A stretch of 64,000 bases of DNA from a virus. A model generated the notes under the pieces. That model ran no database searches, was not told the DNA's origin, and worked only from the letters and a program-made list of their open reading frames with translations. Below, piece by piece: positions 1 through 64,000 of the stretch; position 1 is the stretch's first letter; every line of letters begins with the position of its first letter. Both the position numbers and the translations under genes were made by a program. The stretch covers positions 36,503-100,502 of IMG/VR virus record IMGVR_UViG_3300008113_004623; one strand, given 5' to 3'.

Positions 1-3000
1 ACTGTACAGATGCCTGCAGATGGACAGTTTGATTACTCTTCTCCTGAAGTTGCATACTTCTTCCGCACTTATCAGCGTGATGAGGTTTATGCTTTTGGTA
101 TTAAGTTCAGACTAAAGAACGGTAAGTATACAGATGTATTCCATATTCCAGGAAGAAAAGCCAACTCAAATGATTTAATACTAGAACAAGCTGCAAGTAA
201 TTTAGATGTCTTTGTTGGAGAATCTGATTGTATATTCCCAAGTGAACTTCCTCGTTGGCAAGTATACAACACTGCAAGTGCTGGCGTACCTATATCTAAA
301 GACGAAGATCTTTCTGATGAAATTGAAAAACAATATAACTGTGCTATTAAAAACCATAAGCAAGGTCAATTTGCTTACTGGGAGTCTACCGAAGTATATC
401 CATGCTACGATGAGATATGGGGACAGTCTACCGATCCTAACGCACCTTATTACGACCCAAATGCCTTAGCAGGTAAACCTATAAGACATCATAAGTTTCC
501 TGACTCTGCTAAAGTCCATATACACGACAAGCAGATGGCGCATGATGGAGAGATAGATCACACAGTAACCAACGACTACAACTCAACCATCTATCCTATT
601 GGGGTACGTATAGACGAAGCTGCTTTGACTTCTTTGTTAAATCAAAAGAAAGCAGACGGAACTTATGCATACACTGTTTACGATCCTATTAAAAAGACTA
701 ACGTTCCAATTAAAGACGTTATTTGTGGATACGAACTGGTGCATGCAACTCGCGTAGGTAACAAGTCTGTTATAGCAAAAGGTCTTTTATATGACGTAGG
801 TGTATTTGAAGATAACTCTGGAGATGGTCCTATCAAGAAATACTACTATCCTAACTACCCATACAACGATTTATTTGCTGATCCCTACTTGATGAATGAT
901 TCAAGATGGTATCAGGAAAGTGAAAAGGTATTGGAAGAAGACGGTTCTACTGGCGTAGGTGGTGTAGGTGGATTTGCCAATGTTCCTATTATCGGTAACA
1001 ACAGATACACTTTCTATTCTCCCGATACATCTTTCCAATATCCTAAGATTGGAACAGAGCTTAAATTAGAGACCATTGAGTTTGGTAAAGTACTAGGTCA
1101 CTTTATGCCAGTGGCTGAACACCCTCGCTATAGATTCTTAAAGAAACAAGCGTTTATTGACGCAGGTACTTTGGCTTCTCTTATTTCTTTTGAGCAAAAA
1201 TCAGAGACTGAAGCCGACATTTCTGTTACCGTAGGAGGTAGAAACCGAAGTGCATTTACTGCTAGAATAGATAAACTGTTTACTAACGAACAATTATTCT
1301 TGGATATAGCCGAGAAACTTATTCCATTTGTAAACTTTGCTTATCAGTATAATTCAATTGCTACTTATAACCAATATGTTGCAATAGACCCACTTAACCT
1401 TCCTTCCATACATAGAGGAAAGTCACGTAGGTTTCACAATAGACTTAGAGAAACTTCAGTTTATCTTAAACTAAGAGATTATCTTCCATTACACTCTACT
1501 CAGATTATAGATAATAGTCGTTACATAGCCTCGAATCATGCTTCTAGTAATCCACAAGATTTAACTGAAGACAGATTAACTAGAGCCTATTACTCTTCAG
1601 TAAAACGACAATTCCCTAATCAGTACGGTCCACTTGAAAACTTACGTTATGTAAACACAGGTTATCGTCAAGATATTATCACACATGCTGGGGGTTCAGT
1701 AAGTTTATCTTATAAATACTATCCTGCTTTTGGAGGAGATACTTACATTACACCTTTTGCTATTAAGCGTAAACATTCTTTCTTTACAAGAAACTTAGTT
1801 AACCTTCCAGCCAAAGCCGATGAGATGCCATTTGACTACTGGTTATTTCCTAACTTAGGATATCCAAAGTTTTTTATTGGGACCAGTTCAAATATGGACA
1901 GCTTAAATTCTGGAGACATTGCTGCGTTTATTGCTGGTATTGCTATTGCTGTGGCCGCTAGTTACGGCTTCACTGCTACAGGAGGTTTAGCTGGCGTAGG
2001 AAATTACTTAACTCAAATTACTACCAACTACGTTTTTATGAATGGTGCAGCTCCTTTTATTACTTTAGGAGTTAATGCTATTTGGAGCAAGTTTGTTAAG
2101 AAAACATCTTTAGACAAAGCAGAAAATACCAGATATCATAAAGACGGTATTTTTTATACAGCGTCTTATGGTATTCCAATTTTCTTTGTAGAGTCTGACG
2201 TAAACCTACACTTCCGTCACGGTCGTGATTTAGACAAAGAGAACTTCTACCCTAACGTAGGTGGAGGAGTTCCTGATGACTGGTTGCAAGAAGCTACTGT
2301 ACCGATTAAGTTTGATAACTACTATCACTACAACGCGACTTACTCTGTACAAAATATGTCGCCTAACCAGCCCTATCGATTAAAGTACCCTAACTTAGAG
2401 TGTATTATTAATCACCAGAACAGAGTAATCTATTCAGATCAGGCTAGTGATTCTAATCTTACCTCAGACAAGTGGTTAGCTTTCCGTCCAGGAAACTTCT
2501 ACGACTTCCCTAAACAAGGTGGCCGCTTAATTGATTTAAATGCAGGAGAGAGCGAAAGAGTGTATGCTCGATTTGAAAATACCACTAAAGTATACAATGC
2601 TCGTATTGTATTAAGTTCTACTTCTCCTTATCAGTTAGAGATAGGCAACGCAGATATGTTCAAGCAGAAGCCTGTAGATTTGTCTGCTACTGACTTAGGA
2701 TATATTGGATCTCAGCACAAAGCGTATGTACGTTGTGAGTACGGAACATTCTGGGTGGATGCTAAACGTGGTCACGTTTATCAAATCACTGGACAAGGAT
2801 TTAACGAGATTAAGTCTGAATTAAACTATAACTGGTTTAAAGAAAACCTACCATTCCAAATTCTAAAAGACTTCCCTGAAGCAGACGTAGATGTTCCTTC
2901 ATTGGGTATTGGAATTATTATGGGCTGGGACGAGCGTTTTGAGCGTATCTTTATAACTAAGTTAGACTACAGAGTAAGACTTCAGTACAGAACAGGTACT

Positions 3001-3855
3001 ACTAAAGTAGAATACATAACCGATAGACTAGACCCTGACTATCGCTATTACGTTCTTAATACCAACGGAGTACGTACACGTATTGACTTTAGTCAGAAAG
3101 AATACTTTGAGAACAAGTCATGGACTGTAGCATATAGCCCAAAGATGAAGAACTTTATTTCTTTCTATTCTTTCATGCCTAACTTCTTTATTCCTCAGTT
3201 GGGACACTTCCAAACTATCATAACTACTCCACTAGGATCATCTTTGTGGAATCATAATTTAAGCCCATATATTTACCAAACTTATTACGGTAAATTATAT
3301 CCTTACATTATTGAGTACTTAATAAATAGTTTGCCAATCAACTCGTCTGTAACTAGTATATCTTTAATTCAAGATATCCAAGAGTACTATTCTAAGTATG
3401 AATACTATTCTTTGGGTACAGCAAATAATAAAAACACAGCTAACTTTACAAAAGCAATTGTCTATAATCGTGAACAATCTTCTGGAATTATTAATTTAAT
3501 ACCTGAAGTTTTTGGTAACACTAGACAAAAGATTTTGTATCCAAGAATGACCCCTACTGGTATTGAGGCTCTTCTTTCTAGGAGAGAAAACAAATATACC
3601 TTTAATGGTTTCTGGAACATAGCAGCGCAGTCAAACGGACAATCTTTATGGACTACTAAGTGGGAAGATCTACAGAATAATTATTTTATTGATAAGTTGC
3701 CAAACACAAAAGCAATTAGGAATCTAAGTGTTGCTTATCAGAAAAATAAGATAAAGGCAGATTTCACAAAAATTAGATTGATTCAAGACAAGTACAATAG
3801 ATATAAATTTGTAAACAACTTACAGATAACTCAAATTAATAACACTACCTTATAA
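1..3855 (+). CDS. Large virion structural protein, probably crAss muzzle/tail type (5' end missing)
   Basis: The frame is open from base 1 and the first ATG is at position 10, so the true start probably lies upstream of the window. At least 1281 residues are visible. The protein is rich in Tyr, Asn, Pro and aromatic residues, as is usual for beta-rich virion proteins, and has one hydrophobic Gly/Ala segment near residues 634-690 counted from the position-10 Met. It precedes the packaged-protein and RNA polymerase genes, where phage PhicrAss001 encodes its large muzzle protein at the tail tip. The assignment therefore rests on position, size and composition. I see no catalytic motif. It could instead be another large tail or stabilisation protein. 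Confidence 0.6.
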   Translation, partial: TVQMPADGQFDYSSPEVAYFFRTYQRDEVYAFGIKFRLKNGKYTDVFHIPGRKANSNDLILEQAASNLDVFVGESDCIFPSELPRWQVYNTASAGVPISKDEDLSDEIEKQYNCAIKNHKQGQFAYWESTEVYPCYDEIWGQSTDPNAPYYDPNALAGKPIRHHKFPDSAKVHIHDKQMAHDGEIDHTVTNDYNSTIYPIGVRIDEAALTSLLNQKKADGTYAYTVYDPIKKTNVPIKDVICGYELVHATRVGNKSVIAKGLLYDVGVFEDNSGDGPIKKYYYPNYPYNDLFADPYLMNDSRWYQESEKVLEEDGSTGVGGVGGFANVPIIGNNRYTFYSPDTSFQYPKIGTELKLETIEFGKVLGHFMPVAEHPRYRFLKKQAFIDAGTLASLISFEQKSETEADISVTVGGRNRSAFTARIDKLFTNEQLFLDIAEKLIPFVNFAYQYNSIATYNQYVAIDPLNLPSIHRGKSRRFHNRLRETSVYLKLRDYLPLHSTQIIDNSRYIASNHASSNPQDLTEDRLTRAYYSSVKRQFPNQYGPLENLRYVNTGYRQDIITHAGGSVSLSYKYYPAFGGDTYITPFAIKRKHSFFTRNLVNLPAKADEMPFDYWLFPNLGYPKFFIGTSSNMDSLNSGDIAAFIAGIAIAVAASYGFTATGGLAGVGNYLTQITTNYVFMNGAAPFITLGVNAIWSKFVKKTSLDKAENTRYHKDGIFYTASYGIPIFFVESDVNLHFRHGRDLDKENFYPNVGGGVPDDWLQEATVPIKFDNYYHYNATYSVQNMSPNQPYRLKYPNLECIINHQNRVIYSDQASDSNLTSDKWLAFRPGNFYDFPKQGGRLIDLNAGESERVYARFENTTKVYNARIVLSSTSPYQLEIGNADMFKQKPVDLSATDLGYIGSQHKAYVRCEYGTFWVDAKRGHVYQITGQGFNEIKSELNYNWFKENLPFQILKDFPEADVDVPSLGIGIIMGWDERFERIFITKLDYRVRLQYRTGTTKVEYITDRLDPDYRYYVLNTNGVRTRIDFSQKEYFENKSWTVAYSPKMKNFISFYSFMPNFFIPQLGHFQTIITTPLGSSLWNHNLSPYIYQTYYGKLYPYIIEYLINSLPINSSVTSISLIQDIQEYYSKYEYYSLGTANNKNTANFTKAIVYNREQSSGIINLIPEVFGNTRQKILYPRMTPTGIEALLSRRENKYTFNGFWNIAAQSNGQSLWTTKWEDLQNNYFIDKLPNTKAIRNLSVAYQKNKIKADFTKIRLIQDKYNRYKFVNNLQITQINNTTL

Positions 3856-3863
3856 CCTATACC

Positions 3864-4244
3864 ATGAAAGAAAAAGAAATTTTTACAACAGTTAAGCCCG
3901 AGCTAGTTATCGGACAACTGTTTCAGTCTAGGGATACAATCCACATTGCACATCTCCAGACTCTTTCTTACGCAGAGCATAAAGCTTTGAATGAGTACTA
4001 TGACGGAATTTTAGATTTGACTGATAGTTTGCTAGAAGCCTACTTTGGTACTATCGGCAAACGAGTAAATTTTAAAATTCCTGGTTCTGAGTATGTAAAT
4101 CCTCAGCAACATTTAAAACAATTAATGGATTACGTTAAAAAACATCGCGTAGTATTTGGAATGGAGAATACCCATCTTCAAAATATTATTGATGAAATAA
4201 TCGCTTTGATTGCAAAAACATTATATTTACTTACATTATCATAA
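3864..4244 (+). CDS. Small helical phage protein, DUF5856/ferritin-like
   Basis: This is a 126-residue, mostly helical protein. Its region H-L-Q-T-x-S-Y-A-E-H-K-A-L followed by Y-Y-D and then L-L-E-A-Y-F-G (about residues 30-62) resembles phage proteins of the DUF5856 type, which have a Dps/ferritin-like four-helix pattern with His, Asp and Glu residues that could bind metal. It starts eight bases after the structural gene and its TAA overlaps the next ATG (TAATG), so it is probably co-transcribed and translationally coupled with virion genes. Whether it binds iron or is purely structural cannot be told from sequence. The family call is from memory of the pattern. Confidence 0.6.
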   Translation: MKEKEIFTTVKPELVIGQLFQSRDTIHIAHLQTLSYAEHKALNEYYDGILDLTDSLLEAYFGTIGKRVNFKIPGSEYVNPQQHLKQLMDYVKKHRVVFGMENTHLQNIIDEIIALIAKTLYLLTLS

Positions 4245-5152
4245 TGGGACGTTTACAAAAATCTTATTCTACCTGCATGGAATGTGGAGGTAAAATGAAA
4301 ATGAAGTCTGGAGGCAAGTGGATACAGTCTGCTATTAAGAATCCAGGTTCATTTACAAAACAAGCACAATCTGCTGGAATGTCTGTTCCTGCATTTAGAG
4401 ACAAAGTACTTGCTAACAAAGAAGACTATTCTTCTACTACTGTTAAAAGAGCTAACTTAGCTAAGACACTTTCTAAAATGCGTAAAGGTCAAGGTGGTAT
4501 GGATTTCAAAGATCCAATGGGGCCAGATCGTATGATGGCAGAAGAAGCAATGAGTAATGAAATGGACAATACAATGGCTCCTGCAATGGAATCAGAAATT
4601 GCTTTATTAGATCCTAATCTTGAACAAGCTAAAGCTACTCTTAGCAACTTGGAGAAACAAGCCGAAATGGAAAGTGTTCGTAAGTATCAACGTATGCTTA
4701 ACGAAAAGTATGGCGCTGATTTAGTACCAGACGGAGCGTGGGGTCCTAAAACTCAAGCTGCTTACGAGAAGTTTGTTTTAAACAAATCAGCTAGTAGACC
4801 AAAAGAAGCACCACAACCTGCATTTTGGGACAGATCTTCTGAACAAAGATTTAATACTCCAGCCAACATTATGCCGACAACAAGTCGTCCTTCTCTTTCT
4901 ACCTATCTTAGTGCAGTGCCTCAAAAGAATAAAGGTTTTGATAAAGCAGTAGCAGATCTTCGTCGTATGCCTGTATCAGGTTATGGAACTGATTCTCAGC
5001 CTGAAACAAAAACTCAAACAGTAGCTCAAGCACGGAAAAATTTATCAAGCAGTCCTTTATATAAAGCAGCTACAAAAGCAAAAACTCCTAGTCTAAGTTC
5101 TTTCTATATTAATAAGACTGGATCTAATGCCTCTCCTATTAAAATTAGATAA
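4244..5152 (+). CDS. Virion-type protein with WIQ-AIK-PG module and peptidoglycan-binding-like domain
   Basis: This protein has 302 residues. The N-terminus carries two M-x-x-G-G motifs (residues 12-16 and 20-24). Next, at about residues 26-78, comes a module of the pattern W-I-Q-x-A-I-K-N-P-G ... A-N-L-A-K-T-L that recurs in small basic virion-associated proteins of large phages and giant viruses. Residues about 145-178 look like a PG_binding_1 domain (YQRMLN ... DGAWGPKTQAAY), which would bind cell-wall peptidoglycan. The rest is low complexity. The C-terminus is basic (KIR). The start overlaps the previous stop. Infection-time wall attachment or delivery as an internal protein are both plausible. 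No catalytic residues of a hydrolase are visible. Confidence 0.65.
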   Translation: MGRLQKSYSTCMECGGKMKMKSGGKWIQSAIKNPGSFTKQAQSAGMSVPAFRDKVLANKEDYSSTTVKRANLAKTLSKMRKGQGGMDFKDPMGPDRMMAEEAMSNEMDNTMAPAMESEIALLDPNLEQAKATLSNLEKQAEMESVRKYQRMLNEKYGADLVPDGAWGPKTQAAYEKFVLNKSASRPKEAPQPAFWDRSSEQRFNTPANIMPTTSRPSLSTYLSAVPQKNKGFDKAVADLRRMPVSGYGTDSQPETKTQTVAQARKNLSSSPLYKAATKAKTPSLSSFYINKTGSNASPIKIR

Positions 5153-5158
5153 TCATCA

Positions 5159-8100
5159 ATGGAAATTAAGTCTCTTTATAAAAAATTTTTAAAGTACAGC
5201 AAGCCTACTGCGCCTAAAAGTAAGGTTCAATCTAAGAAAATAGATATGAGCAAAAGAGGTTTATGGGACAAAAACAAAAACAAAGTTATTGTTCCCTCAA
5301 ACCGTATTACTATGAAAGGCCCAAAGGGTGAGCAAGATTTTTTTAAGAGACCTGTATTAGCTACTGGGTTGCAATCGGGCAAACAAGTCTTGATGCAACC
5401 TGGTAGAGAATATTATTTTCCAAATGATGAGCAGGTGTTTGAAAAACGCATGCAGGATGGTGGAACAGTTCAAACTAATATGCTTCAACCTATTAAGAAG
5501 GACGAAGAATCTCTTCCAATTATTTTAGAATCTTTGTTTTCTCAATTTCAAAAATCTAAAGAAGAGTTTGGTGTGGAGCCAGAAGAATCTGAATCTATGG
5601 GTACTCCGTCTTTACAAGATGGAGCCTTAGTAAAAGACGAAGACATTAGAATGGACCCAATTGAGATTAATGCTGAGTTACCTCCTTGGTATATTCGTTA
5701 TCCTCGAAAAGCGTTAAGAGCTGCCAATGCCAAATTAGAAGATTGGGGTGCACAATATGCCCAAAAAATTTCTGATGCAACTGGTGGTAAAGATTGGTAT
5801 AAAGAAGCTAATCCTTTTGGAAGTCTTGCTTTAGAGTTTTTAAATGCACCTCAATATACAGCAACTTATGGTGTAACTGGTAAGGTACAGACACCTTCTG
5901 AAGCAATGGATATTCAAAATCCTTATGGAGCTTTTGCTATAGATGCTATAACAGATCCTATGAATTTAGTTGGTGTAGGTGTATCTAGTAAAGCTAGAAA
6001 CATATTTAGTCAAGTTCCTGATCGACTTAATAGCTTAGGGAGAAAAAGAGGATTAAGAAATTCTAGTCCATTAGTTCTAGAAAATAATCAACTGCCTCCT
6101 CCTCCGTTTAAACTTAAATTTATGCCTGACGGTTCAATACAATCTATTAATAATTTGGATTTAAATTATATACCAGGTTCTTACAGACCTGATTATGCAG
6201 AAACTGCTTTTAAATCAAAAAATATATCAGGACTAACTAAAGAAGAAGCTTTAGCTAAAGTATCTGCTAAAGATAAAGATGTTGTTTCTAAAATGTCTGA
6301 AACTGATTTTGAACAAACTGTTTTAAAACCTACGGGAGAAATTGTCTCTTATAAACCTTCTTTAAGTTTAAATTTAGGCTTTAATCCTACTACAAGAAAT
6401 TTATCTTTACAAGATACAATTCCTATGACTCCAACTGAGTATACTAATATTTTTAATTCTAGATTAGATGTACTTAATGATATAATTGCTAAAAATAATA
6501 AATCAGGAATAAATTATACTGTTAAAGAACTATCTCCTTCAGGGGCATTAAGATTTAATACTCCAGCTCAAGTAGAAAAATTAGGTTTAACAAATAATAT
6601 GATTGATGACTTAACTCGCAGAGGTTATATAGATAGTAAAGGTAATATAGATCCTCGTCTGCAAGATTATGTTGATCGGTGGGGTTCTAATACTAGAGAT
6701 ATTGCAGAAGGAGAGGCAGTCTGGGGCGTACAAATAAATCCTGGGTTATGGCAAGGTGAAGTACAAGATATTGCAAATGTTGATTATTTTAAAGCTATCC
6801 CAGGGTTGAATATGAATAATACAACTGCTAGTGTATTTTCAGATGCTATGCCAAGAAGAGGTACAAATACTTATAAAAGCATAAACGAATACCTTAAAAG
6901 AATGAATCTTGGTAGAGTAAAACCTGGCTTTAATTCCCAAACTCAATTTTCTAGCGGACTTTGGCAAGATGCTATAAAAAAGGGAAATGCTTTTGGATAT
7001 TTTGGTAATCCAACAACTGTGTACGGTTCTATGAGAACTGTAGCACCTATAGGAATTGGTGCAGCAGCAGGAGCATCACAGTTACAGAATAATAAACAAG
7101 GTATGCAAAGTGGGGGATTTAGTTATACACCTCCTTCACGTAGAGCATTTACAACATCATATCAACAACCTACAAGGAGTACATCAGATAATACAAGAGT
7201 AGTAACTCCTAATGTATCTGATGCTACAAGAGCTATGGTGGCTGATCAAAGAGCTAGGGAAGCTGCAGCAAAAAGATCGGGAGTTATATATGCAGGAACT
7301 CCTGAAAGTGATTATGAAAAAGCTAAAAAAGCTGCGTCATTTGTAGAGCAATCAAAACTAGCCGATGGCTTTGCTACTCCGCTAGATTATGTATTAGATA
7401 CAGTTAATCCTACTCAGTATGTATTTAATGCAACTGATTTAGTAGGTAATCAAGTATCTGCTGTTAAGAATTTAGCACAAGGAAATTTTCAAGAAGCGGG
7501 TTCTGATTTATTAGAAGCACAGATGAATGCATTAAGTCTTGTACCAATAACTAAAGCAGCAGCTCCAGTATTAAAACCAATATTAAAACAAGCAACCCGT
7601 TATGGGGATGATGTGATACAAACTTCTAAAATAGCTGGTAGACCAGCTTTACCTAAGTATAAAGATGTCTATCGTGCAGAACACGCAGGATTTAATCAAG
7701 TAGCAACTCCTCAAGACATTACAGGAAGATGGGCTGCTAATAGTGCAGATGAGGCTAGCTATTATGTGCAAAATTTAAAAGACCCAACAACGGGAAAAGT
7801 GATGAATGCTTTTTCTGGAGAACAAGTTCCTGTAAGAATTATGAAACAAAGAGTTCCTGAGTATAAATACAATCAACAATTTGCTGAGGGAATGCCAGAA
7901 GAGGCTAGAATAATGAGCATGGGTCCTGGCCGCTTATCAAGGACCGAACTAGATCAAGTACTAGGGCCAGGTGCAACAAAAAGATTTGAAACAAATCAAT
8001 TTTCTAATCAAGATTTAGCAGCAATGCAAACGGCTCCTTTTTTATTTAATCCTAATGAAGGTATCTTAGATGCAGGAATAATAAATAATCTACGACAGGG

Positions 8101-8323
8101 TAAAAATACATTAAGTGGTAGAGCTTCTGTATTTGCTACTCAAAATCAAGCAGCTGATTATTTATTAAATCAAACTAAAAGTAAACAGAACGTATCTTCC
8201 CTAAATAAATATCTACCATTTAATACATTTCAAATGGGTGGTATGTCTATACCAGGAGTAAATGGAACTGTAGTAGCATCTAGTCCTTCACTTTATAAAA
8301 AATATAAAACTAAAAAGAAATGA
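5159..8323 (+). CDS. Large packaged (cargo-type) virion protein, possibly two tandem modules with ART-like C-terminal domain
   Basis: This protein has 1054 residues. It opens with KSLYKKF and ends with PSLYKKYKTKKK, so a SLYKK-type motif bounds it at both ends. M-x-x-G-G motifs lie at 98-102 and 649-653, and FQMGG at 1024-1028. The RGLWD motif near residue 35 is shared with the 155-residue protein that follows. The half before residue 649 ends in a Gly/Ala-rich hydrophobic stretch. The second half contains YKDVYRAEH ... GRWAAN ... EASYYV (about residues 836-870), a pattern like ADP-ribosyltransferase-fold domains of phage polyvalent proteins, but no complete catalytic triad can be assigned. 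It probably travels in the capsid with its neighbours. Confidence 0.55.
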   Translation: MEIKSLYKKFLKYSKPTAPKSKVQSKKIDMSKRGLWDKNKNKVIVPSNRITMKGPKGEQDFFKRPVLATGLQSGKQVLMQPGREYYFPNDEQVFEKRMQDGGTVQTNMLQPIKKDEESLPIILESLFSQFQKSKEEFGVEPEESESMGTPSLQDGALVKDEDIRMDPIEINAELPPWYIRYPRKALRAANAKLEDWGAQYAQKISDATGGKDWYKEANPFGSLALEFLNAPQYTATYGVTGKVQTPSEAMDIQNPYGAFAIDAITDPMNLVGVGVSSKARNIFSQVPDRLNSLGRKRGLRNSSPLVLENNQLPPPPFKLKFMPDGSIQSINNLDLNYIPGSYRPDYAETAFKSKNISGLTKEEALAKVSAKDKDVVSKMSETDFEQTVLKPTGEIVSYKPSLSLNLGFNPTTRNLSLQDTIPMTPTEYTNIFNSRLDVLNDIIAKNNKSGINYTVKELSPSGALRFNTPAQVEKLGLTNNMIDDLTRRGYIDSKGNIDPRLQDYVDRWGSNTRDIAEGEAVWGVQINPGLWQGEVQDIANVDYFKAIPGLNMNNTTASVFSDAMPRRGTNTYKSINEYLKRMNLGRVKPGFNSQTQFSSGLWQDAIKKGNAFGYFGNPTTVYGSMRTVAPIGIGAAAGASQLQNNKQGMQSGGFSYTPPSRRAFTTSYQQPTRSTSDNTRVVTPNVSDATRAMVADQRAREAAAKRSGVIYAGTPESDYEKAKKAASFVEQSKLADGFATPLDYVLDTVNPTQYVFNATDLVGNQVSAVKNLAQGNFQEAGSDLLEAQMNALSLVPITKAAAPVLKPILKQATRYGDDVIQTSKIAGRPALPKYKDVYRAEHAGFNQVATPQDITGRWAANSADEASYYVQNLKDPTTGKVMNAFSGEQVPVRIMKQRVPEYKYNQQFAEGMPEEARIMSMGPGRLSRTELDQVLGPGATKRFETNQFSNQDLAAMQTAPFLFNPNEGILDAGIINNLRQGKNTLSGRASVFATQNQAADYLLNQTKSKQNVSSLNKYLPFNTFQMGGMSIPGVNGTVVASSPSLYKKYKTKKK

Positions 8324-8787
8324 GTCAAATGATAAAACGTAAAGACGGGTCGTATTCAAGACGCGGACTTTGGGACAACATTAGAGCTAATAGAGGCAGC
8401 GGCAAAAAGCCTACTAAACAAATGCTAGCGCAAGAAAAAAAGATTAAAGCAGAAAGCAAAAGCATGAAGTCTGGTGGACGTTTATACCAAGCATATAAAA
8501 GTGGAGGCACTATTCCTCACACTACTAAAGGCCCTAGAGCAAACTATCGCCCAACTAAATCAGGTGCAGGAATGACAGCTAAAGGAGTGGCCGCATATAG
8601 AAGAGCTAATCCAGGTTCTAAATTACAAACAGCAGTAACAGGTAAAGTAAAACCAGGCAGTAAAGATGCAAATAGGAGAAAGTCTTATTGCGCACGTTCT
8701 TTAGGTCAGTTGCGTCAAGCTTCTGAAAAAACTAAGAACGACCCTAACTCAAGAATACGTCAGGCAAGAAGAAGATGGAAATGTTAA
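8320..8787 (+). CDS. Small very basic virion-type protein (RGLWDN / CARSLG-RRRWKC family)
   Basis: This protein has 155 residues and is strongly basic. The N-terminal pattern SRRGLWDNIRANRGSGKKPT (residues 13-32) and the C-terminal pattern CARSLGQ ... DPNSRIRQARRRWKC are both recurrent in small proteins of large phages and algal viruses (the latter resembling DUF6321). Between them are MKSGG (49-53) and YKSGG (59-63). The start ATG overlaps the upstream TGA as ATGA, which supports co-translation. High charge and lack of hydrophobic core suggest nucleic-acid binding or condensation inside the capsid. That function is inference. Confidence 0.65.
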   Translation: MSQMIKRKDGSYSRRGLWDNIRANRGSGKKPTKQMLAQEKKIKAESKSMKSGGRLYQAYKSGGTIPHTTKGPRANYRPTKSGAGMTAKGVAAYRRANPGSKLQTAVTGKVKPGSKDANRRKSYCARSLGQLRQASEKTKNDPNSRIRQARRRWKC

Positions 8788-8811
8788 ACATTAACTTTTA
8801 AAATTAATACT

Positions 8812-8961
8812 ATGGCAACTAAAGCAAAATCCACTAGTGTTTTGTCTGCATTTAAAGACAAACCTAAAGTAAGTAGACCTGGCATTCACGCTAAGACTAA
8901 ATCTTCTAAGTTAAAGCAAAGTAAGAACTATCATAAAGCATATAGAGGGCAGGGGAAATAA
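8812..8961 (+). CDS. 49-residue conserved basic phage protein
   Basis: A short ORF starting MATKAKS and ending YRGQGK, with 13 Lys in 49 residues and the segment HAKTKSSKLKQSKNYHKAY. It stops inside the stem of the downstream terminator. I recall similar lysine-rich peptides ending in a K-Y-R-G-Q-G-[KR] pattern next to capsid-associated genes of other Bacteroidota phages. Probably a minor virion or DNA-binding peptide. No known fold. Confidence 0.7.
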   Translation: MATKAKSTSVLSAFKDKPKVSRPGIHAKTKSSKLKQSKNYHKAYRGQGK

Positions 8962-8980
8962 TCCCTTGCTTTTTTTACTT
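8948..8980 (+). terminator. Rho-independent terminator
   Basis: An 8-bp stem GGCAGGGG (8948-8955) pairs with CCCTTGCT (8963-8970) using two G-U pairs, with a short AT loop and a run of seven T (8971-8977). It overlaps the stop codon of the 49-residue gene and separates it from the next promoter. Confidence 0.8.
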
Positions 8981-8986
8981 TATAAA

Positions 8987-8997
8987 CTATATTTGTA
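8987..8997 (+). promoter_or_regulatory. Bacteroidota-type -7 promoter element
   Basis: CTATATTTGTA contains TATATTTG, matching the Bacteroidota -7 consensus TAnnTTTG. It lies directly after a terminator and 60 bases before the 9057 start codon. No TTTG -33 box is evident. Confidence 0.65.
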
Positions 8998-9056
8998 ATT
9001 ACCTATAATATAATCAGTTATTAACTTTCAATGTTATAACTTTAAAAATTAAACTA

Positions 9057-11870
9057 ATGTTAAGGCATTCTTTATATAAAAAGTTTGGTAAAAAATACCA
9101 GGTAGGAGGTGAAAAAGACCCCGCTGCCCCATTTAAGGCACCTGCTCCTTTTGGAACATATACTACCCCCAATCAACCACAAGGAACTATTAGTACTCCT
9201 GATGCATCTTTTGCTCCTGGAGTATTTAGTAATGAAAAAGCAGACAATACCTTTACGCCCTTTCCTGCTCCGTTAAATATATTTGATGTTAATCAACAAA
9301 CACCTGAACCCGAACAGGGTCCCTTAACCCAACAAGAAGTAACAGAGCGTGCTATTACAGTTGACCCTATGGCAGAAGTAGAACCTAAAGAAGAAAAAAA
9401 TAAAAATGGAAATTTTTCTGATTACGCTACTTTAGGACTAGCTGGAATTTCAGGAGTTCTTAATTATCAAGATGCATTAAAGCAAGATCAAAAATTTAAA
9501 CAATCTATTCAGCAGAGAGATAGTAAACCTGTATATGACTACAATTGGATGTACGGTAGGACTACTTCTGGTGGAACAGAATATCAACCAATTATTATGG
9601 CAAAACAAGGTGCAAACATTCGTAGGCCACTAAATTCATTAGAAACAGCTAATGTTGAAATTGAAGGTGGAGAATTTTTAATTCTTCCTGATGGCACTAC
9701 TGAAATAGCAAAAGGTCCTTCCCACGCAAAAGGCGGCATTGATACTATATTACCTGAAGGAACAAAAGTATTTTCAAATCACTTACGTCCTGCAGACTTA
9801 CATAAAATGCCTGCGCCTTATAAACAAATGTTGTTAGGTGGATATATGGAAGAAGGTGGAGAAGTAGAAGACTTAGGATTAGATTATCTAGAAGACATGT
9901 TGGAAGATTCTGGTAAGTTTAAAGGTAAAGATGCTAAGAAAACTTTTGCAGAAATTGCTAAACGATACGACTTAAAAGTTTACCAAGATGTACTTAATAA
10001 TCCATTTGCTTCTGCTGTAGATAAAGAAACAGCTCAAGTAATGATGCAGCGTAACGCTAAAATTCTTGACCAACTTTTCCGCGATCAACAAATTCTTAAC
10101 GGTAACTCTAATGGGGAGCCTATGGAGGAAATGAAAAATGGTGGAATAAACAATCCTGGTTTTAAAGCTCTTCCTGCTGAAGTTCAAGCTAAGATACTTT
10201 CTAACATGCAAACTGGTGGGAGATACAAAATCCCAGAAGGAAGTAGAGTAATTGCAGAATCCGATTTAGCTAATGCTCAACCTGGAGATTATGTACGATT
10301 TGCAAATGGTACAGTAAAGAAACTTACCAAGAAAGATGTACAAACAATTGACAAAGGATTTAATAAAGACTTCTCTGTAATGAAACAGCGTTGGGATGAT
10401 CCTAGTCTTAATCCAGTTAAAGACCAAATGTGGAACAGGTACATTCAAGCTAATCCAAACACAAAGATTAGCAAACAACAATACCTAGATAACTACATTA
10501 AAACACAAGAGCAGTTATATGCTATTGACGCAGCTGCTGCTAATAACCCTAATATTGACTTATCTAACCCAGAGTGGGATAGAACTTCAGGAGGTGCTAA
10601 GAATAAGCGATATAAAGAACTAGCCAAACAATTAGGATTACCTGAACTTACCGAAGATCAGATTTCTCAGTTCCAACAAGGATATAAAGACCTTGCAACA
10701 ATTCAACAAGATCCTCAATATCAAGCAGCCCTTGCTGATTTTGATTTAACTCCTAAAGGTGTTGGGGACCAAATGTATTTAGGAAAGGCCATTTCTCCAG
10801 CAGATGCTATCTTAGGCAACACTACTGTAAGACAGCTTCAATATTTAAAAAATAGAGAACAAGTTCCTACTTACCAATACGAAGATGTACCAGAAAACAT
10901 GCCTCCTGGTCAAGCTTATGACTTAAATGTTAGCGGTAGACGTGGTACTTATAGAGGCATGCCTTATCCTGTAAGTCAAGCTATCCCATCCGCATATGCA
11001 CTAGCACAAGCACAAGAAACTTTTCCTTATGCTATTCCTGAAGTAGAAGCTCCTTACATAAGACCGCAGACTTTAAACATTCAAAGTCAGTTGCAAGATG
11101 CAGATAATAATGCTATTGCTGCAATGCGTTACGGGGCAGATCCTAACTTAGCATATATAGCAGGACTTGATGCAAAGCAAAAGTCTTTTGAGAATAAACA
11201 AAACTATGATGCAGATGCACGAGCTAAAGCAGATATGTATAATGCAGAAGCTAAGATGCGTGCTGATTCAATAAATGCTCAGATGTTTAACCAAGTATAC
11301 AATGATATGTACGCTGGTGCAAAGTCTGCTCAGTCTGAAGAAAAACAAAAAGCAATTGCTTCCTTAATTACTAATCGTAATAAGTGGCAACAAGACGAAA
11401 ACTTAAAAGAGTTTTATTTCAATAACTTTGTAACTAATTACGATTTTGATGGTAGAAATCCGAGTTTAACTATGGATGCTACAGGAACAAATCAGTTTAG
11501 TATTACAGGAGTAAAACCTACTCAGTCTACTCAGTCTACTCCTGCTACGCCAACTACGCAGTCTGCTAACGCTACTACAGCACCGTCTACTGCTTCAACA
11601 ACAACTCCAACTCCAGCTACAACTTCTACGCCTACTACTACAGGAGTACCTGTAGATTCTACATTTAGAGCTTCTTTAAATCCTAATCTACCGCCTTCTA
11701 TGCAGTATGGAGTAACTAATCCTGCATTGCCTGATTTAGGTACGCCTGTAATGAAGACTAACTTAAATCCAAACTTACCATTATCTATGCAGTATGGTAT
11801 GGAGATGGGTGGACAATTAGAGACTTACTTGAATCCATTCAAAAAGAAAAAAGGTTTCAGAAAAAAATAA
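9057..11870 (+). CDS. Large packaged virion protein with multiple M-x-x-G-G motifs
   Basis: This protein has 937 residues. It begins MLRHSLYKKF, echoing the SLYKKF start of the 1054-residue protein. Motifs are YQVGG (14-18), MLLGG (258-262), MEEGG (264-268), MKNGG (359-363), MQTGG (384-388) and MEMGG (915-919). Around residues 190-250 is a module with GGEFLILPDG, GPSHAKGG and LPEGTKVFS, a pattern I recognise from other large-phage virion proteins. Residues about 820-868 form a Thr/Ser/Pro-rich linker. Two near-identical 12-residue repeats (LNPNLPPSMQYG at 874-885 and LNPNLPLSMQYG at 903-914) follow. The tail is lysine-rich (KKKKGFRKK). It is the first gene after a terminator and promoter and heads the operon that continues into the giant genes. 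Its biochemical role is unknown. Confidence 0.6.
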   Translation: MLRHSLYKKFGKKYQVGGEKDPAAPFKAPAPFGTYTTPNQPQGTISTPDASFAPGVFSNEKADNTFTPFPAPLNIFDVNQQTPEPEQGPLTQQEVTERAITVDPMAEVEPKEEKNKNGNFSDYATLGLAGISGVLNYQDALKQDQKFKQSIQQRDSKPVYDYNWMYGRTTSGGTEYQPIIMAKQGANIRRPLNSLETANVEIEGGEFLILPDGTTEIAKGPSHAKGGIDTILPEGTKVFSNHLRPADLHKMPAPYKQMLLGGYMEEGGEVEDLGLDYLEDMLEDSGKFKGKDAKKTFAEIAKRYDLKVYQDVLNNPFASAVDKETAQVMMQRNAKILDQLFRDQQILNGNSNGEPMEEMKNGGINNPGFKALPAEVQAKILSNMQTGGRYKIPEGSRVIAESDLANAQPGDYVRFANGTVKKLTKKDVQTIDKGFNKDFSVMKQRWDDPSLNPVKDQMWNRYIQANPNTKISKQQYLDNYIKTQEQLYAIDAAAANNPNIDLSNPEWDRTSGGAKNKRYKELAKQLGLPELTEDQISQFQQGYKDLATIQQDPQYQAALADFDLTPKGVGDQMYLGKAISPADAILGNTTVRQLQYLKNREQVPTYQYEDVPENMPPGQAYDLNVSGRRGTYRGMPYPVSQAIPSAYALAQAQETFPYAIPEVEAPYIRPQTLNIQSQLQDADNNAIAAMRYGADPNLAYIAGLDAKQKSFENKQNYDADARAKADMYNAEAKMRADSINAQMFNQVYNDMYAGAKSAQSEEKQKAIASLITNRNKWQQDENLKEFYFNNFVTNYDFDGRNPSLTMDATGTNQFSITGVKPTQSTQSTPATPTTQSANATTAPSTASTTTPTPATTSTPTTTGVPVDSTFRASLNPNLPPSMQYGVTNPALPDLGTPVMKTNLNPNLPLSMQYGMEMGGQLETYLNPFKKKKGFRKK

Positions 11871-11876
11871 TTTACT

Positions 11877-13535
11877 ATGATTTCGCATAAATCCAAAGGA
11901 TTTGTTTATCCAGACTATATCTCTCCTCTACCAGCAGATGAGTTCATTAAGGGCGCACTGCTTAAACAAAAAATGTATGATGAGGGTATTGAGAAAGTTC
12001 AACAGCAACTTGACGCATACGGCCAGATTAGAAAAACTCTTCTGAAAGAAGAGGATAAAGCTTACTTTGACCAAGAGGCTACTAAATTAGTTTCTGCATT
12101 AAACAAAAATGCAGGATTGGATTTTGCTAATAAGAATAATTTGAGATCAGCATTATCTCTAGGTAAAAATCTAATTAATGATCCCGTTATAGCTACTGCT
12201 GCTGAATCAACTGCTACTTATCAAAAGATGATAGAGGAGTATAACAAACTCGATCCTAAGAATAGAAGTTCTGTAAATGATTACTTCTTTATGAAAGACA
12301 TTAACAATTGGTTGAAAGATGGTAAGTACGGCAGTAAACTAAAGTATAACCCTTATACTGTTTATACAGACGAGCATGTAAAACTTTGGAAAGAATTGTC
12401 TACCTCACTTAAACCCGAAGAACAAGAGTTTCCTGTATTTGATGGAGCTAGTGGTGAATGGATTGTTCAGAAGAAATACTCAGGTGTAACTGCACAAAGA
12501 TTTAGAGATGCTTATATAAACGGACTAAGCGCACAGGCTAAGAATCAACTAGAGATGGAGGCTCGTTACTCCTTAGAGACAGGAGATAGAAATAAAATTA
12601 CTAGTTTCTATAACCAAGATTTAAACAATAAAATAACTTCAACAACTTTAGAATTAAACCGATTAAACGAGGAAAAACAAAAAGTTGCTGCAAAGTACGG
12701 CTCATCGTCTCCAGAAACTTTAAGACTAGACGAACAAATTAAGAGCATAAATGCTACAAAGGTATTTTATGAAAACAAACAAGCAGGCGAACTAACTGAT
12801 GGTGATTTAGTATCTTTCTTAAAAGATGATAAAATACTAGATGCTGCTGGAGCCTTTGCCTATAAGAGTGAAAGTTCTAAACTTGAGGCAAATCCTTACG
12901 TAGTAGATTACAAGAGAATGCAGAATAACTTAGCGGAATATCAAGCTAAGGCTCAAATTGATATTGCTAAAGAAGAAGAATTAGTTAGACGCGGACTAAA
13001 AGACGGATCAACAAACGGAATGTTAAGTCCAGGTGCCTATCTGCCAGATTCTAAGTATGAAAAAAATCCAGTTATTCAAGACTTTAATCCAATCTACGGA
13101 CAAACTAGAAGTATAGAAGAAGCTGCTTTAATTCAAAATGGGCTTGTTAAGTTTTCTGAAGGGAAAACTGTAGAACAAGCACTGCAATCAATAATGGATG
13201 AAGGTAAACTATCAGGAGAAGACAGACGTGATATTAATGAGATGTTCTTACCTTCTGGGTTTTTAGAAAGACGCCCAGTAGCTGAACAACGTGAACGTCA
13301 AGCAAGAGGACAAAAATTAGTTGAGGAGATGTTTTGGAAATTTAAAGGCATGTACGACTCATTAAAAGGAAATAGATCAATTAAACAAGGGGATGAAAGT
13401 TTCTCTTTAAATCCATCTAGCACTGTATCTGTTTTAGAAATGACAGGCGGTGTTAGGGATATGAGTGTTGCTTCTTTATTAAATAGAGATGGAAGTTACT
13501 TGTCTCAGATTAAAGAAATTAAAATTAAGAAATAA
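11877..13535 (+). CDS. crAss-type protein upstream of the giant genes, unknown function
   Basis: This protein has 552 residues, is largely helical and charged, with no hydrophobic segment. The opening GFVYPDYISPLPADEFIKG and repeated helical heptad-like stretches (residues about 25-100 and 225-300) suggest a rod or scaffold-like subunit. It lies six bases after the 937-residue gene and 18 bases before the 2382-residue gene, the position occupied by a virion protein in other crAss-like genomes. It ends in a basic tail (KEIKIKK), like its neighbours. I recognise no enzyme motif, and the role (packaged or tail-related) is inferred from position only. Confidence 0.5.
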   Translation: MISHKSKGFVYPDYISPLPADEFIKGALLKQKMYDEGIEKVQQQLDAYGQIRKTLLKEEDKAYFDQEATKLVSALNKNAGLDFANKNNLRSALSLGKNLINDPVIATAAESTATYQKMIEEYNKLDPKNRSSVNDYFFMKDINNWLKDGKYGSKLKYNPYTVYTDEHVKLWKELSTSLKPEEQEFPVFDGASGEWIVQKKYSGVTAQRFRDAYINGLSAQAKNQLEMEARYSLETGDRNKITSFYNQDLNNKITSTTLELNRLNEEKQKVAAKYGSSSPETLRLDEQIKSINATKVFYENKQAGELTDGDLVSFLKDDKILDAAGAFAYKSESSKLEANPYVVDYKRMQNNLAEYQAKAQIDIAKEEELVRRGLKDGSTNGMLSPGAYLPDSKYEKNPVIQDFNPIYGQTRSIEEAALIQNGLVKFSEGKTVEQALQSIMDEGKLSGEDRRDINEMFLPSGFLERRPVAEQRERQARGQKLVEEMFWKFKGMYDSLKGNRSIKQGDESFSLNPSSTVSVLEMTGGVRDMSVASLLNRDGSYLSQIKEIKIKK

Positions 13536-13553
13536 CATAAGTAATTAAGAGGC

Positions 13554-16500
13554 ATGGCAAAAAAAGTAGATAGTTCTTTTAACTTTTTAGGAATAGATCC
13601 TCGCTTAAATGTAGGAGACCCCAACGTTGTTAAGGCAGCAGTAGACCAATCCATTAATAGTAATCCTGTTTTATTTAATGCTTATCACACTAAGGAAATC
13701 CTAAGACCACAATTAGATGAAATAAGAAGAGAGAAAGAAACCGAACGTTTACGTAATATAAACGTAAACTCTTTTAATTATCTTGCTAAGAAGGCGGGGT
13801 ACGACGAAGGTTATGCTTCTAATCTTTATAACAGAATACAAGACTTACCTAATTTACCTGAGCAACAAGCAACTGCTGCCTACAATGAATTAGCAAAAGA
13901 ATTAGATGATTTAAAAGAAAAAGGAACTACTTCTTCTTTTGGTGGATTTGATTACTTATCTGATATAGGTGAAGGTCTTTTTGAAGCTGCGCGAGGTGCA
14001 ACTAATATTAGCCATGAACTTTTTGGTGGAGCTAAGTACACTGACCCACAAGAATGGTTAGGTAAAAATAAAAATGACCAAACCGCACAAGCTGTGCTCG
14101 ATGAGTTATTTACTCCCTCAGACATTTATAAGTATGCTAAACGTGTATTAGATAGTAAACAGAAAGAAGTATCTATTAATAAGTTTAAACAGAACTTAGG
14201 TGATGTTGACGGAGTTTTGCAGTTACTTGAATCTAAATCAAGAAATTTAAATAGTGGAAATAGTTTTGATGACTTACTACTTCCTGTATTAGAGAATCAA
14301 TTTAGAACACCTGGTTCTGATTGGTACCGAGATGCCGAAGGAGAGTTAAGTCCTCAGTATGTAAAAGAATTTCAAAACTATGTTAAGCAAGGTTTTCAAG
14401 AAAAGTTTGATGATCAAAGTTTTGTAACTAACATTTTAAATAAACCTGCTCGTTACGCAAAGTATGATTTAGAAACAGAAGCACTTAATGACTACAAGAC
14501 AGTTCTACAAAAAGGATTGTTTGACTTAGTTGATGAGCGTAGACAACTTCTTGATGAAGAAAAACTTGTAAAAGATAGCCCAGAAGACAAACAGTACATC
14601 AACAAAATTGAGCGTATTAATTCTCAATTAGACAAACTAGTAGCAAGAGAAAAAAGTATTGATAAAGTATACGGAGTATCTGTAGGAGACCGTAGTGGAT
14701 TTTTTAAAGCTACTTTAGGCAGTGGCTATATGGCTTTTAGAGATTTGCGTGACTTTTTAACTCCAGATTATTTTCAAGGCCCTGAGTCTGATGCAAATAC
14801 TCAAGTTATTAGAAATGCTATGTATAAACCTGAAGTACTACGATATGATAAATACGGAAATCCTGTATTATCAAATCAAGTATTTTATGAAAGTGCTTCG
14901 GGTACAAAAGCAAACTGGCGTGGCTTTTTTGAGTCTGGTGGGGCTATTGTAGGTGACATGGCACCTGCTATTGCTACGGGGTCTATACTTGCGCGTGGAG
15001 TTTCTTCTGGTTTAGCTCTTGCAGGAACTGAAGCAGGCTCTGCAACATTAGGTGCTAGAGTAGCTTCTACAGCAGCAAAGACTTACGATAAAGTAAACAA
15101 GTACGGAAGTCTTCGCTTAGCAGATCGTATTTCTACTTTTGCAACTATCTATGCAACTACTAATGAGCGTATATACGAACAAGAAAAGAAGTGGGGAGGT
15201 AATGCTGAAGAACGGGCTCGTTATTTAGCAGTAGCTGAAGCCGCATCCGAAGCTATAGGTTTTCCTGATGTAGGAATATTAAAGTTAACTCCATTTAGTA
15301 GAGGATTAGGTGCGGCCAGTAAAACAGCTGCAGGAATATCTTTAACTAGATCTGAGTTAGCGAAGGCATATTTACGTGGAGGTTCTGAATTTGCTAAGAC
15401 TGCAGTTAAAGCCAACTTAGTAGAATCTTTTGAAGAAGAAATGGCTTTACTTGGAGAAGCACTTGTAAGTCACGCCTACGCAGATGAGTATGCTCGTGTA
15501 GGTAGAGAACAAACAGAATTTACTGGAGAAAACATAATTGATACTTTTGTTGAATCATTTAAAGGAGGTCTTCTTTATAGTGGTTTAATGACAGGCATGA
15601 ATCATTACAGAGCTACTCGTAAGAATGCTTTGTTAGATCAGGCTGAATACGAGGCCGCAAATAATCCAGAATTATTTAAAGCTAAGTTGAAGGAGATGCA
15701 CCAAAAGAATCCTTCAGAACTTTCTGAAAAGCAATTAGCAGATGCTATTGTAACTATAGATAATCTTTCTAACACATTTAAGTCTCTGTCTCAAATAGAC
15801 AACTTAAAAGATTTAAATACCTTTTTCGATGATGAAGATGCACGCAGACAACTATTCACTAAAGCTAGGCAGCGTGATGTTCTACGTTCTATTGACTTTG
15901 ATAGTTTGACTCCCGAACAACAAGAAGAATTTACTAAAGCTAAGTTAGGAGGTAAGATTACTAAAAAAGCAACTGCTGAGTATAATAAAGCTCGTCAACA
16001 GGTAAGTGATTTCTTAGCACAAACCGAGGGACAAACCCTCAGTAAAGAACAAACACAAGAGTTTGTTGCTTTGCAGTTAAAAGCAGCACAACTTCGCAGT
16101 ATTGCTAATACTATTGATTTACGTAAGCTTACTGATTCTCAGATGGAAACTTTGGCTTCTATGGGAATAATAGAAGATAAAGACTTTCAGTTTACCCAAG
16201 AAGATTTGGATAAAATGATTGCTGAAGTAGATACTGATATTCTTAAAACAGAGAAACGCGCTTTTCAATATGCTGAGATGACTAAGGCGGAGAAAGCAGA
16301 AGCCATCAAAAAAGCTTACGATAAAAAGATAGAAGCTATTAACCAGGTAGAAGATCCTACGGTTTTGTTCGAGTCATTAGTAGCGTTAAAAAAAGACTAC
16401 GAATATTTAGAAAAAAATGCTTATGGAGTAAATCCAGAAGTTCTTGCAAACAAAGCATCGCTTTTAGATGCTTACCAACAAAGATTCGATGCTCTAACTC

Positions 16501-19500
16501 AACGCGATGCCTCTGGTGCTAACTTGTTTGAAGCAAGTCTCCGAGAACTAGATATTAATAAAGCTATTACTGATTATAATATTTATGAATTAGTAAAGTT
16601 ATCTTCTCGACTAGATCAAAACAAGGATCATGTTGACAGTGCTTTTGCAGAGAATTTAAACGAAGAATTGTTAAATGCTCAAGCACAGATTATAGAAAAT
16701 ATACAAAAACTACAGGGAGATCAAAAAATACAAGCTTTAGCTAAGATTATGGATCAAACTGTAAAGTTTAATACATTTACTTATTTTGACCAAAAAGCAT
16801 TTAGTGAATTTATTACAAGTTATACTTATGGCTTAGATTCAGAAACAAACGAAGAAGTAGAGCAGACTATGACTGTTTCTATTACTCCAGAAGAATTTGA
16901 AAAAGTAAGAGCCGAAGTTATTCGGATGCGTGGTATACGTAAGAGTAACTCAATGGCAGCCACTGGTCGTGTAGATAATGTTAGTGTACCAACTGAAAGC
17001 GAAGAGCAAGAAGATGCTATGCGTACATTAGCTCGTAATGTTGCTGCAGCATCTAGTGAGTTAGATGATGATGGTTTTTCTGAAAAATCTGCTTTAGAAA
17101 AACAATACACTGATTCCTTCTTAAAAAACAAAGAAGTAACAGAAGCAGTTCAAGCTTTAAAAGATAGAGTATTTTCTTTATTTAACGAAGGCAGCGCACG
17201 TGCAGCATCTGTTCTAAACGCATTTAATACCTTACTAACAAATAAAGATACTATTTCTTTTGACGCACAGCTTCAGCAAGTAAAACAAGCTCTTAAAGCT
17301 GAAATTGATGCACTACGAAATGTAGATAAAAACTCTAAATCTGCCAGAGCACTAGAGGGAGTTTTGCTAGAACTAGATTTGTGGACTAAGGCAGCAAAGA
17401 AAATGGTTATTCAAAATCCTGCTGCTAATTTAGGTGACTTAACTAATTTAGAACCTAGCAGAACAAATGTTGTTGATCTTCAAAATGATGTTTTGGAGGA
17501 AGAGTTTGGGGACGAGTTAACGCCAGCACAAGTTCAAACTAAACAATCTGAGATTGACCAACTGAATCAAGAAGCTCAACGTAGACGTTCTCGTCTACTA
17601 GACTTAACTAGTCCAGCTAGAAGTAATGGAATAGAAGTAACTCCAGATAATGTCATAGTAACAGATCCTGCAGTAAAACGTAGAGTTGCATTTATTGATG
17701 CACTTTCTACGATGGCAGATACTAAAGTTAAGATTCTAAACAAACGACAGTTTTTGCGTGAGTATTTAGCTAGCAAGTATCCGCAGAAAAACCAAGCAGA
17801 CATTGAGCAAGACTTAAAGAGTCTATTAACGTTCTTTACTAATATACCTCAAGACATAGTAGACAACTGGGATACCTTAACTAATCAAGATGAAATTCTT
17901 GCTTCGGTGCATCAGTTACTAGGTAAAGAATTTTTTGATAAAGGGCAGCTTAGATACTATGTAAAGAACAAAGCTCAAGGATTACTAGTTAATCCTGAAG
18001 TTATAATGACTGCCGCAAGTAAAGACGGTAAAGTTTTATTACAGGACTCTTACCCGCTTGAGTTAAGTTTTATTCAGAATACGGGTGAAGGCAATACTAA
18101 AGAGTTTTCTACTGTACCGTGGAGATTGTCAGGACGTATACAAGGAGAATCTACAGACGTTAAAATCTTACCTGGAGATATTATTGCTGCCCATACCGAA
18201 ACTTTTGCAAGCAAAGAGTTATTACAAGAATTTTTAGGAAAGAATGATAAAAGCGTATTAGTTGACTATGAGATCAGTGAAGGGGTTCTTACTAATAAAG
18301 ATTCTTTTAGCACAATGGCAGAAGTTGAATCTTCTGATATTAAAAACGCTAGTCTTAAAGATTTTTCAATTCCAACACAGCCAGGATCTCGCGTAGCAGG
18401 CAGACGCTACAAATTTAATTTAGGTCGTTTGTACTTTAACAATAATGGTAATCCTGTTATTTTACAGAACAATAAACTTAACGAAGAGGAAATACAAGCA
18501 ATAGCTGAGTTAGTATTTAATCCTCCAACTGGAAATATTAGTATGAGCCAGTTAGATGAGGCTTTATTTGATCTAATTAACCAAATCGATAAGAACAATC
18601 GTATTGTATTCTTCCCAGCAGAGGCGCTTAATCAAATTCAAGCTGACGGTAGTTTAAAAACTTTTTACGAACAAATGTTAGTACCTTCATTAGTTCAAGA
18701 AGTTAACGGCAAACGTAAGTACCAAAAGCTCACAAAAGAACAATTCATTAAAGAGTTAGGAAACTATTACTATAAAGTAAGTCCAACTTTCTTATCTGGG
18801 GGCGCACGCTTTAACGAAAGCATTACTCGTTTCCAAATGAAAGACGGTGTTCCTGAAGTATTAAAACAGCCATACTTAGACTATATTAAAGAAACACATC
18901 AAGCTCCTATTAATAGTGAGGGAAATGTATCTACTGTAGTTAATAAGATTGTCTATCCAAGTACTACTGACTTAGCCGCACAAACTAAAGCTTTAAATCT
19001 ACAAATCAAGAACGACCAACAACTAACCAGTAAAGGAAAGACAGTAGGAGGCGTTAATCCAAATAGTAATGCCCGAAGTTTAAATCCAACTGCTCCACAG
19101 TTAAATAGAACTGCTTCAGCTACTTTGAATATGATTCCCTATGCAGAGATTAACTCTTTCTTAGCGAAGTTTGGTATTCCTGTAAAAATTGGTTACTCTG
19201 AAGAAATTTATAACCAATTAGTATTAGCAATTAAAAAAGACCCAAGTATTCTAAGCCTAGTAACTGCTCGCATCGAGAATAACCAGGTTGTTACTTCTGA
19301 GTATGATGGAGGAAATACTAAAGGAATTAACTTACTTATTGGTTCAGTAACTCTTCCTAATGGTCAAAAATATAAAGTGTTTTTTAAACCTGATGAGCAA
19401 AGCGCAGGACTGAACTTAAACATCAATAAAATTGAGGGAGGATTTACTGCAAGTGTGAAAAACACTGATGTTCCTAATCCTACTCCTTCTAATGCTCCTA

Positions 19501-20702
19501 GAGTTCCCTCAGCTGTAGCATCAGATGTTGTAAATAAACTTAGTGCTTTAAACGAAAAAATTCTTGTTATAGATCCTACAGATGAAAAATTCTATATAGA
19601 AGTAGATAAAAACGGGCAAAGAATAGGTGATAAAAAATATCCTAGAGTTTCTAGTCTTACAGGTAAAAGAGAATTTAGCAATAAGACCGCAGCAAATAGA
19701 GGAACTATTATTGATTCTTTACTTAGAGAATTTATTAAGGGGAATATTAAAACGGAAGGCCAAATGATGCAGGCTTACAAAAAAATTAAAGAAACTAACC
19801 AGTACCCTACAGATACTTTTACTGTTCCTTTTATTTCTGATTTATTTGCTACCTTTAATGGATTTGTTCAAAGTAATCCTAACTTAGTCTTTATTGCCGA
19901 TTTACCTACTTTATGGGGTACTTTTAATGGCGTAGATCATGCGGGTACTATTGATTTACTAGCAATAGATAATACTAATGGTAAAGTTTATATAATAGAT
20001 TTAAAAACATCTACACAAGATAGAACAGATACTACTAATAAATTCTACGAAAGTTATACTTCCGCAGATACAATTCAACAATCAGCTTACGCAGAAGCGT
20101 TAGCACAACGTACAGGAATTGTAATAGACGGATTAAAAATTTTCCCAATTCAAGTGGAATTATCAAGAGAGACTCAAACTTATGAAAGTGCTATAGGTAA
20201 CAAAAGAAATTCTGGCTATATTTATGAGTTGACTCCAGATCCTAAGTATTTCCCATCAAAGACAACTCCTCCTATAAAAAGTCAAGTACCTTCCAATATT
20301 AACGTAGAGTCAGTCACTTACCAAAATAGTCAATATACAGTTCATTTGTCTAAAAATCCTTTTTCAGGATTAAATGAGATTGTGCAAATCTTTAATAAAG
20401 ATAATGCAGAGATTGATGTTAACAGTACTACAGGTAAAAACGTAGCAAGTCAATTAGACTGGGGAAAGATTAATCCTAGTGCGCCTAAGAAAATGTCTCC
20501 TGCAGACTTAATGGATGCAGCTAACCAAACGCCTCAGGCTCCTGCTGCCCAAAAACAAACTAAACCTTTATCTGCTGCTGTATTTAATTCAGAAGAAGAA
20601 AATCAAGGTAAACAAAATAAAGACGCCTGTGCTAATCCTACCGATAGATTCTCTCAACAAGGTACTACAAAGGTTCCGAGATCTATTAGAAAGAAACCTT
20701 AG
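13554..20702 (+). CDS. Giant protein with C-terminal PD-(D/E)XK nuclease domain
   Basis: This protein has 2382 residues. Near its C-terminus the segment GTIDLLA ... VYIIDLKTS places D2134 and the D2149-L-K2151 motif in the spacing of PD-(D/E)XK nucleases, followed by IQQSAYAEAL, whose Gln fits motif IV. This nuclease region covers about residues 2010-2220. The N-terminal 400 residues are helical. A Gly/Ala-rich, weakly hydrophobic segment lies near residues 460-520, and long helical regions fill the middle. It ends RSIRKKP. As the first of three giant genes next to the RNA polymerase, it is probably part of the packaged complex. The nuclease could act on host or competing DNA after delivery. 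Ends with TAG. Confidence 0.7.
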   Translation: MAKKVDSSFNFLGIDPRLNVGDPNVVKAAVDQSINSNPVLFNAYHTKEILRPQLDEIRREKETERLRNINVNSFNYLAKKAGYDEGYASNLYNRIQDLPNLPEQQATAAYNELAKELDDLKEKGTTSSFGGFDYLSDIGEGLFEAARGATNISHELFGGAKYTDPQEWLGKNKNDQTAQAVLDELFTPSDIYKYAKRVLDSKQKEVSINKFKQNLGDVDGVLQLLESKSRNLNSGNSFDDLLLPVLENQFRTPGSDWYRDAEGELSPQYVKEFQNYVKQGFQEKFDDQSFVTNILNKPARYAKYDLETEALNDYKTVLQKGLFDLVDERRQLLDEEKLVKDSPEDKQYINKIERINSQLDKLVAREKSIDKVYGVSVGDRSGFFKATLGSGYMAFRDLRDFLTPDYFQGPESDANTQVIRNAMYKPEVLRYDKYGNPVLSNQVFYESASGTKANWRGFFESGGAIVGDMAPAIATGSILARGVSSGLALAGTEAGSATLGARVASTAAKTYDKVNKYGSLRLADRISTFATIYATTNERIYEQEKKWGGNAEERARYLAVAEAASEAIGFPDVGILKLTPFSRGLGAASKTAAGISLTRSELAKAYLRGGSEFAKTAVKANLVESFEEEMALLGEALVSHAYADEYARVGREQTEFTGENIIDTFVESFKGGLLYSGLMTGMNHYRATRKNALLDQAEYEAANNPELFKAKLKEMHQKNPSELSEKQLADAIVTIDNLSNTFKSLSQIDNLKDLNTFFDDEDARRQLFTKARQRDVLRSIDFDSLTPEQQEEFTKAKLGGKITKKATAEYNKARQQVSDFLAQTEGQTLSKEQTQEFVALQLKAAQLRSIANTIDLRKLTDSQMETLASMGIIEDKDFQFTQEDLDKMIAEVDTDILKTEKRAFQYAEMTKAEKAEAIKKAYDKKIEAINQVEDPTVLFESLVALKKDYEYLEKNAYGVNPEVLANKASLLDAYQQRFDALTQRDASGANLFEASLRELDINKAITDYNIYELVKLSSRLDQNKDHVDSAFAENLNEELLNAQAQIIENIQKLQGDQKIQALAKIMDQTVKFNTFTYFDQKAFSEFITSYTYGLDSETNEEVEQTMTVSITPEEFEKVRAEVIRMRGIRKSNSMAATGRVDNVSVPTESEEQEDAMRTLARNVAAASSELDDDGFSEKSALEKQYTDSFLKNKEVTEAVQALKDRVFSLFNEGSARAASVLNAFNTLLTNKDTISFDAQLQQVKQALKAEIDALRNVDKNSKSARALEGVLLELDLWTKAAKKMVIQNPAANLGDLTNLEPSRTNVVDLQNDVLEEEFGDELTPAQVQTKQSEIDQLNQEAQRRRSRLLDLTSPARSNGIEVTPDNVIVTDPAVKRRVAFIDALSTMADTKVKILNKRQFLREYLASKYPQKNQADIEQDLKSLLTFFTNIPQDIVDNWDTLTNQDEILASVHQLLGKEFFDKGQLRYYVKNKAQGLLVNPEVIMTAASKDGKVLLQDSYPLELSFIQNTGEGNTKEFSTVPWRLSGRIQGESTDVKILPGDIIAAHTETFASKELLQEFLGKNDKSVLVDYEISEGVLTNKDSFSTMAEVESSDIKNASLKDFSIPTQPGSRVAGRRYKFNLGRLYFNNNGNPVILQNNKLNEEEIQAIAELVFNPPTGNISMSQLDEALFDLINQIDKNNRIVFFPAEALNQIQADGSLKTFYEQMLVPSLVQEVNGKRKYQKLTKEQFIKELGNYYYKVSPTFLSGGARFNESITRFQMKDGVPEVLKQPYLDYIKETHQAPINSEGNVSTVVNKIVYPSTTDLAAQTKALNLQIKNDQQLTSKGKTVGGVNPNSNARSLNPTAPQLNRTASATLNMIPYAEINSFLAKFGIPVKIGYSEEIYNQLVLAIKKDPSILSLVTARIENNQVVTSEYDGGNTKGINLLIGSVTLPNGQKYKVFFKPDEQSAGLNLNINKIEGGFTASVKNTDVPNPTPSNAPRVPSAVASDVVNKLSALNEKILVIDPTDEKFYIEVDKNGQRIGDKKYPRVSSLTGKREFSNKTAANRGTIIDSLLREFIKGNIKTEGQMMQAYKKIKETNQYPTDTFTVPFISDLFATFNGFVQSNPNLVFIADLPTLWGTFNGVDHAGTIDLLAIDNTNGKVYIIDLKTSTQDRTDTTNKFYESYTSADTIQQSAYAEALAQRTGIVIDGLKIFPIQVELSRETQTYESAIGNKRNSGYIYELTPDPKYFPSKTTPPIKSQVPSNINVESVTYQNSQYTVHLSKNPFSGLNEIVQIFNKDNAEIDVNSTTGKNVASQLDWGKINPSAPKKMSPADLMDAANQTPQAPAAQKQTKPLSAAVFNSEEENQGKQNKDACANPTDRFSQQGTTKVPRSIRKKP

Positions 20703-20736
20703 TCCATAAGTCTATTTTTATAATTTTTTAATTAAC

Positions 20737-20747
20737 TTATATTTGTA
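20737..20747 (+). promoter_or_regulatory. Bacteroidota-type -7 promoter for the RNA polymerase gene
   Basis: TTATATTTGTA ends 13 bases before the ATG at 20761. It is identical to the elements at 29337 and 36270. The leader would be only about ten bases. Confidence 0.75.
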
Positions 20748-20760
20748 TTAAAACACGAAC

Positions 20761-23700
20761 ATGATTTGCCCTAATTTTAGTAATCCTAGCATAAGAAAAG
20801 ATTTTTATAATCTTGTTGGTATTGTAGGCGAAGATTTTGCCTATTACCTATGGGATAAGAATAATGGACTACCTCTTACTTTACAAGCAAATCCAGCTAA
20901 TCTTAATGAAGCAATTGCTAATCCTTTATTTGAAGCTTTGGATGAACAGTTTAATGGTAATTCTACTAAAGCTACTTTAGGAGTAGCTATTACGTTTAGT
21001 AGTGCTTTTCAGAAAAAATACGTAGGATTTAACCGAGCAACTCCTGAGCGTCAAGTACAGTTAATTAATGACTACATTAACAAGTTAGATATTACACTAG
21101 AGCAAGCAACTCAAAATTATATTAAAAGAGCAAATCAAATTAATAGAACATTTAAGAGAGCTGTTAGTGTAACACAAGAAGCTGTAACTAGAGAAGATCT
21201 TAGTAAAGACCCTAACTCAGTAATTAATCAAATTGAAGATGTTACTGCTCAAGACAGGACTGCTGCTTATGAGTTTTTAAAACGTAACAAGATTGCTCAG
21301 AATATTCGCTTTACGAATGCTCAAAAAGTAGTTAACTCAGGGGCTTATGCACAATGGACTAAACACGGTTTAACTTTATTTAAAGGCTCCGACTATACGG
21401 ACATTTATCACGAGTCTTGGCACGAGTTTACACAATGGTATCTTTCTCCGATTGAAAAAGCATTACTATACAATACTGTAAGAAATAGAGAAGGGACAGT
21501 TACTATAGGCGACTTAGAGATACCTTACTACAGTCTTACTAATAGACAAGTAGAAGAAGTACTAGCGGAAGAGTTTCGTGCTTATTCTATACAGCGTAAC
21601 AGAAACGAAGCGGTTGCTGCAGAACCTCGTATTAGAAACTTCTTTGAGAGAATGTATGATTTCTTAAAGTGGCTTTTCTTTGGTCCAGAAAAAACAAAAA
21701 AACCTGAATCTACTTTTGAGTTTGAAAATGTTTCTGCAATGTTTAGCGCTTTATATGAAGGTAACGTAGATTTATCTCGTAGAGCAGAAACAAACATAGT
21801 AGAAGATTCTTTAAATAGAAGTACAGCTTTAACCTTGCCTATCTTAACGGATGAAGGTTTACAAGAGATAGAGTTAAGCCCTTTAGTCGGTGCTGAGGTT
21901 ATAAGTTATGTAAGCTATAGTATCTATAAACAGATGCGTGATCAGAATATTGGCATGAGTCTTTTATTAAATCCTGAGCACAAAAAGAATTTAATCCCTC
22001 AATTATATACAGCAGTTAGAGCAGAGTTAAATGATGTATTAGATAACTTAGAGATAAAAATAGAACAAGCTGAAACATCTAACAACATGGCTGCTTTGGA
22101 AATGTTAGAAGACCAGTACGCTAATATAACTGCACTAGTAAACGAAGATGAAGCCTGGAACCGAGTAGTTGCCCTACATCAAAGTACAACACAAGGCGAA
22201 CTCTTTAATATAGATGCGGATGTTACTGTTTCTGTAGAAGAGAATATAGAAAACAGAATAGACGAAGCTCCTGCAGAAGAAAAAACTAGAAACGAAGTTC
22301 AATACGGGGATAAGTCAAATGTTAACCCACTTGAGTTGTATGATCCTTATGTTATTGAGTTAATTAAAAGTTTACCTGACCTAGTTAATATTAACGGCCA
22401 GGTTGTCCCTAGTACGGGCAGCACTCTTGGTTTACCAAAAAACGGAAACTTCAAACATAATAAAAATCTTCTTCAGAACATTCTATCAGGATCTACGTCT
22501 TATGAAGATGCTATTCAGCGATTAATAGAAGCTTCTTCCGTAAGTCCTCAATTAACTTATTTAATTCAATTGCTTCCTAGTCCTGTTAGTGAAACTCTAA
22601 CATTAGACGAGATTACATTAAAGAATCAGTTTATGCAGGCCTTGTCTATGCCTCGCGTAGATCCTTATTCTGTAAAAGCAATTGAAAAAACTGAAGACAC
22701 TACAGTCGATAATGTTATAACATCTAAGAAAGTTATTCAGTTTAATACTTTCTACATTAGTACACTTACCCAAGACGCACTTCTAGAGTACTTAGATAAT
22801 GAGTTCCAAATATCTGCTGCTTCTGATTTTAAATCTGAAACCGATCAATCAACTATAAAACAAAGAAGCTTTGTTAACAAAAGCATAAATGGTTTAGAGT
22901 TTGCTACATTCTCTACAGCTTCTGTATTAGACGCATATAAAGATATTGATAGCACTACTTCCTATAAGACATTATTTGAATTTATGAATGATGCTTTTGG
23001 AGTGGACTTATATCAGGGAATTAGCGAGCAATACCTATTTGATAAGCGTGGTGATATTATCATTGCTAACTCTCCATACACAGAGAGCCAATTAAACGCA
23101 CTTACGCAGGTTATTGTAGCTTCTTATAATAAGATTAAGTTATATCACTTAATTAACAATTTAGAAGGTAAGTCACCTATAATTAATAAATTAAAAAATG
23201 AAGTTCCTTCATCTGTAGAAACTCCTGCTAAGACCTATATCTCTGATGTAAAGAAAAGTTTAGTTACAGCATTAAACACTTTAAGCAATAATTTTAACAC
23301 ACTCAACGCAAAAGACCAAGAGCAGTTTAAAGAGATAGTTGATCTATTTACTAATTCTATAAAAAATAACAATAATCTCAGAACTGAAAGACAGATTCTT
23401 TTCAGAGCTATTGAAAACTATTACAATAAAGTAGTTAAGTCTGCGTCTTACTTAAACGACGAGAACAATATGGAGTGGTCTATCCGTGAGTGGCAGCATG
23501 TTGTAACCCAAGCAAGCAGTATTAATAATGCCAGAACTCTAGCTGACTTAACAGGCCATTTAAACCCAGCTACAAATAACTTTGTTGGTGTGTCTAAGTT
23601 ACTTGCAAAAGCATTTAGCCAAGAGACAGGCGAGCGTAAGTTAAACAGAGATGAAGACAATGTTCTTTTTGAGTTAGTTAATATTTCTGGATACTCTACT

Positions 23701-26700
23701 AAAGTAGAAGGGAAGAAAACAATTAACTTAAATCCTGACGATAAATTAATCCAAGATTTTATTGGGTTCTTAAAAGACGGCTTAGTTGAGAATCTTCGGT
23801 TTGGTGCAAAATCTACTAGTTTAGGAGTACGTGTAAACGGTTCTAGAAATGAAAGATTGTTCTACGACAGAAGTCGTTTTAGCTACTCAGCTGACACTGA
23901 TATAGTTAGACTAGACCCAAAGGTAATGGATACCTTTTTAGACTACTTACGTTACGAATTGAATCGTATGTTTGATGATCGTGCAGAGTCTACTGAAAAA
24001 GAGAAACGTGGATTTGATTTAATCATTTTAAAAGACATTCTGCCTAACAAGGTTCAAGAGTTTAAAGACATAATTAAAAATTCAACCCAAGATAAAGAAA
24101 CTACAGTCAACAATATCATTAATCAGATTAATACTGTTAATCGAGCAGAGTTTGATACAGCAGTTACTTTATACTTTAATGAGGAAGTAAGAGCATTCCG
24201 CACCGATTTAGAAGAGATTATTGGAGAAGGAGATGCTAAGTTTGCTGAAGTTTTTGGAACAAAAGAAAACATCAATGAAGTAATAGCCGACTATGTAACC
24301 CACTACTACACGCAACAGATTGAGTTTTTGCATTTATTTGTAGGAGATCCTTCTAACTTCCAAGTTAAAGGAGAAAACTGGCGTGAATTATTTAAACGTT
24401 TAGGTGCTTCTATTTCTCCAGGTAAACAACCTTTAATAGATTCTCAATTCTTAAATTCATTTAATAACTCACCTAATGGATATTTAGGCAGAGGACTTGA
24501 GCGTTTATACAAACAAAGTCAAAATCCTAATGCAGAAGCCCGCGTATACGATGAAAACTTTACTTACGTTCAGTATAAAGATGTAAAATCATTTACAGAA
24601 GGTCAAGCAGAAGTATATCAACGCGAGTTAATTGAAGGTTACGCTAATTGGTTATCTAGCCAAGACAAGGCTAAAAAGCCTATTGAAGCTTACAGACAAG
24701 AAGCTGCTGATATATTTAAGACTACTATAGATGGTGTTACTACTCAGAAAAAGGAAGCAGACGGTCAAGCCTATGCAACTTTAGATTTTGTAAGGTTCTA
24801 TCTAAACTCTATAGGAGAATGGACACCAAAACAAGAAGCGGCCTACCAACACGAACTAAAGGTAGCCGAAAAGATCCTAGAATATAGAGCAACTCCGACA
24901 GAAACTAAGTTAACAGAACTTAGAACTTTAATTCAAAATTCAAATGCAGGTATATTATTGTCTTTAAAGTTAGGGTACTGGGGTTCTCCAATTGATAATC
25001 CTAATTATATTACGTTAGGTAAGTACTCGGTAGCTCCTTTGATTCCGTCAACATTATTTGAAACCGATTTAGAAGATCAAATGTCAAATATGTTAATAGG
25101 TGGGGTAGACTTTATTACTTTTGATTCTGGAAATAAAATGGCTTTGCCTGTTTCTAGCTTAGATTTTTACAAAAAAGAAGGCAAGGGCAATGAAGAGCGT
25201 CTAGTTGTTAATGATATTCCTCAAAAGAATATTGTTACTTTTCCTATAAGCGGTTTACGTAGACAGCAATATATCGCGCCTAAGTTTAAAGAAGAAGCTA
25301 CTTTGTCTACACAGTTAGTAAAACTTGTATTCTCTAATTTTTATACTAATGGTGAGCTTAATGAAAACATAAGTAAAGTAGCAGGCTTACCTGAAAAGAT
25401 TGATAGATTACAAAAAGCTTTCATCAATGATTTATCAGTAATTGTAGAGAGCGAGAAAGCTAAAATCTATGCAGCTATTGGTGCAGAGTTAAAGGGTGAT
25501 AGAGTAACTAGCATTGACGCAGAAGCATTTTCTGATTGGATTAAAAAAGAATTTGACAAGAAAGATGTTCCCCAGTCTGTTTACGATTATTTAATTATTG
25601 AAAACAATAACTTTAAGTTTTCTTTAGACGTAGCTCCTCATAGAGCTTTGTTTGAAAGTGTACTTGCTTCTGCTTTATCTAAAAGAGTATTACGTCCCAA
25701 GATGTTTGGGGAAGCACTTGTGCAGGTTTCTTCTTTAGGCTTTAATCAAGCAGGAACTCGTTTTACAAACCCTACTAGAGAACAAGTAAGGAAATACGGT
25801 AACAGTGGTCTAAGAGATTATGGTCGTATTGTAAACGGCAAACATCAGCCTGCAGATATTAAAATTGCTTTTAACTCAAAAAAGTACGGTGCTTTATTAA
25901 ACTTAGATTACAAAGGTTCAAAAATTGAAACTCTTGATAGACTAAACGAAGCTTTACTAGACGATGCTTGGGTAGAACTACACTCAAATAAAATTACCTT
26001 AGTAGGTGTTCGTATTCCTGTACAGGGTTTAAACTCTATGGAACACTTTAGAGTAAGACAATTCTTACCAGAAGTTGCAGGACCAATTATTATTGTGCCT
26101 CCATCACTTGTAACTAAATCAGGATCTGACTTTGACATAGATAAATTGTTTATGTACGAGCCTGAGTTAGACTCTGAAGGTAACTTTATTGAAAGAACTC
26201 CCGAGTTTGTTAAAAATCCTAAAGCAGTATACCAGTACATTAGAGCAAAGAAAATTTTAATTACTGAGCTAAAGTCTCTTAATACTATTTTAGAGAACAA
26301 ACGCCAAGAGTTTATCAGAAACAATGGTTCAAATACTGTAGAAGCAAAAGTATACGATAGTTTGATTGCTAGTAATGGAATGTTAATTCGTCCATTAAAG
26401 AATCGCAAGAAAGAACTAACTGATGGAGAAGAGAGCACATTGTTGGATGAAGTAACCTTAGCTACATTTTCATTAAGTAAGTTTTTAGAAACTCAAAAAG
26501 ATAATCCAGAGATTAAATCTTTACAAAAAAAATTAAAAAAGACTCAGGAACTTTTGGCTTCGTTTAAAGGTTACTCTATAAAGTCTGCTAAAGCAGGTGC
26601 TTCTAATGGTTTAATTCAGACAATTAGTGAGATTTTATCTGAGCCTGCTATTATGCCGCAGTTTTTACAGCCTAACGACTCTCCTATTCTTAAACAACTA

Positions 26701-29328
26701 TCAGAAGACTATAAGAATAACTACGGAGGCGGAGGATCAACTATCACTTCTACTTCTGTATTTTCTCCAAGAACTTCTATTAAGATTTTTAGAGAGAATG
26801 CAACTGGTAAGAAAGCACTAGGTATTGACGCAAAAACCAACGCACTACATAAACTCTATCAACAAGTAGGATTACAGTATACTAACCCTATTGCAAGAAT
26901 GTACTTATTAAAATCTAATAAGACAGCGGATGGACATATTATTTTAGGCGGCTTGTATGATGCGAACAACGAGTACTTAATCTCAGATATTATTAATGAG
27001 TTTATCAACGGACACGTAGACATTGAGAAAGAGGAGTGGATTAACTTCTTTAATGCAGATAAAAACAGAACTAGCGTAATCTTACAGATGGTGCTTAGTG
27101 GTACTCCAATTAAAGATGCTGTGTTAATTGCTAACCAACCTATTGTTCAACACTTTTTAAAATCTAATAAATTAAGCGAAACTGCTCAGTTAATCGGCAT
27201 TGAGCGAAAATTTATTAGTACTTATATTGCTGAAGGATTGAGAAAAATAGGAATGAGTTCCGTGATTGTTAGATCTGGAGGAAAATTTTCTTTACAGGGT
27301 ACTATTGAAAAGATGCTTAAAGAAAACTTATTCTCTAAAGCCTTAGACAATTTATCAGAAGCTAATTTTACTCCGTCTGTTGAGAACACGAAGGCCGCTT
27401 ACAATAAAATGTTTCAAGAAGCTAATTCTAAGAATCAAGGTGATTTAGCAGCCCAACTAGTATTTCTAAGCCAATACTATGTAGCTAGTGTAATGAATGA
27501 AGAGTTATTAGACTTAACAAGCGTAGTAGACTTTAACACGGCTAGTTATAGAAACTTAAATGATTTCCACTTAATTCGTTCAACTCTGAACACTGCTAGA
27601 GAAAACTTTAACGAGAGTGCTGTTAATCAAATTCTACAAGACAGTGTGTTAGCACCTTTTAACATAACAAATGAAGCTATGTCAATAGGTCAACAGGTAT
27701 TTGATTTAATGGGTTCTAGAGAATACCAGGATATGTTGAATAACTTTGTTAATTTCTATGGCGATTTCTGGACTCCTGATCAACGAGTAACTGAAGTTAA
27801 TAACTTTAACAATGCAATTGTTCACGCATTAATACAAAGGTACTCTGAACTAGACGGTGAAGATTTTTATACTAAGTTTGGTCCTAAATCTAACTTCTTA
27901 ACTAAAGGAGCTACGGGTAACTTATTCGCAGAATATATAACTTTATTTGGGAGAGGATCTAAAGTAGCAGATGCTAACTTAAAATCTTTTGTTAAGAAGA
28001 ATCTATTTTTAAGAAACTTCCGTAAGAAGGATGTAGAAAAGACTAAGAAGTTTTATATTGCTACATTAGATAATGAAAAAGACGTTGTGTTTACAAATGA
28101 AATGCAGAAGTCTTTCACTGATGGATTATTCTATGATAAATCTACGCCAGAAATTAATGAGCGTGTTCAGAAGTTCTTTAGTAATTTAGCAAACGCTACA
28201 ATTGTAGGACAAGGTTTCTCTATTAAGTTTAGAAGTATTCACCCATACTTACCTATACAGGCATTAGATAGCTCTGTTAGAGCATCTTTAGAACTTCGTA
28301 GAATTAAGGGAGTCCTCTTTACTGAGGAAGCCCAAGAGAAGCGCCTTAAAGAAGATGCAGAGTTACAACAAAACATGATTGATTTACTCTCATTTATTAA
28401 AGACGTTGAAAAGATATACGCTCGTAATACATACTCAAAGCGTGTAAAGTCTTTAAACTACTGGAAATTCTTCCCTGATTATGTAAATGCTACTAAGAGT
28501 TCAGGTATTCGTATTTCTTCTAAAGGCAAAAAACTAAATGCTGCTTTATCTTTAAATACTGCAGAAGCACTGAAAGAGAAACGCATCTCTGGCGATTATA
28601 AAATTGAGTTTAGAGGTAAACAATACGCAGATGCAGGAAAAGCTTACGATGCGTTTAAAACTGTTTACGCAGTAGCAGGGGCTGAGAATGAAGAAAATAT
28701 ATCTAAGGCACGTTTGTTACGCGAAATTTTTGCAACTCGTTTCCGTCAACACTTAAATTTATTTGGTGCAGTATACAATAAAGGCGGTGCAGACTTTTTG
28801 CTTAAATCTTCTTACAATGAAGGTGATGATTTCTTAAAAACAAATACTACTTCTGTAGGCGCTTATGTTCAATCACTAGCAGATGCTTATAATGATGTAG
28901 AAGATGAGATGCTATCACAATGGCTTGAGTTTTCTGAAAAACAAAAGAACGAAGATCAACCAGCAGAAATTGAAGACAGTACTGCATTTGAACCCTCTGA
29001 AGATAACAACAAAAACAAAGCATTGTATAACGAGGAGGGCGGAGTAGACTTTGATGACTTAGGCAATATGACTGCTCCTGGAATGAAGTTAAATTCTACC
29101 ACACCAAAGAAAGCTAACAAAGAAGCTCCTTCTACTATAAGTACTCCAATCTTTAGTATTAAGTTACCAGATCGTGTACTTGATGTAAGTTATGCTCAAG
29201 CGACTCCAGAGTTTTTGTCTACACAAATTCCAACATTAACTCAAGAACAGCTTCAAGGTTTATCTAATCATATTAGAGAGAAGTTACAGGAGGATAACCC
29301 TAATATAGATTTTAGTTCGGAATGCTAA
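20761..29328 (+). CDS. Giant virion RNA polymerase protein with N-terminal zincin domain
   Basis: This protein has 2855 residues. The segment GVRIPVQGLNSMEHFRV followed by SGSDFDIDKLFMY puts a DFDID motif at D1790-D1794. This is the metal-binding motif of the crAss-like phage RNA polymerase (phi14:2 gp66), a relative of the QDE-1-like two-barrel polymerases, where three Asp hold catalytic Mg2+. In phi14:2 the enzyme is packaged and transcribes early genes after injection. Here an N-terminal HESWH zincin motif (217-221) with a downstream VLAEEF (267-272) supplies a candidate zinc protease that could process this or neighbouring polypeptides. It has its own promoter. It is longer than the roughly 2200 residues I recall for phi14:2 gp66, consistent with an added N-terminal module. 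Confidence 0.9.
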   Translation: MICPNFSNPSIRKDFYNLVGIVGEDFAYYLWDKNNGLPLTLQANPANLNEAIANPLFEALDEQFNGNSTKATLGVAITFSSAFQKKYVGFNRATPERQVQLINDYINKLDITLEQATQNYIKRANQINRTFKRAVSVTQEAVTREDLSKDPNSVINQIEDVTAQDRTAAYEFLKRNKIAQNIRFTNAQKVVNSGAYAQWTKHGLTLFKGSDYTDIYHESWHEFTQWYLSPIEKALLYNTVRNREGTVTIGDLEIPYYSLTNRQVEEVLAEEFRAYSIQRNRNEAVAAEPRIRNFFERMYDFLKWLFFGPEKTKKPESTFEFENVSAMFSALYEGNVDLSRRAETNIVEDSLNRSTALTLPILTDEGLQEIELSPLVGAEVISYVSYSIYKQMRDQNIGMSLLLNPEHKKNLIPQLYTAVRAELNDVLDNLEIKIEQAETSNNMAALEMLEDQYANITALVNEDEAWNRVVALHQSTTQGELFNIDADVTVSVEENIENRIDEAPAEEKTRNEVQYGDKSNVNPLELYDPYVIELIKSLPDLVNINGQVVPSTGSTLGLPKNGNFKHNKNLLQNILSGSTSYEDAIQRLIEASSVSPQLTYLIQLLPSPVSETLTLDEITLKNQFMQALSMPRVDPYSVKAIEKTEDTTVDNVITSKKVIQFNTFYISTLTQDALLEYLDNEFQISAASDFKSETDQSTIKQRSFVNKSINGLEFATFSTASVLDAYKDIDSTTSYKTLFEFMNDAFGVDLYQGISEQYLFDKRGDIIIANSPYTESQLNALTQVIVASYNKIKLYHLINNLEGKSPIINKLKNEVPSSVETPAKTYISDVKKSLVTALNTLSNNFNTLNAKDQEQFKEIVDLFTNSIKNNNNLRTERQILFRAIENYYNKVVKSASYLNDENNMEWSIREWQHVVTQASSINNARTLADLTGHLNPATNNFVGVSKLLAKAFSQETGERKLNRDEDNVLFELVNISGYSTKVEGKKTINLNPDDKLIQDFIGFLKDGLVENLRFGAKSTSLGVRVNGSRNERLFYDRSRFSYSADTDIVRLDPKVMDTFLDYLRYELNRMFDDRAESTEKEKRGFDLIILKDILPNKVQEFKDIIKNSTQDKETTVNNIINQINTVNRAEFDTAVTLYFNEEVRAFRTDLEEIIGEGDAKFAEVFGTKENINEVIADYVTHYYTQQIEFLHLFVGDPSNFQVKGENWRELFKRLGASISPGKQPLIDSQFLNSFNNSPNGYLGRGLERLYKQSQNPNAEARVYDENFTYVQYKDVKSFTEGQAEVYQRELIEGYANWLSSQDKAKKPIEAYRQEAADIFKTTIDGVTTQKKEADGQAYATLDFVRFYLNSIGEWTPKQEAAYQHELKVAEKILEYRATPTETKLTELRTLIQNSNAGILLSLKLGYWGSPIDNPNYITLGKYSVAPLIPSTLFETDLEDQMSNMLIGGVDFITFDSGNKMALPVSSLDFYKKEGKGNEERLVVNDIPQKNIVTFPISGLRRQQYIAPKFKEEATLSTQLVKLVFSNFYTNGELNENISKVAGLPEKIDRLQKAFINDLSVIVESEKAKIYAAIGAELKGDRVTSIDAEAFSDWIKKEFDKKDVPQSVYDYLIIENNNFKFSLDVAPHRALFESVLASALSKRVLRPKMFGEALVQVSSLGFNQAGTRFTNPTREQVRKYGNSGLRDYGRIVNGKHQPADIKIAFNSKKYGALLNLDYKGSKIETLDRLNEALLDDAWVELHSNKITLVGVRIPVQGLNSMEHFRVRQFLPEVAGPIIIVPPSLVTKSGSDFDIDKLFMYEPELDSEGNFIERTPEFVKNPKAVYQYIRAKKILITELKSLNTILENKRQEFIRNNGSNTVEAKVYDSLIASNGMLIRPLKNRKKELTDGEESTLLDEVTLATFSLSKFLETQKDNPEIKSLQKKLKKTQELLASFKGYSIKSAKAGASNGLIQTISEILSEPAIMPQFLQPNDSPILKQLSEDYKNNYGGGGSTITSTSVFSPRTSIKIFRENATGKKALGIDAKTNALHKLYQQVGLQYTNPIARMYLLKSNKTADGHIILGGLYDANNEYLISDIINEFINGHVDIEKEEWINFFNADKNRTSVILQMVLSGTPIKDAVLIANQPIVQHFLKSNKLSETAQLIGIERKFISTYIAEGLRKIGMSSVIVRSGGKFSLQGTIEKMLKENLFSKALDNLSEANFTPSVENTKAAYNKMFQEANSKNQGDLAAQLVFLSQYYVASVMNEELLDLTSVVDFNTASYRNLNDFHLIRSTLNTARENFNESAVNQILQDSVLAPFNITNEAMSIGQQVFDLMGSREYQDMLNNFVNFYGDFWTPDQRVTEVNNFNNAIVHALIQRYSELDGEDFYTKFGPKSNFLTKGATGNLFAEYITLFGRGSKVADANLKSFVKKNLFLRNFRKKDVEKTKKFYIATLDNEKDVVFTNEMQKSFTDGLFYDKSTPEINERVQKFFSNLANATIVGQGFSIKFRSIHPYLPIQALDSSVRASLELRRIKGVLFTEEAQEKRLKEDAELQQNMIDLLSFIKDVEKIYARNTYSKRVKSLNYWKFFPDYVNATKSSGIRISSKGKKLNAALSLNTAEALKEKRISGDYKIEFRGKQYADAGKAYDAFKTVYAVAGAENEENISKARLLREIFATRFRQHLNLFGAVYNKGGADFLLKSSYNEGDDFLKTNTTSVGAYVQSLADAYNDVEDEMLSQWLEFSEKQKNEDQPAEIEDSTAFEPSEDNNKNKALYNEEGGVDFDDLGNMTAPGMKLNSTTPKKANKEAPSTISTPIFSIKLPDRVLDVSYAQATPEFLSTQIPTLTQEQLQGLSNHIREKLQEDNPNIDFSSEC

Positions 29329-29336
29329 TACTTGAA

Positions 29337-29347
29337 TTATATTTGTA
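29337..29347 (+). promoter_or_regulatory. Bacteroidota-type -7 promoter
   Basis: TTATATTTGTA, identical to the RNA polymerase gene promoter, ends 14 bases before the ATG at 29362. No comparable element precedes 30182, which supports 29362 as the start of the transcribed and possibly translated unit. Confidence 0.75.
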
Positions 29348-29361
29348 TAAGTTAACTTAAC

Positions 29362-29976
29362 ATGCCTAGACACTGTATCATTGAATTTAATAACCCAATA
29401 ACAGGACAAAGACAAACGTCTTTGTTGGGTTATATATTAAACCAACAAGGAATTAACGTCAATGATGTTAATGCTTTATTGGAAAACTTATATCAATCAA
29501 AAGCTTCTCAAGGTTTTACAAATTCAATTAAACTAGGAGTACCTGAGTTATTTGAATCTAATCCTGAGTTAGCTAATGCTGTATATGAAGCTGCTGGGTT
29601 TAAACCCAATAAACTTAATCTTGATTTTAAGATTACTACAGAGGATGGGATACGTATTAATGTTTTTTTTGGTGGAGAGAACGTAGGGGGTATAGATCTT
29701 CAGAAATCTGATAACAATTATTTTGTGCGAAATGTAGGAGTTTTTGATAAAAATCAAGGCATTGGAACTGAAATATATAAAAAAGCAATAGAGTACGTAA
29801 CGCAACAGGGAGGAGTTTTAAAGCCAGATTTCTTGTCTGCTGCTGAAAGTTACTCAATTTATAAAAAGTTAGAAAAAGAAGGTTTATTTAAGATAGCTAG
29901 TGTATCTGAACAACTTGAAGATGGTAGGTATGAAATAATAGGAGAAAGTACACGACAACTTCCTTTTTGGAGGTAG
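29362..29976 (+). CDS. GNAT acetyltransferase-like N-terminal part of a giant protein, ends at an apparent frameshift
   Basis: This ORF has 204 residues. After an N-terminal helical part, the region GVFDKNQGIGTEIYKKAIEY (about residues 131-150) matches the acetyl-CoA-binding Q/R-x-x-G-x-G/A motif and following helix of GNAT N-acetyltransferases, with SYSIYKKL(E)KEGLF resembling the usual final helix-strand. It ends with TAG just after LPFW. The next frame is already open from 29942 and continues without interruption into the 2020-residue ORF, so this is probably the N-terminus of one protein of about 2290 residues. As a stand-alone gene it would be a small acetyltransferase with a non-consensus substrate site. 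Confidence 0.65.
   Translation: MPRHCIIEFNNPITGQRQTSLLGYILNQQGINVNDVNALLENLYQSKASQGFTNSIKLGVPELFESNPELANAVYEAAGFKPNKLNLDFKITTEDGIRINVFFGGENVGGIDLQKSDNNYFVRNVGVFDKNQGIGTEIYKKAIEYVTQQGGVLKPDFLSAAESYSIYKKLEKEGLFKIASVSEQLEDGRYEIIGESTRQLPFWR
29942..29976 (+). other. Apparent +1 frameshift site joining two ORFs
   Basis: The 29362 frame ends at TAG 29974-29976, whereas the next frame is open from 29942 onward. Dropping one T from the five-T run at 29964-29968 would turn the end LPFW into LPFGGSVFYVSTDKREA and fuse the ORFs. This is a natural mutation, an assembly error in a homopolymer, or a programmed +1 shift. Confidence 0.6.
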
Positions 29977-30181
29977 CGTTTTCTATGTAAGTACTGACAA
30001 AAGGGAGGCTAAAGGGTACGCTAAAAAAGAAGGCAGTATAGTATCTTTATTAATTAATGCAAAAAATGTACAATTCCAAAGAGATGCTTTTTTTGGTAAT
30101 AGACCACAAAGTAAAGCGGAGATTCAAGCAGAGATTGATGCAATTAAAAATTCAAAGTTTGCGTTAGAATTTATAGGCGAA

Positions 30182-33100
30182 GTGGTAGAAATAGAAGTAT
30201 TTCCTACTTTAGCAGAAGCCACTGAATTTTCTGAACGAAATTCTGGTTGGGAACCATTAACGGAATCTGTAAAACAAAATAAGTTAAAAGAGCTTAATAA
30301 CGCTTTAGTTACTACTGAAGAATTTGATACTGTTTTAACAAATAACGATGCTGGTGAGAGAACTATTTACATTGTAAATCAAGCTGAACAAATCCACATA
30401 CTAGGAAACAAACAAGATATAGAAGGATTTAAAAAGTTTGTAGAGCAGGAAGAACTTCCTGATACTTTTAGTGAAAGGACATGGAATACTAATAATAATC
30501 TAAGCACAGACTTTATTGAACCTCGTATTTCCGACTTAGCTGAAGAGTTTGACTTAGAGATTGTGCCTGGTCTAGTAGATCAAATTAATTTGATCCAAGA
30601 CTTTTATGACTCAAAGAACATTCATTTAGGTACAAACTTAAACTTATTACAAGCTAAAGATATTATTAAAGATGCGCAAGACTTAGGTTTGTCTTTAGAG
30701 TTGGAGGTAATTAATCCTGAAGAACAACCTTCAGATAGAATCTATCGTGTATATCCAGTAAATCCAACTCAAGCGAATAACGAGGCAGTCAATAATTTTA
30801 TTTATGAACAACTAAGTGCTTACTATGAACAAGTAGGTGCGCCCAATGCGTTAAACACAGTTTCTAATTATGTAGATGTAACAAACCCTACTTTAGTGGG
30901 GATGCTTAAAAACATTCTTAATGATCCTAGTACTACTCAGTTTGAAAAGGACATTATGAATACTATGCTGACTCTCTTAAAGCAGTTTCCCGAAATTAAC
31001 GTAAACTTCAGCAAAGACTTAATGTTATCTGAATTAAATCCCGATAACTTAGTTCCAGCAAGATACGACGCAAAGACTAACACTATTACGTTATATACAG
31101 GTCCTTTATCTAATTATAATTCAGGGCAGTTTAAGCACATTTTAATGCACGAGTTAACACATGCTTTGTTTTTCTCTACATTAAAAAACCCACAGACACA
31201 AGCAGAGAAAGTATTTGCATCAGAGATAAAACGTATTTATGAATACTACAAGGCTAAATTTCCGAACGCGGCTTATGTAGGAGAATTTTACGGACTAACT
31301 AATGAGCATGAGTTTTTATCCGAGTTCTTTAGTAATCCAGAGTTTCGTTCTATTTTAGAAAAAGAAGCACCTGTAGTACACGGATCTATTTATCAATCTG
31401 TCTTAAACTTTTTTAAGAAGTTGTTTAATCAATTTTTGACAAACAAGAACAGACAAGATACCCAATACTTAACCGATTTAACTAAGTATTTTTTTAACAA
31501 TGTTCTAAGTTCAAAGATTAATACGTCAGGAGTTTATACTTCTGAAGATGCTTTTAACTATGAAGTAACTGATCAAGTGTATAACGATTTCTTAAAGAGT
31601 ATTCCAGGAAAAAATTCTTTTGATAAATTCTATGGTGCATTAGACAGTTTGCTTAATAATCCTAAAATTAACTGGCAGTCTATATTTAAGCACGCTAAGG
31701 CTACAGGTATTCAGCTTAAAGTTCTAACTGACTCCGTAGATGTTTTACAAAACATAGAAGTAGGCGCACTTACAAGAAGCGATTTAAAAACTTCGTTTAA
31801 GGCCGTTATGACACACTTATCAGATACACATACTTTTTTGCGTAATCTGAAAAGTAGTTTGAGTGAATTAGAGAAGAACCAGTCTTTACCTGAACATACA
31901 TTATTTAGCAGAGCGTATCATGCAAAAAACATAGGACAACACTACAAGAAATACATTGAAGACTTTAAAAGTCTAATGGATAATCCTAGTAGCTCAAGTC
32001 CAATGGGTAGATATATTTACAGCATTGAGGCCATTTCTACAGAATTAATTGGGGGATTTGACAGCATTGCGGCTCCCGCTATTGCTTCTAAGTTTGCTGA
32101 TTATTTTTGGGAACAAACAAACCAACTAAGAAAAGAAATAACTGCAAGGATACAAGACCTAACTAATAAGTTAGAAACTGCTAATAGAGCAGGTAATACT
32201 AAAAAAGCCCAAGTTCTTCAGAAAGAACTAACTAAAGAAACAGAAAGACTTAAAGCTATTGCCACTAAACAAAACCTAGAACAAGCTTTAAAGGGAGTCT
32301 TAGTAAATGGAGATAGCAAGAGTACTCTTGGTTCTAGACTAGGTGCTTTCATTGAATCTGCTGCATTAAGTGGGGATTTAATTGAGGGTAGTTTAGCAGG
32401 TTTTGTAGATGACCTACACTCAAAGGCTACAGAAGAAGCATTAGTTTTAGAGAAAAGAATGAAGTCTTTGTCTACAAGACTACAAAATCATTTAGAAGCA
32501 CAAGGTAAGAGAGCTGTTACTTCTTTAGGATTTGGTGATATTTTTGGTAAGTATATTCGTAGAGTCACTGTTAAAGAGATTAAACGCGTAAATGGCGTAT
32601 TAGAGTTATCTGAAAGAGATACTTATGTTCTTCAAACAGAGATGGATGAGGTATCTTACTTGAATCGACATAACGAACTACGATATGAAATCTTAAAGTT
32701 AGAAAACAAAGAGAATAAAACCGAAGATGATTTAAAGCAATTAGAACGGTTAATCGACAACTTAGCAGATTTTGAAGAACAAAATCTTGAAAGTTTGTAT
32801 ACTGAAGAATATCATCGTATTCAAAATATATTATCTGAACCTGCACGTAAAGCCCGAGAAGAGATTATTAACCAGATGCGTCAAATTCAGGTTAATGCTA
32901 CACAGGGTGATCAAACCGATGAAGACTTAGATAGATTAGAAGATTTAAAGACTCAACTAGATGAGTTGGAGAATCCATTTGGTAAGACTCCTGAACAGCA
33001 AGAAATTGCTTACAATATTCAACAGTGGAAACAAGAACGTAGAAATGCTAACTTATATGTTTATAAACTGACCGAAACCAATCGTGCAATCTTTAATGAT

Positions 33101-36100
33101 TTCTTCGACGCAAAGAAAGCAAAAGTAAGAGAAGCCGAATTAAGTTTAGCAAATCTACTAGGCATAGCAAATGCTGAATCTAATCCAAACCTAGCTGAAG
33201 AAATTTCTCAAGCACTCCAAACTAATACATCAGACCGCGTAGAACTTGCAAAAGAAATACTTCGTTTAGCTCAAGCTGACTTAGCTAAGTTTAAAAGAAA
33301 CAACGTAGTTAAAAAGGTTAAGCCAGAGTTTTACGAACTACGTAACTCTATCTTAGAGGGAATTGAGAACATTCAAAGTAAGTACAGGACTGAGATGGGC
33401 GGTGTAGAAGCTATTAGTGAACTATACCAAGAGTTATTTACCTTATTAAAACCCTACAAGAACCAAAACGGAGAGTATGTAGGATCAAAAGCGCCTACTG
33501 AGTTAGTAGAGTATGTTACTGAAGACGGTGAGGTAGTACAAATTAACGTAGCGACACGAGTTAAGGACATAGAAAATCGTATTGACCGTATTCGTGATGT
33601 AATGAGCGAAGGTGTACGTATGTCTAAAGTAGACAAAGATAACTTGTTTGCTTTATTTGATGAACTAAAGAACATTCAAACAAAAACTACTACTGAAGAT
33701 TATAAAAAGGTAGTCGCTGTAGAACAAGCTAAAGCTCGTACAGCAGTTATTTCTGAGCTAGGAGAGGCGTACAAGGATTTAACAAATCAACAACTACAAC
33801 GTGCTATACTTAAAAAGTATAGAGCCTCTGAGTGGTATAAGCAAAATCATAGAGATTTTAAACCTACAGGGGAAGGAACTCCACTATTTCATTGGAGGGT
33901 TACTTTACCTACTAACCCTAATTTTATTTCCGAAGAAGAGCCTTCTTTCCGTTGGTACACTATTGAAGTAAACGACGCCACTGATCCTAATACGGGTAAG
34001 CCTCTATACATTAATAAAGACGTACAAAACTTTAGATATAGTAAACGAGTACCTTTAAAGCGCACTAGCGGATTTAGAAACTCTGAATATCAAACATTAG
34101 ATTCTGTTGAGAAAGAAATTATCAGTGAAGTAGTAAGTATTTTAGGAGAGTTAGAGGATGGCTTACCTACTAAATTAAAGTTAGGAACTGAATTACCTGC
34201 TTATATGAAGACAGGATTAGAAAGTCTTAATGGAAAAGTAGGCAATCTAAAAGACCAAATTACAAGTGTTGCAAGTAATTTGTGGGATAGAGCCACTGGT
34301 AAAGACCAGGAAGATCCTACAGATAAAGTTTCTTTATTAGATAAACTGAACCCTAATAAGTCAGAGTTAAACAAGTACAGTGATAGAATACATTTAAAGT
34401 ATTTAACTCCAATAGAAGCGGATAAAATGAGCATTAACTTCTTTGAGTCTATTACTCAGTTTGGAGCAGATGCTTTACGCTTTAAAAACTTGTACGAAAA
34501 TATGGCTTATATCTTTGGAACTAGGGACTTAGTAACAAAGAATTTAGGCGGAACCGTAACTGAGAGCGTAGTAAATAATATTATTGAGCGTAAGGTAAAT
34601 GGAAAATCTCGCGTATCGCTTACAGGTAATCCTATTTTAAATGCTATTGGCTACATGAGTGATAAACTAATTGTAGGACTTACAGCTAAGGCTACTTTAT
34701 CTGTTAACTTACCTTCAGCAGTTAAAAACTTTACCGCAGGTAGTTATAACATATATACTCAAGCAGGAAGATTTGGTATTAACAGACAAGATATAGCAGT
34801 AGGAAAATCAAAAGCAGCTATGCACTTGCGAGATTTTTATAGAGCTAGTGTAGAAGATGGTGTGTCTACTCCTTATATTCAAAAGGTTAGATACTTTAAT
34901 ATTATGCCAGAAGATCATTTAAACGAAGTTGGTAAAAAAATGTATCGTACTTCTTTAGATAAAACGGCTAATTACAATCCATTGAGGATGTATGCTTTTA
35001 CTAGACAGGCTTTAGAATTTGAGATGCGTGTAGGAGTAGCAGAAGCTTTATCTAAACAACACCTTATAGAACTTAATAACGGACAGTTTATTCCTATTAT
35101 GGAAGCCTATACCTCTGTAGGGGGAGTATTGGTGCCTCGTGCTGACATAAAAGACTTAGCAGGATTCTCAAATCAAGAAAGTTACTTTAAAGGTAGATTA
35201 AACTTAATTAACAGTTTAATTCATGGTGCTTATGGTGCAATGGACAAAGCTGAATATCAGCGTTATGCTATTGGTCGTTTTATAATGATGATGCGTAACT
35301 GGTTTGGTTATCAGTGGTTAAGCAGATTTGGCTCACGTAGAATGTCTATTAGAGCAGGTATGGAGTTCGAGGGCATGTACAGAACCTTATGGAATGTATT
35401 AGGTTACAAGGGTAAGTTTTGGCAGTTGATGAGTTATTCAGCTACTTCAGATCTACTAAGCAATAGAGAGAAAGAAAATCTTAAAGGTGTTATGTTTGAT
35501 ACTTTAGGAATTTCTGTTATGATGGGTCTTTCTCACCTTATCAGCCAAGCTGTGTACTCCGACGATGACGATGATGTAGATAATCCAATGGCTTATTTAA
35601 TGTTATATAATCTTCTTTACTTAGAAGATGAATTAAATACATTACATCCTGTTTTTGGTCCTGCAGCTATTGCTTATTCTCGTATCGAAAATAAAGTAAG
35701 TGGAGACAACTTTGCTACCTATTACTTTAAAAAATACTTTACAGAGCCTTTCCGCGTATCTCAAGATATAGGAAGGGCTATGTATGAATATTCTCCTTTC
35801 GGAGATTTAGGAATGTTTGATGAGTATGTGCCTTTAAGCAAGAACGGTAAAGTAATGAATCCTAATCGTTACAAACCAGATCCTTTCTTACAAGGTATGC
35901 CTGATATCCTTGCCCGTACTCTTAAATTGTTTGCTTTAGATAAATCTGTAAACTATATAATAGGAAACCAAGAGTTTATGTATCGCAAGTACGATTACTT
36001 AAATCCTAAATATTTTACTGATTCTTATGAAAAAGAATTACGTCAGGCAAAAAGAGGACAGCGTTCAAATAAACTTGAGATTAAAGCAATCAAAGAAGAG

Positions 36101-36244
36101 ATAAAGTTAATTGAAGATCCAGATACTAAAGAGTTGTTGTATGAAAAAATAGAACGCCTCGAGGCCGAAATAGAAAGAGATAAAGAAGCACAAGAAATTT
36201 TAGAGCAGAACTACTCTGATTACACAGGAGCTGATAGAAGATAA
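30182..36244 (+). CDS. Giant packaged-type protein with HELTH zincin domain
   Basis: There are 2020 residues from a GTG at 30182, but the frame is open from 29942, and the extra upstream residues (VFYVSTDKREAKGYA) look like part of an ART-like domain. The start given is therefore only nominal. A zincin motif HELTH is at 323-327, with NEHEFLSEF (374-382) providing the third ligand, probably E377, as in gluzincin-like proteases. Residues about 630-1000 are long, charged coiled-coil helices. A hydrophobic region with a DDDDDVD stretch lies around 1776-1805. The C-terminus is a Glu/Lys coiled coil. It sits directly after the RNA polymerase gene and is probably part of the same injected complex. 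Confidence 0.7.
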   Translation: MVEIEVFPTLAEATEFSERNSGWEPLTESVKQNKLKELNNALVTTEEFDTVLTNNDAGERTIYIVNQAEQIHILGNKQDIEGFKKFVEQEELPDTFSERTWNTNNNLSTDFIEPRISDLAEEFDLEIVPGLVDQINLIQDFYDSKNIHLGTNLNLLQAKDIIKDAQDLGLSLELEVINPEEQPSDRIYRVYPVNPTQANNEAVNNFIYEQLSAYYEQVGAPNALNTVSNYVDVTNPTLVGMLKNILNDPSTTQFEKDIMNTMLTLLKQFPEINVNFSKDLMLSELNPDNLVPARYDAKTNTITLYTGPLSNYNSGQFKHILMHELTHALFFSTLKNPQTQAEKVFASEIKRIYEYYKAKFPNAAYVGEFYGLTNEHEFLSEFFSNPEFRSILEKEAPVVHGSIYQSVLNFFKKLFNQFLTNKNRQDTQYLTDLTKYFFNNVLSSKINTSGVYTSEDAFNYEVTDQVYNDFLKSIPGKNSFDKFYGALDSLLNNPKINWQSIFKHAKATGIQLKVLTDSVDVLQNIEVGALTRSDLKTSFKAVMTHLSDTHTFLRNLKSSLSELEKNQSLPEHTLFSRAYHAKNIGQHYKKYIEDFKSLMDNPSSSSPMGRYIYSIEAISTELIGGFDSIAAPAIASKFADYFWEQTNQLRKEITARIQDLTNKLETANRAGNTKKAQVLQKELTKETERLKAIATKQNLEQALKGVLVNGDSKSTLGSRLGAFIESAALSGDLIEGSLAGFVDDLHSKATEEALVLEKRMKSLSTRLQNHLEAQGKRAVTSLGFGDIFGKYIRRVTVKEIKRVNGVLELSERDTYVLQTEMDEVSYLNRHNELRYEILKLENKENKTEDDLKQLERLIDNLADFEEQNLESLYTEEYHRIQNILSEPARKAREEIINQMRQIQVNATQGDQTDEDLDRLEDLKTQLDELENPFGKTPEQQEIAYNIQQWKQERRNANLYVYKLTETNRAIFNDFFDAKKAKVREAELSLANLLGIANAESNPNLAEEISQALQTNTSDRVELAKEILRLAQADLAKFKRNNVVKKVKPEFYELRNSILEGIENIQSKYRTEMGGVEAISELYQELFTLLKPYKNQNGEYVGSKAPTELVEYVTEDGEVVQINVATRVKDIENRIDRIRDVMSEGVRMSKVDKDNLFALFDELKNIQTKTTTEDYKKVVAVEQAKARTAVISELGEAYKDLTNQQLQRAILKKYRASEWYKQNHRDFKPTGEGTPLFHWRVTLPTNPNFISEEEPSFRWYTIEVNDATDPNTGKPLYINKDVQNFRYSKRVPLKRTSGFRNSEYQTLDSVEKEIISEVVSILGELEDGLPTKLKLGTELPAYMKTGLESLNGKVGNLKDQITSVASNLWDRATGKDQEDPTDKVSLLDKLNPNKSELNKYSDRIHLKYLTPIEADKMSINFFESITQFGADALRFKNLYENMAYIFGTRDLVTKNLGGTVTESVVNNIIERKVNGKSRVSLTGNPILNAIGYMSDKLIVGLTAKATLSVNLPSAVKNFTAGSYNIYTQAGRFGINRQDIAVGKSKAAMHLRDFYRASVEDGVSTPYIQKVRYFNIMPEDHLNEVGKKMYRTSLDKTANYNPLRMYAFTRQALEFEMRVGVAEALSKQHLIELNNGQFIPIMEAYTSVGGVLVPRADIKDLAGFSNQESYFKGRLNLINSLIHGAYGAMDKAEYQRYAIGRFIMMMRNWFGYQWLSRFGSRRMSIRAGMEFEGMYRTLWNVLGYKGKFWQLMSYSATSDLLSNREKENLKGVMFDTLGISVMMGLSHLISQAVYSDDDDDVDNPMAYLMLYNLLYLEDELNTLHPVFGPAAIAYSRIENKVSGDNFATYYFKKYFTEPFRVSQDIGRAMYEYSPFGDLGMFDEYVPLSKNGKVMNPNRYKPDPFLQGMPDILARTLKLFALDKSVNYIIGNQEFMYRKYDYLNPKYFTDSYEKELRQAKRGQRSNKLEIKAIKEEIKLIEDPDTKELLYEKIERLEAEIERDKEAQEILEQNYSDYTGADRR

Positions 36245-36269
36245 CCTGTTGTTTTTATTTTATTTTAAA

Positions 36270-36280
36270 TTATATTTGTA
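36270..36280 (+). promoter_or_regulatory. Bacteroidota-type -7 promoter for the tail-fibre/lysis cassette
   Basis: TTATATTTGTA, identical to the elements at 20737 and 29337, lies 45 bases before the ATG at 36326 and opens a block of small late genes. Confidence 0.7.
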
Positions 36281-36325
36281 TTAGCGAGTCGCAAGACTGG
36301 TTTATTAACTTAAACGTATACAATT

Positions 36326-36637
36326 ATGGCATGGGACATTTCTCAAAAATTAGACGAGCATTCTAAGAAATTAAGACAGATTGCTGCAAGTACAGGAACA
36401 TTAGCTGGAGCAGGCGGATTTGTCCGTTACGCAACAGGCACAGTTAACGATGTAAACTTTGTTGCTGTTATTCCCCAAGAAGACACAGTATTTACTTCAT
36501 TTAAAATAAACGGAGTAGAGCAACTTACTCTTCGTGGTATGTCAGGAGTAACCTTTAAACAAGGTGCCTACTTACCTGGAGGCGGAAACATCACAGGGTT
36601 TGCTATCTCTTCTGGAAGTATCATAGCATATAAATAA
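36326..36637 (+). CDS. Small virion protein, beta-rich, possible tail-fibre or decoration protein
   Basis: This protein has 103 residues. A short N-terminal helix (ISQKLDEHSKKLRQIAA) is followed by a Gly-rich, beta-strand-type body with two ITGFAISSG-like turns. The helix plus compact beta domain fits a trimeric appendage or decoration protein. It is the first gene after a late promoter and precedes a fibre-like protein. I do not recognise a named family. Confidence 0.5.
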   Translation: MAWDISQKLDEHSKKLRQIAASTGTLAGAGGFVRYATGTVNDVNFVAVIPQEDTVFTSFKINGVEQLTLRGMSGVTFKQGAYLPGGGNITGFAISSGSIIAYK

Positions 36638-36642
36638 GACTC

Positions 36643-37536
36643 ATGATTGGGTTAAGTTTTGGCATACGTAATCCTATTAAAATTATAGGTGGAGGGGGAG
36701 AAGGACTTTCTCCCGTTAATGACTTAGATGCATTAGCTTATGTTACTGCAGCTAATATTACTAATTCTGCTGAAAGAACCGCTGTAGACAATTTTGTTAT
36801 TGCTTTAAAAGCTTGTAACATGTGGGATAGAATTTATGCTTTCTATCCTTTACTTGGTAATACATTATCACAGACAACTTATAATTTAAAAGATCCTGCT
36901 ACCTACCAAATTATTTGGACAGGTAGTCCTGTAATAGCATCTAAAGGATTACAGTTTGATGGAACAACTCAACACGGGGATACAAATTTTTCTCCTGCAT
37001 CTGTTCCTGGATTTTCGATAGCTGATTTTATGTTTGGATGTTATGACGCTACAGGATTTAATTCTAGAACAGAAATTCCTATGGGTATTACAGAAACCGT
37101 AGGAGGTGTAGTAGGTTATAGCAGAGCTAGAGCAGTGTGGTTTTCTACCAATTACAACTTATTAGATATTTGGTCTTTCAATGAAGACGCTGCTCGTATT
37201 GTTTTTAGTGGAGTAAATGAAAATGGCCAAGCTGTAGGTCACTGGACATTTTTAAGAAGGTCAGTAAACGAAGCAAAAGTATTTTACTTTAATACAGGAT
37301 CAGGCAGTAACTATATGAAGGGGCAAAACTCTGTTACTATAAATCCAAATGCTTCTTTAACTAATAAAATGTTTTTAGCAGCTGCTTCTGACGGTGCTCC
37401 AGGAGCAAATACACCTAACTTACGTTCAAATAAATTATATAAGTATTTTTACATGTCAAAAGCTGCAATTAACGATGCTCAATTCTTGCAGTTTAGACTA
37501 GCTTTGTATAACTTTCAAATAGCATCAGGAAAATAA
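36643..37536 (+). CDS. Tail-fibre/adhesin-like protein, concanavalin-like fold pattern
   Basis: This protein has 297 residues. The pattern of an N-terminal helical segment (DALAYVTAANIT), then MWDRIYAFYPLLG, then NLKDPATYQ and LQFDGTTQHGDTNF, is typical of receptor-binding fibre domains in Bacteroidota phages with a concanavalin/LamG-like beta-sandwich. It would bind surface polysaccharide or capsule. The gene sits between a small beta-rich protein and lysis genes, and its TAA overlaps the next ATG. The specificity domain of such proteins varies quickly, so the ligand cannot be inferred. Confidence 0.65.
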   Translation: MIGLSFGIRNPIKIIGGGGEGLSPVNDLDALAYVTAANITNSAERTAVDNFVIALKACNMWDRIYAFYPLLGNTLSQTTYNLKDPATYQIIWTGSPVIASKGLQFDGTTQHGDTNFSPASVPGFSIADFMFGCYDATGFNSRTEIPMGITETVGGVVGYSRARAVWFSTNYNLLDIWSFNEDAARIVFSGVNENGQAVGHWTFLRRSVNEAKVFYFNTGSGSNYMKGQNSVTINPNASLTNKMFLAAASDGAPGANTPNLRSNKLYKYFYMSKAAINDAQFLQFRLALYNFQIASGK

Positions 37537-37751
37537 TGGCACAATACATTGTTATATCACAAGAAGTAGCTGAAACTAATGTTGGTTTGCGTAGGGGTGT
37601 AGATACTTTTAATTACGCTATTACTTTAGATGGTCGCTACGTATGTAACGCTAATGCATTACAAGATTTTGGAGACATTCTACCACAAGGCGCTCCTATT
37701 ATAACTTTAACTGATGATGATTTCCCACCAATAGTTGTTAATTGTCCATAA
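37536..37751 (+). CDS. Small protein of the fibre/lysis cassette, unknown
   Basis: This protein has 71 residues. It is predicted to be beta-rich and acidic at the C-terminus (TDDDFPPIVV). It overlaps the fibre-like gene (TAATG) and the holin-like gene, so it is translated with both. Possibly a small fibre-associated or chaperone protein. Not recognised. Confidence 0.55.
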   Translation: MAQYIVISQEVAETNVGLRRGVDTFNYAITLDGRYVCNANALQDFGDILPQGAPIITLTDDDFPPIVVNCP

Positions 37752-38173
37752 TGAAAACTACTACTTTGTTATATTCTTTCACTACTCTCTGTGCATTTTT
37801 TGGCACGTATTTTTTTAATCTAGGCGCAGAAAACATTGACCAATATTTAGCGGTTGTTTGTGTGGTATTTATTGATGGATTCTTTGGGGTTATTGCTGGA
37901 ACCAAAATGGAAGGATTCCGCACAAATAAAGCTATTAGAGTCTTACAGACTTTAGTAACTTGGATTTTCTTATTGACAGGAGTACTTGTTATTGAGAAAG
38001 GCTTTGATGGAACTTTCTGGTTAAGCGAAACTGTAGTTGCTCCTTTTATTCTATTTCAATTAATATCAGCTTTAAAGAATGCAGCTCGTGCTGGCTTACT
38101 AAAGAATGAATTACTTACAATCATTCTATCAAAAATAGATACTCATAAGATAAATGAAAAACAAGATAAATAG
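37751..38173 (+). CDS. Holin-like membrane protein
   Basis: This is a 140-residue protein from the ATG at 37751, which overlaps the preceding TAA (TAATG). A TTG nine bases upstream is less likely. It has three to four hydrophobic segments (about residues 5-22, 30-48, 70-88 and 98-115), a short loop FIDGFFGVIAG and a charged tail, resembling the phage holin_4/toxin-secretion holin family. It would permeabilise the inner membrane and is followed immediately by spanin-like genes, as in many lysis cassettes. No endolysin is next to it, so the muralytic enzyme must be elsewhere. Ends with TAG. Confidence 0.7.
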   Translation: MKTTTLLYSFTTLCAFFGTYFFNLGAENIDQYLAVVCVVFIDGFFGVIAGTKMEGFRTNKAIRVLQTLVTWIFLLTGVLVIEKGFDGTFWLSETVVAPFILFQLISALKNAARAGLLKNELLTIILSKIDTHKINEKQDK

Positions 38174-38486
38174 CGTACAAGGGACTCTAATTGTAGTCCT
38201 TTTACTTATTATAACCCTAGTACTTTCTTATAGACTGTTCAGTCCTAAAGAACAAAGTGACGCACGTTTGTTCTCGTACTTAGATTCTATAAATAAAAAG
38301 AACGAACTTTTATTTGCTAAGGTTGATTCTTTACAGAAAGTAAAAACTCAGCTTTACAAAGAGTACACTAAAGTTAAATTAAAATATGACACAATTCAGA
38401 TTGCTATTGATACTATGCCTGATCTTGAAGGTACAAAACTCTTATTCTCAATCTCTAGACAGCTTACCGCTAAAGGAATTGAATAA
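38154..38486 (+). CDS. Inner-membrane spanin-like protein (Rz-like)
   Basis: This protein has 110 residues, with one N-terminal transmembrane segment (about residues 11-27) and then a coiled coil of Lys/Leu-rich heptads to about residue 90. This is the layout of an i-spanin, which spans the periplasm and helps fuse the two membranes during lysis. It overlaps the end of the holin-like gene by 20 bases, and the next gene begins inside it in another frame, a typical Rz/Rz1 arrangement. Confidence 0.6.
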   Translation: MKNKINSVQGTLIVVLLLIITLVLSYRLFSPKEQSDARLFSYLDSINKKNELLFAKVDSLQKVKTQLYKEYTKVKLKYDTIQIAIDTMPDLEGTKLLFSISRQLTAKGIE

Positions 38487-38739
38487 AGAGTTTCTCAAAG
38501 GCATACAAGCCCGTGAGAGAGTAGTTGCTTTACAACGTATAGTAAAGACAGATAGCGTTATTATCAAAAATTACAAAGATTCTGTAGTGCCTAGCATGCA
38601 ACACGTCATAGATACTACAGGTGTAGAGTTAAAAAAGTACTATAAACTCTACGATGAAAGTCAAGAAGAATTAAAATTTTACAAAAAAGGTTTTTGGGGA
38701 GCGATTGCACTTTCATTTCTTTTGATTATCTTCCATTAA
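38386..38739 (+). CDS. Overlapping spanin-partner-like protein with signal-type N-terminus and C-terminal membrane segment
   Basis: This protein has 117 residues. It begins about 100 bases inside the i-spanin-like gene in the +1 frame. The N-terminus (FRLLLILCLILK) is signal-peptide-like with a Ser-Tyr-Ser-Gln region after it, then come coiled-coil helices and a C-terminal hydrophobic segment (GAIALSFLLIIF). The nested position suggests an outer-membrane spanin partner, but no clear lipobox Cys follows the signal and the C-terminal membrane helix is atypical. It could alternatively be a second spanin-like or unrelated lysis regulator. Confidence 0.5.
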   Translation: MTQFRLLLILCLILKVQNSYSQSLDSLPLKELNKEFLKGIQARERVVALQRIVKTDSVIIKNYKDSVVPSMQHVIDTTGVELKKYYKLYDESQEELKFYKKGFWGAIALSFLLIIFH

Positions 38740-38762
38740 TTTATTTAATTAATGCTACCCTA

Positions 38763-39026
38763 ATGACTATTCAAGAACTAGAGTTAGAGATCAATAAGTT
38801 TTTTCTCGACTCAGAAAAAGACTCAGAAGGTACAGGTACTCGAAAGATAGGCACTTATCCTAATGCTGTAATAATGAACAGCACACATTACAAGAACTTT
38901 TTAAAAGAACTGTTCCACGCAGAAGATAACGTAGAGATTCCTGAAGGAGTCTTTATTGCTTCTATCTGCGGTTTAAAAGTTCTTTTTTCTGAAGAAATTG
39001 AAACACCTAGAGTAATTAAAATGTAA
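38763..39026 (+). CDS. Small conserved-type protein, unknown
   Basis: This is an 87-residue protein from the ATG at 38763, chosen because an earlier start at 38694 would lie mostly inside the preceding gene. It is acidic, with a helix (QELELEINKFFLD) and then strands (YPNAVIMN, GVFIASICGLKVLFSEEI). It is the last rightward protein gene, and its stop codon overlaps the promoter of the tmRNA. No family recognised. Confidence 0.6.
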   Translation: MTIQELELEINKFFLDSEKDSEGTGTRKIGTYPNAVIMNSTHYKNFLKELFHAEDNVEIPEGVFIASICGLKVLFSEEIETPRVIKM

Positions 39027-39033
39027 ATTTGTA
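39024..39033 (+). promoter_or_regulatory. Promoter of the tmRNA
   Basis: TAAATTTGTA fits the Bacteroidota -7 consensus TAnnTTTG. Its G is 11 bases before the mature 5' end of the tmRNA, leaving a short leader for RNase P to remove. Confidence 0.65.
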
Positions 39034-39041
39034 CATCAATC

Positions 39042-39387
39042 GGGGATAACAGGAATCGACAGGATTGATTGGGTTTAATGCTCACGCAGAGAGATGGTAC
39101 TGTTCTCTATAATCACGTATCAAACTAATTAAACGGCAACGTAGAATTATCTGACATGACTTTTGAAGATGCAGTTGAGTTCGTGAACGAATATCAAATG
39201 GCAGCCTAAGTCACGGGGAGTCATCCCCTGGAACAGAAAATGACAAGTTAAGGTTCTTGGACCTAAACCAAGTGGTGGAATCTGACTTCGGTCAACCCTA
39301 CGGTGCAGAGCTTGCTCAGTACTAAGCGTGTAAACAGCATTAGATTGCAACTTTCTCTGGACGAGGGTTCAATTCCCTCTATCTCCA
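39042..39387 (+). ncRNA. ssrA: Transfer-messenger RNA (tmRNA, ssrA)
   Basis: The 5' half starts GGGGATA and the 3' end reads TATCTCC plus A (39380-39387). These pair as a seven-base acceptor stem with a G-U at the third pair, the alanine identity signal. The 3' T-arm is GAGGG-TTCAATT-CCCTC (39363-39379), preceded by the conserved GGACG block. The 5' side has the typical ATCGACAGG. Between them is an internal reading frame ending GCAGCCTAA and GC-rich hairpins such as GGGGAGTCATCCCC, consistent with pseudoknots. It would charge with alanine, rescue ribosomes with SmpB and tag peptides. CCA is not fully encoded (ACA follows the stem). It sits where the two transcription arms converge. Confidence 0.93.
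39135..39209 (+). other. tmRNA tag-peptide reading frame
   Basis: Reading from a GGC resume codon at 39135 gives a 24-residue tag that starts GNVELSD, contains an acidic, aromatic middle, and ends EYQMAA before TAA (39207-39209). The terminal AA is the usual protease signal. Resumption at AAC 39132 would add one residue. The frame is closed by TAA at 39126. Confidence 0.75.
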
Positions 39388-39390
39388 CAA

Positions 39391-39426
39391 AAAAAAGAAA
39401 CCCAGCCTATTAAGACTGGGTTTTCT
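39391..39426. terminator. Bidirectional terminator between convergent arms
   Basis: AAACCCAG (39398-39405) pairs with CTGGGTTT (39416-39423) across a ten-base loop. T-rich sequence follows on the plus strand and an A run precedes it, giving a T run on the minus strand. It ends both the tmRNA transcript and the leftward operon. Confidence 0.8.
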
Positions 39427-39446
39427 TTATTTAGTAGATTTAACAG

Positions 39447-39770
39447 TTAGTATTTTGGTCCGCCTGTTTCTGCAAAGAATCTGTTTACATCCTCAATGTT
39501 AGTTAAAGAAATAACTACAGGTTCAGAAGTAATTTCAAACTTCTTAACTTTTACAGGAACTTTCTTTTTGCTTACGGGATCAATCTTAAACTCATACTCT
39601 ACAGGATTTAGTTTATCTGCATTGTGCGCCAATACAACGGCTAATCCTTTGTCTTCGGGATAAGTCATAAGAACCTTGTCTAGGTCAAAACAGAAACCAG
39701 TTTTGGTAACTAGTTCCATTTCTTCCCCGTCTTCGATTTTTTGTTTTTCGGTATAATAAAATAGTCTCAT
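39447..39770 (-). CDS. Small protein, unknown, last gene of leftward arm
   Basis: This protein has 107 residues, beta-strand rich and charged, with a Lys-rich segment (VSKKKVPVKVKKFE). It starts MRLFYYTEKQKIEDG, right after the preceding membrane protein's stop. It has no signal or membrane segment and no recognised family. Its position as the terminal gene of the long leftward operon suggests low expression. Confidence 0.6.
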   Translation of the reverse strand: MRLFYYTEKQKIEDGEEMELVTKTGFCFDLDKVLMTYPEDKGLAVVLAHNADKLNPVEYEFKIDPVSKKKVPVKVKKFEITSEPVVISLTNIEDVNRFFAETGGPKY

Positions 39771-39771
39771 A

Positions 39772-40116
39772 TTACTTTTTAGGTTTTATTGAATTAGGTT
39801 TTTTTGGATTACGTTTCTGCAGATTAGGTTTCTGCGTAACAGAGTCAGTGATTTGGTCATTTACAGCTGCTGGAACTTTCTTAGCTAAAATTGTAAGTTC
39901 TTCCATCATTCTATTTTTCTGTAAATCAGACATCTCTTTATTTATAGTATAGTTATTTCTTAAAATATCTAAACTAGTTCTACTACAGGCCACTGACAAC
40001 TCGTTTTGCGCACACTGTCTGCTTAAATTAGCATTGATACTCTTTAATTCATTAATTAAAGAAACTCCCAATACAATTAAAATACCTGCAATTAAAGTTA
40101 AAACAATTACTATCAT
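39772..40116 (-). CDS. Single-pass membrane protein with coiled coil, unknown
   Basis: This protein has 114 residues from the ATG at 40116, one base after the upstream TAA; the longer start at 40146 overlaps that gene and is less likely. One N-terminal transmembrane helix (IVIVLTLIAGILIVLGV) is followed by a charged helical region and a Lys/Pro-rich tail (KRNPKKPN). Probably inner-membrane anchored with a basic cytoplasmic or periplasmic tail. Function unknown. Confidence 0.6.
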   Translation of the reverse strand: MIVIVLTLIAGILIVLGVSLINELKSINANLSRQCAQNELSVACSRTSLDILRNNYTINKEMSDLQKNRMMEELTILAKKVPAAVNDQITDSVTQKPNLQKRNPKKPNSIKPKK

Positions 40117-40117
40117 A

Positions 40118-40393
40118 TTACCAAATAATTGAAATGTCCATGGCACGTACTAAAATCTTATGCTCGTCTTCTACTTCTACGATCTCAGCCATAGCTAAAG
40201 TAGTAGGACTTACATATACTAAGTCGCCTACATTTAAGTCGGTTACTTCATCTCCAACAGCAAATACTGCAAGAGCGTTGTACTTCTTTAATTCATCGGC
40301 AATTAACTCCTTCTCGATTTCAGGAGATAACTCTAACCCTAAGTCTTTAATCTTAGGTTGGTCTAATAAGACTCTTGTTCCTCTAAGTTTCAT
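40118..40393 (-). CDS. GroES-like co-chaperonin candidate
   Basis: This protein has 91 residues. The pattern MKLRGTRVLLD ... AVGDEVTDLNVGDLVYVSP ... IVEVEDEHKILVRAMDI follows the strand order of GroES (an opening strand, GD-V turns, and a final DI-containing strand). In the middle, a Glu-rich helix (SPEIEKELIADELKKY) occupies the mobile-loop position, unlike host GroES. Phage T4 gp31 and other divergent phage co-chaperonins show similar departures. It might help fold the capsid protein with host GroEL. Alternative: an unrelated small beta-barrel. Confidence 0.45.
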   Translation of the reverse strand: MKLRGTRVLLDQPKIKDLGLELSPEIEKELIADELKKYNALAVFAVGDEVTDLNVGDLVYVSPTTLAMAEIVEVEDEHKILVRAMDISIIW

Positions 40394-40414
40394 AGTTATA
40401 TTGTTTTGGTTGGT

Positions 40415-40846
40415 TTATTTTGATTTTCTATTTATGCGACTTACTTCAATGTCACAATTTTTTAAAAGATTAATACCAGACTTATCTTTGTAGTCTTGTA
40501 AATAATAAACTTTTTTAATTCCGCTTTGAATAATCAACTTTGCACATTCTAGGCAGCAGGAGTGCGTCAAGTACATTGTAGCCCCTTCTGTAGATATAGG
40601 TGACTTACAAGCCTTGGTTATTGCATTAGATTCTGCATGTAGAACATAAGCATAGGTTACATCATTTTCCTCACACTTGTTAGGCGTACCAGAGGGCGTG
40701 CCATTGTATCCGAAGGAAATAATGTTTCCGTCTTTTACAATAACAGCGCCCACTTGTAAACGCTTGCAGTAAGATTCTTGAGCGACTCTTTCTGCTATGT
40801 CTAGGTATAGGTTTAGTTTCTTTTCAGCGTGAGTTAATTTGTACAT
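40415..40846 (-). CDS. dCMP deaminase-like cytidine deaminase
   Basis: This protein has 143 residues. The zinc-site motif is H70-A-E72 plus C98-L-E-C101, the deaminase signature. The usual Pro before the first Cys of that pair is a Cys (C97). It would convert dCMP to dUMP, the substrate for ThyX, which is encoded at 60252. The start is 12 bases inside the upstream gene. Its neighbours are unknown proteins and a RecB-like exonuclease. Deoxycytidylate deamination is more likely than tRNA or cytidine deamination given the ThyX and Ung genes. Confidence 0.85.
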   Translation of the reverse strand: MYKLTHAEKKLNLYLDIAERVAQESYCKRLQVGAVIVKDGNIISFGYNGTPSGTPNKCEENDVTYAYVLHAESNAITKACKSPISTEGATMYLTHSCCLECAKLIIQSGIKKVYYLQDYKDKSGINLLKNCDIEVSRINRKSK

Positions 40847-41268
40847 AAATGGTAGCGATAAATTTCTTTTGAATAATCTAATTCAAAGTTAAAGTTAACT
40901 ATTGGTAAAACACTCAACGCAGCTGTAGAAAAATCATCAAAGTTATTCTGTTTGAATTGTTGATAATCTTGGATATAAGCTTTGCCTATTTTAAACACCA
41001 ACATCCTACGATTTTCTTCTATGTCGTAAAAATCTTGGAAGCTTTTAAAATCAGTAATTTTCCTTTCTAAAGAGTCATAATACTTATTTTTTGAATTGAA
41101 TAAGAAGAACATGCAATCTTTATACTTTCCTGACTGACCGTAATCATCTAGATAGATGTTTATTAAGCCAGCACTAACCAACGGACCTAAGCTATTGCTT
41201 GAAAAAACAAAGCCGCATAAAAGCTTAGCCGTTAGATTCAGATCTTTCACTTCTGTATTCGTACTCAT
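40834..41268 (-). CDS. Unknown protein
   Basis: This protein has 144 residues. Alternating helices and aromatic-rich strands (NIYLDDYGQSGKYKDCMFFLF, RRMLVFKIGKAYIQDYQQF) recall a family of small phage proteins with a conserved Y-Y-D-Y-Y/vMyvfk-like region, but I have no name or function for it. The start overlaps the upstream stop (TGATG) and its own stop overlaps the deaminase start. Confidence 0.6.
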   Translation of the reverse strand: MSTNTEVKDLNLTAKLLCGFVFSSNSLGPLVSAGLINIYLDDYGQSGKYKDCMFFLFNSKNKYYDSLERKITDFKSFQDFYDIEENRRMLVFKIGKAYIQDYQQFKQNNFDDFSTAALSVLPIVNFNFELDYSKEIYRYHLCTN

Positions 41269-42245
41269 CAGATTTTAGGCAAAGTTATATCTCTGACACC
41301 ATTATTCAAATAGTCTTCCATACGATAATCCCATAGGTCATTTTCTGTATGCCACTTAACCCTATCTATGGCTTGTTTAAAGCCCTCGTATTCAACTGTA
41401 ATCTTCTTACCACCTACTTCTCCAAACTTTAATACTTCGTCTGGTACGCGGAAAACTAGGGGGTTTTCTGGCTTGGTTTGGTTAACTACAATAAACTTGA
41501 AGTCACCAAGTGTTTCGCATTCAAACTTGTCTAACATAGTTTTTAATCCATAACTATAGAAAGCTGCTTGAATATCATAACGTAAAGACCAGAAATTACC
41601 TATCCAAGAATTTAATCTATAACTAGTAGTCTTAATGTCTACAGGATAAAGAGTTTTGGTTTCTTTATCTATAATTACTAAATCGATTAGACCCTTGCAG
41701 TCAGTACCTTCATACGTAAAATAGATAGGAACTTGGTAACGAACTTCATAACGTTCAGTATTACGGAAATACTTTGCAGTAAACTTGTGCGTTAATAAAG
41801 TTTCTTTAGCTACTTGAATCTGCGTAAACTGTATTGGAGTGATAACGGTTTTGTTTTCTCCGTCTATTAAATCATAAAAGTACGCAGCACCTTCAGTCTC
41901 AAATCTTTGTTTTACTTTTTCAAAAGTGTCGCGTTTGAATCCCGCTTCTTGATAAGCAATTTCTTCTGCATCTGGATTACTTCTGTGTACAAATAAACTC
42001 CATACATAATCACCCATTTGTCCTGTAGGTCTTTCTACAGTACCGATGTGGAATTGTTCAAAGAATACGTCTTCATTTTGTGTTAGGAGAATATCTACAC
42101 CATCTCCTATAATCATGTTAACTTTAGGTTCGTCAAACTCGCTGTCTGAACTATCTTCTAGATAGTTAGAAGGGTCAATTAAAATCTTCTTCAGCTTACT
42201 TTGGCTGAGAGCGTTACTTTGTAAATATTTTTCGTCGGTAATCAT
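41268..42245 (-). CDS. RecB-like PD-(D/E)XK exonuclease
   Basis: This protein has 325 residues. GLIDLVIID (D188) and VDIKTTS (D203-I-K205), followed by YDIQAAFYSYG (Q226), give the complete PD-(D/E)XK core of a RecB/YqaJ/Cas4-like exonuclease. It starts ITDEKYLQSNALSQSKLKKI, a pattern common in phage exonucleases that act with an annealing protein. Sak4- and SSB-type genes elsewhere in the arm could be partners in recombination-dependent replication. Confidence 0.85.
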   Translation of the reverse strand: MITDEKYLQSNALSQSKLKKILIDPSNYLEDSSDSEFDEPKVNMIIGDGVDILLTQNEDVFFEQFHIGTVERPTGQMGDYVWSLFVHRSNPDAEEIAYQEAGFKRDTFEKVKQRFETEGAAYFYDLIDGENKTVITPIQFTQIQVAKETLLTHKFTAKYFRNTERYEVRYQVPIYFTYEGTDCKGLIDLVIIDKETKTLYPVDIKTTSYRLNSWIGNFWSLRYDIQAAFYSYGLKTMLDKFECETLGDFKFIVVNQTKPENPLVFRVPDEVLKFGEVGGKKITVEYEGFKQAIDRVKWHTENDLWDYRMEDYLNNGVRDITLPKI

Positions 42246-42426
42246 TCTTAATTGTAATTAAAATTGTGAAATACAACCATCCAATATGTAAATTGATAGA
42301 TTGGTTAACTGTTCTAGACCATGCTATTAAAGGTACAAAATAAAAATACACATATGGTGTATTTCTTTGTCCTGTTTTTTTTCTAAAGAAATTATAAAAC
42401 TTTATTTTCACCTTTTCTGTCATCAT
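42214..42426 (-). CDS. Small probable membrane protein, unknown
   Basis: This protein has 70 residues from two adjacent Met codons (42426 or 42423). It fills a gap of about 145 bases that otherwise has no gene, and overlaps the preceding gene by 35 bases and the exonuclease by 32. Residues about 24-35 and 44-58 (VYFYFVPLIAWS, HIGWLYFTILITI) are hydrophobic. The composition looks like protein rather than random frame, but the call rests on this alone. Confidence 0.45.
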   Translation of the reverse strand: MMTEKVKIKFYNFFRKKTGQRNTPYVYFYFVPLIAWSRTVNQSINLHIGWLYFTILITIKNDYRRKIFTK

Positions 42427-42871
42427 AATGGGGTTTTTCTCTTAGAATATACTCAAGAAACATTGTATTACACATTACGTGGCTGATGTGGCGACATCCT
42501 GATTCAGGATCTACATCTTCACCTCGTAAGAAAGCAAACAAATGGCGCATTAAAGACTCACTTACTTGAGTTACGGGCATACCTTTCTTCCAGTTGTCTT
42601 TGGCGTATTTTCTAGCACCATACTCTAGAACGTGTACTAGTCCTTCAAGCGAATCAAAATCTACTAACGACCACTGAGGCTTGCCGTTGTTGTAGCGTAG
42701 AGCTTGTTCCATTTGATTAGTAATTTTCATAGAATCTTTAATACCGTCAATCTGTTCTTGTGTCAAATGGCCCTCTATTTTGAAGGCTTCTTGTTTGTCT
42801 CTTTCTTTTAGTGCCTTCTCGAAGTCATCAACTACTTGGGCAATTTCTTTTTTAATCTCGTTGTTTTCCAT
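42392..42871 (-). CDS. dATP/dGTP diphosphohydrolase-like protein (DUF5664)
   Basis: This protein has 159 residues from the ATG at 42871 (a TTG at 42877 is weaker). The region YNNGKPQWSLVDFD, EYGARKYAKDNW, MRHLFAFLRGEDVDPESGCRHISHVMCN is the DUF5664 pattern: EYG-KY-NW, RH-f-G, and H-x-x-H-V-xCN all-alpha metal-binding motifs. DUF5664 proteins are thought to hydrolyse dATP/dGTP to monophosphates, like MazZ in Z-genome phages. The N-terminus is a charged coil. Whether it adjusts pools or supports base modification is unknown. Confidence 0.75.
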   Translation of the reverse strand: MENNEIKKEIAQVVDDFEKALKERDKQEAFKIEGHLTQEQIDGIKDSMKITNQMEQALRYNNGKPQWSLVDFDSLEGLVHVLEYGARKYAKDNWKKGMPVTQVSESLMRHLFAFLRGEDVDPESGCRHISHVMCNTMFLEYILREKPHYDDRKGENKVL

Positions 42872-43322
42872 ATTCAATTTCTTTGTTTGGTTCTGGTATT
42901 TCTACTCCCAGCATATCTCTAGCAAAGTCCATTACATCTTGTATAAACCGATTGATTTCGGACTTCTTAGCTTTAGATAAAGACATAGGCACTTTTTTAA
43001 ACTCTCCTTCAAATAAAATTTCTTCATAAAGAAAAAGACTTTTTAGGATAGTCATTACATCGTCTTTGGTCATTGTAGTTCCTTCTAGTTCTTCTAGTTG
43101 TTCTTTAACAATAGGAAGTACAACGCCAAAAAAGTATGCTAATTGTGGGATTGTTTTCTTTGCATCAATCCGCGTAAAACAAATCTCAACATCAATTTCA
43201 GGATCACCCATCATCAATTCTAAGTAGTAGGCTTGTAACAATTCCCTATCAACTTTAAGATGAATAGTGCCGTCAATGTTTTTGCTAAGTTTTCCTGGCA
43301 AATAAATTCTATTTATTGACAT
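42852..43322 (-). CDS. NinB-like recombination protein candidate
   Basis: This protein has 156 residues. The pattern KTIPQLAYFFGVVLPIVKEQ, then TILKSLFL, then MSLSKAKKSEINRFIQDVMDFARDMLGVEIPEP resembles lambda NinB/Orf family proteins, especially the Q-x-A-Y-x-x-G-V-x-x-P block and the C-terminal LGV-IP-P block. NinB binds ssDNA and aids RecA-independent recombination. Similarity is from motif layout, so moderate. It overlaps neighbours on both sides by 14-20 bases. Confidence 0.45.
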   Translation of the reverse strand: MSINRIYLPGKLSKNIDGTIHLKVDRELLQAYYLELMMGDPEIDVEICFTRIDAKKTIPQLAYFFGVVLPIVKEQLEELEGTTMTKDDVMTILKSLFLYEEILFEGEFKKVPMSLSKAKKSEINRFIQDVMDFARDMLGVEIPEPNKEIEYGKQRD

Positions 43323-43611
43323 CTTTATCCGTGTTTAATTTTTCTACTTTTTCTACTCTTTCTAATTGTTCCAATAGTTTAAAGGCTAGCTCTTCTTCTT
43401 CATTAATGAGTTTGTCTTCTCGCAATCTGCGCTTAAAGGCATCGTCAATTTTTTTAATAAAATAAGAATTAGCTGCTTTAGCATCGTTGGCTGCTTTTTT
43501 AAGTTCTGGATTAAGAAACTCTCTAATCCACTGATATTGGATATTCAGGGCCCGTGCTAACACATAGGCCCTTCTTATATCCTTTAGTTTTTGTTCTTCA
43601 CTTAAACTCAT
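43309..43611 (-). CDS. Small helical protein, unknown
   Basis: This protein has 100 residues, Lys/Glu-rich and almost entirely helical (LNPEL-type linkers, DDAFKRRLRED, EEELAFKLLEQLERVE), possibly a DNA-binding or coiled-coil accessory protein. It overlaps the NinB-like gene and shares a TAATG with the next upstream gene. No family recognised. Confidence 0.6.
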   Translation of the reverse strand: MSLSEEQKLKDIRRAYVLARALNIQYQWIREFLNPELKKAANDAKAANSYFIKKIDDAFKRRLREDKLINEEEELAFKLLEQLERVEKVEKLNTDKDVNK

Positions 43612-44267
43612 TAGGGGGTTGGAACGTTTTTAAACTCCTTAAATGCTTCTTCAAGTGTTTGTATTTCACTAGGTGTTAGTTCCCAATCTACTTCCTTGAA
43701 GTCAGCAAATATAGCATCTAAACTATCATAAACTCCGTCACTTATCCACACTATAATATCCTCCCAAAAAACTTCAGGATTATTTTTTGCTAAGTGCGCT
43801 CTATAAGTTGCAGGTATGTGTTGCATCATTCCAGCTTCGTTCATTTCAAAGTCTCCTGCAAAGTTCATCCCTGGCTCTGAGTAGAAACCCGAAGCGTTAA
43901 GTTTATAAAACTTACAGATTTTTACAAAGAAAGGCAGCATAGGGCTCCAAGCACTATCTCCCCACATCTGTAAAGTGTCTTCATCAAAACTCCAGTAAGG
44001 TTCGAACCACTTACTTCCGTACTTCTCATACACATCTTCACTAGAGTCCGCCCAATTATCTGCTTTTTTAAATAGGATAAAGTGGTAATTTGCACCATTT
44101 AACCATAGAGAATTTTCGTCTGAAACTGTAGTCGGTATTGGAAGTCCTTGGTCCGTGTATGCTTCTTTGAGGCGATTTTCTTGTGCTTTTTGTAAACGTT
44201 TTTCGAGTTTTTTTAGTTGCTCCACATCACCTGTGAAAGTGATGGAGTTGTAACAATAATTTGCCAT
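43611..44267 (-). CDS. Api92-like protein with ferredoxin-like domain
   Basis: This protein has 218 residues. It starts MANYCYNSITFTGDVEQLKKLEKRL, which fits the N-terminal pattern of Api92/DUF1281-type phage and plasmid proteins (ferredoxin-fold), followed by YEKYGSKWFEP ... WSPMLPF and FAGDF. A role in host interaction or regulation is unproven. Its stop overlaps the 43309 gene's start and its start overlaps the 44267 gene's stop, both as TAATG, so a translationally coupled cluster is likely. Confidence 0.6.
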   Translation of the reverse strand: MANYCYNSITFTGDVEQLKKLEKRLQKAQENRLKEAYTDQGLPIPTTVSDENSLWLNGANYHFILFKKADNWADSSEDVYEKYGSKWFEPYWSFDEDTLQMWGDSAWSPMLPFFVKICKFYKLNASGFYSEPGMNFAGDFEMNEAGMMQHIPATYRAHLAKNNPEVFWEDIIVWISDGVYDSLDAIFADFKEVDWELTPSEIQTLEEAFKEFKNVPTP

Positions 44268-44659
44268 TAAATAATTCTTTTGTTAGTTGGTTTAATTTGT
44301 GGAGGTTTAGGAGGCTTAGGTGGTTTAGGTCGCTTAAATTCTTCTGCGTTCCTGGTTTCCTGCCTAACTGCTTCTCTCCGTTCTTGTCTTTCTTCCCATA
44401 CCTTACCTCGTAAGTCGGGATTGTGTTCCTGTAACTTTCTACGAGTTCTAGTAATAAGGTCAGAAGAAACCAGTTCATTTCGACCTAGTGCTTTTAAAAA
44501 TTCTTCAGCAGTTTTACCTTTTACAAGGTCTGCTTGAAAGTAATAATAATAATTAGCGACTAGTTTGCTGTCTTCATCCCTGGTTTCTGGTCTTTCCCTT
44601 AATAGTTTTTCTACGTTGTCAGTTACACTTCCGTTAAAATAATCAGAACTGTTACTCAC
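44267..44659 (-). CDS. Unknown protein with Pro/Lys-rich C-terminal tail
   Basis: This protein has 130 residues. A helical N-terminus (about 1-85, with charged helices like EERQERREAVRQE) is followed by a Pro-Lys repeat (KPPKPPKPPQ), a flexible basic tail. It begins three bases after the upstream stop and shares a TAATG with the Api92-like gene. No fold recognised; a nucleic-acid-binding adaptor is possible. Confidence 0.55.
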   Translation of the reverse strand: MSNSSDYFNGSVTDNVEKLLRERPETRDEDSKLVANYYYYFQADLVKGKTAEEFLKALGRNELVSSDLITRTRRKLQEHNPDLRGKVWEERQERREAVRQETRNAEEFKRPKPPKPPKPPQIKPTNKRII

Positions 44660-44662
44660 AAA

Positions 44663-45214
44663 TTATTCTGCTGCGTATCCAAAGAAATAATAAGCACCTG
44701 GTTTTTGGTTCTTATCGTGTTTAAACTTAATTCTAGCTACAACAGGACTACAAGACACCAATACACGCTCCATAATAACAGTTGTGTTCTCTTGAGTCTT
44801 TTCTGTGTAGGCACGAGCCAACTTAACAGCTTCTGTTTTGTTGTCACTGCTAGCGATTTTCTTTCCTCTAGGGTCAAGTACAAAGTACATAAGTTCCCAT
44901 TTCTTAGTTCCAGGAACTACGACTTGCTCTACCTGAGATTTTACTTTTAGTTTGTTTTGGATAGGATCTACAATGCAAACGCCAAATGCAGGACCCCATT
45001 TACTCGCGTCTTCTATTTTCTCGTCAATAAACTCGTCAATAGTTAACCCGCTTTTACGGAACTCAGAAGTTATATCTCTAAATCCTTGAGTAGTACTGAT
45101 AGTACCATTGTAGCTGTCGTGGCCATGTTCTTGTGTTGCATCTTCTACAAGTTGGTTGTAAGCCTCTCTCATAGAGTAGGCTCTTGTCTTATTGATAAAT
45201 TGTGTTGCTCCCAT
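44663..45214 (-). CDS. Unknown phage protein with GHDSYNGTI motif
   Basis: This protein has 183 residues. Starting MGATQFINKTRAYSMREAYN, it contains EHGHDSYNGTIST and later beta-strand-rich sections (KLKVKSQVEQVVVPGT). The H-G-H-D-x-Y-N-G-T-I pattern resembles uncharacterised proteins I recall from large phages, with no activity known to me. His/Asp could be catalytic or metal-binding. No signal peptide. Confidence 0.6.
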   Translation of the reverse strand: MGATQFINKTRAYSMREAYNQLVEDATQEHGHDSYNGTISTTQGFRDITSEFRKSGLTIDEFIDEKIEDASKWGPAFGVCIVDPIQNKLKVKSQVEQVVVPGTKKWELMYFVLDPRGKKIASSDNKTEAVKLARAYTEKTQENTTVIMERVLVSCSPVVARIKFKHDKNQKPGAYYFFGYAAE

Positions 45215-45224
45215 TTTGTTGTTT

Positions 45225-45743
45225 TTAGTTGTTAAAAATTTTTAATACGTTTTGTGCAAAAAGAATTAATTCTTCTTTAGTTGCATTATTTTTCATGCTA
45301 TTTGCTTTTTTGGACATAACCCAAATATTTCCAGGAACATACCCTTTTGTTGGATCTATTCTATCGACAGAGTGAGTATACTCATAGTTATCTTTTGTTC
45401 CTGGAACTAGTTTACATCCTAATAAAGGACACACGTCTACGTAAGGAATATCTTCTATAGTTAAGTTAAATTCAATTCCTCTAGTTTTTGCCCTTCCTCG
45501 AATTTGGCAGATTAATTTTTTTCTGTAGTCTTGTTGTCTTCTTAGCTCTCGTTTTCTTGTTCGCAGTTCTTCTCCTTTAATACTGCGCAAATGTTGCATA
45601 TACTTAGCTGCTTTATCTCTATTAGCTTCTCTGTATATTAAGTGACAATTTTTGCAGTTATAAGTATATCCGTCTTTAGTTGTTTTAGTTTCATAAAATT
45701 CAGAAAGGTCTTTCTCAATTTTACATTTAGTACATACTTTCAT
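45225..45743 (-). CDS. HNH endonuclease (endonuclease VII-like), probably a free-standing homing enzyme
   Basis: This protein has 172 residues. An N-terminal zinc ribbon (CTKCKIEKD ... CKNC) is followed by a Lys/Arg-rich helical linker and then CPLLGCKL ... SVDRIDPTKGYVPGNIWVMS with a closing NSMKN, the pattern of the HNH/His-Me fold. It sits between the DNA polymerase gene and an unrelated protein, with its own promoter-like element. Such stand-alone HNH genes are usually homing endonucleases. A role in branched-DNA resolution like T4 endonuclease VII is an alternative. Confidence 0.8.
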   Translation of the reverse strand: MKVCTKCKIEKDLSEFYETKTTKDGYTYNCKNCHLIYREANRDKAAKYMQHLRSIKGEELRTRKRELRRQQDYRKKLICQIRGRAKTRGIEFNLTIEDIPYVDVCPLLGCKLVPGTKDNYEYTHSVDRIDPTKGYVPGNIWVMSKKANSMKNNATKEELILFAQNVLKIFNN

Positions 45744-45747
45744 AAGT

Positions 45748-45755
45748 CAAATATA
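45748..45755 (-). promoter_or_regulatory. Bacteroidota-type -7 promoter close to a start codon
   Basis: On the minus strand TATATTTG is followed by ACTT and then the ATG of the HNH gene (45743). A transcription start 4-5 bases past the motif would fall at or next to the ATG, giving a nearly leaderless mRNA. Confidence 0.55.
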
Positions 45756-45792
45756 CATAAATTTAAACTATCCAACAATAGCTTAGGATAAT

Positions 45793-47793
45793 TTATTTTT
45801 TCCAATACGAACTAATAGAGGGATCTGCTTTTAATTTTACTCTTTTACAAAAAATTTCTCCTGCCTTTTCCATACTTGTTTGTAAAGCTTTGGCTACTTC
45901 ATCTGCAATACTACTGGGACACTCTACTAAGTATTCGTCATGTACAGCGTTGATTAATTTTACAGTAAAAAGTAAATTTTCAGAAACTAAATAGTTTTCA
46001 AAAAAATAAACTCCAGCAAGTTTTGTGATTTCTGCACTTTCTCCTTGTATCGGGAAATTAAGGGACATACGTTCAATCTCACCTTTCTTTGTGTAGTATC
46101 GAGAGATTTGATCTTTCATCTTCGAGTACGTCACGGTGCGCTGAGCTTTATGTTTCTTGTAGTCATCCCAAAATCCTGGCGTTTCAATTGCTTTCTTGGC
46201 TTCTAGGAAGTCTTCGTAATAATCTACATAAGATTTCTTTCCTGTTACCTTAGAGATAAGTACGAATCCATTCTGTACGCCAAACTTTTTGACTTCCTCG
46301 AAATATGTTTTAAGTCCAGGAAAAGCCTGAAAGTACGCTTCATAAATTTTGTTACCCTCTTCTAAACTAATACCTAAGTTTTCTGCGATGGTAATACCTT
46401 GACCACCGTAATTAATAGCAAAACCCGCAGACTTTGCAGCTTGACGTTTGTCCTTGTGCTTAGATTTAATTTCATCTAATGTTAAACCTTCTAATTCAGG
46501 ATACATCTTGCTGGCCACGAAGCTGTGCATATCACCTAATCCCTGGTCGTAAAACTGTAGTAAGTTAGGATCAAGACATTTGTTTACTAGAACAATCTGT
46601 TCCTGACCTGAATAGTCACACCCGATAATGACATTACCTTCTTCGGCTACGAAGCAACTTCTTGTTTCTTCATCGCTAGGAATGTTCTGGAGATTAGGAT
46701 AAGCCGTTCCTGTGGCTTTATCTTTTCCTCCGCTAGACAACCTACCAGTGTTCATTAACTGTTTGTACTGAGTGTGAATCCTACCGCTTACGGGGTTGAT
46801 TAGTTTAATAAAGTTCTCGCCATAAGTACCCAAGTCTTTTTGTGCTTGCTTATAGCGTAGATAAGTTTCTATAATTGGAAACTTCTTAACGAACTTGGAT
46901 AAGTGTCCTGCTTCTATTGTTTCTTTAGTTTCTCCTTTTTCTGTTACGGAGGTATCTACACCTAAAGCTTTATAGAACTGGACTACTTGCGTTGAAGAGT
47001 TCCAATTGATTGTGGTTTTTAAACTTGAAGAAAACAAGTCTGCCTGATAATTAATGAACTTACTCATCTTATTATCTATTACAAACTGATTTAGCGCATC
47101 TTCTGTTTCTTCTAGCTCTTTTCTAACTCGAGCCATCTTACTACGCCACTTACCTTCATCTAGTTTAATACCGCAGTACTCGATATAAGCAAGTGCTTTT
47201 ACGAATCTGTTATCTAATTCAATCGAGTTTAGTGATCCTTGTTTTTCTAGTATGCCAAGCTGAATGTCTTTAATTTGATGTAAGTAAGTTACATCCAGCG
47301 CAGAGTAGAGTACGAAAGGAACCGTGAACCTGCCGTTGATATTCGCCCGTTCAGACTTATCTAAAATAACTCCTAGATGTCTATACACGGTATCTGCTAG
47401 ACTAGAACGATGCGAGTTTATACCCAAACGGGTTGTTTTCTCAGCTAAGAACGTATCATATACCTTAGAGGGTATGATTCTTTCGTGATATAAGAAACGT
47501 AAGTCGAACTTCAAGTTATGACCAATAATAGGCTTGGTCTCTAGTAGTTCTTTAAAGTACTGGATATCTACGCTGGTAACGTCAATTACAAATTGATGTT
47601 TAGCGTCGCCTAACTGAATAGTAATTATGTCCGAAGTATAAGGATCTAATCCTAAAGTCTCGGAGTCATAACCTATCCAATCTAATTTATCCAGATATTC
47701 AAGTGCGTGATTAACTCCACAACAGATAATCTCAGGGTGCTTACCTTGAATGGCAGCTATGTTTTCTTTACTTGTTGAAACAAATCCTATCAT
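45793..47793 (-). CDS. Family A DNA polymerase with DEDD 3'-5' exonuclease
   Basis: This protein has 666 residues. The exonuclease motif is YDSETLGLD with D43 and E45. Polymerase motif A is GCDYSGQEQI with catalytic D393; motif B is RQAAKSAGFAINYGG; motif C is HDE with D619 (VHDEY). It has the order exonuclease then polymerase, without an N-terminal 5' nuclease, as in T7-like and crAss-like replicative polymerases. It is the main replication enzyme of this phage and shares a leftward operon with NinG-like and HNH genes. Motif A has an unusual Gly-Gln in place of the common Gln-Ile. Confidence 0.93.
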   Translation of the reverse strand: MIGFVSTSKENIAAIQGKHPEIICCGVNHALEYLDKLDWIGYDSETLGLDPYTSDIITIQLGDAKHQFVIDVTSVDIQYFKELLETKPIIGHNLKFDLRFLYHERIIPSKVYDTFLAEKTTRLGINSHRSSLADTVYRHLGVILDKSERANINGRFTVPFVLYSALDVTYLHQIKDIQLGILEKQGSLNSIELDNRFVKALAYIEYCGIKLDEGKWRSKMARVRKELEETEDALNQFVIDNKMSKFINYQADLFSSSLKTTINWNSSTQVVQFYKALGVDTSVTEKGETKETIEAGHLSKFVKKFPIIETYLRYKQAQKDLGTYGENFIKLINPVSGRIHTQYKQLMNTGRLSSGGKDKATGTAYPNLQNIPSDEETRSCFVAEEGNVIIGCDYSGQEQIVLVNKCLDPNLLQFYDQGLGDMHSFVASKMYPELEGLTLDEIKSKHKDKRQAAKSAGFAINYGGQGITIAENLGISLEEGNKIYEAYFQAFPGLKTYFEEVKKFGVQNGFVLISKVTGKKSYVDYYEDFLEAKKAIETPGFWDDYKKHKAQRTVTYSKMKDQISRYYTKKGEIERMSLNFPIQGESAEITKLAGVYFFENYLVSENLLFTVKLINAVHDEYLVECPSSIADEVAKALQTSMEKAGEIFCKRVKLKADPSISSYWKK

Positions 47794-47797
47794 CTTG

Positions 47798-48442
47798 TTA
47801 CTTTATAATTTTATCTACTATCACAGAATACTCATTGTAACAGATGGTTAGTATCACCTGCTTCTCACTTAAATTATAATTACCTGATTCGATTCTTTCC
47901 AAAGCATCCTTAAAGATATCATAGATTTGCCTACGATCGTTGTTGTTTAGTTTAAGGCTAGTAGTAGAAATCTCTAAAAGAGTTTCAGTCATGTCGTTAC
48001 CCCATATCTTGTTGATGGACTTACCTAAGTTCCATACGTGGTGTGGAGTGTACATGTTGCAGGTAGGACAACCAGGAAGCATATTGCGTAAATCATATCG
48101 TGTCATTGACTTTGTGCGACTAACGAAGTGACAGCATTGTAATTGCTTTCTAGGCATCTGAACCCCACAGGCATGGCATTTTTCTTCAAAGGCAGCTCTG
48201 ATTAACCAAGAAGTCATTTGGTCTAACTTAGCTTGTGTAATAGTGTCTGCTTTCTTTTTACGGACTGCTTCTCTTTTTAGTTTGGCTTTCTCTTTTGCTT
48301 GTTTCTGAACGCACACACTACATAATTTCTTAGTCTTGTTTGCGTATGGCCGTTTCCGACCACAGTCATTACAGATTGTTTCAATGACTTTCTTTTCAGG
48401 CTCTCCTTTAATGGGAACCTTTTTGGGGTTGCGTTTGAACAT
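47798..48442 (-). CDS. NinG-like recombination/HNH protein
   Basis: This protein has 214 residues from the ATG at 48442; a TTG six bases upstream is possible. Two zinc-type clusters (CNDCGRKRPYANKT ... CSVC) precede a Lys-rich helix. The C-terminal CHACG ... LQCCHFVSRTKSMTRYDLRNMLPGCPTCNM is the NinG/HNH pattern. Lambda NinG (Rap) resolves recombination intermediates. It lies four bases upstream of the DNA polymerase and begins a leftward unit with its own promoter. Confidence 0.75.
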   Translation of the reverse strand: MFKRNPKKVPIKGEPEKKVIETICNDCGRKRPYANKTKKLCSVCVQKQAKEKAKLKREAVRKKKADTITQAKLDQMTSWLIRAAFEEKCHACGVQMPRKQLQCCHFVSRTKSMTRYDLRNMLPGCPTCNMYTPHHVWNLGKSINKIWGNDMTETLLEISTTSLKLNNNDRRQIYDIFKDALERIESGNYNLSEKQVILTICYNEYSVIVDKIIK

Positions 48443-48445
48443 AAG

Positions 48446-48453
48446 CAAATATA
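48446..48453 (-). promoter_or_regulatory. Bacteroidota-type -7 promoter, leaderless layout
   Basis: TATATTTG on the minus strand is followed by CTT and then the NinG-like ATG at 48442. It lies between a terminator and the gene, the expected place for a promoter, and would start transcription at the ATG. Confidence 0.6.
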
Positions 48454-48465
48454 AATAATTAACTT

Positions 48466-48500
48466 AAAAAGTGAAAGCCCAGAATTAACTGAGCTTCCAC
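48466..48500 (-). terminator. Rho-independent terminator after the DUF932 gene
   Basis: A 12-bp stem (48471-48482 with 48489-48500, two G-U pairs) with a six-base loop and a five-T tail on the minus strand. It is followed by the promoter of the NinG/DNA polymerase unit. Confidence 0.85.
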
Positions 48501-48516
48501 ATTTTATAAATTAACT

Positions 48517-49389
48517 TTAAATGTTAACCTCTTCTACACCTACAAGATGGTAGGTCTTAGGAGGAGCCAAGAAAGTCTCTTCGATAATATCAAATGCTTT
48601 CTGGTTTGTTCTAAAGCCTACACCACTCATCAAAGCATTACGCTTAGCTTCAACATCTTTGTAAGAAATCATATGATTAGTGTAACGAGTGATTGCGTTA
48701 AATACAGCGTATGCTGTTTCTCCGTGGTTACTGTACTCAGGTACTAAGGCTGACTTAACCATAGCCAAGCGATTCTTTGTACGAGAAGTCTCGTCATCAC
48801 CGCCTATGATAGAAATCAAGAAGTCATCTGTAATAGCATCTTTAGAGATAGTAGTGTTACTCATCTCAATCATACGCTCAATCATACGCTCTTCCTGGTC
48901 TAGAGAACTCTTCATCTTTTGCATAATCTCTTGCAAACGAATGTTAGAATTAGCGGTGTGCTTGATTCTAGTCATATCTCGCATAGCTGCAAAATAAGTA
49001 TTAGCGCAAACTACTACTACATTAGTAGCACCGAAACCGATAGGCGCACTACCATCGTGACTGTTTAACGCTGTTAAGAAACGCTTAGAGTCTGAGCCAC
49101 CGATTTTTACATCAGGTAGACTAATTTGGAAATATACTTTGTGGCCGTGACCTAGCATACCTGCACGCTCAATCTTTACGTTGTTACGTCCAGCTGCTTC
49201 CATAAGAATTTCAGCCATGTGAGCGTTCTGTGTAGGAGTATACTTACTACCTACTACACCTAGACACTCTTTAGTGTCATCTCTGAAGATACCATAACCT
49301 GGTGTGATTTGTCCTTCTGGACCTAATAAAGGATGTTTAGTTACTGTCCAATCTGCTTTTGCTTGGGTTAAAATTTGTTGTACTGACAT
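48517..49389 (-). CDS. DUF932 phage/plasmid-like protein
   Basis: This protein has 290 residues. The pattern GYGIFRDDTKECLGVVGSKY-TPTQN and later SAPIGFGATNVVVVCANT is that of the DUF932 (TIGR03299) family, found in many phages and plasmids. Its exact biochemical role is not settled; it is usually near replication or recombination genes. Here it precedes Ung in the operon and is the last gene before a strong terminator. Length is near the family norm. Confidence 0.8.
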   Translation of the reverse strand: MSVQQILTQAKADWTVTKHPLLGPEGQITPGYGIFRDDTKECLGVVGSKYTPTQNAHMAEILMEAAGRNNVKIERAGMLGHGHKVYFQISLPDVKIGGSDSKRFLTALNSHDGSAPIGFGATNVVVVCANTYFAAMRDMTRIKHTANSNIRLQEIMQKMKSSLDQEERMIERMIEMSNTTISKDAITDDFLISIIGGDDETSRTKNRLAMVKSALVPEYSNHGETAYAVFNAITRYTNHMISYKDVEAKRNALMSGVGFRTNQKAFDIIEETFLAPPKTYHLVGVEEVNI

Positions 49390-49391
49390 AA

Positions 49392-49646
49392 TTAGTTGGT
49401 TTTATTTGTTGATTCTGTGATTTTACTGATTACGGTATTTCTACCTTGTGACTTTACAAAGTCTAATAAAGATTTTAATTCTTTTAACTGCCCTTGTGTA
49501 GTGCAGTAGTCATATTCAGTGCCGTTGGAAGGATTTAGCTCATCTATTCTATCGTTGATGTGCTTTAGTAAGTTAGCTCTGAAATGATAGTAGGTCATCA
49601 ATTCTTCTTTGATGATGTTATCGTTGTTATCTAGGAACTCAGCCAT
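49392..49646 (-). CDS. Small protein, unknown
   Basis: This protein has 84 residues: an acidic N-terminus (EFLDNNDNIIKEEL), then a helical region with a conserved-looking YCTTQGQLKEL. It overlaps the Ung gene's end by 16 bases. Its hydrophilic, alpha-helical character suggests a small regulatory or adaptor protein. No family recognised. Confidence 0.6.
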   Translation of the reverse strand: MAEFLDNNDNIIKEELMTYYHFRANLLKHINDRIDELNPSNGTEYDYCTTQGQLKELKSLLDFVKSQGRNTVISKITESTNKTN

Positions 49647-50326
49647 TGGATTGTTTCTCCGTTATTTCTTTTTAGTATCTCGTTGACTTCTTCAAAGTGG
49701 CGACAGTCCCACGTACCACCTTTGTATACAGCTGATACAGGATGCGGTGCTAGTAGAACGTAATGTGCACTATGATTTACAAATTGTCTGTATTGTTGAG
49801 CATCTTTACCCCAGAAACAAAAGATAACTCCTGATGAATAATCTGAGATAGCTTTAATTACTGCTTCTGTAAATGGAGCCCATTGTTTTAGGTGTGAACC
49901 TGCCCTAGTATGCTCTACTGTAAGAGCCGCGTTAAGTAAGAATACACCTTGTTGTGCCCAACTAGTAAAATCTAGAGTTTCTGGGCAATCTAAATCGTTT
50001 TTGTACAAACCGTCCTTGAGGTTTTTATAAATCATTCTAAGAGACGGAGGTACAAATTCTTTGTATCTAGGTGCAAATGCTAGCCCACAAGCTACTGGTT
50101 GTCCATTGTAGAGGGTTGGATACGGGTCCATACCAATAATGACGCAGCGTATCTTCCCAAATGGAGTTTCATTAAATGCTCTAAATACTTCGTTGCTGTG
50201 TGGAAATACAGCAGTAACAGATCTTCTCTGTTTAATAAAAGCAGAGAGTTGTTTGAAATAATCTGATTCTACGATGTGCTTGAGTTTACTATACCAATCA
50301 TCTGGTATGTTTAATAGTTTTTCCAT
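49631..50326 (-). CDS. ung: Uracil-DNA glycosylase
   Basis: This protein has 231 residues. The water-activating loop is GMDPY (65-69, D67), with the following CGLAFA block, then FLLNAALTV, FWGKDAQ, and LLAPHPVSA near residue 200 (the HPSP/Leu-loop site). These are the standard family-1 Ung motifs. The enzyme removes uracil from DNA. It is carried by crAss-like phages and fits with the dCMP deaminase and ThyX genes that produce and consume dUMP. The first motif has Met where the family usually has Gln. Confidence 0.9.
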   Translation of the reverse strand: MEKLLNIPDDWYSKLKHIVESDYFKQLSAFIKQRRSVTAVFPHSNEVFRAFNETPFGKIRCVIIGMDPYPTLYNGQPVACGLAFAPRYKEFVPPSLRMIYKNLKDGLYKNDLDCPETLDFTSWAQQGVFLLNAALTVEHTRAGSHLKQWAPFTEAVIKAISDYSSGVIFCFWGKDAQQYRQFVNHSAHYVLLAPHPVSAVYKGGTWDCRHFEEVNEILKRNNGETIQWLSS

Positions 50327-50910
50327 TATCTAAGTTGTTCTTCCCATTTAATTAGTTGAATAAATCTAGTGTTCCTACCCATTGTACTCCGCTTGTGTGT
50401 GCGTACAAATGCTTCAGGTACTCTTTTTTGTAGTTCTTCTATGCTTTCTTCAAACAATCTCTTATATCTACCAGGAACACCTAATAAGTGAATATGAGAT
50501 TCTGCTGCATGAATTACTGTTGAGTGGTCCCGCATAAACATTCTTCCTACCTGAACAGTCGAGTAGTCAAAGCAAACATAAAATAAAGCCATAGCTTGTT
50601 TTCTACAATCTGCTACCTCACGTTTTCTAGATATACTCAACACATCATTTAATTCTACTTTGTGTATTCTAACTAATACACTCATAATAAGTAATTCTTC
50701 TGGAGACCAACTATGTAGGATTAATGGTTGTTTTTGTCTTATAACTTTAGTTGTTTTTTCTGTAGGTAAAGTTCTTGTTAGAGATCTTGGCTCTAGTTTA
50801 TTGTCTTTGATGTATTTTTTGTACATCTTTTCTATAACTAAAGGTTCTTTCTTTAAGTTAGGATTTACTAACAAAAATGCTTTAATCACAAATTCTTTAA
50901 TTGTTTGCAT
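50326..50910 (-). CDS. DnaA domain IV-like DNA-binding protein
   Basis: This protein has 194 residues. Residues about 70-145 resemble DnaA domain IV, with VGRMFMRDHSTVIHA (122-135) carrying the R-D-H-S-T-V DNA-recognition signature. No AAA+ ATPase domain is present. It could recognise an origin or promoter of the phage. It overlaps the primase gene by 25 bases at its start and abuts the Ung gene (shared base), so it belongs to the primase operon. Confidence 0.75.
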   Translation of the reverse strand: MQTIKEFVIKAFLLVNPNLKKEPLVIEKMYKKYIKDNKLEPRSLTRTLPTEKTTKVIRQKQPLILHSWSPEELLIMSVLVRIHKVELNDVLSISRKREVADCRKQAMALFYVCFDYSTVQVGRMFMRDHSTVIHAAESHIHLLGVPGRYKRLFEESIEELQKRVPEAFVRTHKRSTMGRNTRFIQLIKWEEQLR

Positions 50911-51869
50911 AATTCTAATACTTTTTCTGGACCGTGATCTCTGTAAATGTCGCTAGGGTCTTTACCATAGGCACCGTCATACTGGAAGAATGGGATGTTA
51001 TATTTCTCGCTCATTTTCCTCGCACCTGTGATGCCTGCCTGGTCAGGGTCAAACCATAGCACTAATTGATCGAACCTGTTTTTAAGTAATTCGTAGGCAT
51101 TTTCGGAAATAGGAGTGGTCTCACCCCTAACCGCTACTGCATTATAACCTAAGCCGTGTAAAGTCATCACGTCTTTTAAGCCTTTGGTAATAATAAGCAA
51201 CTGTCCTCTATGCGGAAGTTGTGTGTAGCCTTCCAAAATACCTCCGAAGAAGTTAGTTCTAAACTTTAATTGTTTTTTACGAACTAAGGGACGATATAAT
51301 TTGAATTTATCTTTCTCTTTATATCTGTAACAGGGATCGTCGTTGTTGTTGACGTACCATAAATCGTCATTAATCCAAGCTTTATCTACACGTCTTACGT
51401 CATAGAATCTAAGGATGCTTGGACTAACTCCAAACTGCTTCCAGTAAGCTAAATCTTCTGCTGTAAATCTAGTTAACTTAACTTTGATTGTAGCAGGAAT
51501 CATTTCTGGAATAACAGTCTCTTTGGTTTCGGCTTTAAGGCGTGCTTTGTCTGATAGATTTAAGTTGGTAAGCTGAAAGTCTGACTCTATTTTATATAAA
51601 ACGTCTGGATACTTATAGCCCGTAACCAACATAGCTACATCTATACAGGTATAATACACCTGTTCGGTTGCATAATCTACAAAATATAGATTACCCGAAG
51701 GAAGCCACTTAAAGAAACAACCAGGATTTGAATCGGCTCGCAATGGATTAACGTACCGTCTACCCATAACTATGGGAACGTTTAAATAATATTCCATTAT
51801 CCTTTCTTGTCCAATAATCTTATAGATGTCCTGGACAGTGGGCCTCGTTTCTATTTGATTTAAATCCAT
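50886..51869 (-). CDS. DnaG-type TOPRIM primase
   Basis: This protein has 327 residues. The TOPRIM core has LIITKGLKDVMTLHGLGYNAVAV (motif I with Lys at the usual Glu position, as in many phage primases) and VLWFDPDQAG (DPD, motif II). The N-terminus (NPLRADSNPGCFFKW) looks like a degenerate zinc-binding region with few Cys. It would make RNA primers for the phage replisome with the nearby SF4 helicase, SSB-like and family A polymerase genes. A terminator lies just upstream of its start. Confidence 0.8.
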   Translation of the reverse strand: MDLNQIETRPTVQDIYKIIGQERIMEYYLNVPIVMGRRYVNPLRADSNPGCFFKWLPSGNLYFVDYATEQVYYTCIDVAMLVTGYKYPDVLYKIESDFQLTNLNLSDKARLKAETKETVIPEMIPATIKVKLTRFTAEDLAYWKQFGVSPSILRFYDVRRVDKAWINDDLWYVNNNDDPCYRYKEKDKFKLYRPLVRKKQLKFRTNFFGGILEGYTQLPHRGQLLIITKGLKDVMTLHGLGYNAVAVRGETTPISENAYELLKNRFDQLVLWFDPDQAGITGARKMSEKYNIPFFQYDGAYGKDPSDIYRDHGPEKVLELCKQLKNL

Positions 51870-51879
51870 TTCTTATAAA

Positions 51880-51912
51880 ATAAAAAAGGGGGACTGCATA
51901 ACAATCCCCCTT
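51880..51912 (-). terminator. Terminator hairpin before the primase gene
   Basis: AAGGGGGA (51886-51893) pairs with TCCCCCTT (51905-51912), and the minus-strand exit is a run of seven T. It ends the SSB-like transcript only 16 bases upstream of the primase ATG (51869), leaving no room for a promoter. Confidence 0.85.
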
Positions 51913-51927
51913 ATCAACAACAATAAA

Positions 51928-52752
51928 CTAGAAATCCAAGAATGGATTAGGAGTTTCAGTTTGTGCAGTCACAGGACTATCTCCAAACATGTTTGCTACT
52001 CCACTCTCTACTTCGTTAGAACTAGGAGCAGACTCCATGTTATATTCTTTTAGGTCAAAGTTACCTTGATAGTCACCTTTATAACCGTACTCGCCAGTTA
52101 CACGAGAAGTTACATAGTCGGTAATTCTGCCGTTTACATTCAAGAAGATGCCTGTAAATACGTCCTGATACTTGCCTTCTTTAATACCCAACAACACCTT
52201 AACACCTTGGTCAAGTTTGTTGAAGTGGTCAAAGAACGCTTGTAATTCAGAACCATTACCTTGAGCAATAGCATTCCAGCTATCAAGTACGAATGGTTTA
52301 GTTTTAGGACTTGCGTTAGCGTAAGCTTTCATCAAGTTATAGATGTTCTCTTCACCTTCCTTTGCTTCACGGATACTCTTCATATCAAGTCTACGAGATT
52401 CATCCCAGGTGCCCATTAATTCACTGGCGTTAGCTAGGTTAGAAGCCCACATAGTCTTGGTAAAGTTATCTATGTATTGTTTTTTGTCGGTTTTAGATAC
52501 ACGAACATCGTTAGATGCCCACATAGCAAACTTACCACGAAACTCTATCTTAGACATAGGATGACTAACAAACCAAAAATCTAAACGAGAGCCTTTCTCT
52601 GCCTCATAGTTTGGTTCTTTAACATCCTCTGTGTTTAAAATTTCACGTAATTTTTTAACGTCTGGGTTAACAGCAATAATTTGGATTGGTGCAAATCCAG
52701 TTACTAGTTTACGACTGGAAGGTTCTCTGGTTTCTAATTCGTTTAAATTCAT
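51928..52752 (-). CDS. Single-stranded DNA-binding protein (SSB-like)
   Basis: This protein has 274 residues. The C-terminal tail ends in NPFLDF, the acidic-aromatic tip typical of SSB proteins, which recruits replication partners. The body is OB-fold-sized and its C-terminal third (QGNFDLKEYNMESAPSSNEVESG) is disordered and acidic. It is co-directional with the Sak4-like ATPase and helicase, a usual replisome cluster. Sequence similarity to a named family is weak, so the call rests on the tail, size and position. Confidence 0.65.
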   Translation of the reverse strand: MNLNELETREPSSRKLVTGFAPIQIIAVNPDVKKLREILNTEDVKEPNYEAEKGSRLDFWFVSHPMSKIEFRGKFAMWASNDVRVSKTDKKQYIDNFTKTMWASNLANASELMGTWDESRRLDMKSIREAKEGEENIYNLMKAYANASPKTKPFVLDSWNAIAQGNGSELQAFFDHFNKLDQGVKVLLGIKEGKYQDVFTGIFLNVNGRITDYVTSRVTGEYGYKGDYQGNFDLKEYNMESAPSSNEVESGVANMFGDSPVTAQTETPNPFLDF

Positions 52753-52756
52753 AATT

Positions 52757-53509
52757 TTAATTTGTTTCGGGTTGAGTTAATGTTTCTTTTACTTTTTTAG
52801 TTGGGATAGTTGCTACGGGAGCAGGAGTTGCGGTTTCGTCATTGTAATATTGATCTACCATATTACAAACTAATTGAAGATCGTTAGGAATAAGAACTTC
52901 AGGGAACATGTCCATAGGACTCTTCGCTGGATAATTACGGAAACGATTGGTTACAAAGTGATAGGTTGGAATACCATTCTTGTCCTCGTCAATGTGAGTG
53001 TACAAAGCAATAGTAAATAAACCTTCCAATACAATTTGGTTGTCCAATGCTTTACCGATAGTCTTAATCTTTTGACCTACGATTTTACCTTCGTCTTCTA
53101 TGTTCTCAGAGTGAGTAATATAAAATACTTTAAGGTCGTTACGTAATCTACGCGCAGTAGTTAACATGTTAGTTACTTGCTGTGCGAGGTTTGTGAATTT
53201 TGCAAAGCCAACCTCGTTAGCTTTACGCATCATTAAGAATGACATAGAATAGATAGCATCATCCATAATTACATTCTTGATGTGCGGAGCCTTCTCACTG
53301 ATAGTGTTTAGGAGTCCTGTAATTTGTGTGATGTCATCTACTTCCATGTAGTTTTTAGACTCTAGATTGTAGAGTTTCTCTGCTCCCCTGAATGGGAGTT
53401 CTTTGCGTGCGACGTTAATAATAAACGTCTCTTTCGGATTCAATGATTTGATGGAGGTTGATTTCCCTGTACCACTTGGGCCGACGATTGCGATTAATTT
53501 GCTTGACAT
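52757..53509 (-). CDS. Sak4-like RecA-fold ATPase (AAA_24)
   Basis: This protein has 250 residues. The Walker A motif GPSGTGKS is at residues 10-17, IKNVIMDDAIYS supplies a Walker B (DD) and VFYITHSENI the sensor strand, as in the AAA_24/Sak4 family of phage single-strand annealing ATPases. Its function is probably recombination or replication-fork repair with the neighbouring SSB-like protein. The C-terminal tail is flexible and Thr/Pro-rich. Confidence 0.8.
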   Translation of the reverse strand: MSSKLIAIVGPSGTGKSTSIKSLNPKETFIINVARKELPFRGAEKLYNLESKNYMEVDDITQITGLLNTISEKAPHIKNVIMDDAIYSMSFLMMRKANEVGFAKFTNLAQQVTNMLTTARRLRNDLKVFYITHSENIEDEGKIVGQKIKTIGKALDNQIVLEGLFTIALYTHIDEDKNGIPTYHFVTNRFRNYPAKSPMDMFPEVLIPNDLQLVCNMVDQYYNDETATPAPVATIPTKKVKETLTQPETN

Positions 53510-53511
53510 GA

Positions 53512-53790
53512 TTATTGATTATTTTTTTTGTAATTCCATCCGTAAAAGATTACGAAGTCTGTGGCCATATTATTGATATCCCTACGGAGTAGCCCTTCCT
53601 TTACTAAATCTTCAATTACATCTGGATTATTTTCCATAAATTCTATAAGCCAATTCTTATAGTTTAATTCTTCTTCTACGGTCCAAGTATGTTTCTCAAA
53701 CCAATTTTTGTCGTCAAAGTTTATTTCTTCTAAACTTGAGCCGACTCTTTTTGCCAATTCTTCAAATACTGTCTTTAAGTTGTCTGTCAT
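53512..53790 (-). CDS. Small acidic protein, unknown
   Basis: This protein has 92 residues, Trp- and Glu-rich, with W-F-E-K and W-x-V-E-E-E-L-N-Y and a terminal F-Y-G-W-N-Y-K-K. The pattern is like a small family in crAss-like and other phages ending near GW-x-x-K. It is translated with the DnaB-like helicase (ATGA overlap). Possibly a helicase or SSB accessory; unproven. Confidence 0.6.
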   Translation of the reverse strand: MTDNLKTVFEELAKRVGSSLEEINFDDKNWFEKHTWTVEEELNYKNWLIEFMENNPDVIEDLVKEGLLRRDINNMATDFVIFYGWNYKKNNQ

Positions 53791-54893
53791 AATTTTGAAT
53801 AATGCTCGTAATATCCTTTTGTAGGATTGTTCATTTCTTCGGGTCTGGGCAATTCTAAATACTCTCCGTTTGCACCATTAAAATATAATCCTACACAAGA
53901 GTTCTCTAAGCCAAAGTGTCGGTCCTTTAAAAACATTAGGGAACGATACTTCTGTCCAAGAATAGATATATCATAACCATTGTGTGCTGGTATGTTATAT
54001 CGAGAGGGATTAAACAAGCCTAATACTACCTCGTAATCTTGCTGTACACCTTTGTTTAAATGCAATTCTTCCAGGGAAGGTTCTAGCATTTCTTCTATCA
54101 ACGCACCTCTGTTAGTGTACTGTGCTCTTTCTGAAGAAGGCGTTTGCTGGTGAACAATGATGTTCGCCATTTTAAATCTTTTTGAAAATAAATCTAAGAC
54201 AATATCTTTTACCATATAGTCAATAGTCTGATACGGAGTAAGGCGCATCTTTGTATCTGCTGCTGTCTCACTTGATAATAGACTGATGTGATCTAAAATA
54301 TAAAAGACCCAATTATCATCTGATTTATAGTGATAAGCTACTGGAACTTGTCTTCCGTTAACTTCTTTGTACTCGTAAGTGCCTATCTCTGGGTTATCAA
54401 AATATGCTCTTACGTGTTTTTGAATACCTGTGGGGTTTCTGATGTAGTCGATAACTTCTACAAAGTCTTGAAGCTGACGAATAAACTTTTCTGCATTCCG
54501 TATCTTCTCCATTAAATCATCGTTTACTGTAAAATTACCGATTGATTTAAGTTGAGATACACTAATTGTTATCTTATATTTCTCATAGAGATACATAGAG
54601 ATAAACGACATCCAGAAATCTGTTTCGCTTTCTTCTAGTGCAAAGTAGAATACTTTAGGTTTAATGTTAGTGCCAAAGGTTCTCTTGAAAATATTTAAGA
54701 TTGTAAAGTATTTTACAAACTTGGTCTTACCTACACCTGAACCTGCTGTAATAGCTGTTATAGAACCACGAGTAAAACCACCGTAGTTTTGTCCTAATCT
54801 ATCAAAAGGAGGCAATATGGAGGTAATCCCGCCAAGTTCCTTGATAGACTTGTTACGCTCAATTTGACTGAGTACATCGTTAAAGCCTAACAT
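53787..54893 (-). CDS. DnaB-like SF4 replicative helicase
   Basis: This protein has 368 residues. Walker A is GSGVGKT (51-57) in a RecA-like fold, followed by YILDHISLL (Walker B region) and a MANIIVHQQTP segment as in SF4 helicases. The N-terminal domain of classic DnaB is short or absent, as in several phage helicases. It unwinds DNA at the fork with the TOPRIM primase. It shares a TAATG with the upstream gene, so a helicase/partner pair is translationally coupled. Confidence 0.85.
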   Translation of the reverse strand: MLGFNDVLSQIERNKSIKELGGITSILPPFDRLGQNYGGFTRGSITAITAGSGVGKTKFVKYFTILNIFKRTFGTNIKPKVFYFALEESETDFWMSFISMYLYEKYKITISVSQLKSIGNFTVNDDLMEKIRNAEKFIRQLQDFVEVIDYIRNPTGIQKHVRAYFDNPEIGTYEYKEVNGRQVPVAYHYKSDDNWVFYILDHISLLSSETAADTKMRLTPYQTIDYMVKDIVLDLFSKRFKMANIIVHQQTPSSERAQYTNRGALIEEMLEPSLEELHLNKGVQQDYEVVLGLFNPSRYNIPAHNGYDISILGQKYRSLMFLKDRHFGLENSCVGLYFNGANGEYLELPRPEEMNNPTKGYYEHYSKL

Positions 54894-55459
54894 TAGATAA
54901 TACTTCTTGAGTTGTAGTTACCTTTACTGCCAGTGTTTCTATACTCTTCACACCAGCTAGCCAAATCGCTTTGTTGTACTCCGTCAATTACCTTAGAAAT
55001 AAAGTAACCACTGTTTCTAATGAACTTGATAGAGCCTGAGCGTTTCAGACTATCAATGTACATATCAGTTGCGGCTAAAATCTCATCTTTAGTGTAGTCA
55101 TAAGTTTGAAGAAACTTGTGCATCTTCTCTAGTGTAGTTTTCTTATCAGTAACTTTACCAGAGAAACCTAAGTTTTGTCTGTTGAACTTTTGTGCAAACT
55201 CTTCTAACCAAGGAATATCCTCTAATACTTTAGGAGCTTTGGTTTTGGGAAGTGTTACACTGGTTTGTTTGTCTTCGTTGACTGTAAGCGCACCTACAAT
55301 CTGAGTTTCTTCTTCTCCTAAATAACTACCTGCATTAGGATGCCAAGAGAATTTAGAATTGGACTCTATCAACAGTCCAATCTCTTTCCATTTTGCTATC
55401 AATCCCTCCTTCTCGCACAGGGCCCATAGCACATCGTAAAACGTTCGTTTCGTTTTCAT
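54893..55459 (-). CDS. Helicase-adjacent replication protein, unknown family
   Basis: This protein has 188 residues. After a charged N-terminus, the region FLQTYDYTKDEILAATDMYI and KFIRNSGYFISKVIDGVQQS resembles a recurrent crAss-like family (helical, with a conserved S-x-L-A-x-W-C near the end). Its position directly before the DnaB-like helicase, overlapped as TAATG, suggests a loader or accessory function, but this is inference. I do not recognise a DnaC AAA+ motif. Confidence 0.6.
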   Translation of the reverse strand: MKTKRTFYDVLWALCEKEGLIAKWKEIGLLIESNSKFSWHPNAGSYLGEEETQIVGALTVNEDKQTSVTLPKTKAPKVLEDIPWLEEFAQKFNRQNLGFSGKVTDKKTTLEKMHKFLQTYDYTKDEILAATDMYIDSLKRSGSIKFIRNSGYFISKVIDGVQQSDLASWCEEYRNTGSKGNYNSRSII

Positions 55460-55661
55460 TAATTTCTTCGTTAAGTTCTTGTTTACCTTGTTGTTCCGCT
55501 GTAATGTTTTGGATATTTTCTGATACAGGGGTTACGAATTTAGCAAAATGTTCTCTTGTTTCCAACTCTTCAATTAACAATTTTTCTTCATAGGCTCTCT
55601 TCATTAAAAAGTAATCAGGATGTGTGTTAAGTGACTCGCCATAATGTTCATATTCTGTCAT
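55353..55661 (-). CDS. Small protein overlapping the helicase-adjacent gene, unknown
   Basis: This protein has 102 residues from the ATG at 55661 (starting MTEYEHYG); a start at 55733 would overlap the previous gene. It ends 107 bases inside the next gene in another frame, so its last third is constrained by the other reading frame, which is unusual. The first two thirds are helical and Glu-rich. It is probably expressed, but its C-terminal boundary is less certain. Confidence 0.5.
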   Translation of the reverse strand: MTEYEHYGESLNTHPDYFLMKRAYEEKLLIEELETREHFAKFVTPVSENIQNITAEQQGKQELNEEINENETNVLRCAMGPVREGGIDSKMERDWTVDRVQF

Positions 55662-55670
55662 AATAATAAG

Positions 55671-55700
55671 TTTAATAGAAAGGGAGCATTGCTGCTCCCT
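55671..55700 (-). terminator. Terminator-like hairpin
   Basis: AGGGAGCA (55681-55688) pairs with TGCTCCCT (55693-55700), four-base loop. The minus-strand exit is only moderately T-rich. It ends the aminopeptidase gene and sits 19 bases upstream of the 55661 start. Confidence 0.65.
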
Positions 55701-55701
55701 A

Positions 55702-57081
55702 TTAAATGTAGCCGTACATCTCAGCCCACTCATCTAATGATTGGAAACTGTCGTCAGGTAAAGTATAGATATCTTCTGCGGTAAATTCTAGATGATAACC
55801 ACTTCCACAAGTTTGACACTCCACTACATTAAAAGGAATGTTATACAGGTAATCTTTTACACAGCAAGCATTCATTCCTTTGTGGGGTTTTTCGTTAATT
55901 AATGCGTGTCTAATTTCGTAGTCTTCTAAGTAAAGTTCTTTTTTAGTTTTGGTGTTATAACTTATACTAGTATAAGCTACATAAGCAGATACAGGAGTTT
56001 TACCTGATTTAACTTTAGCTAAAGTAAGATCTCTTTCTGTTACGTCAAATTGCCACGTTATCTCTTCTACACTAGGGAAGTCAGTAAGAACATGGTTTAG
56101 GTCAGTGTACTGTTTTGCTGTTTTACTAATTCCAGTTCCTACTTCATCTACGTCATAAAAAGAATCGCTGAATCTAGTTTGGTCAAGTCTATCTTCAAAA
56201 GCAGAAACCCACGGTTTTGCATAAATTGATTTCTGCTCAACAAACCGAACATAAGGAAACTCTAACTGAAGTTTGTTCTCGAGTAAATAAGATTGAATCT
56301 CATAAACCATAGACATTGCATTAATCATAGAAGGGATGTGAATAACTTCCTCGTCCGTGTGTTCGTTGAAATAACCGCATGCTGTGTTATGAGAAGCAAC
56401 TTGTAATCCAGCTCTACGTAACGCACCTACGTCAGTACAACTACCATTGGCTGGAGTATAGTCATACTTATTCAAGAATGTTTGAATTACATCTACATAA
56501 TGGGTTGGAAATACTTCAACTCCGTTAGTGTGAACAATAAAGTCATTCTGGAAAGAGCGTCTGTCAAGCTGACTTACTAGCAGAGAGTCTTTAAAGAAAG
56601 TCATATCGCAACTACTAGAGCCGATACAACCTCTTTCCTCACCATAAAATAACGCTACTTTACATACAGGAAGACGCTTCAACATCTCAATAGCAAAATA
56701 GATACCGACAGAATCATCTGCACCTATACCACACTGAGTACCTGTAGTAATGTCAAAACCGTATAACCAATCTCCTGCTCTTTGAATAGTAAGTCCTGGA
56801 TGATAGTCTTGAGCAGTGTCATAGTGAGCTACAATAGTAGGATACAAGTCTGAAGTGCCTTTAACAAAATAAAGATTTCCCACCGCATCTTTAGTAGCTT
56901 TTACCCCTGTCAGATTAAAGATAAGCTCAGTCAAAAAATGTGCTTTTTCTTTATTTAGAGCTTCGTTATAGGTAGGGGATTGTTTATACATGATAGAGTT
57001 TAGCGTAGCAAAGTCAACGTGAAAGTCTTCGATGACAGTTCTACCTAGAACTTTATCATAAGATTGATTTAATGAATACAT
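55702..57081 (-). CDS. M20/M28/M42-type zinc aminopeptidase
   Basis: This protein has 459 residues. All ligands of the di-zinc peptidase site can be read: H86 (TIVAHYDTA), D122 (GADDSVG), the E148-E149 pair (YGEERG), D173 (LDRRS), and H241 (NEHTDEE). The order and spacing fit M20/M28/M42 peptidases such as tripeptide aminopeptidase. A C-terminal extension with CC ... CQTCGSGYHLEF (about residues 414-440) may bind another zinc. This enzyme would trim peptides. I know of no equivalent phage role, so it may act on host proteins, on the tmRNA-tagged peptides or on phage polyprotein products. Confidence 0.8.
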   Translation of the reverse strand: MYSLNQSYDKVLGRTVIEDFHVDFATLNSIMYKQSPTYNEALNKEKAHFLTELIFNLTGVKATKDAVGNLYFVKGTSDLYPTIVAHYDTAQDYHPGLTIQRAGDWLYGFDITTGTQCGIGADDSVGIYFAIEMLKRLPVCKVALFYGEERGCIGSSSCDMTFFKDSLLVSQLDRRSFQNDFIVHTNGVEVFPTHYVDVIQTFLNKYDYTPANGSCTDVGALRRAGLQVASHNTACGYFNEHTDEEVIHIPSMINAMSMVYEIQSYLLENKLQLEFPYVRFVEQKSIYAKPWVSAFEDRLDQTRFSDSFYDVDEVGTGISKTAKQYTDLNHVLTDFPSVEEITWQFDVTERDLTLAKVKSGKTPVSAYVAYTSISYNTKTKKELYLEDYEIRHALINEKPHKGMNACCVKDYLYNIPFNVVECQTCGSGYHLEFTAEDIYTLPDDSFQSLDEWAEMYGYI

Positions 57082-57120
57082 GTTTTTAATTTTGATTTTT
57101 TTAATTTTTTCGTTTTACGA

Positions 57121-58902
57121 TTACAATAATGGTGGACTTAAATCAGGTACTTCTTGAGTTTCTTCGACCTCTTCAGCTTCTTCAACCGCATTTACAAGGT
57201 TACTAGGAGCCATTGGGTCACTTGGATGATAATACTTTTCATCAGCTTCTTCGTATTCATGGTGTCCAATAACAAAATAGCCATAGTCGTTCTCATATTG
57301 ACGCAAGTCTAAATGCTCAGAATAGCAGTTTTCTCCGTCTATTAATTCTACAACGTCGGCTTCTAGAACATAGCTATTACTAAATTCACAAAAAACAGCT
57401 GAGCTACTTAAAATATACTCTTGGTACTCTTCAGAGTATTCTACACAGCTAGGACATGAATCTGTTCCTCTACCTGGACCTCTGTCAATCAATACAGCAT
57501 CATCTGGATCTGCCTCGCGATCACAATGAGGACAAGTATATTCTGGGTCTCTGTCATAATTGTTTTCGTAGTTGCCCGTAGTGTCGCTAAGTTCATAGCA
57601 GGGCGTATACTCTCGTTCTTCACAAGTCAAAATACCTAAATCTGGGTAGTAATAACGCATGGTGTCTACATAAGGAAAAGCACCAAAGTCAAGAAACTCA
57701 CTATAAGTTAATTTTACGCTTAAATCGTACTTGTTGTTTACACCTGCAGAATGAGAAGTTCTCATAAACTTATAGCCGTAATTTTCTAGGTAGTTTTCCA
57801 TAAGAGCAAAGAACTCATCGTTATAATAATAAATACGATCGTAGTATTTTACTCCATCAATTTCCCACAGCAAGCAACGTGCGACTACTTTATTGTACTC
57901 ATACAGTACAGCTATCTTAACTTCTGGAAGTTCTTCATATAACTCAAAATAGTTTTGACAAGAAGAGTACCGCATACAAGATTGCCACAGAGTTGCATTG
58001 TTGCTAGGTTTTTTGTAGTTAGCTTCGTAATATGCTTCTCTAAACAAATCTCCGTCTCCAATTAGAAACTGTACATTTTTGTTATTAGCTACTACTAGCT
58101 TAAAGTACTGCTCAGCAAAAATGTTTTTGTCTCTTTCGCTATACTCGTCTTTAAATAAGTTAGTAAGAATCTTATGGATACTTTGGTGATACCGCAAATT
58201 GTAATCCCAGTAAGAGTCTCTAGTTACTTCTTTGAGCCGTCTAAAATACCATTTATCAATAGTTGAAAACCCCCATGTAGTTACCAGTGTTTTATTGTGA
58301 AATTTAAAGTTATAGTGTCGACGGTTTATAGTCTCTATAGAAGAAGGAATAGAATAAACAACGTGCTGGGTGTTAGTTTCTGCATCAAATACTTTGCTTC
58401 TAACTAATTTAATTTCTTTCTTTTCGTAAAAAAACTCTCTACCAAAAGGAATCATTACCTGAAATCTGTTTTCTACAAGTTCTTTTGTACCGTCTTCATG
58501 AACTAACTCGTGTTCTCGTTTTTCATGAACAATAACTTGGGTTCTAGGGACAATATACTTTTCTGTAAATTTCTGGCCTTTTAGTCTTTCAATGCGTTCA
58601 GGGTTTAAGTAAGAAATTTTAGAAAAGTCATCATTAGATAAGCCTAGATAATTAATACAACTTTGAGGAACTCGCGTTAATTTGAGCATGCGGTCGCATA
58701 TTGTTGTAATTAAATTTTCTTCTGGCTGTCTGTTTTTTAGAGTGATGAGTCTTTCTCTCAACTCTTTGGACATGTGAAACTTAACCGTAGGTTCTTTTTT
58801 AGACTTAGCTTTTTCTGGCTTGGTCTTAATAATTAAAGATAAGTTTTCTTCTGTTTTGTCTACTGATAGAAGGTAATCAGGGTCTAGTGGATCAAACGAC
58901 AT
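57121..58902 (-). CDS. Large protein with zinc ribbon, family of unknown function
   Basis: This protein has 593 residues. The region about 300-365 (CMRYSSCQNYFELYEELPEV ... ARCLLWEIDGVKYYDRIYYY) matches a pattern found in uncharacterised proteins of diverse phages. A later CPHCDREADP ... CPSC is a zinc ribbon, and the C-terminus is strongly acidic (EEAEEVEETQEVP). It could be a DNA- or RNA-binding scaffold. It follows a terminator by 31 bases and precedes the aminopeptidase gene. Confidence 0.6.
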   Translation of the reverse strand: MSFDPLDPDYLLSVDKTEENLSLIIKTKPEKAKSKKEPTVKFHMSKELRERLITLKNRQPEENLITTICDRMLKLTRVPQSCINYLGLSNDDFSKISYLNPERIERLKGQKFTEKYIVPRTQVIVHEKREHELVHEDGTKELVENRFQVMIPFGREFFYEKKEIKLVRSKVFDAETNTQHVVYSIPSSIETINRRHYNFKFHNKTLVTTWGFSTIDKWYFRRLKEVTRDSYWDYNLRYHQSIHKILTNLFKDEYSERDKNIFAEQYFKLVVANNKNVQFLIGDGDLFREAYYEANYKKPSNNATLWQSCMRYSSCQNYFELYEELPEVKIAVLYEYNKVVARCLLWEIDGVKYYDRIYYYNDEFFALMENYLENYGYKFMRTSHSAGVNNKYDLSVKLTYSEFLDFGAFPYVDTMRYYYPDLGILTCEEREYTPCYELSDTTGNYENNYDRDPEYTCPHCDREADPDDAVLIDRGPGRGTDSCPSCVEYSEEYQEYILSSSAVFCEFSNSYVLEADVVELIDGENCYSEHLDLRQYENDYGYFVIGHHEYEEADEKYYHPSDPMAPSNLVNAVEEAEEVEETQEVPDLSPPLL

Positions 58903-58928
58903 AATTTAGTTTTACGATAATGGTTAAA

Positions 58929-58955
58929 CAAAAAAGCCCCGATTTCTCGAGGCTT
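58929..58955 (-). terminator. Terminator before the 593-residue gene
   Basis: AAGCCCCG (58934-58941) pairs with CGAGGCTT (58948-58955) with one G-U, and a T run exits on the minus strand. The next gene starts at 58902. Confidence 0.8.
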
Positions 58956-58973
58956 TAATTAAGGTTAATTTAC

Positions 58974-59687
58974 TTAGAGGTTCTTTCTTAAATCCCATTC
59001 AGAGATTTCACCCATTAAATATAGGTTTAATGTTTCTGAGGCTGTATTTACTTTAGATTGAAGTTCTTTGATAGCTTTGTTCCACTCACTCATGTACTTA
59101 TCTTTAAGTCTATCTAAAGCTAACTTCTTTAATTCTTCCATAGGACGTAACTCATCAGCCCATCTAGCAATTAAATACTGATTAGTTTGTGAGTTACAGT
59201 CATTATAAAACAATCCCATAGTCTCAATATAATCTTTTGCCTGCTCTTTAGAGGTAAAGTCATAAGGTGTACTTTCTCTGTTGTAGTAACTACCTTTGTC
59301 TTTATCTTCTTGGGTTTTGTAATAAGTAGCAGAGTACCTAGTAGTTGTTCCTACAGCAATTGGATCTGGTGTTTTATCATCATACCAGATTTTGATATCA
59401 CTAAAATACTTTTCTGATTTACAGAAAGCAAGCTCTCGCATAACTTCTAATGGTATAGGAGTCTTGGAATATTCTTTAAAATCAATTTTAGTAGGACAAA
59501 GTGTACCAAAGATATTCTGCATACTTTGGTTCATGTAAGGGTAGGGAAGTGGAGATTTAGCAGCCTGAACAAACTCCATTTGTTTTTCTAAGCCCATTTC
59601 TGCGGCTAGTTGCTTCCACTCGTCTTGGTCTCCTATTTCTAGGATTACGTTGTCTAATTCTGCGTTACGAAATGATTGGATTGTCAT
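58974..59687 (-). CDS. Unknown protein, helical
   Basis: This protein has 237 residues. Mixed helical, with short segments NIFGTLCPTKIDFKEYS and a YDFTSKEQAKDYIETMG that may pair with the C-terminal coiled region. No motif recognised. It is the last gene before a terminator and lies in the cluster that includes ThyX, so nucleotide or replication roles are possible but unsupported. Confidence 0.6.
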   Translation of the reverse strand: MTIQSFRNAELDNVILEIGDQDEWKQLAAEMGLEKQMEFVQAAKSPLPYPYMNQSMQNIFGTLCPTKIDFKEYSKTPIPLEVMRELAFCKSEKYFSDIKIWYDDKTPDPIAVGTTTRYSATYYKTQEDKDKGSYYNRESTPYDFTSKEQAKDYIETMGLFYNDCNSQTNQYLIARWADELRPMEELKKLALDRLKDKYMSEWNKAIKELQSKVNTASETLNLYLMGEISEWDLRKNL

Positions 59688-59690
59688 AGT

Positions 59691-59966
59691 TTAGTCTTTA
59701 TCTGTAGTTTCTTGATAGTCCTTAAAAAATTCAAAAGTAGCCGTCTGAATAATCTCAGCTAAATCAGTGTCGGAAATCATTGCTTGATAAATTGCTGTAG
59801 CTATCTTAGAACGATTACCTTGTATTGTAGCCATAAGTCTAGATTCTCCTTCGGTTTCTGAGGGCTCTACACCAATAAAGAGTAATGTTTCTTCTGAAGA
59901 TAATTCAAGAGACCTTAGTGTGCTGTACGCATCTTCTAAAGCAGACGGATTGGTTGATTTTGTCAT
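59691..59966 (-). CDS. Small protein, unknown
   Basis: This protein has 91 residues, acidic and helical (SLELSSEETLLFIG, TATFEFFKDYQE). Its ATG shares a base with the stop of the upstream gene, so translation is coupled. Not recognised. Confidence 0.6.
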   Translation of the reverse strand: MTKSTNPSALEDAYSTLRSLELSSEETLLFIGVEPSETEGESRLMATIQGNRSKIATAIYQAMISDTDLAEIIQTATFEFFKDYQETTDKD

Positions 59967-60247
59967 TATTTAAAATTTAAAGGGTGGTTGGGGTGATTGT
60001 GAATAATTTGGAAATGATGTTTTCCAGGAATTTTGCCTTGAGGTTCAATGTAATCTACGCGAGATTTTACTTGCCATCTAACCCGTACACGACTAACTAC
60101 TTTCTCTCTAGGCGGATTGATTAAGTTTTTTAGTTCTTTCAGTTTTTTAATAGTCTGTGCCTCTGTTGTACAATGCACTAAGACTTCTAACATAGGACCA
60201 TTAACTTGGATTGAGATTTGTTTCTGTTCTTTGTTAGCCTTTTTCAT
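59966..60247 (-). CDS. Small basic protein, unknown
   Basis: This protein has 93 residues, Lys/Arg-rich, with ISIQVNGPMLEVLVHCT and then RVRVRWQVKSRVDYI beta-type stretches. It lies five bases after ThyX. Possibly a small nucleic-acid-binding or regulatory protein. Not recognised. Confidence 0.6.
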   Translation of the reverse strand: MKKANKEQKQISIQVNGPMLEVLVHCTTEAQTIKKLKELKNLINPPREKVVSRVRVRWQVKSRVDYIEPQGKIPGKHHFQIIHNHPNHPLNFK

Positions 60248-60251
60248 ACTT

Positions 60252-60923
60252 TTAAGGTTTAATCATTTTCAGAGTATGCTCAAACGGATTGCCTTCTATG
60301 TTTTCTACTAGTCTACACATTTCCCAGGCGATATCTCGAATTTCGACTTGTGCGTGTTCTGAAGCACGAAGTTTTAAAAAATTAGCAAAGGATCGCATGT
60401 TAAACTGTACGTCTGCTGTAATCTGAGAGTTGTACGTCTTAAAAAATCTAGCAGACTCTTTAGCACGTTTACGCCCGAGGATAGGAGTAAGGTCTTCAAG
60501 ACATTTGTGATATAGTTTATCACAATTTTCAGTATTTTCTCTCAAGGTTTTTGCCCAAGCTCTCAAAGTAGCGTTTTCTAAATTAGAATTATCTAATGTA
60601 AAGTCCCAATCTTCTGGAATGTAATACTTATCTTCCTTTAATTCTTTGTAACGAGCAGACTCAGCGTTGATGCTTGCAATACGGTGCTTTAAAAGATGGA
60701 TATGCGATGCAATGTCACACGTCACCAAGAAATGTACGTTCGCTTTCTCGAATGGAGTTTCGTGTCCTTCTGACCACAACATCTCGATGAGTTTAGGAAT
60801 ACGTGCTTCTTTCTCTGGACTTAACTCTCTTGATGTACTAGTCCATGCGCTTTGGGCAATCACCCTGTCACTTCCGTAGAAGCCTAAGAGTTCGACTGTA
60901 TTTTGATTATTCTTATGTACCAT
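60252..60923 (-). CDS. thyX: Flavin-dependent thymidylate synthase (ThyX)
   Basis: This protein has 223 residues. The ThyX signature is present as KHRIASINAESARY (79-92), a close match to R-H-R-x-x-S-x-N-x-x-S-x-R-Y with Lys at the first place. Other conserved pieces are HETPFEKANV (54-63) and a C-terminal FLKLRASEHAQVEIRDIA. It makes dTMP from dUMP with FAD and folate, working downstream of the dCMP deaminase. It overlaps the next gene upstream by about 40 bases. Length fits the family. Confidence 0.93.
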   Translation of the reverse strand: MVHKNNQNTVELLGFYGSDRVIAQSAWTSTSRELSPEKEARIPKLIEMLWSEGHETPFEKANVHFLVTCDIASHIHLLKHRIASINAESARYKELKEDKYYIPEDWDFTLDNSNLENATLRAWAKTLRENTENCDKLYHKCLEDLTPILGRKRAKESARFFKTYNSQITADVQFNMRSFANFLKLRASEHAQVEIRDIAWEMCRLVENIEGNPFEHTLKMIKP

Positions 60924-61090
60924 TGGTCTGATATATTTTCATTATTAAATTCTGATTCAAATCCTTTGAGCGTGTAAACTCGTCCTTGCTGTTCAGCAAT
61001 TTTGATAAATTCTTCATCAGTTAAATCAACAATTGATAAGTCTGATGTTTCCCACTCAGTGAGGTCAATTGCATAAATTCTGTACTCCAT
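60884..61090 (-). CDS. Small protein overlapping ThyX start, unknown
   Basis: This protein has 68 residues, acidic and helical, starting MEYRIYAIDLTEWE. It overlaps the ThyX start by 40 bases, so translation of both is linked. Not recognised. Confidence 0.55.
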   Translation of the reverse strand: MEYRIYAIDLTEWETSDLSIVDLTDEEFIKIAEQQGRVYTLKGFESEFNNENISDQWYIRIIKIQSNS

Positions 61091-61112
61091 ACTTCTTTAA
61101 TCTATTTATAGT

Positions 61113-61682
61113 TTACAGACCGTTTTGCATTTGTTGGAGATCTTCTTGTTTTTTGATTTCTACGTTCTCTGTGTTTTCGTACATAATCATAACACAGTTT
61201 GTGCGGCTAACCTGTACAAGTTTAGGAAAGTCACTATGTACTCCTTCTGTCCAAACACAAAATTTTGTATAGTTGCCTGAACTTACTGCTTGTAACTCAT
61301 ATCCGTCGCCATAAAAATAAGGACTCGTAAAATAATCAAAAGAATCAGATGGCTCTCCGTATTTAGAAATTAAAACTGCTACTTTCTCTTCGTAATTTGC
61401 AATTAAACGCTCAAAAGTAAAGTTTTCTGGAAAATACACTACAACTTTATAAACATAACGGTTCTTACGAGTGTGCATTACATATACATCTACTTTTTCG
61501 TTGGCAATTTTACCTGTGTAAAGATAACCACTGGCAATGGTTTTTTGATAAACAAAGCCTTTAGTAGCTAGTTTTTGCCTAAATACGTCTACGTTTCCGC
61601 TTAACGGAATACCTGAGAATGTTTGACCTACTGCAATAGCAGAGCATAGCGTTAGTAACGCTACGATAAATAATCTTTTCAT
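61113..61682 (-). CDS. Secreted protein with signal peptide, unknown
   Basis: This protein has 189 residues. It starts MKRLFIVALLTLCSAIAVGQ, a classical signal peptide likely cleaved after AVG, with no lipobox Cys in place. The mature part is beta-strand rich (VDVYVMHTRKNRYVYKVVVYFP) and ends in a Gln/Glu-rich coil. A periplasmic product of an early/middle gene may modify host envelope or exclude other phages, which is inference. Confidence 0.65.
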   Translation of the reverse strand: MKRLFIVALLTLCSAIAVGQTFSGIPLSGNVDVFRQKLATKGFVYQKTIASGYLYTGKIANEKVDVYVMHTRKNRYVYKVVVYFPENFTFERLIANYEEKVAVLISKYGEPSDSFDYFTSPYFYGDGYELQAVSSGNYTKFCVWTEGVHSDFPKLVQVSRTNCVMIMYENTENVEIKKQEDLQQMQNGL

Positions 61683-61685
61683 TAA

Positions 61686-62084
61686 TTAAAGTTGGTTTTT
61701 AGATTGAAAGGTTTCTTTTACTTGTTTAGAAATAGGAATGGGTTCCCCTTCTTCGTCTACTCGAACAAAAGTCATACAGGTTTGTAAGAGAATAACTTCG
61801 TCTTCTCTAAATACATTATATGCTCGAGCTTCTACTCTGAAAGTAGCTGACGTGTTACCTATGCGAATCATTTCAGCGTAGATCTTAACCAAATGCTTTT
61901 CTTTAGCTGGTTTTTTAAATACGCACTGGTCGATAGATATGGTAATCATGTTTTGTGTGTGGCATTTCTCCATTGCATAAGCGGCTAAAGCAGCATCTAC
62001 CCAAGCTAAGAGTTTGCCTCCAAAAAGATTACCGTGAAATCCAAGGTCAGATTTCTTTACGGGATGTGTTACTAATAAATCCAT
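61686..62084 (-). CDS. Hotdog-fold acyl-CoA thioesterase (YciA-type)
   Basis: This protein has 132 residues. The pattern GFHGNLFGGKLLAWVDAALA (15-34) is the catalytic helix signature of acyl-CoA thioesterases such as YciA, with D30 in the active-site position, then ITISIDQCVFKKPAKE. It would hydrolyse acyl-CoA and so affect host lipid or membrane composition. It is three bases upstream of the secreted protein gene. I know of no established phage role. Confidence 0.8.
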   Translation of the reverse strand: MDLLVTHPVKKSDLGFHGNLFGGKLLAWVDAALAAYAMEKCHTQNMITISIDQCVFKKPAKEKHLVKIYAEMIRIGNTSATFRVEARAYNVFREDEVILLQTCMTFVRVDEEGEPIPISKQVKETFQSKNQL

Positions 62085-62253
62085 TGGTTTTAAATTGTTT
62101 TTCTTGCTCCGATTTATAGTTATAAGCTTGTTGTTCTTGATTTTCTGGGAATACTTTGTAAATGGTGTTTGCTAGATTATACACTACCCAAACAAGCTGC
62201 GAATCTATAGAAGGATCGGTGTTAATTTGTAGTTGAACGTAAATCTGGTGCAT
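62047..62253 (-). CDS. Small protein after a terminator, unknown
   Basis: This protein has 68 residues. It starts seven bases after the base of a strong hairpin and overlaps the thioesterase start by 38 bases. N-terminal part MHQIYVQLQINTDPS is beta-like, then a helical hydrophilic part. Not recognised. Confidence 0.5.
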   Translation of the reverse strand: MHQIYVQLQINTDPSIDSQLVWVVYNLANTIYKVFPENQEQQAYNYKSEQEKQFKTNGFISNTSRKEI

Positions 62254-62254
62254 A

Positions 62255-62283
62255 ATAAAAAAGGCCAGCTATTAACTGGCCTT
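62255..62283 (-). terminator. Terminator abutting the next start codon
   Basis: AAGGCCAG (62261-62268) pairs perfectly with CTGGCCTT (62276-62283) over a seven-base loop, followed on the minus strand by TTTTTTATT and then the ATG of the 62253 gene. Confidence 0.85.
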
Positions 62284-62287
62284 ATCG

Positions 62288-62530
62288 TTAAATGATGTAG
62301 TCTAGTTCATCGTCATCAAGGTCCATTTCATCGTTTTGATTAGCCTCTTTATCTAGTAGGTATCTTTCAATACAAGCATAAAGTGACTCTTCTCTTTCGT
62401 TGAAAGGAGATTTTTCAAACTCTTTATAGAGTCTAGGTAGATTGTCAAATTGCTCATCATAAGGTAAGCTAGCAAAATCTTCATCATATTCTTTGAGAAG
62501 ACAGCTAAATAAATATTCATCGTAGCCCAT
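62288..62530 (-). CDS. Small acidic protein, unknown
   Basis: This protein has 80 residues, very acidic (DEYLFSCLLKEYDEDF, NQNDEMDLDDDELD at the end). Its terminator follows at once. A protein mimicking DNA charge, such as an inhibitor, is conceivable from composition only. Confidence 0.6.
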   Translation of the reverse strand: MGYDEYLFSCLLKEYDEDFASLPYDEQFDNLPRLYKEFEKSPFNEREESLYACIERYLLDKEANQNDEMDLDDDELDYII

Positions 62531-62535
62531 AGTTC

Positions 62536-62763
62536 TTATTTAATACTCTCAAAACTTCCTGTTACGTATGTCAAGTTTTCTGTGTAGACTACTTGACCGT
62601 AACCTTTTGATGAAGGATTTTTGCTTTTAGTAGATAAGAACTTTCTTTCAATTCTATCCAGTAATTCTTTATCTTTTACTAAAACCCAGTCTTCACCGCT
62701 TTTCTCTAAAACTTGCACGATTTCTACTTCATCGTGATTAAATTCAAATACTACCTTGTACAT
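62536..62763 (-). CDS. Small protein, unknown
   Basis: This protein has 75 residues. Starting MYKVVFEFNHDEVEIVQVLE, it alternates strands and helix, with a C-terminal YGQVVYTENLTYVTG. It is separated by five bases from the 62288 gene. Not recognised. Confidence 0.6.
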   Translation of the reverse strand: MYKVVFEFNHDEVEIVQVLEKSGEDWVLVKDKELLDRIERKFLSTKSKNPSSKGYGQVVYTENLTYVTGSFESIK

Positions 62764-62764
62764 T

Positions 62765-62965
62765 TTATTTCTTTTTTGATTTCTTGAAGTAACCTGAATG
62801 TATGCGGGAAATATTTCTTTGTTCCCAAATAAGATGTAATTGCCATCTGTACCACTTAATTAAGTCAATTCCATTCGTGTTACAGTGGTCAATAAACTGA
62901 GGACTCATCTTATTAGTCAGAGATGCTATCCTGGACATAGTTAGAGAGTCTTGAATCTTCGTCAC
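62765..62965 (-). CDS. Small basic protein, unknown
   Basis: This protein has 66 residues if the ATG at 62965 is used, or 57 from 62938, the latter reducing overlap with the upstream gene from 53 to 26 bases. The body WYRWQLHLIWEQR is Trp-rich and the tail KKSKKK is basic. Not recognised. Confidence 0.5.
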   Translation of the reverse strand: MTKIQDSLTMSRIASLTNKMSPQFIDHCNTNGIDLIKWYRWQLHLIWEQRNISRIHSGYFKKSKKK

Positions 62966-63209
62966 TGTTAATAAAGTTGGTTTGATTTTCCGCTAAATTA
63001 CTAAAAATTTGCGGAGTTTCAAACTCTTCTATTAACGTTTCTTCCTGTTCAAAATAAGCATTAGTATTCTCCCTTACAGAAAGATTATCTAGTGCTTCTT
63101 TAAACTTAAGCATGTCTGCTTCAATCATTTGATCTAATTCTGCGAGTACTTCTTCAAACGATTTTTCTTTAATGCTTTTAATGCTTTTAGTACTTTTAGT
63201 GTTTTCCAT
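62913..63209 (-). CDS. Small acidic protein under a repeat-rich regulatory region
   Basis: This protein has 98 residues from the ATG at 63209, which begins MENTKSTKSIKSIKEKS; an in-frame ATG at 63257 is less likely as it lies inside the palindromic block. It has a Lys/Ser N-terminus and then an acidic helical body. It is the first gene after the regulatory block at 63234-63294, so it may be the first product of this sub-operon. Confidence 0.55.
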   Translation of the reverse strand: MENTKSTKSIKSIKEKSFEEVLAELDQMIEADMLKFKEALDNLSVRENTNAYFEQEETLIEEFETPQIFSNLAENQTNFINSDEDSRLSNYVQDSISD

Positions 63210-63233
63210 AGTTTTAAAATGTATGATAAATCC

Positions 63234-63294
63234 TACTTTAATGTGATAAATGGCCATTAATGACGCATAAATCCGTCATTTTGGTACTTTAATG
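63234..63294 (-). promoter_or_regulatory. Regulatory block with palindromes and direct repeats
   Basis: It contains the direct repeat TACTTTAATG at 63234-63243 and 63285-63294 (51 bases apart), the perfect palindrome AATGGCCATT at 63249-63258 and an inverted repeat AATGACG/CGTCATT (63259-63265 with 63274-63280). It lies between a terminator and the gene starting at 63209, an arrangement typical of an operator or promoter control region. No strong -7 promoter consensus is present. Confidence 0.55.
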
Positions 63295-63302
63295 ACAACT
63301 TA

Positions 63303-63319
63303 TTGTGATTTTTTCACAA
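63303..63319. promoter_or_regulatory. Short inverted repeat
   Basis: TTGTGA (63303-63308) and TCACAA (63314-63319) form a perfect six-base inverted repeat with a five-T loop next to the regulatory block. It could be an operator half-site pair or a small RNA hairpin. Confidence 0.4.
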
Positions 63320-63322
63320 ATA

Positions 63323-63358
63323 GCACCCTCAAGAGCTCCCTCAAAAGCACCCTCAAAA
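63323..63358 (-). repeat. Three tandem 12-base repeats
   Basis: Three adjacent 12-base units (GCACCCTCAAGA, GCTCCCTCAAAA, GCACCCTCAAAA) are aligned end to end between the terminator and the palindromic block. Iteron-like, possibly a protein-binding array. Confidence 0.6.
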
Positions 63359-63384
63359 AAAGCCACTAAATGCTAATTAGTGGC
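63354..63384 (-). terminator. Terminator ending the upstream small-gene operon
   Basis: GCCACTAA (63362-63369) pairs with TTAGTGGC (63377-63384) over a seven-base loop, with a run of T on the minus strand side (63354-63361 reads A on the plus strand). It closes the operon running in from the right edge. Confidence 0.85.
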
Positions 63385-63447
63385 AAATTATAGATAAAGT
63401 GGTATGCTTTATTGAGCAGAATTTAGTTTACTAAAATCTTCCTCCGC

Positions 63448-63642
63448 TTATTTGTAGTTTTGATCGTTGTAAAGTTTAACTGATGAATACATCAATGCTG
63501 CAAAAATTGGGGCGAACAAAGCGTACATTACCCTTGCTTCTGTCTTCCAATACTTAGCATTTAATTCCCATATGGCAAATGATATCAATAGGTATATTGC
63601 CACCATTGTTAAAAGTGCTGCAATTATTGGATTAATCTTCAT
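63448..63642 (-). CDS. Two-segment small membrane protein
   Basis: This protein has 64 residues with two hydrophobic segments (IIAALLTMVAIYLLISFAIW and MYALFAPIFAALMYSS). It overlaps the upstream gene as ATGA, so it is translated with it. Size and topology are consistent with a small regulatory or superinfection-exclusion membrane protein. Unproven. Confidence 0.65.
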   Translation of the reverse strand: MKINPIIAALLTMVAIYLLISFAIWELNAKYWKTEARVMYALFAPIFAALMYSSVKLYNDQNYK

Positions 63643-63839
63643 TTGTTACCTCCGTATGTTAATTCAGTAATTCTAACTTCTATTATTCCGTTCCAATGAT
63701 TTTCTTTAACAAACTTTTCAATATCTCCTAATGTTGTATTTTCATCACAAAGCATTGATGGATTAATCAATTTAAAATTGTCTGGTGAAATTTGTATGCT
63801 TGTTGTAAAAGTCGCTACATATTGTTTATTGTTGCTCAT
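63639..63839 (-). CDS. Small protein, unknown
   Basis: This protein has 66 residues. Starting MSNNKQYVATFTTSIQIS, strand-rich, with helix ENHWNGIIEVRITELTYG. It overlaps both neighbours as ATGA. Not recognised. Confidence 0.6.
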   Translation of the reverse strand: MSNNKQYVATFTTSIQISPDNFKLINPSMLCDENTTLGDIEKFVKENHWNGIIEVRITELTYGGNK

Positions 63840-64000
63840 TTGTTACCTCCTTGTACAATTTCAATTAACTTTCTAAGACAAGCAAGTTCTGCTTCTTCGT
63901 AGGTATCATAATAACCAAATATATTATCGTTTACAAAATAAATAAAACTACTTCTGTCACTTGATTTTTGAATACACCCTAATCTACCATACTTCTCTCT
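63836..64000 (-). CDS. Partial protein, N-terminus outside the window
   Basis: The last 54 residues are visible, reading YGRLGCIQKSSDR ... DTYEEAELACLRKLIEIV, with TGA at 63836-63838 overlapping the next gene's ATG. The alternating pattern and final helix resemble small phage proteins. The family is unknown and the start lies beyond base 64000. Confidence 0.6.
   Translation of the reverse strand, partial: REKYGRLGCIQKSSDRSSFIYFVNDNIFGYYDTYEEAELACLRKLIEIVQGGNK

Follow-up and report, generated by a model that had tools for sequence, protein, structure and literature searches.

Trans-translation comprises the alanylation of tmRNA, its SmpB-dependent entry, the addition of a peptide tag and release. 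Phage tmRNAs have been catalogued for years, and we know of no function that sets them apart from the host copy. They were described in mycobacteriophages and Bacillus phage G in a 2014 survey (PMC4131195), and huge phages carry both tmRNA and SmpB (PMC7162821). A lengthened ssrA tag has been reported from Mesoplasma florum, an organism without ClpXP, where it is read by Lon (PMC8138137, PMC9382460). As a class of RNA, phage tmRNA is already known, and it is the long-tag variant that is new. Our literature search, which covered few subscription papers, returned no description of a long-tag family shared among phages, and the family described below is likely to be new.

To place the present locus among these systems, we analyzed a window of 64,000 nucleotides, bases 36503-100502 of the 100,502-base IMG/VR virus record IMGVR_UViG_3300008113_004623. 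The preliminary description of this DNA had read a complete ssrA gene at 39042-39387 and proposed ARAGORN and the Rfam tmRNA model as checks; both bear this out. The only gene that ARAGORN called in the whole window was a tmRNA at 39042-39388 (+), and Rfam model RF00023 matched 39042-39390 over its full length (1-374), scoring 84 bits (gathering cut-off 47, E 4e-31), the alignment being of low confidence mid-model, where the pseudoknots lie (mean posterior 0.55). The structural elements named from the sequence, namely a G-U third acceptor pair, a T arm and the GGACG block, can all be seen. GGGGATA pairs with TATCTCC in an acceptor stem that includes the alanine-type G3-U70 wobble, and neither the GGACG block nor the T arm is disrupted (GGACG-GAGGG-TTCAATT-CCCTC). 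The CCA tail is not encoded, the 3' sequence being TCCACAA. A tag frame with a resume codon after TTAAAC and a stop codon is also present; it had been mentioned just in passing, and its length of 24 residues is the unusual part. Overall, the locus is a complete one-piece phage-encoded tmRNA (Table 1).

Table 1. Features at and around the tmRNA gene, in window coordinates
Feature	Position	Strand	Basis or remark
Final gene of the + arm, 110 aa	38694..39026	+	No family match; homologues flank the site in L003-L008 and L548
TAAATTTG, Bacteroidota-type -7 promoter motif (TAnnTTTG)	39024..39031	+	Overlaps the stop codon of the upstream ORF
One-piece tmRNA (ssrA) gene	39042..39388	+	ARAGORN and RF00023; kept in L002, L003, L004, L523 and L548, with compensatory stem changes
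Acceptor stem 5' half GGGGATA, with G3 of the G3-U70 pair	39042..39048	+	Sequence, covariation
Tag frame GGC...GCC TAA, GNVELSDMTFEDAVEFVNEYQMAA (24 aa)	39135..39209	+	ARAGORN, gene positions 94-168
VELSDMTFEDAVEFV, stretch within the 24-aa tag			
GGACG block, T arm, acceptor 3' half, discriminator A	39358..39387	+	RF00023, sequence, covariation
Terminator hairpin for both converging arms	39398..39423	+	A run before, T-rich stretch after
Final gene of the - arm, 107 aa	39447..39770	-	No family match; homologues flank the site in L003-L008 and L548

As first described, the gene lies where the two transcription arms converge, between a + gene ending at 39026 and a - gene ending at 39447. The motif of the proposed -7 promoter is also present upstream of it. 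Ten bases separate TAAATTTG from the RNA start, and TAnnTTTG is conserved in L003 (TAACTTTG) and L004 despite different flanks. Across the whole window TAnnTTTG occurs at chance level (83 seen, 84 expected), and we rejected a window-wide enrichment; the enrichment is found only upstream of gene starts, where the 90 bases before them contain 12 copies against a mean of 2.2, the highest count among 840 permutations of the motif. This enrichment makes a phage with a Bacteroidota-type promoter and a Bacteroidota host plausible on sequence grounds. TATATTTG motifs also lie directly upstream of other gene starts or arms (window positions 8988, 20738, 29338 and 36271 on the + strand; 45748-45755 and 63916-63923 on the - strand), and these sites are consistent with Bacteroidota-type promoters. 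Downstream, the predicted bidirectional terminator corresponds to the hairpin listed in Table 1 (-14.3 kcal/mol, z -4.2), which is identical in four of four copies. The suggestion that the tmRNA serves the translation of giant mRNAs found no support; the gene has its own promoter motif and terminator. The giant ORFs themselves (13554-20702, 20761-29328 and 30182-36244) encode 2382, 2855 and 2020 aa and have hardly any family matches.

We retrieved relatives of the locus through the exonuclease gene at 41268-42245. The tmRNA is present in the three with exonucleases of 86-100% identity (L002, L003 and L004) and absent from four syntenic relatives at 46-55% identity (L005-L008). In L008 the two flanking genes lie about 78 bases apart with no tmRNA between them, and in L005-L007 the site is occupied by 1.7-2.9 kb of other genes. 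The insert in these last three consists of a 206-aa ORF and a second ORF of 115-642 aa between the flanking genes. A further locus, L548, was retrieved by its tag (GNVEKSSMTFEDAISFVNEYEMAA) and is syntenic with the window. Together these loci indicate presence and absence of the tmRNA at one site within one phage lineage, and the absence from syntenic relatives agrees with the earlier remark that it is not familiar as a standard crAss-like gene. Where present, the tmRNA is almost invariant across copies, with diverged flanks. Among L523, L548, L507, L576 and L569, GAGGG/CCCTC of the T stem is replaced by GGGGC/GCCCC, GGCGG/CCGCC, GTCGG/CCGAC and GTGGG/CCCAC, and the acceptor-stem positions likewise change jointly, always as pairs, with G3-U retained; the covariation looked for across related phages is therefore found in both stems. 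In the copy of the 114-kb relative L003 (L003:13383-13753), 22 bases are inserted within the pseudoknot region and the discriminator is T instead of A (TCCTC), and charging may suffer, to judge from the sequence. A group I intron match (RF00028, 70 bits) is found elsewhere in that record, at L003:2291-2545.

tmRNA genes are frequent attachment sites, and many viral contigs in our pattern scan carry a short host-type tag near the contig end, as for ssrA prophages. The locus might accordingly be read as a scar of integration, a fragment of host ssrA left by recombination. However, the gene is complete rather than a 3' piece and its tag is not of the host type. We rejected this reading, to which hardly any probability attaches, given that L003, L004 and L548 have conserved phage genes on either side of the tmRNA, that the relatives without it keep these genes too, and that the stems covary.

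With regard to the affiliation of the phage, its DNA polymerase is 35-40% identical to those of Crassvirales members over 95% of its length and 48% identical to that of Leptolyngbya phage Lbo-JY46, and PHROG searches returned portal and head hits. The major capsid protein matched no named Crassvirales record at E 1e-5, and neither a DNA-level search nor tblastn with the tag found any named phage relative. No named DNA polymerase is closer than that of Lbo-JY46, a phage whose recorded source is a cyanobacterium; the polymerase is interrupted by a LAGLIDADG endonuclease gene, and the tmRNA search of this phage gave only a partial match below threshold.

The tag of the window tmRNA combines a host-like ...AA end with an inserted conserved stretch, ELSxMTFEDAxxFV, whose residues resemble those of an N-capped amphipathic helix. 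It is the same in L002-L004, and it had no match in PDB, Pfam or PHROG. A degenerate DNA pattern encoding the tag core TFEDAxxFV matched at least 119 stretches of viral contigs. Of all loci fetched, 101, nearly all of them viral tmRNAs, encode a homologous tag that has the expected length and ends in A, and most of these are also tmRNA calls by ARAGORN. Their consensus is (D/A)(V/E)ELS[ST][MFW]TFEDAM[AS]FVGADYAVAA, and the window tag has the features by which we define this TFEDA family ([LIK]S[STDEA][MFWY]TFEDA..FV, a final A and a resume frame). Where the search pattern left codons free, synonymous changes make up 55% of the single-base differences compared with 27% expected, and codon differences fall at the third position 2944 times against 942 and 478 at the other two. 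This mostly synonymous variation indicates that the tag is selected as a peptide. The residue preceding the T of TFEDA is M, F or W, with Y also seen in relatives; as M is not conserved there, no internal start codon is available and the peptide could come only from the resume frame. An independent small ORF beginning MTFEDAVEF was rejected on the same replacement of the Met by F, W or Y.

Conservation of the frame also bears on the idea that the RNA is chiefly a decoy, which titrates SmpB or occupies ribosomes and so inhibits host trans-translation, the tag mattering little. There is a precedent in phage DS6A, whose tmRNA fragment extends barely beyond the tRNA-like domain, a similar molecule being inhibitory to tmRNA (PMC4131195). 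A decoy, however, needs no conserved tag frame with resume codon and stop, whereas the present frame is conserved as protein sequence; we hold this explanation to be very improbable.

Other long tags were seen beside the TFEDA family. Looser cousins occur in L090 (GNTNVDLSDYTVESLFAELEGELALA), L117 (...VELSEYTIDSLLAELSGAELELA) and L675 (AEDISDFTYEDAMALVGTPVEELV), and separate long-tag families are represented by L149, L585, L640 and L641 (NAQIEANMNKVFSLL..EEVAVAA), by L109, L663 and L684 (VxEGDAILASIFGEVAIAA), by L210 and L606 (EDxMSIPT...EAELxxAA) and by L119, L227, L243 and L252 (GNTNFWSLVNESVNAPVTEELLAA). Cellulophaga phage phi40:1 has an unannotated tmRNA, and in Cellulophaga phage Calle_1 ARAGORN places the tmRNA 52 bases upstream of the annotated position; both likely encode the 30-residue tag GNNTNAVNAQIEANMEAVNAILNLEVAVGV, if translation resumes at GGA AAC.

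The ends of these tags are relevant to the possibility that the tag is protective, with the phage tmRNA competing with the host tmRNA and adding a tag that ClpXP reads poorly, sparing truncated phage proteins or protease capacity. Some phage tags indeed have no ALAA-type end, namely those of cr50_1 (...TAIGA), the Cellulophaga phages (...VAVGV), L675 (...EELV) and L557 (...MVHA). In contrast, the small hydrophobic ...AA end that would be expected to serve ClpX is found in the window tag and in most tags of its family, and protection seems to us a doubtful account of the locus.

We next compared these tags with those of potential hosts. RF00023 matched 170 of 178 Bacteroidota genomes, and we read 92 host tmRNA loci (the top 30 and a selection from further down the ranking), 89 of which were called by ARAGORN. 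In 87 of the 89 the tag has 9-10 residues with a small-residue AA end (for example GENNYALAA, ANDYSYAMAA and DNNYSYRLAA), and none of the 87 reaches 15 aa; the remaining two, L435 and L439, are odd calls that are probably ARAGORN misreadings. The DNA pattern for the tag core occurred in none of 396 Bacteroidota genomes, a tag-peptide search of the 396 gave nothing credible, and an exact TLD pattern had no match in the genome contigs of the host search. A second scan of genome contigs had the host form of the tag built into its pattern and was left out of the tag-length counts. Among viruses, two scans that used tRNA-like-domain patterns and were independent of the tag found long tags in at least 16 of 32 and at least 10 of 44 one-piece tmRNAs, and an earlier viral scan, of mostly enterobacterial prophages, in at least 6 of 88; these fractions vary with the scan pattern chosen and the counts are lower bounds. 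Long tags are in addition undercounted where ARAGORN misplaces the tag start (as in L140, L197, L209 and L117). That many viruses have the long tag and the sampled Bacteroidota lack it suggests, at the level of sequence, that phages have remodelled a bacterial clean-up signal to serve their own ends.

The long tag extends across phages as well. Most other long-tag records tested (95-294 kb) had no match to the DNA polymerase of the window phage, although that of L548 does match, indicating that the tag is shared beyond one phage lineage. When we built a tree of 179 tmRNAs with the tag region left out, 3 changes sufficed to explain the host and phage labels, compared with about 60 after shuffling; this tree was quick, has some long branches, includes only Bacteroidota hosts and serves as supporting evidence only. 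These results weigh on the simplest account of the gene, in which a captured host ssrA sustains rescue while host RNA is degraded; the long tag would then be due to neutral drift or to the history of the lineage, and ClpXP would degrade it as it does the host tag. Such a supplement would fit the complete tmRNA fold and the host-like ...[AV][VLMI]AA ends that most tags retain. It does not readily account for an insert under selection as a peptide, common to phages without the window phage's DNA polymerase and encoded in none of the sampled Bacteroidota, nor for the position of the phage tmRNAs outside the sampled host tmRNAs on the tree, and we consider it rather unlikely.

A search for SmpB (PF01668) found no match in the window phage record or in G002, and matches in 3 of the 34 records searched, those of L505, L516 and L119. 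With SmpB in just these three, most long-tag tmRNAs must use the SmpB of the host. The three SmpB genes (L694, L695 and L696) lie in phage records of 134, 271 and 294 kb that also have long-tag tmRNAs.

The reading that we favor is that of a working phage tmRNA with a phage-specific 24-residue tag, whose insert would change the protease route; drawing on sequence and analogy, we give this explanation as a whole about an even chance (roughly 0.5). The tmRNA would be expressed during infection from the promoter upstream of it, undergo maturation and CCA addition by host enzymes, and be charged with alanine. Host SmpB and EF-Tu would then bring it to ribosomes stalled on broken or degraded mRNAs, and these would be freed with addition of the 24-residue tag instead of the 9-10 residue tag of the host. 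We infer that ELSxMTFEDAxxFV may form an additional recognition site, to be bound by an adaptor or by a different AAA+ protease, and that tagged fragments may exit by a route still open in the infected cell. By analogy, the extended tag probably sends its products to a protease route unlike that of the short host tag. Of the two roles initially suggested, redirection of host quality control appears better supported than rescue on giant mRNAs, because the tag is unlike the sampled host tags and is common to phages. A broader version is conceivable, with odds somewhat short of even: the extended tag of unrelated phages may hold its own targeting element (for another protease, an adaptor or a phage partner) that overrides the short-tag ClpXP pathway of the host, such that phages would rewrite trans-translation at the tag and not at the RNA.

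The tag described here is long, conserved as a peptide and common in viral tmRNAs, and none of the Bacteroidota genomes tested has it. A defined peptide of 24 residues also offers a handle, as a reporter fusion could directly reveal the protease and its partners. Should the insert change the protease, it would represent a natural degron switch; should it prevent degradation, phages would have a means of shielding their own proteins.

Compared with the one-piece tmRNAs of RF00023, the locus is alike in its full-length match, G3-U acceptor, GGACG block, T arm, resume frame and stop, and differs in its 24-aa tag with an insert in place of 9-10 aa, in the CCA that is not encoded and in having no SmpB match. 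Bacteroidota chromosomal tmRNAs are likewise one-piece, with similar ends and tags ending in ...MAA or ...LAA, but their tags have 9-10 aa and their RNAs are at most about 70% identical to that of the window. Among the phage ssrA genes described so far (in Bacillus phage G, in mycobacteriophages Bxz1, Cali, Wildcat and others, and in huge phages), the likeness is that of a complete phage-encoded tmRNA (PMC4131195, PMC7162821). The tmRNA of Bacillus phage G was confirmed in the present analysis, and its 13-aa tag, AKLNITNNELQVA, is unrelated to the window tag; the mycobacteriophage tmRNAs are compared here by their published descriptions. Nor is tmRNA without precedent in crAss-like phages, as SsrA is annotated in the Crassvirales members cr114_1 and cr50_1. 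The [ST]-D-aromatic-T core of their tags (GNFYVTDYTRIAA and GNNFVTDYTAIGA) resembles S-D-M-T of the window tag, whereas these tags have only 13 aa and ARAGORN calls the genes as permuted two-piece tmRNAs. These lie at L133:2953-3395 (cr114_1) and L138:2940-3435 (cr50_1), and the cr114_1 spacer contains a tRNA-His(gtg). The likeness to Mesoplasma florum mf-ssrA is one of tag length, with no homology to the phage tag claimed: there, too, a lengthened tag replaces the short ClpXP tag, and the accompanying change of protease is documented (PMC8138137, PMC9382460).
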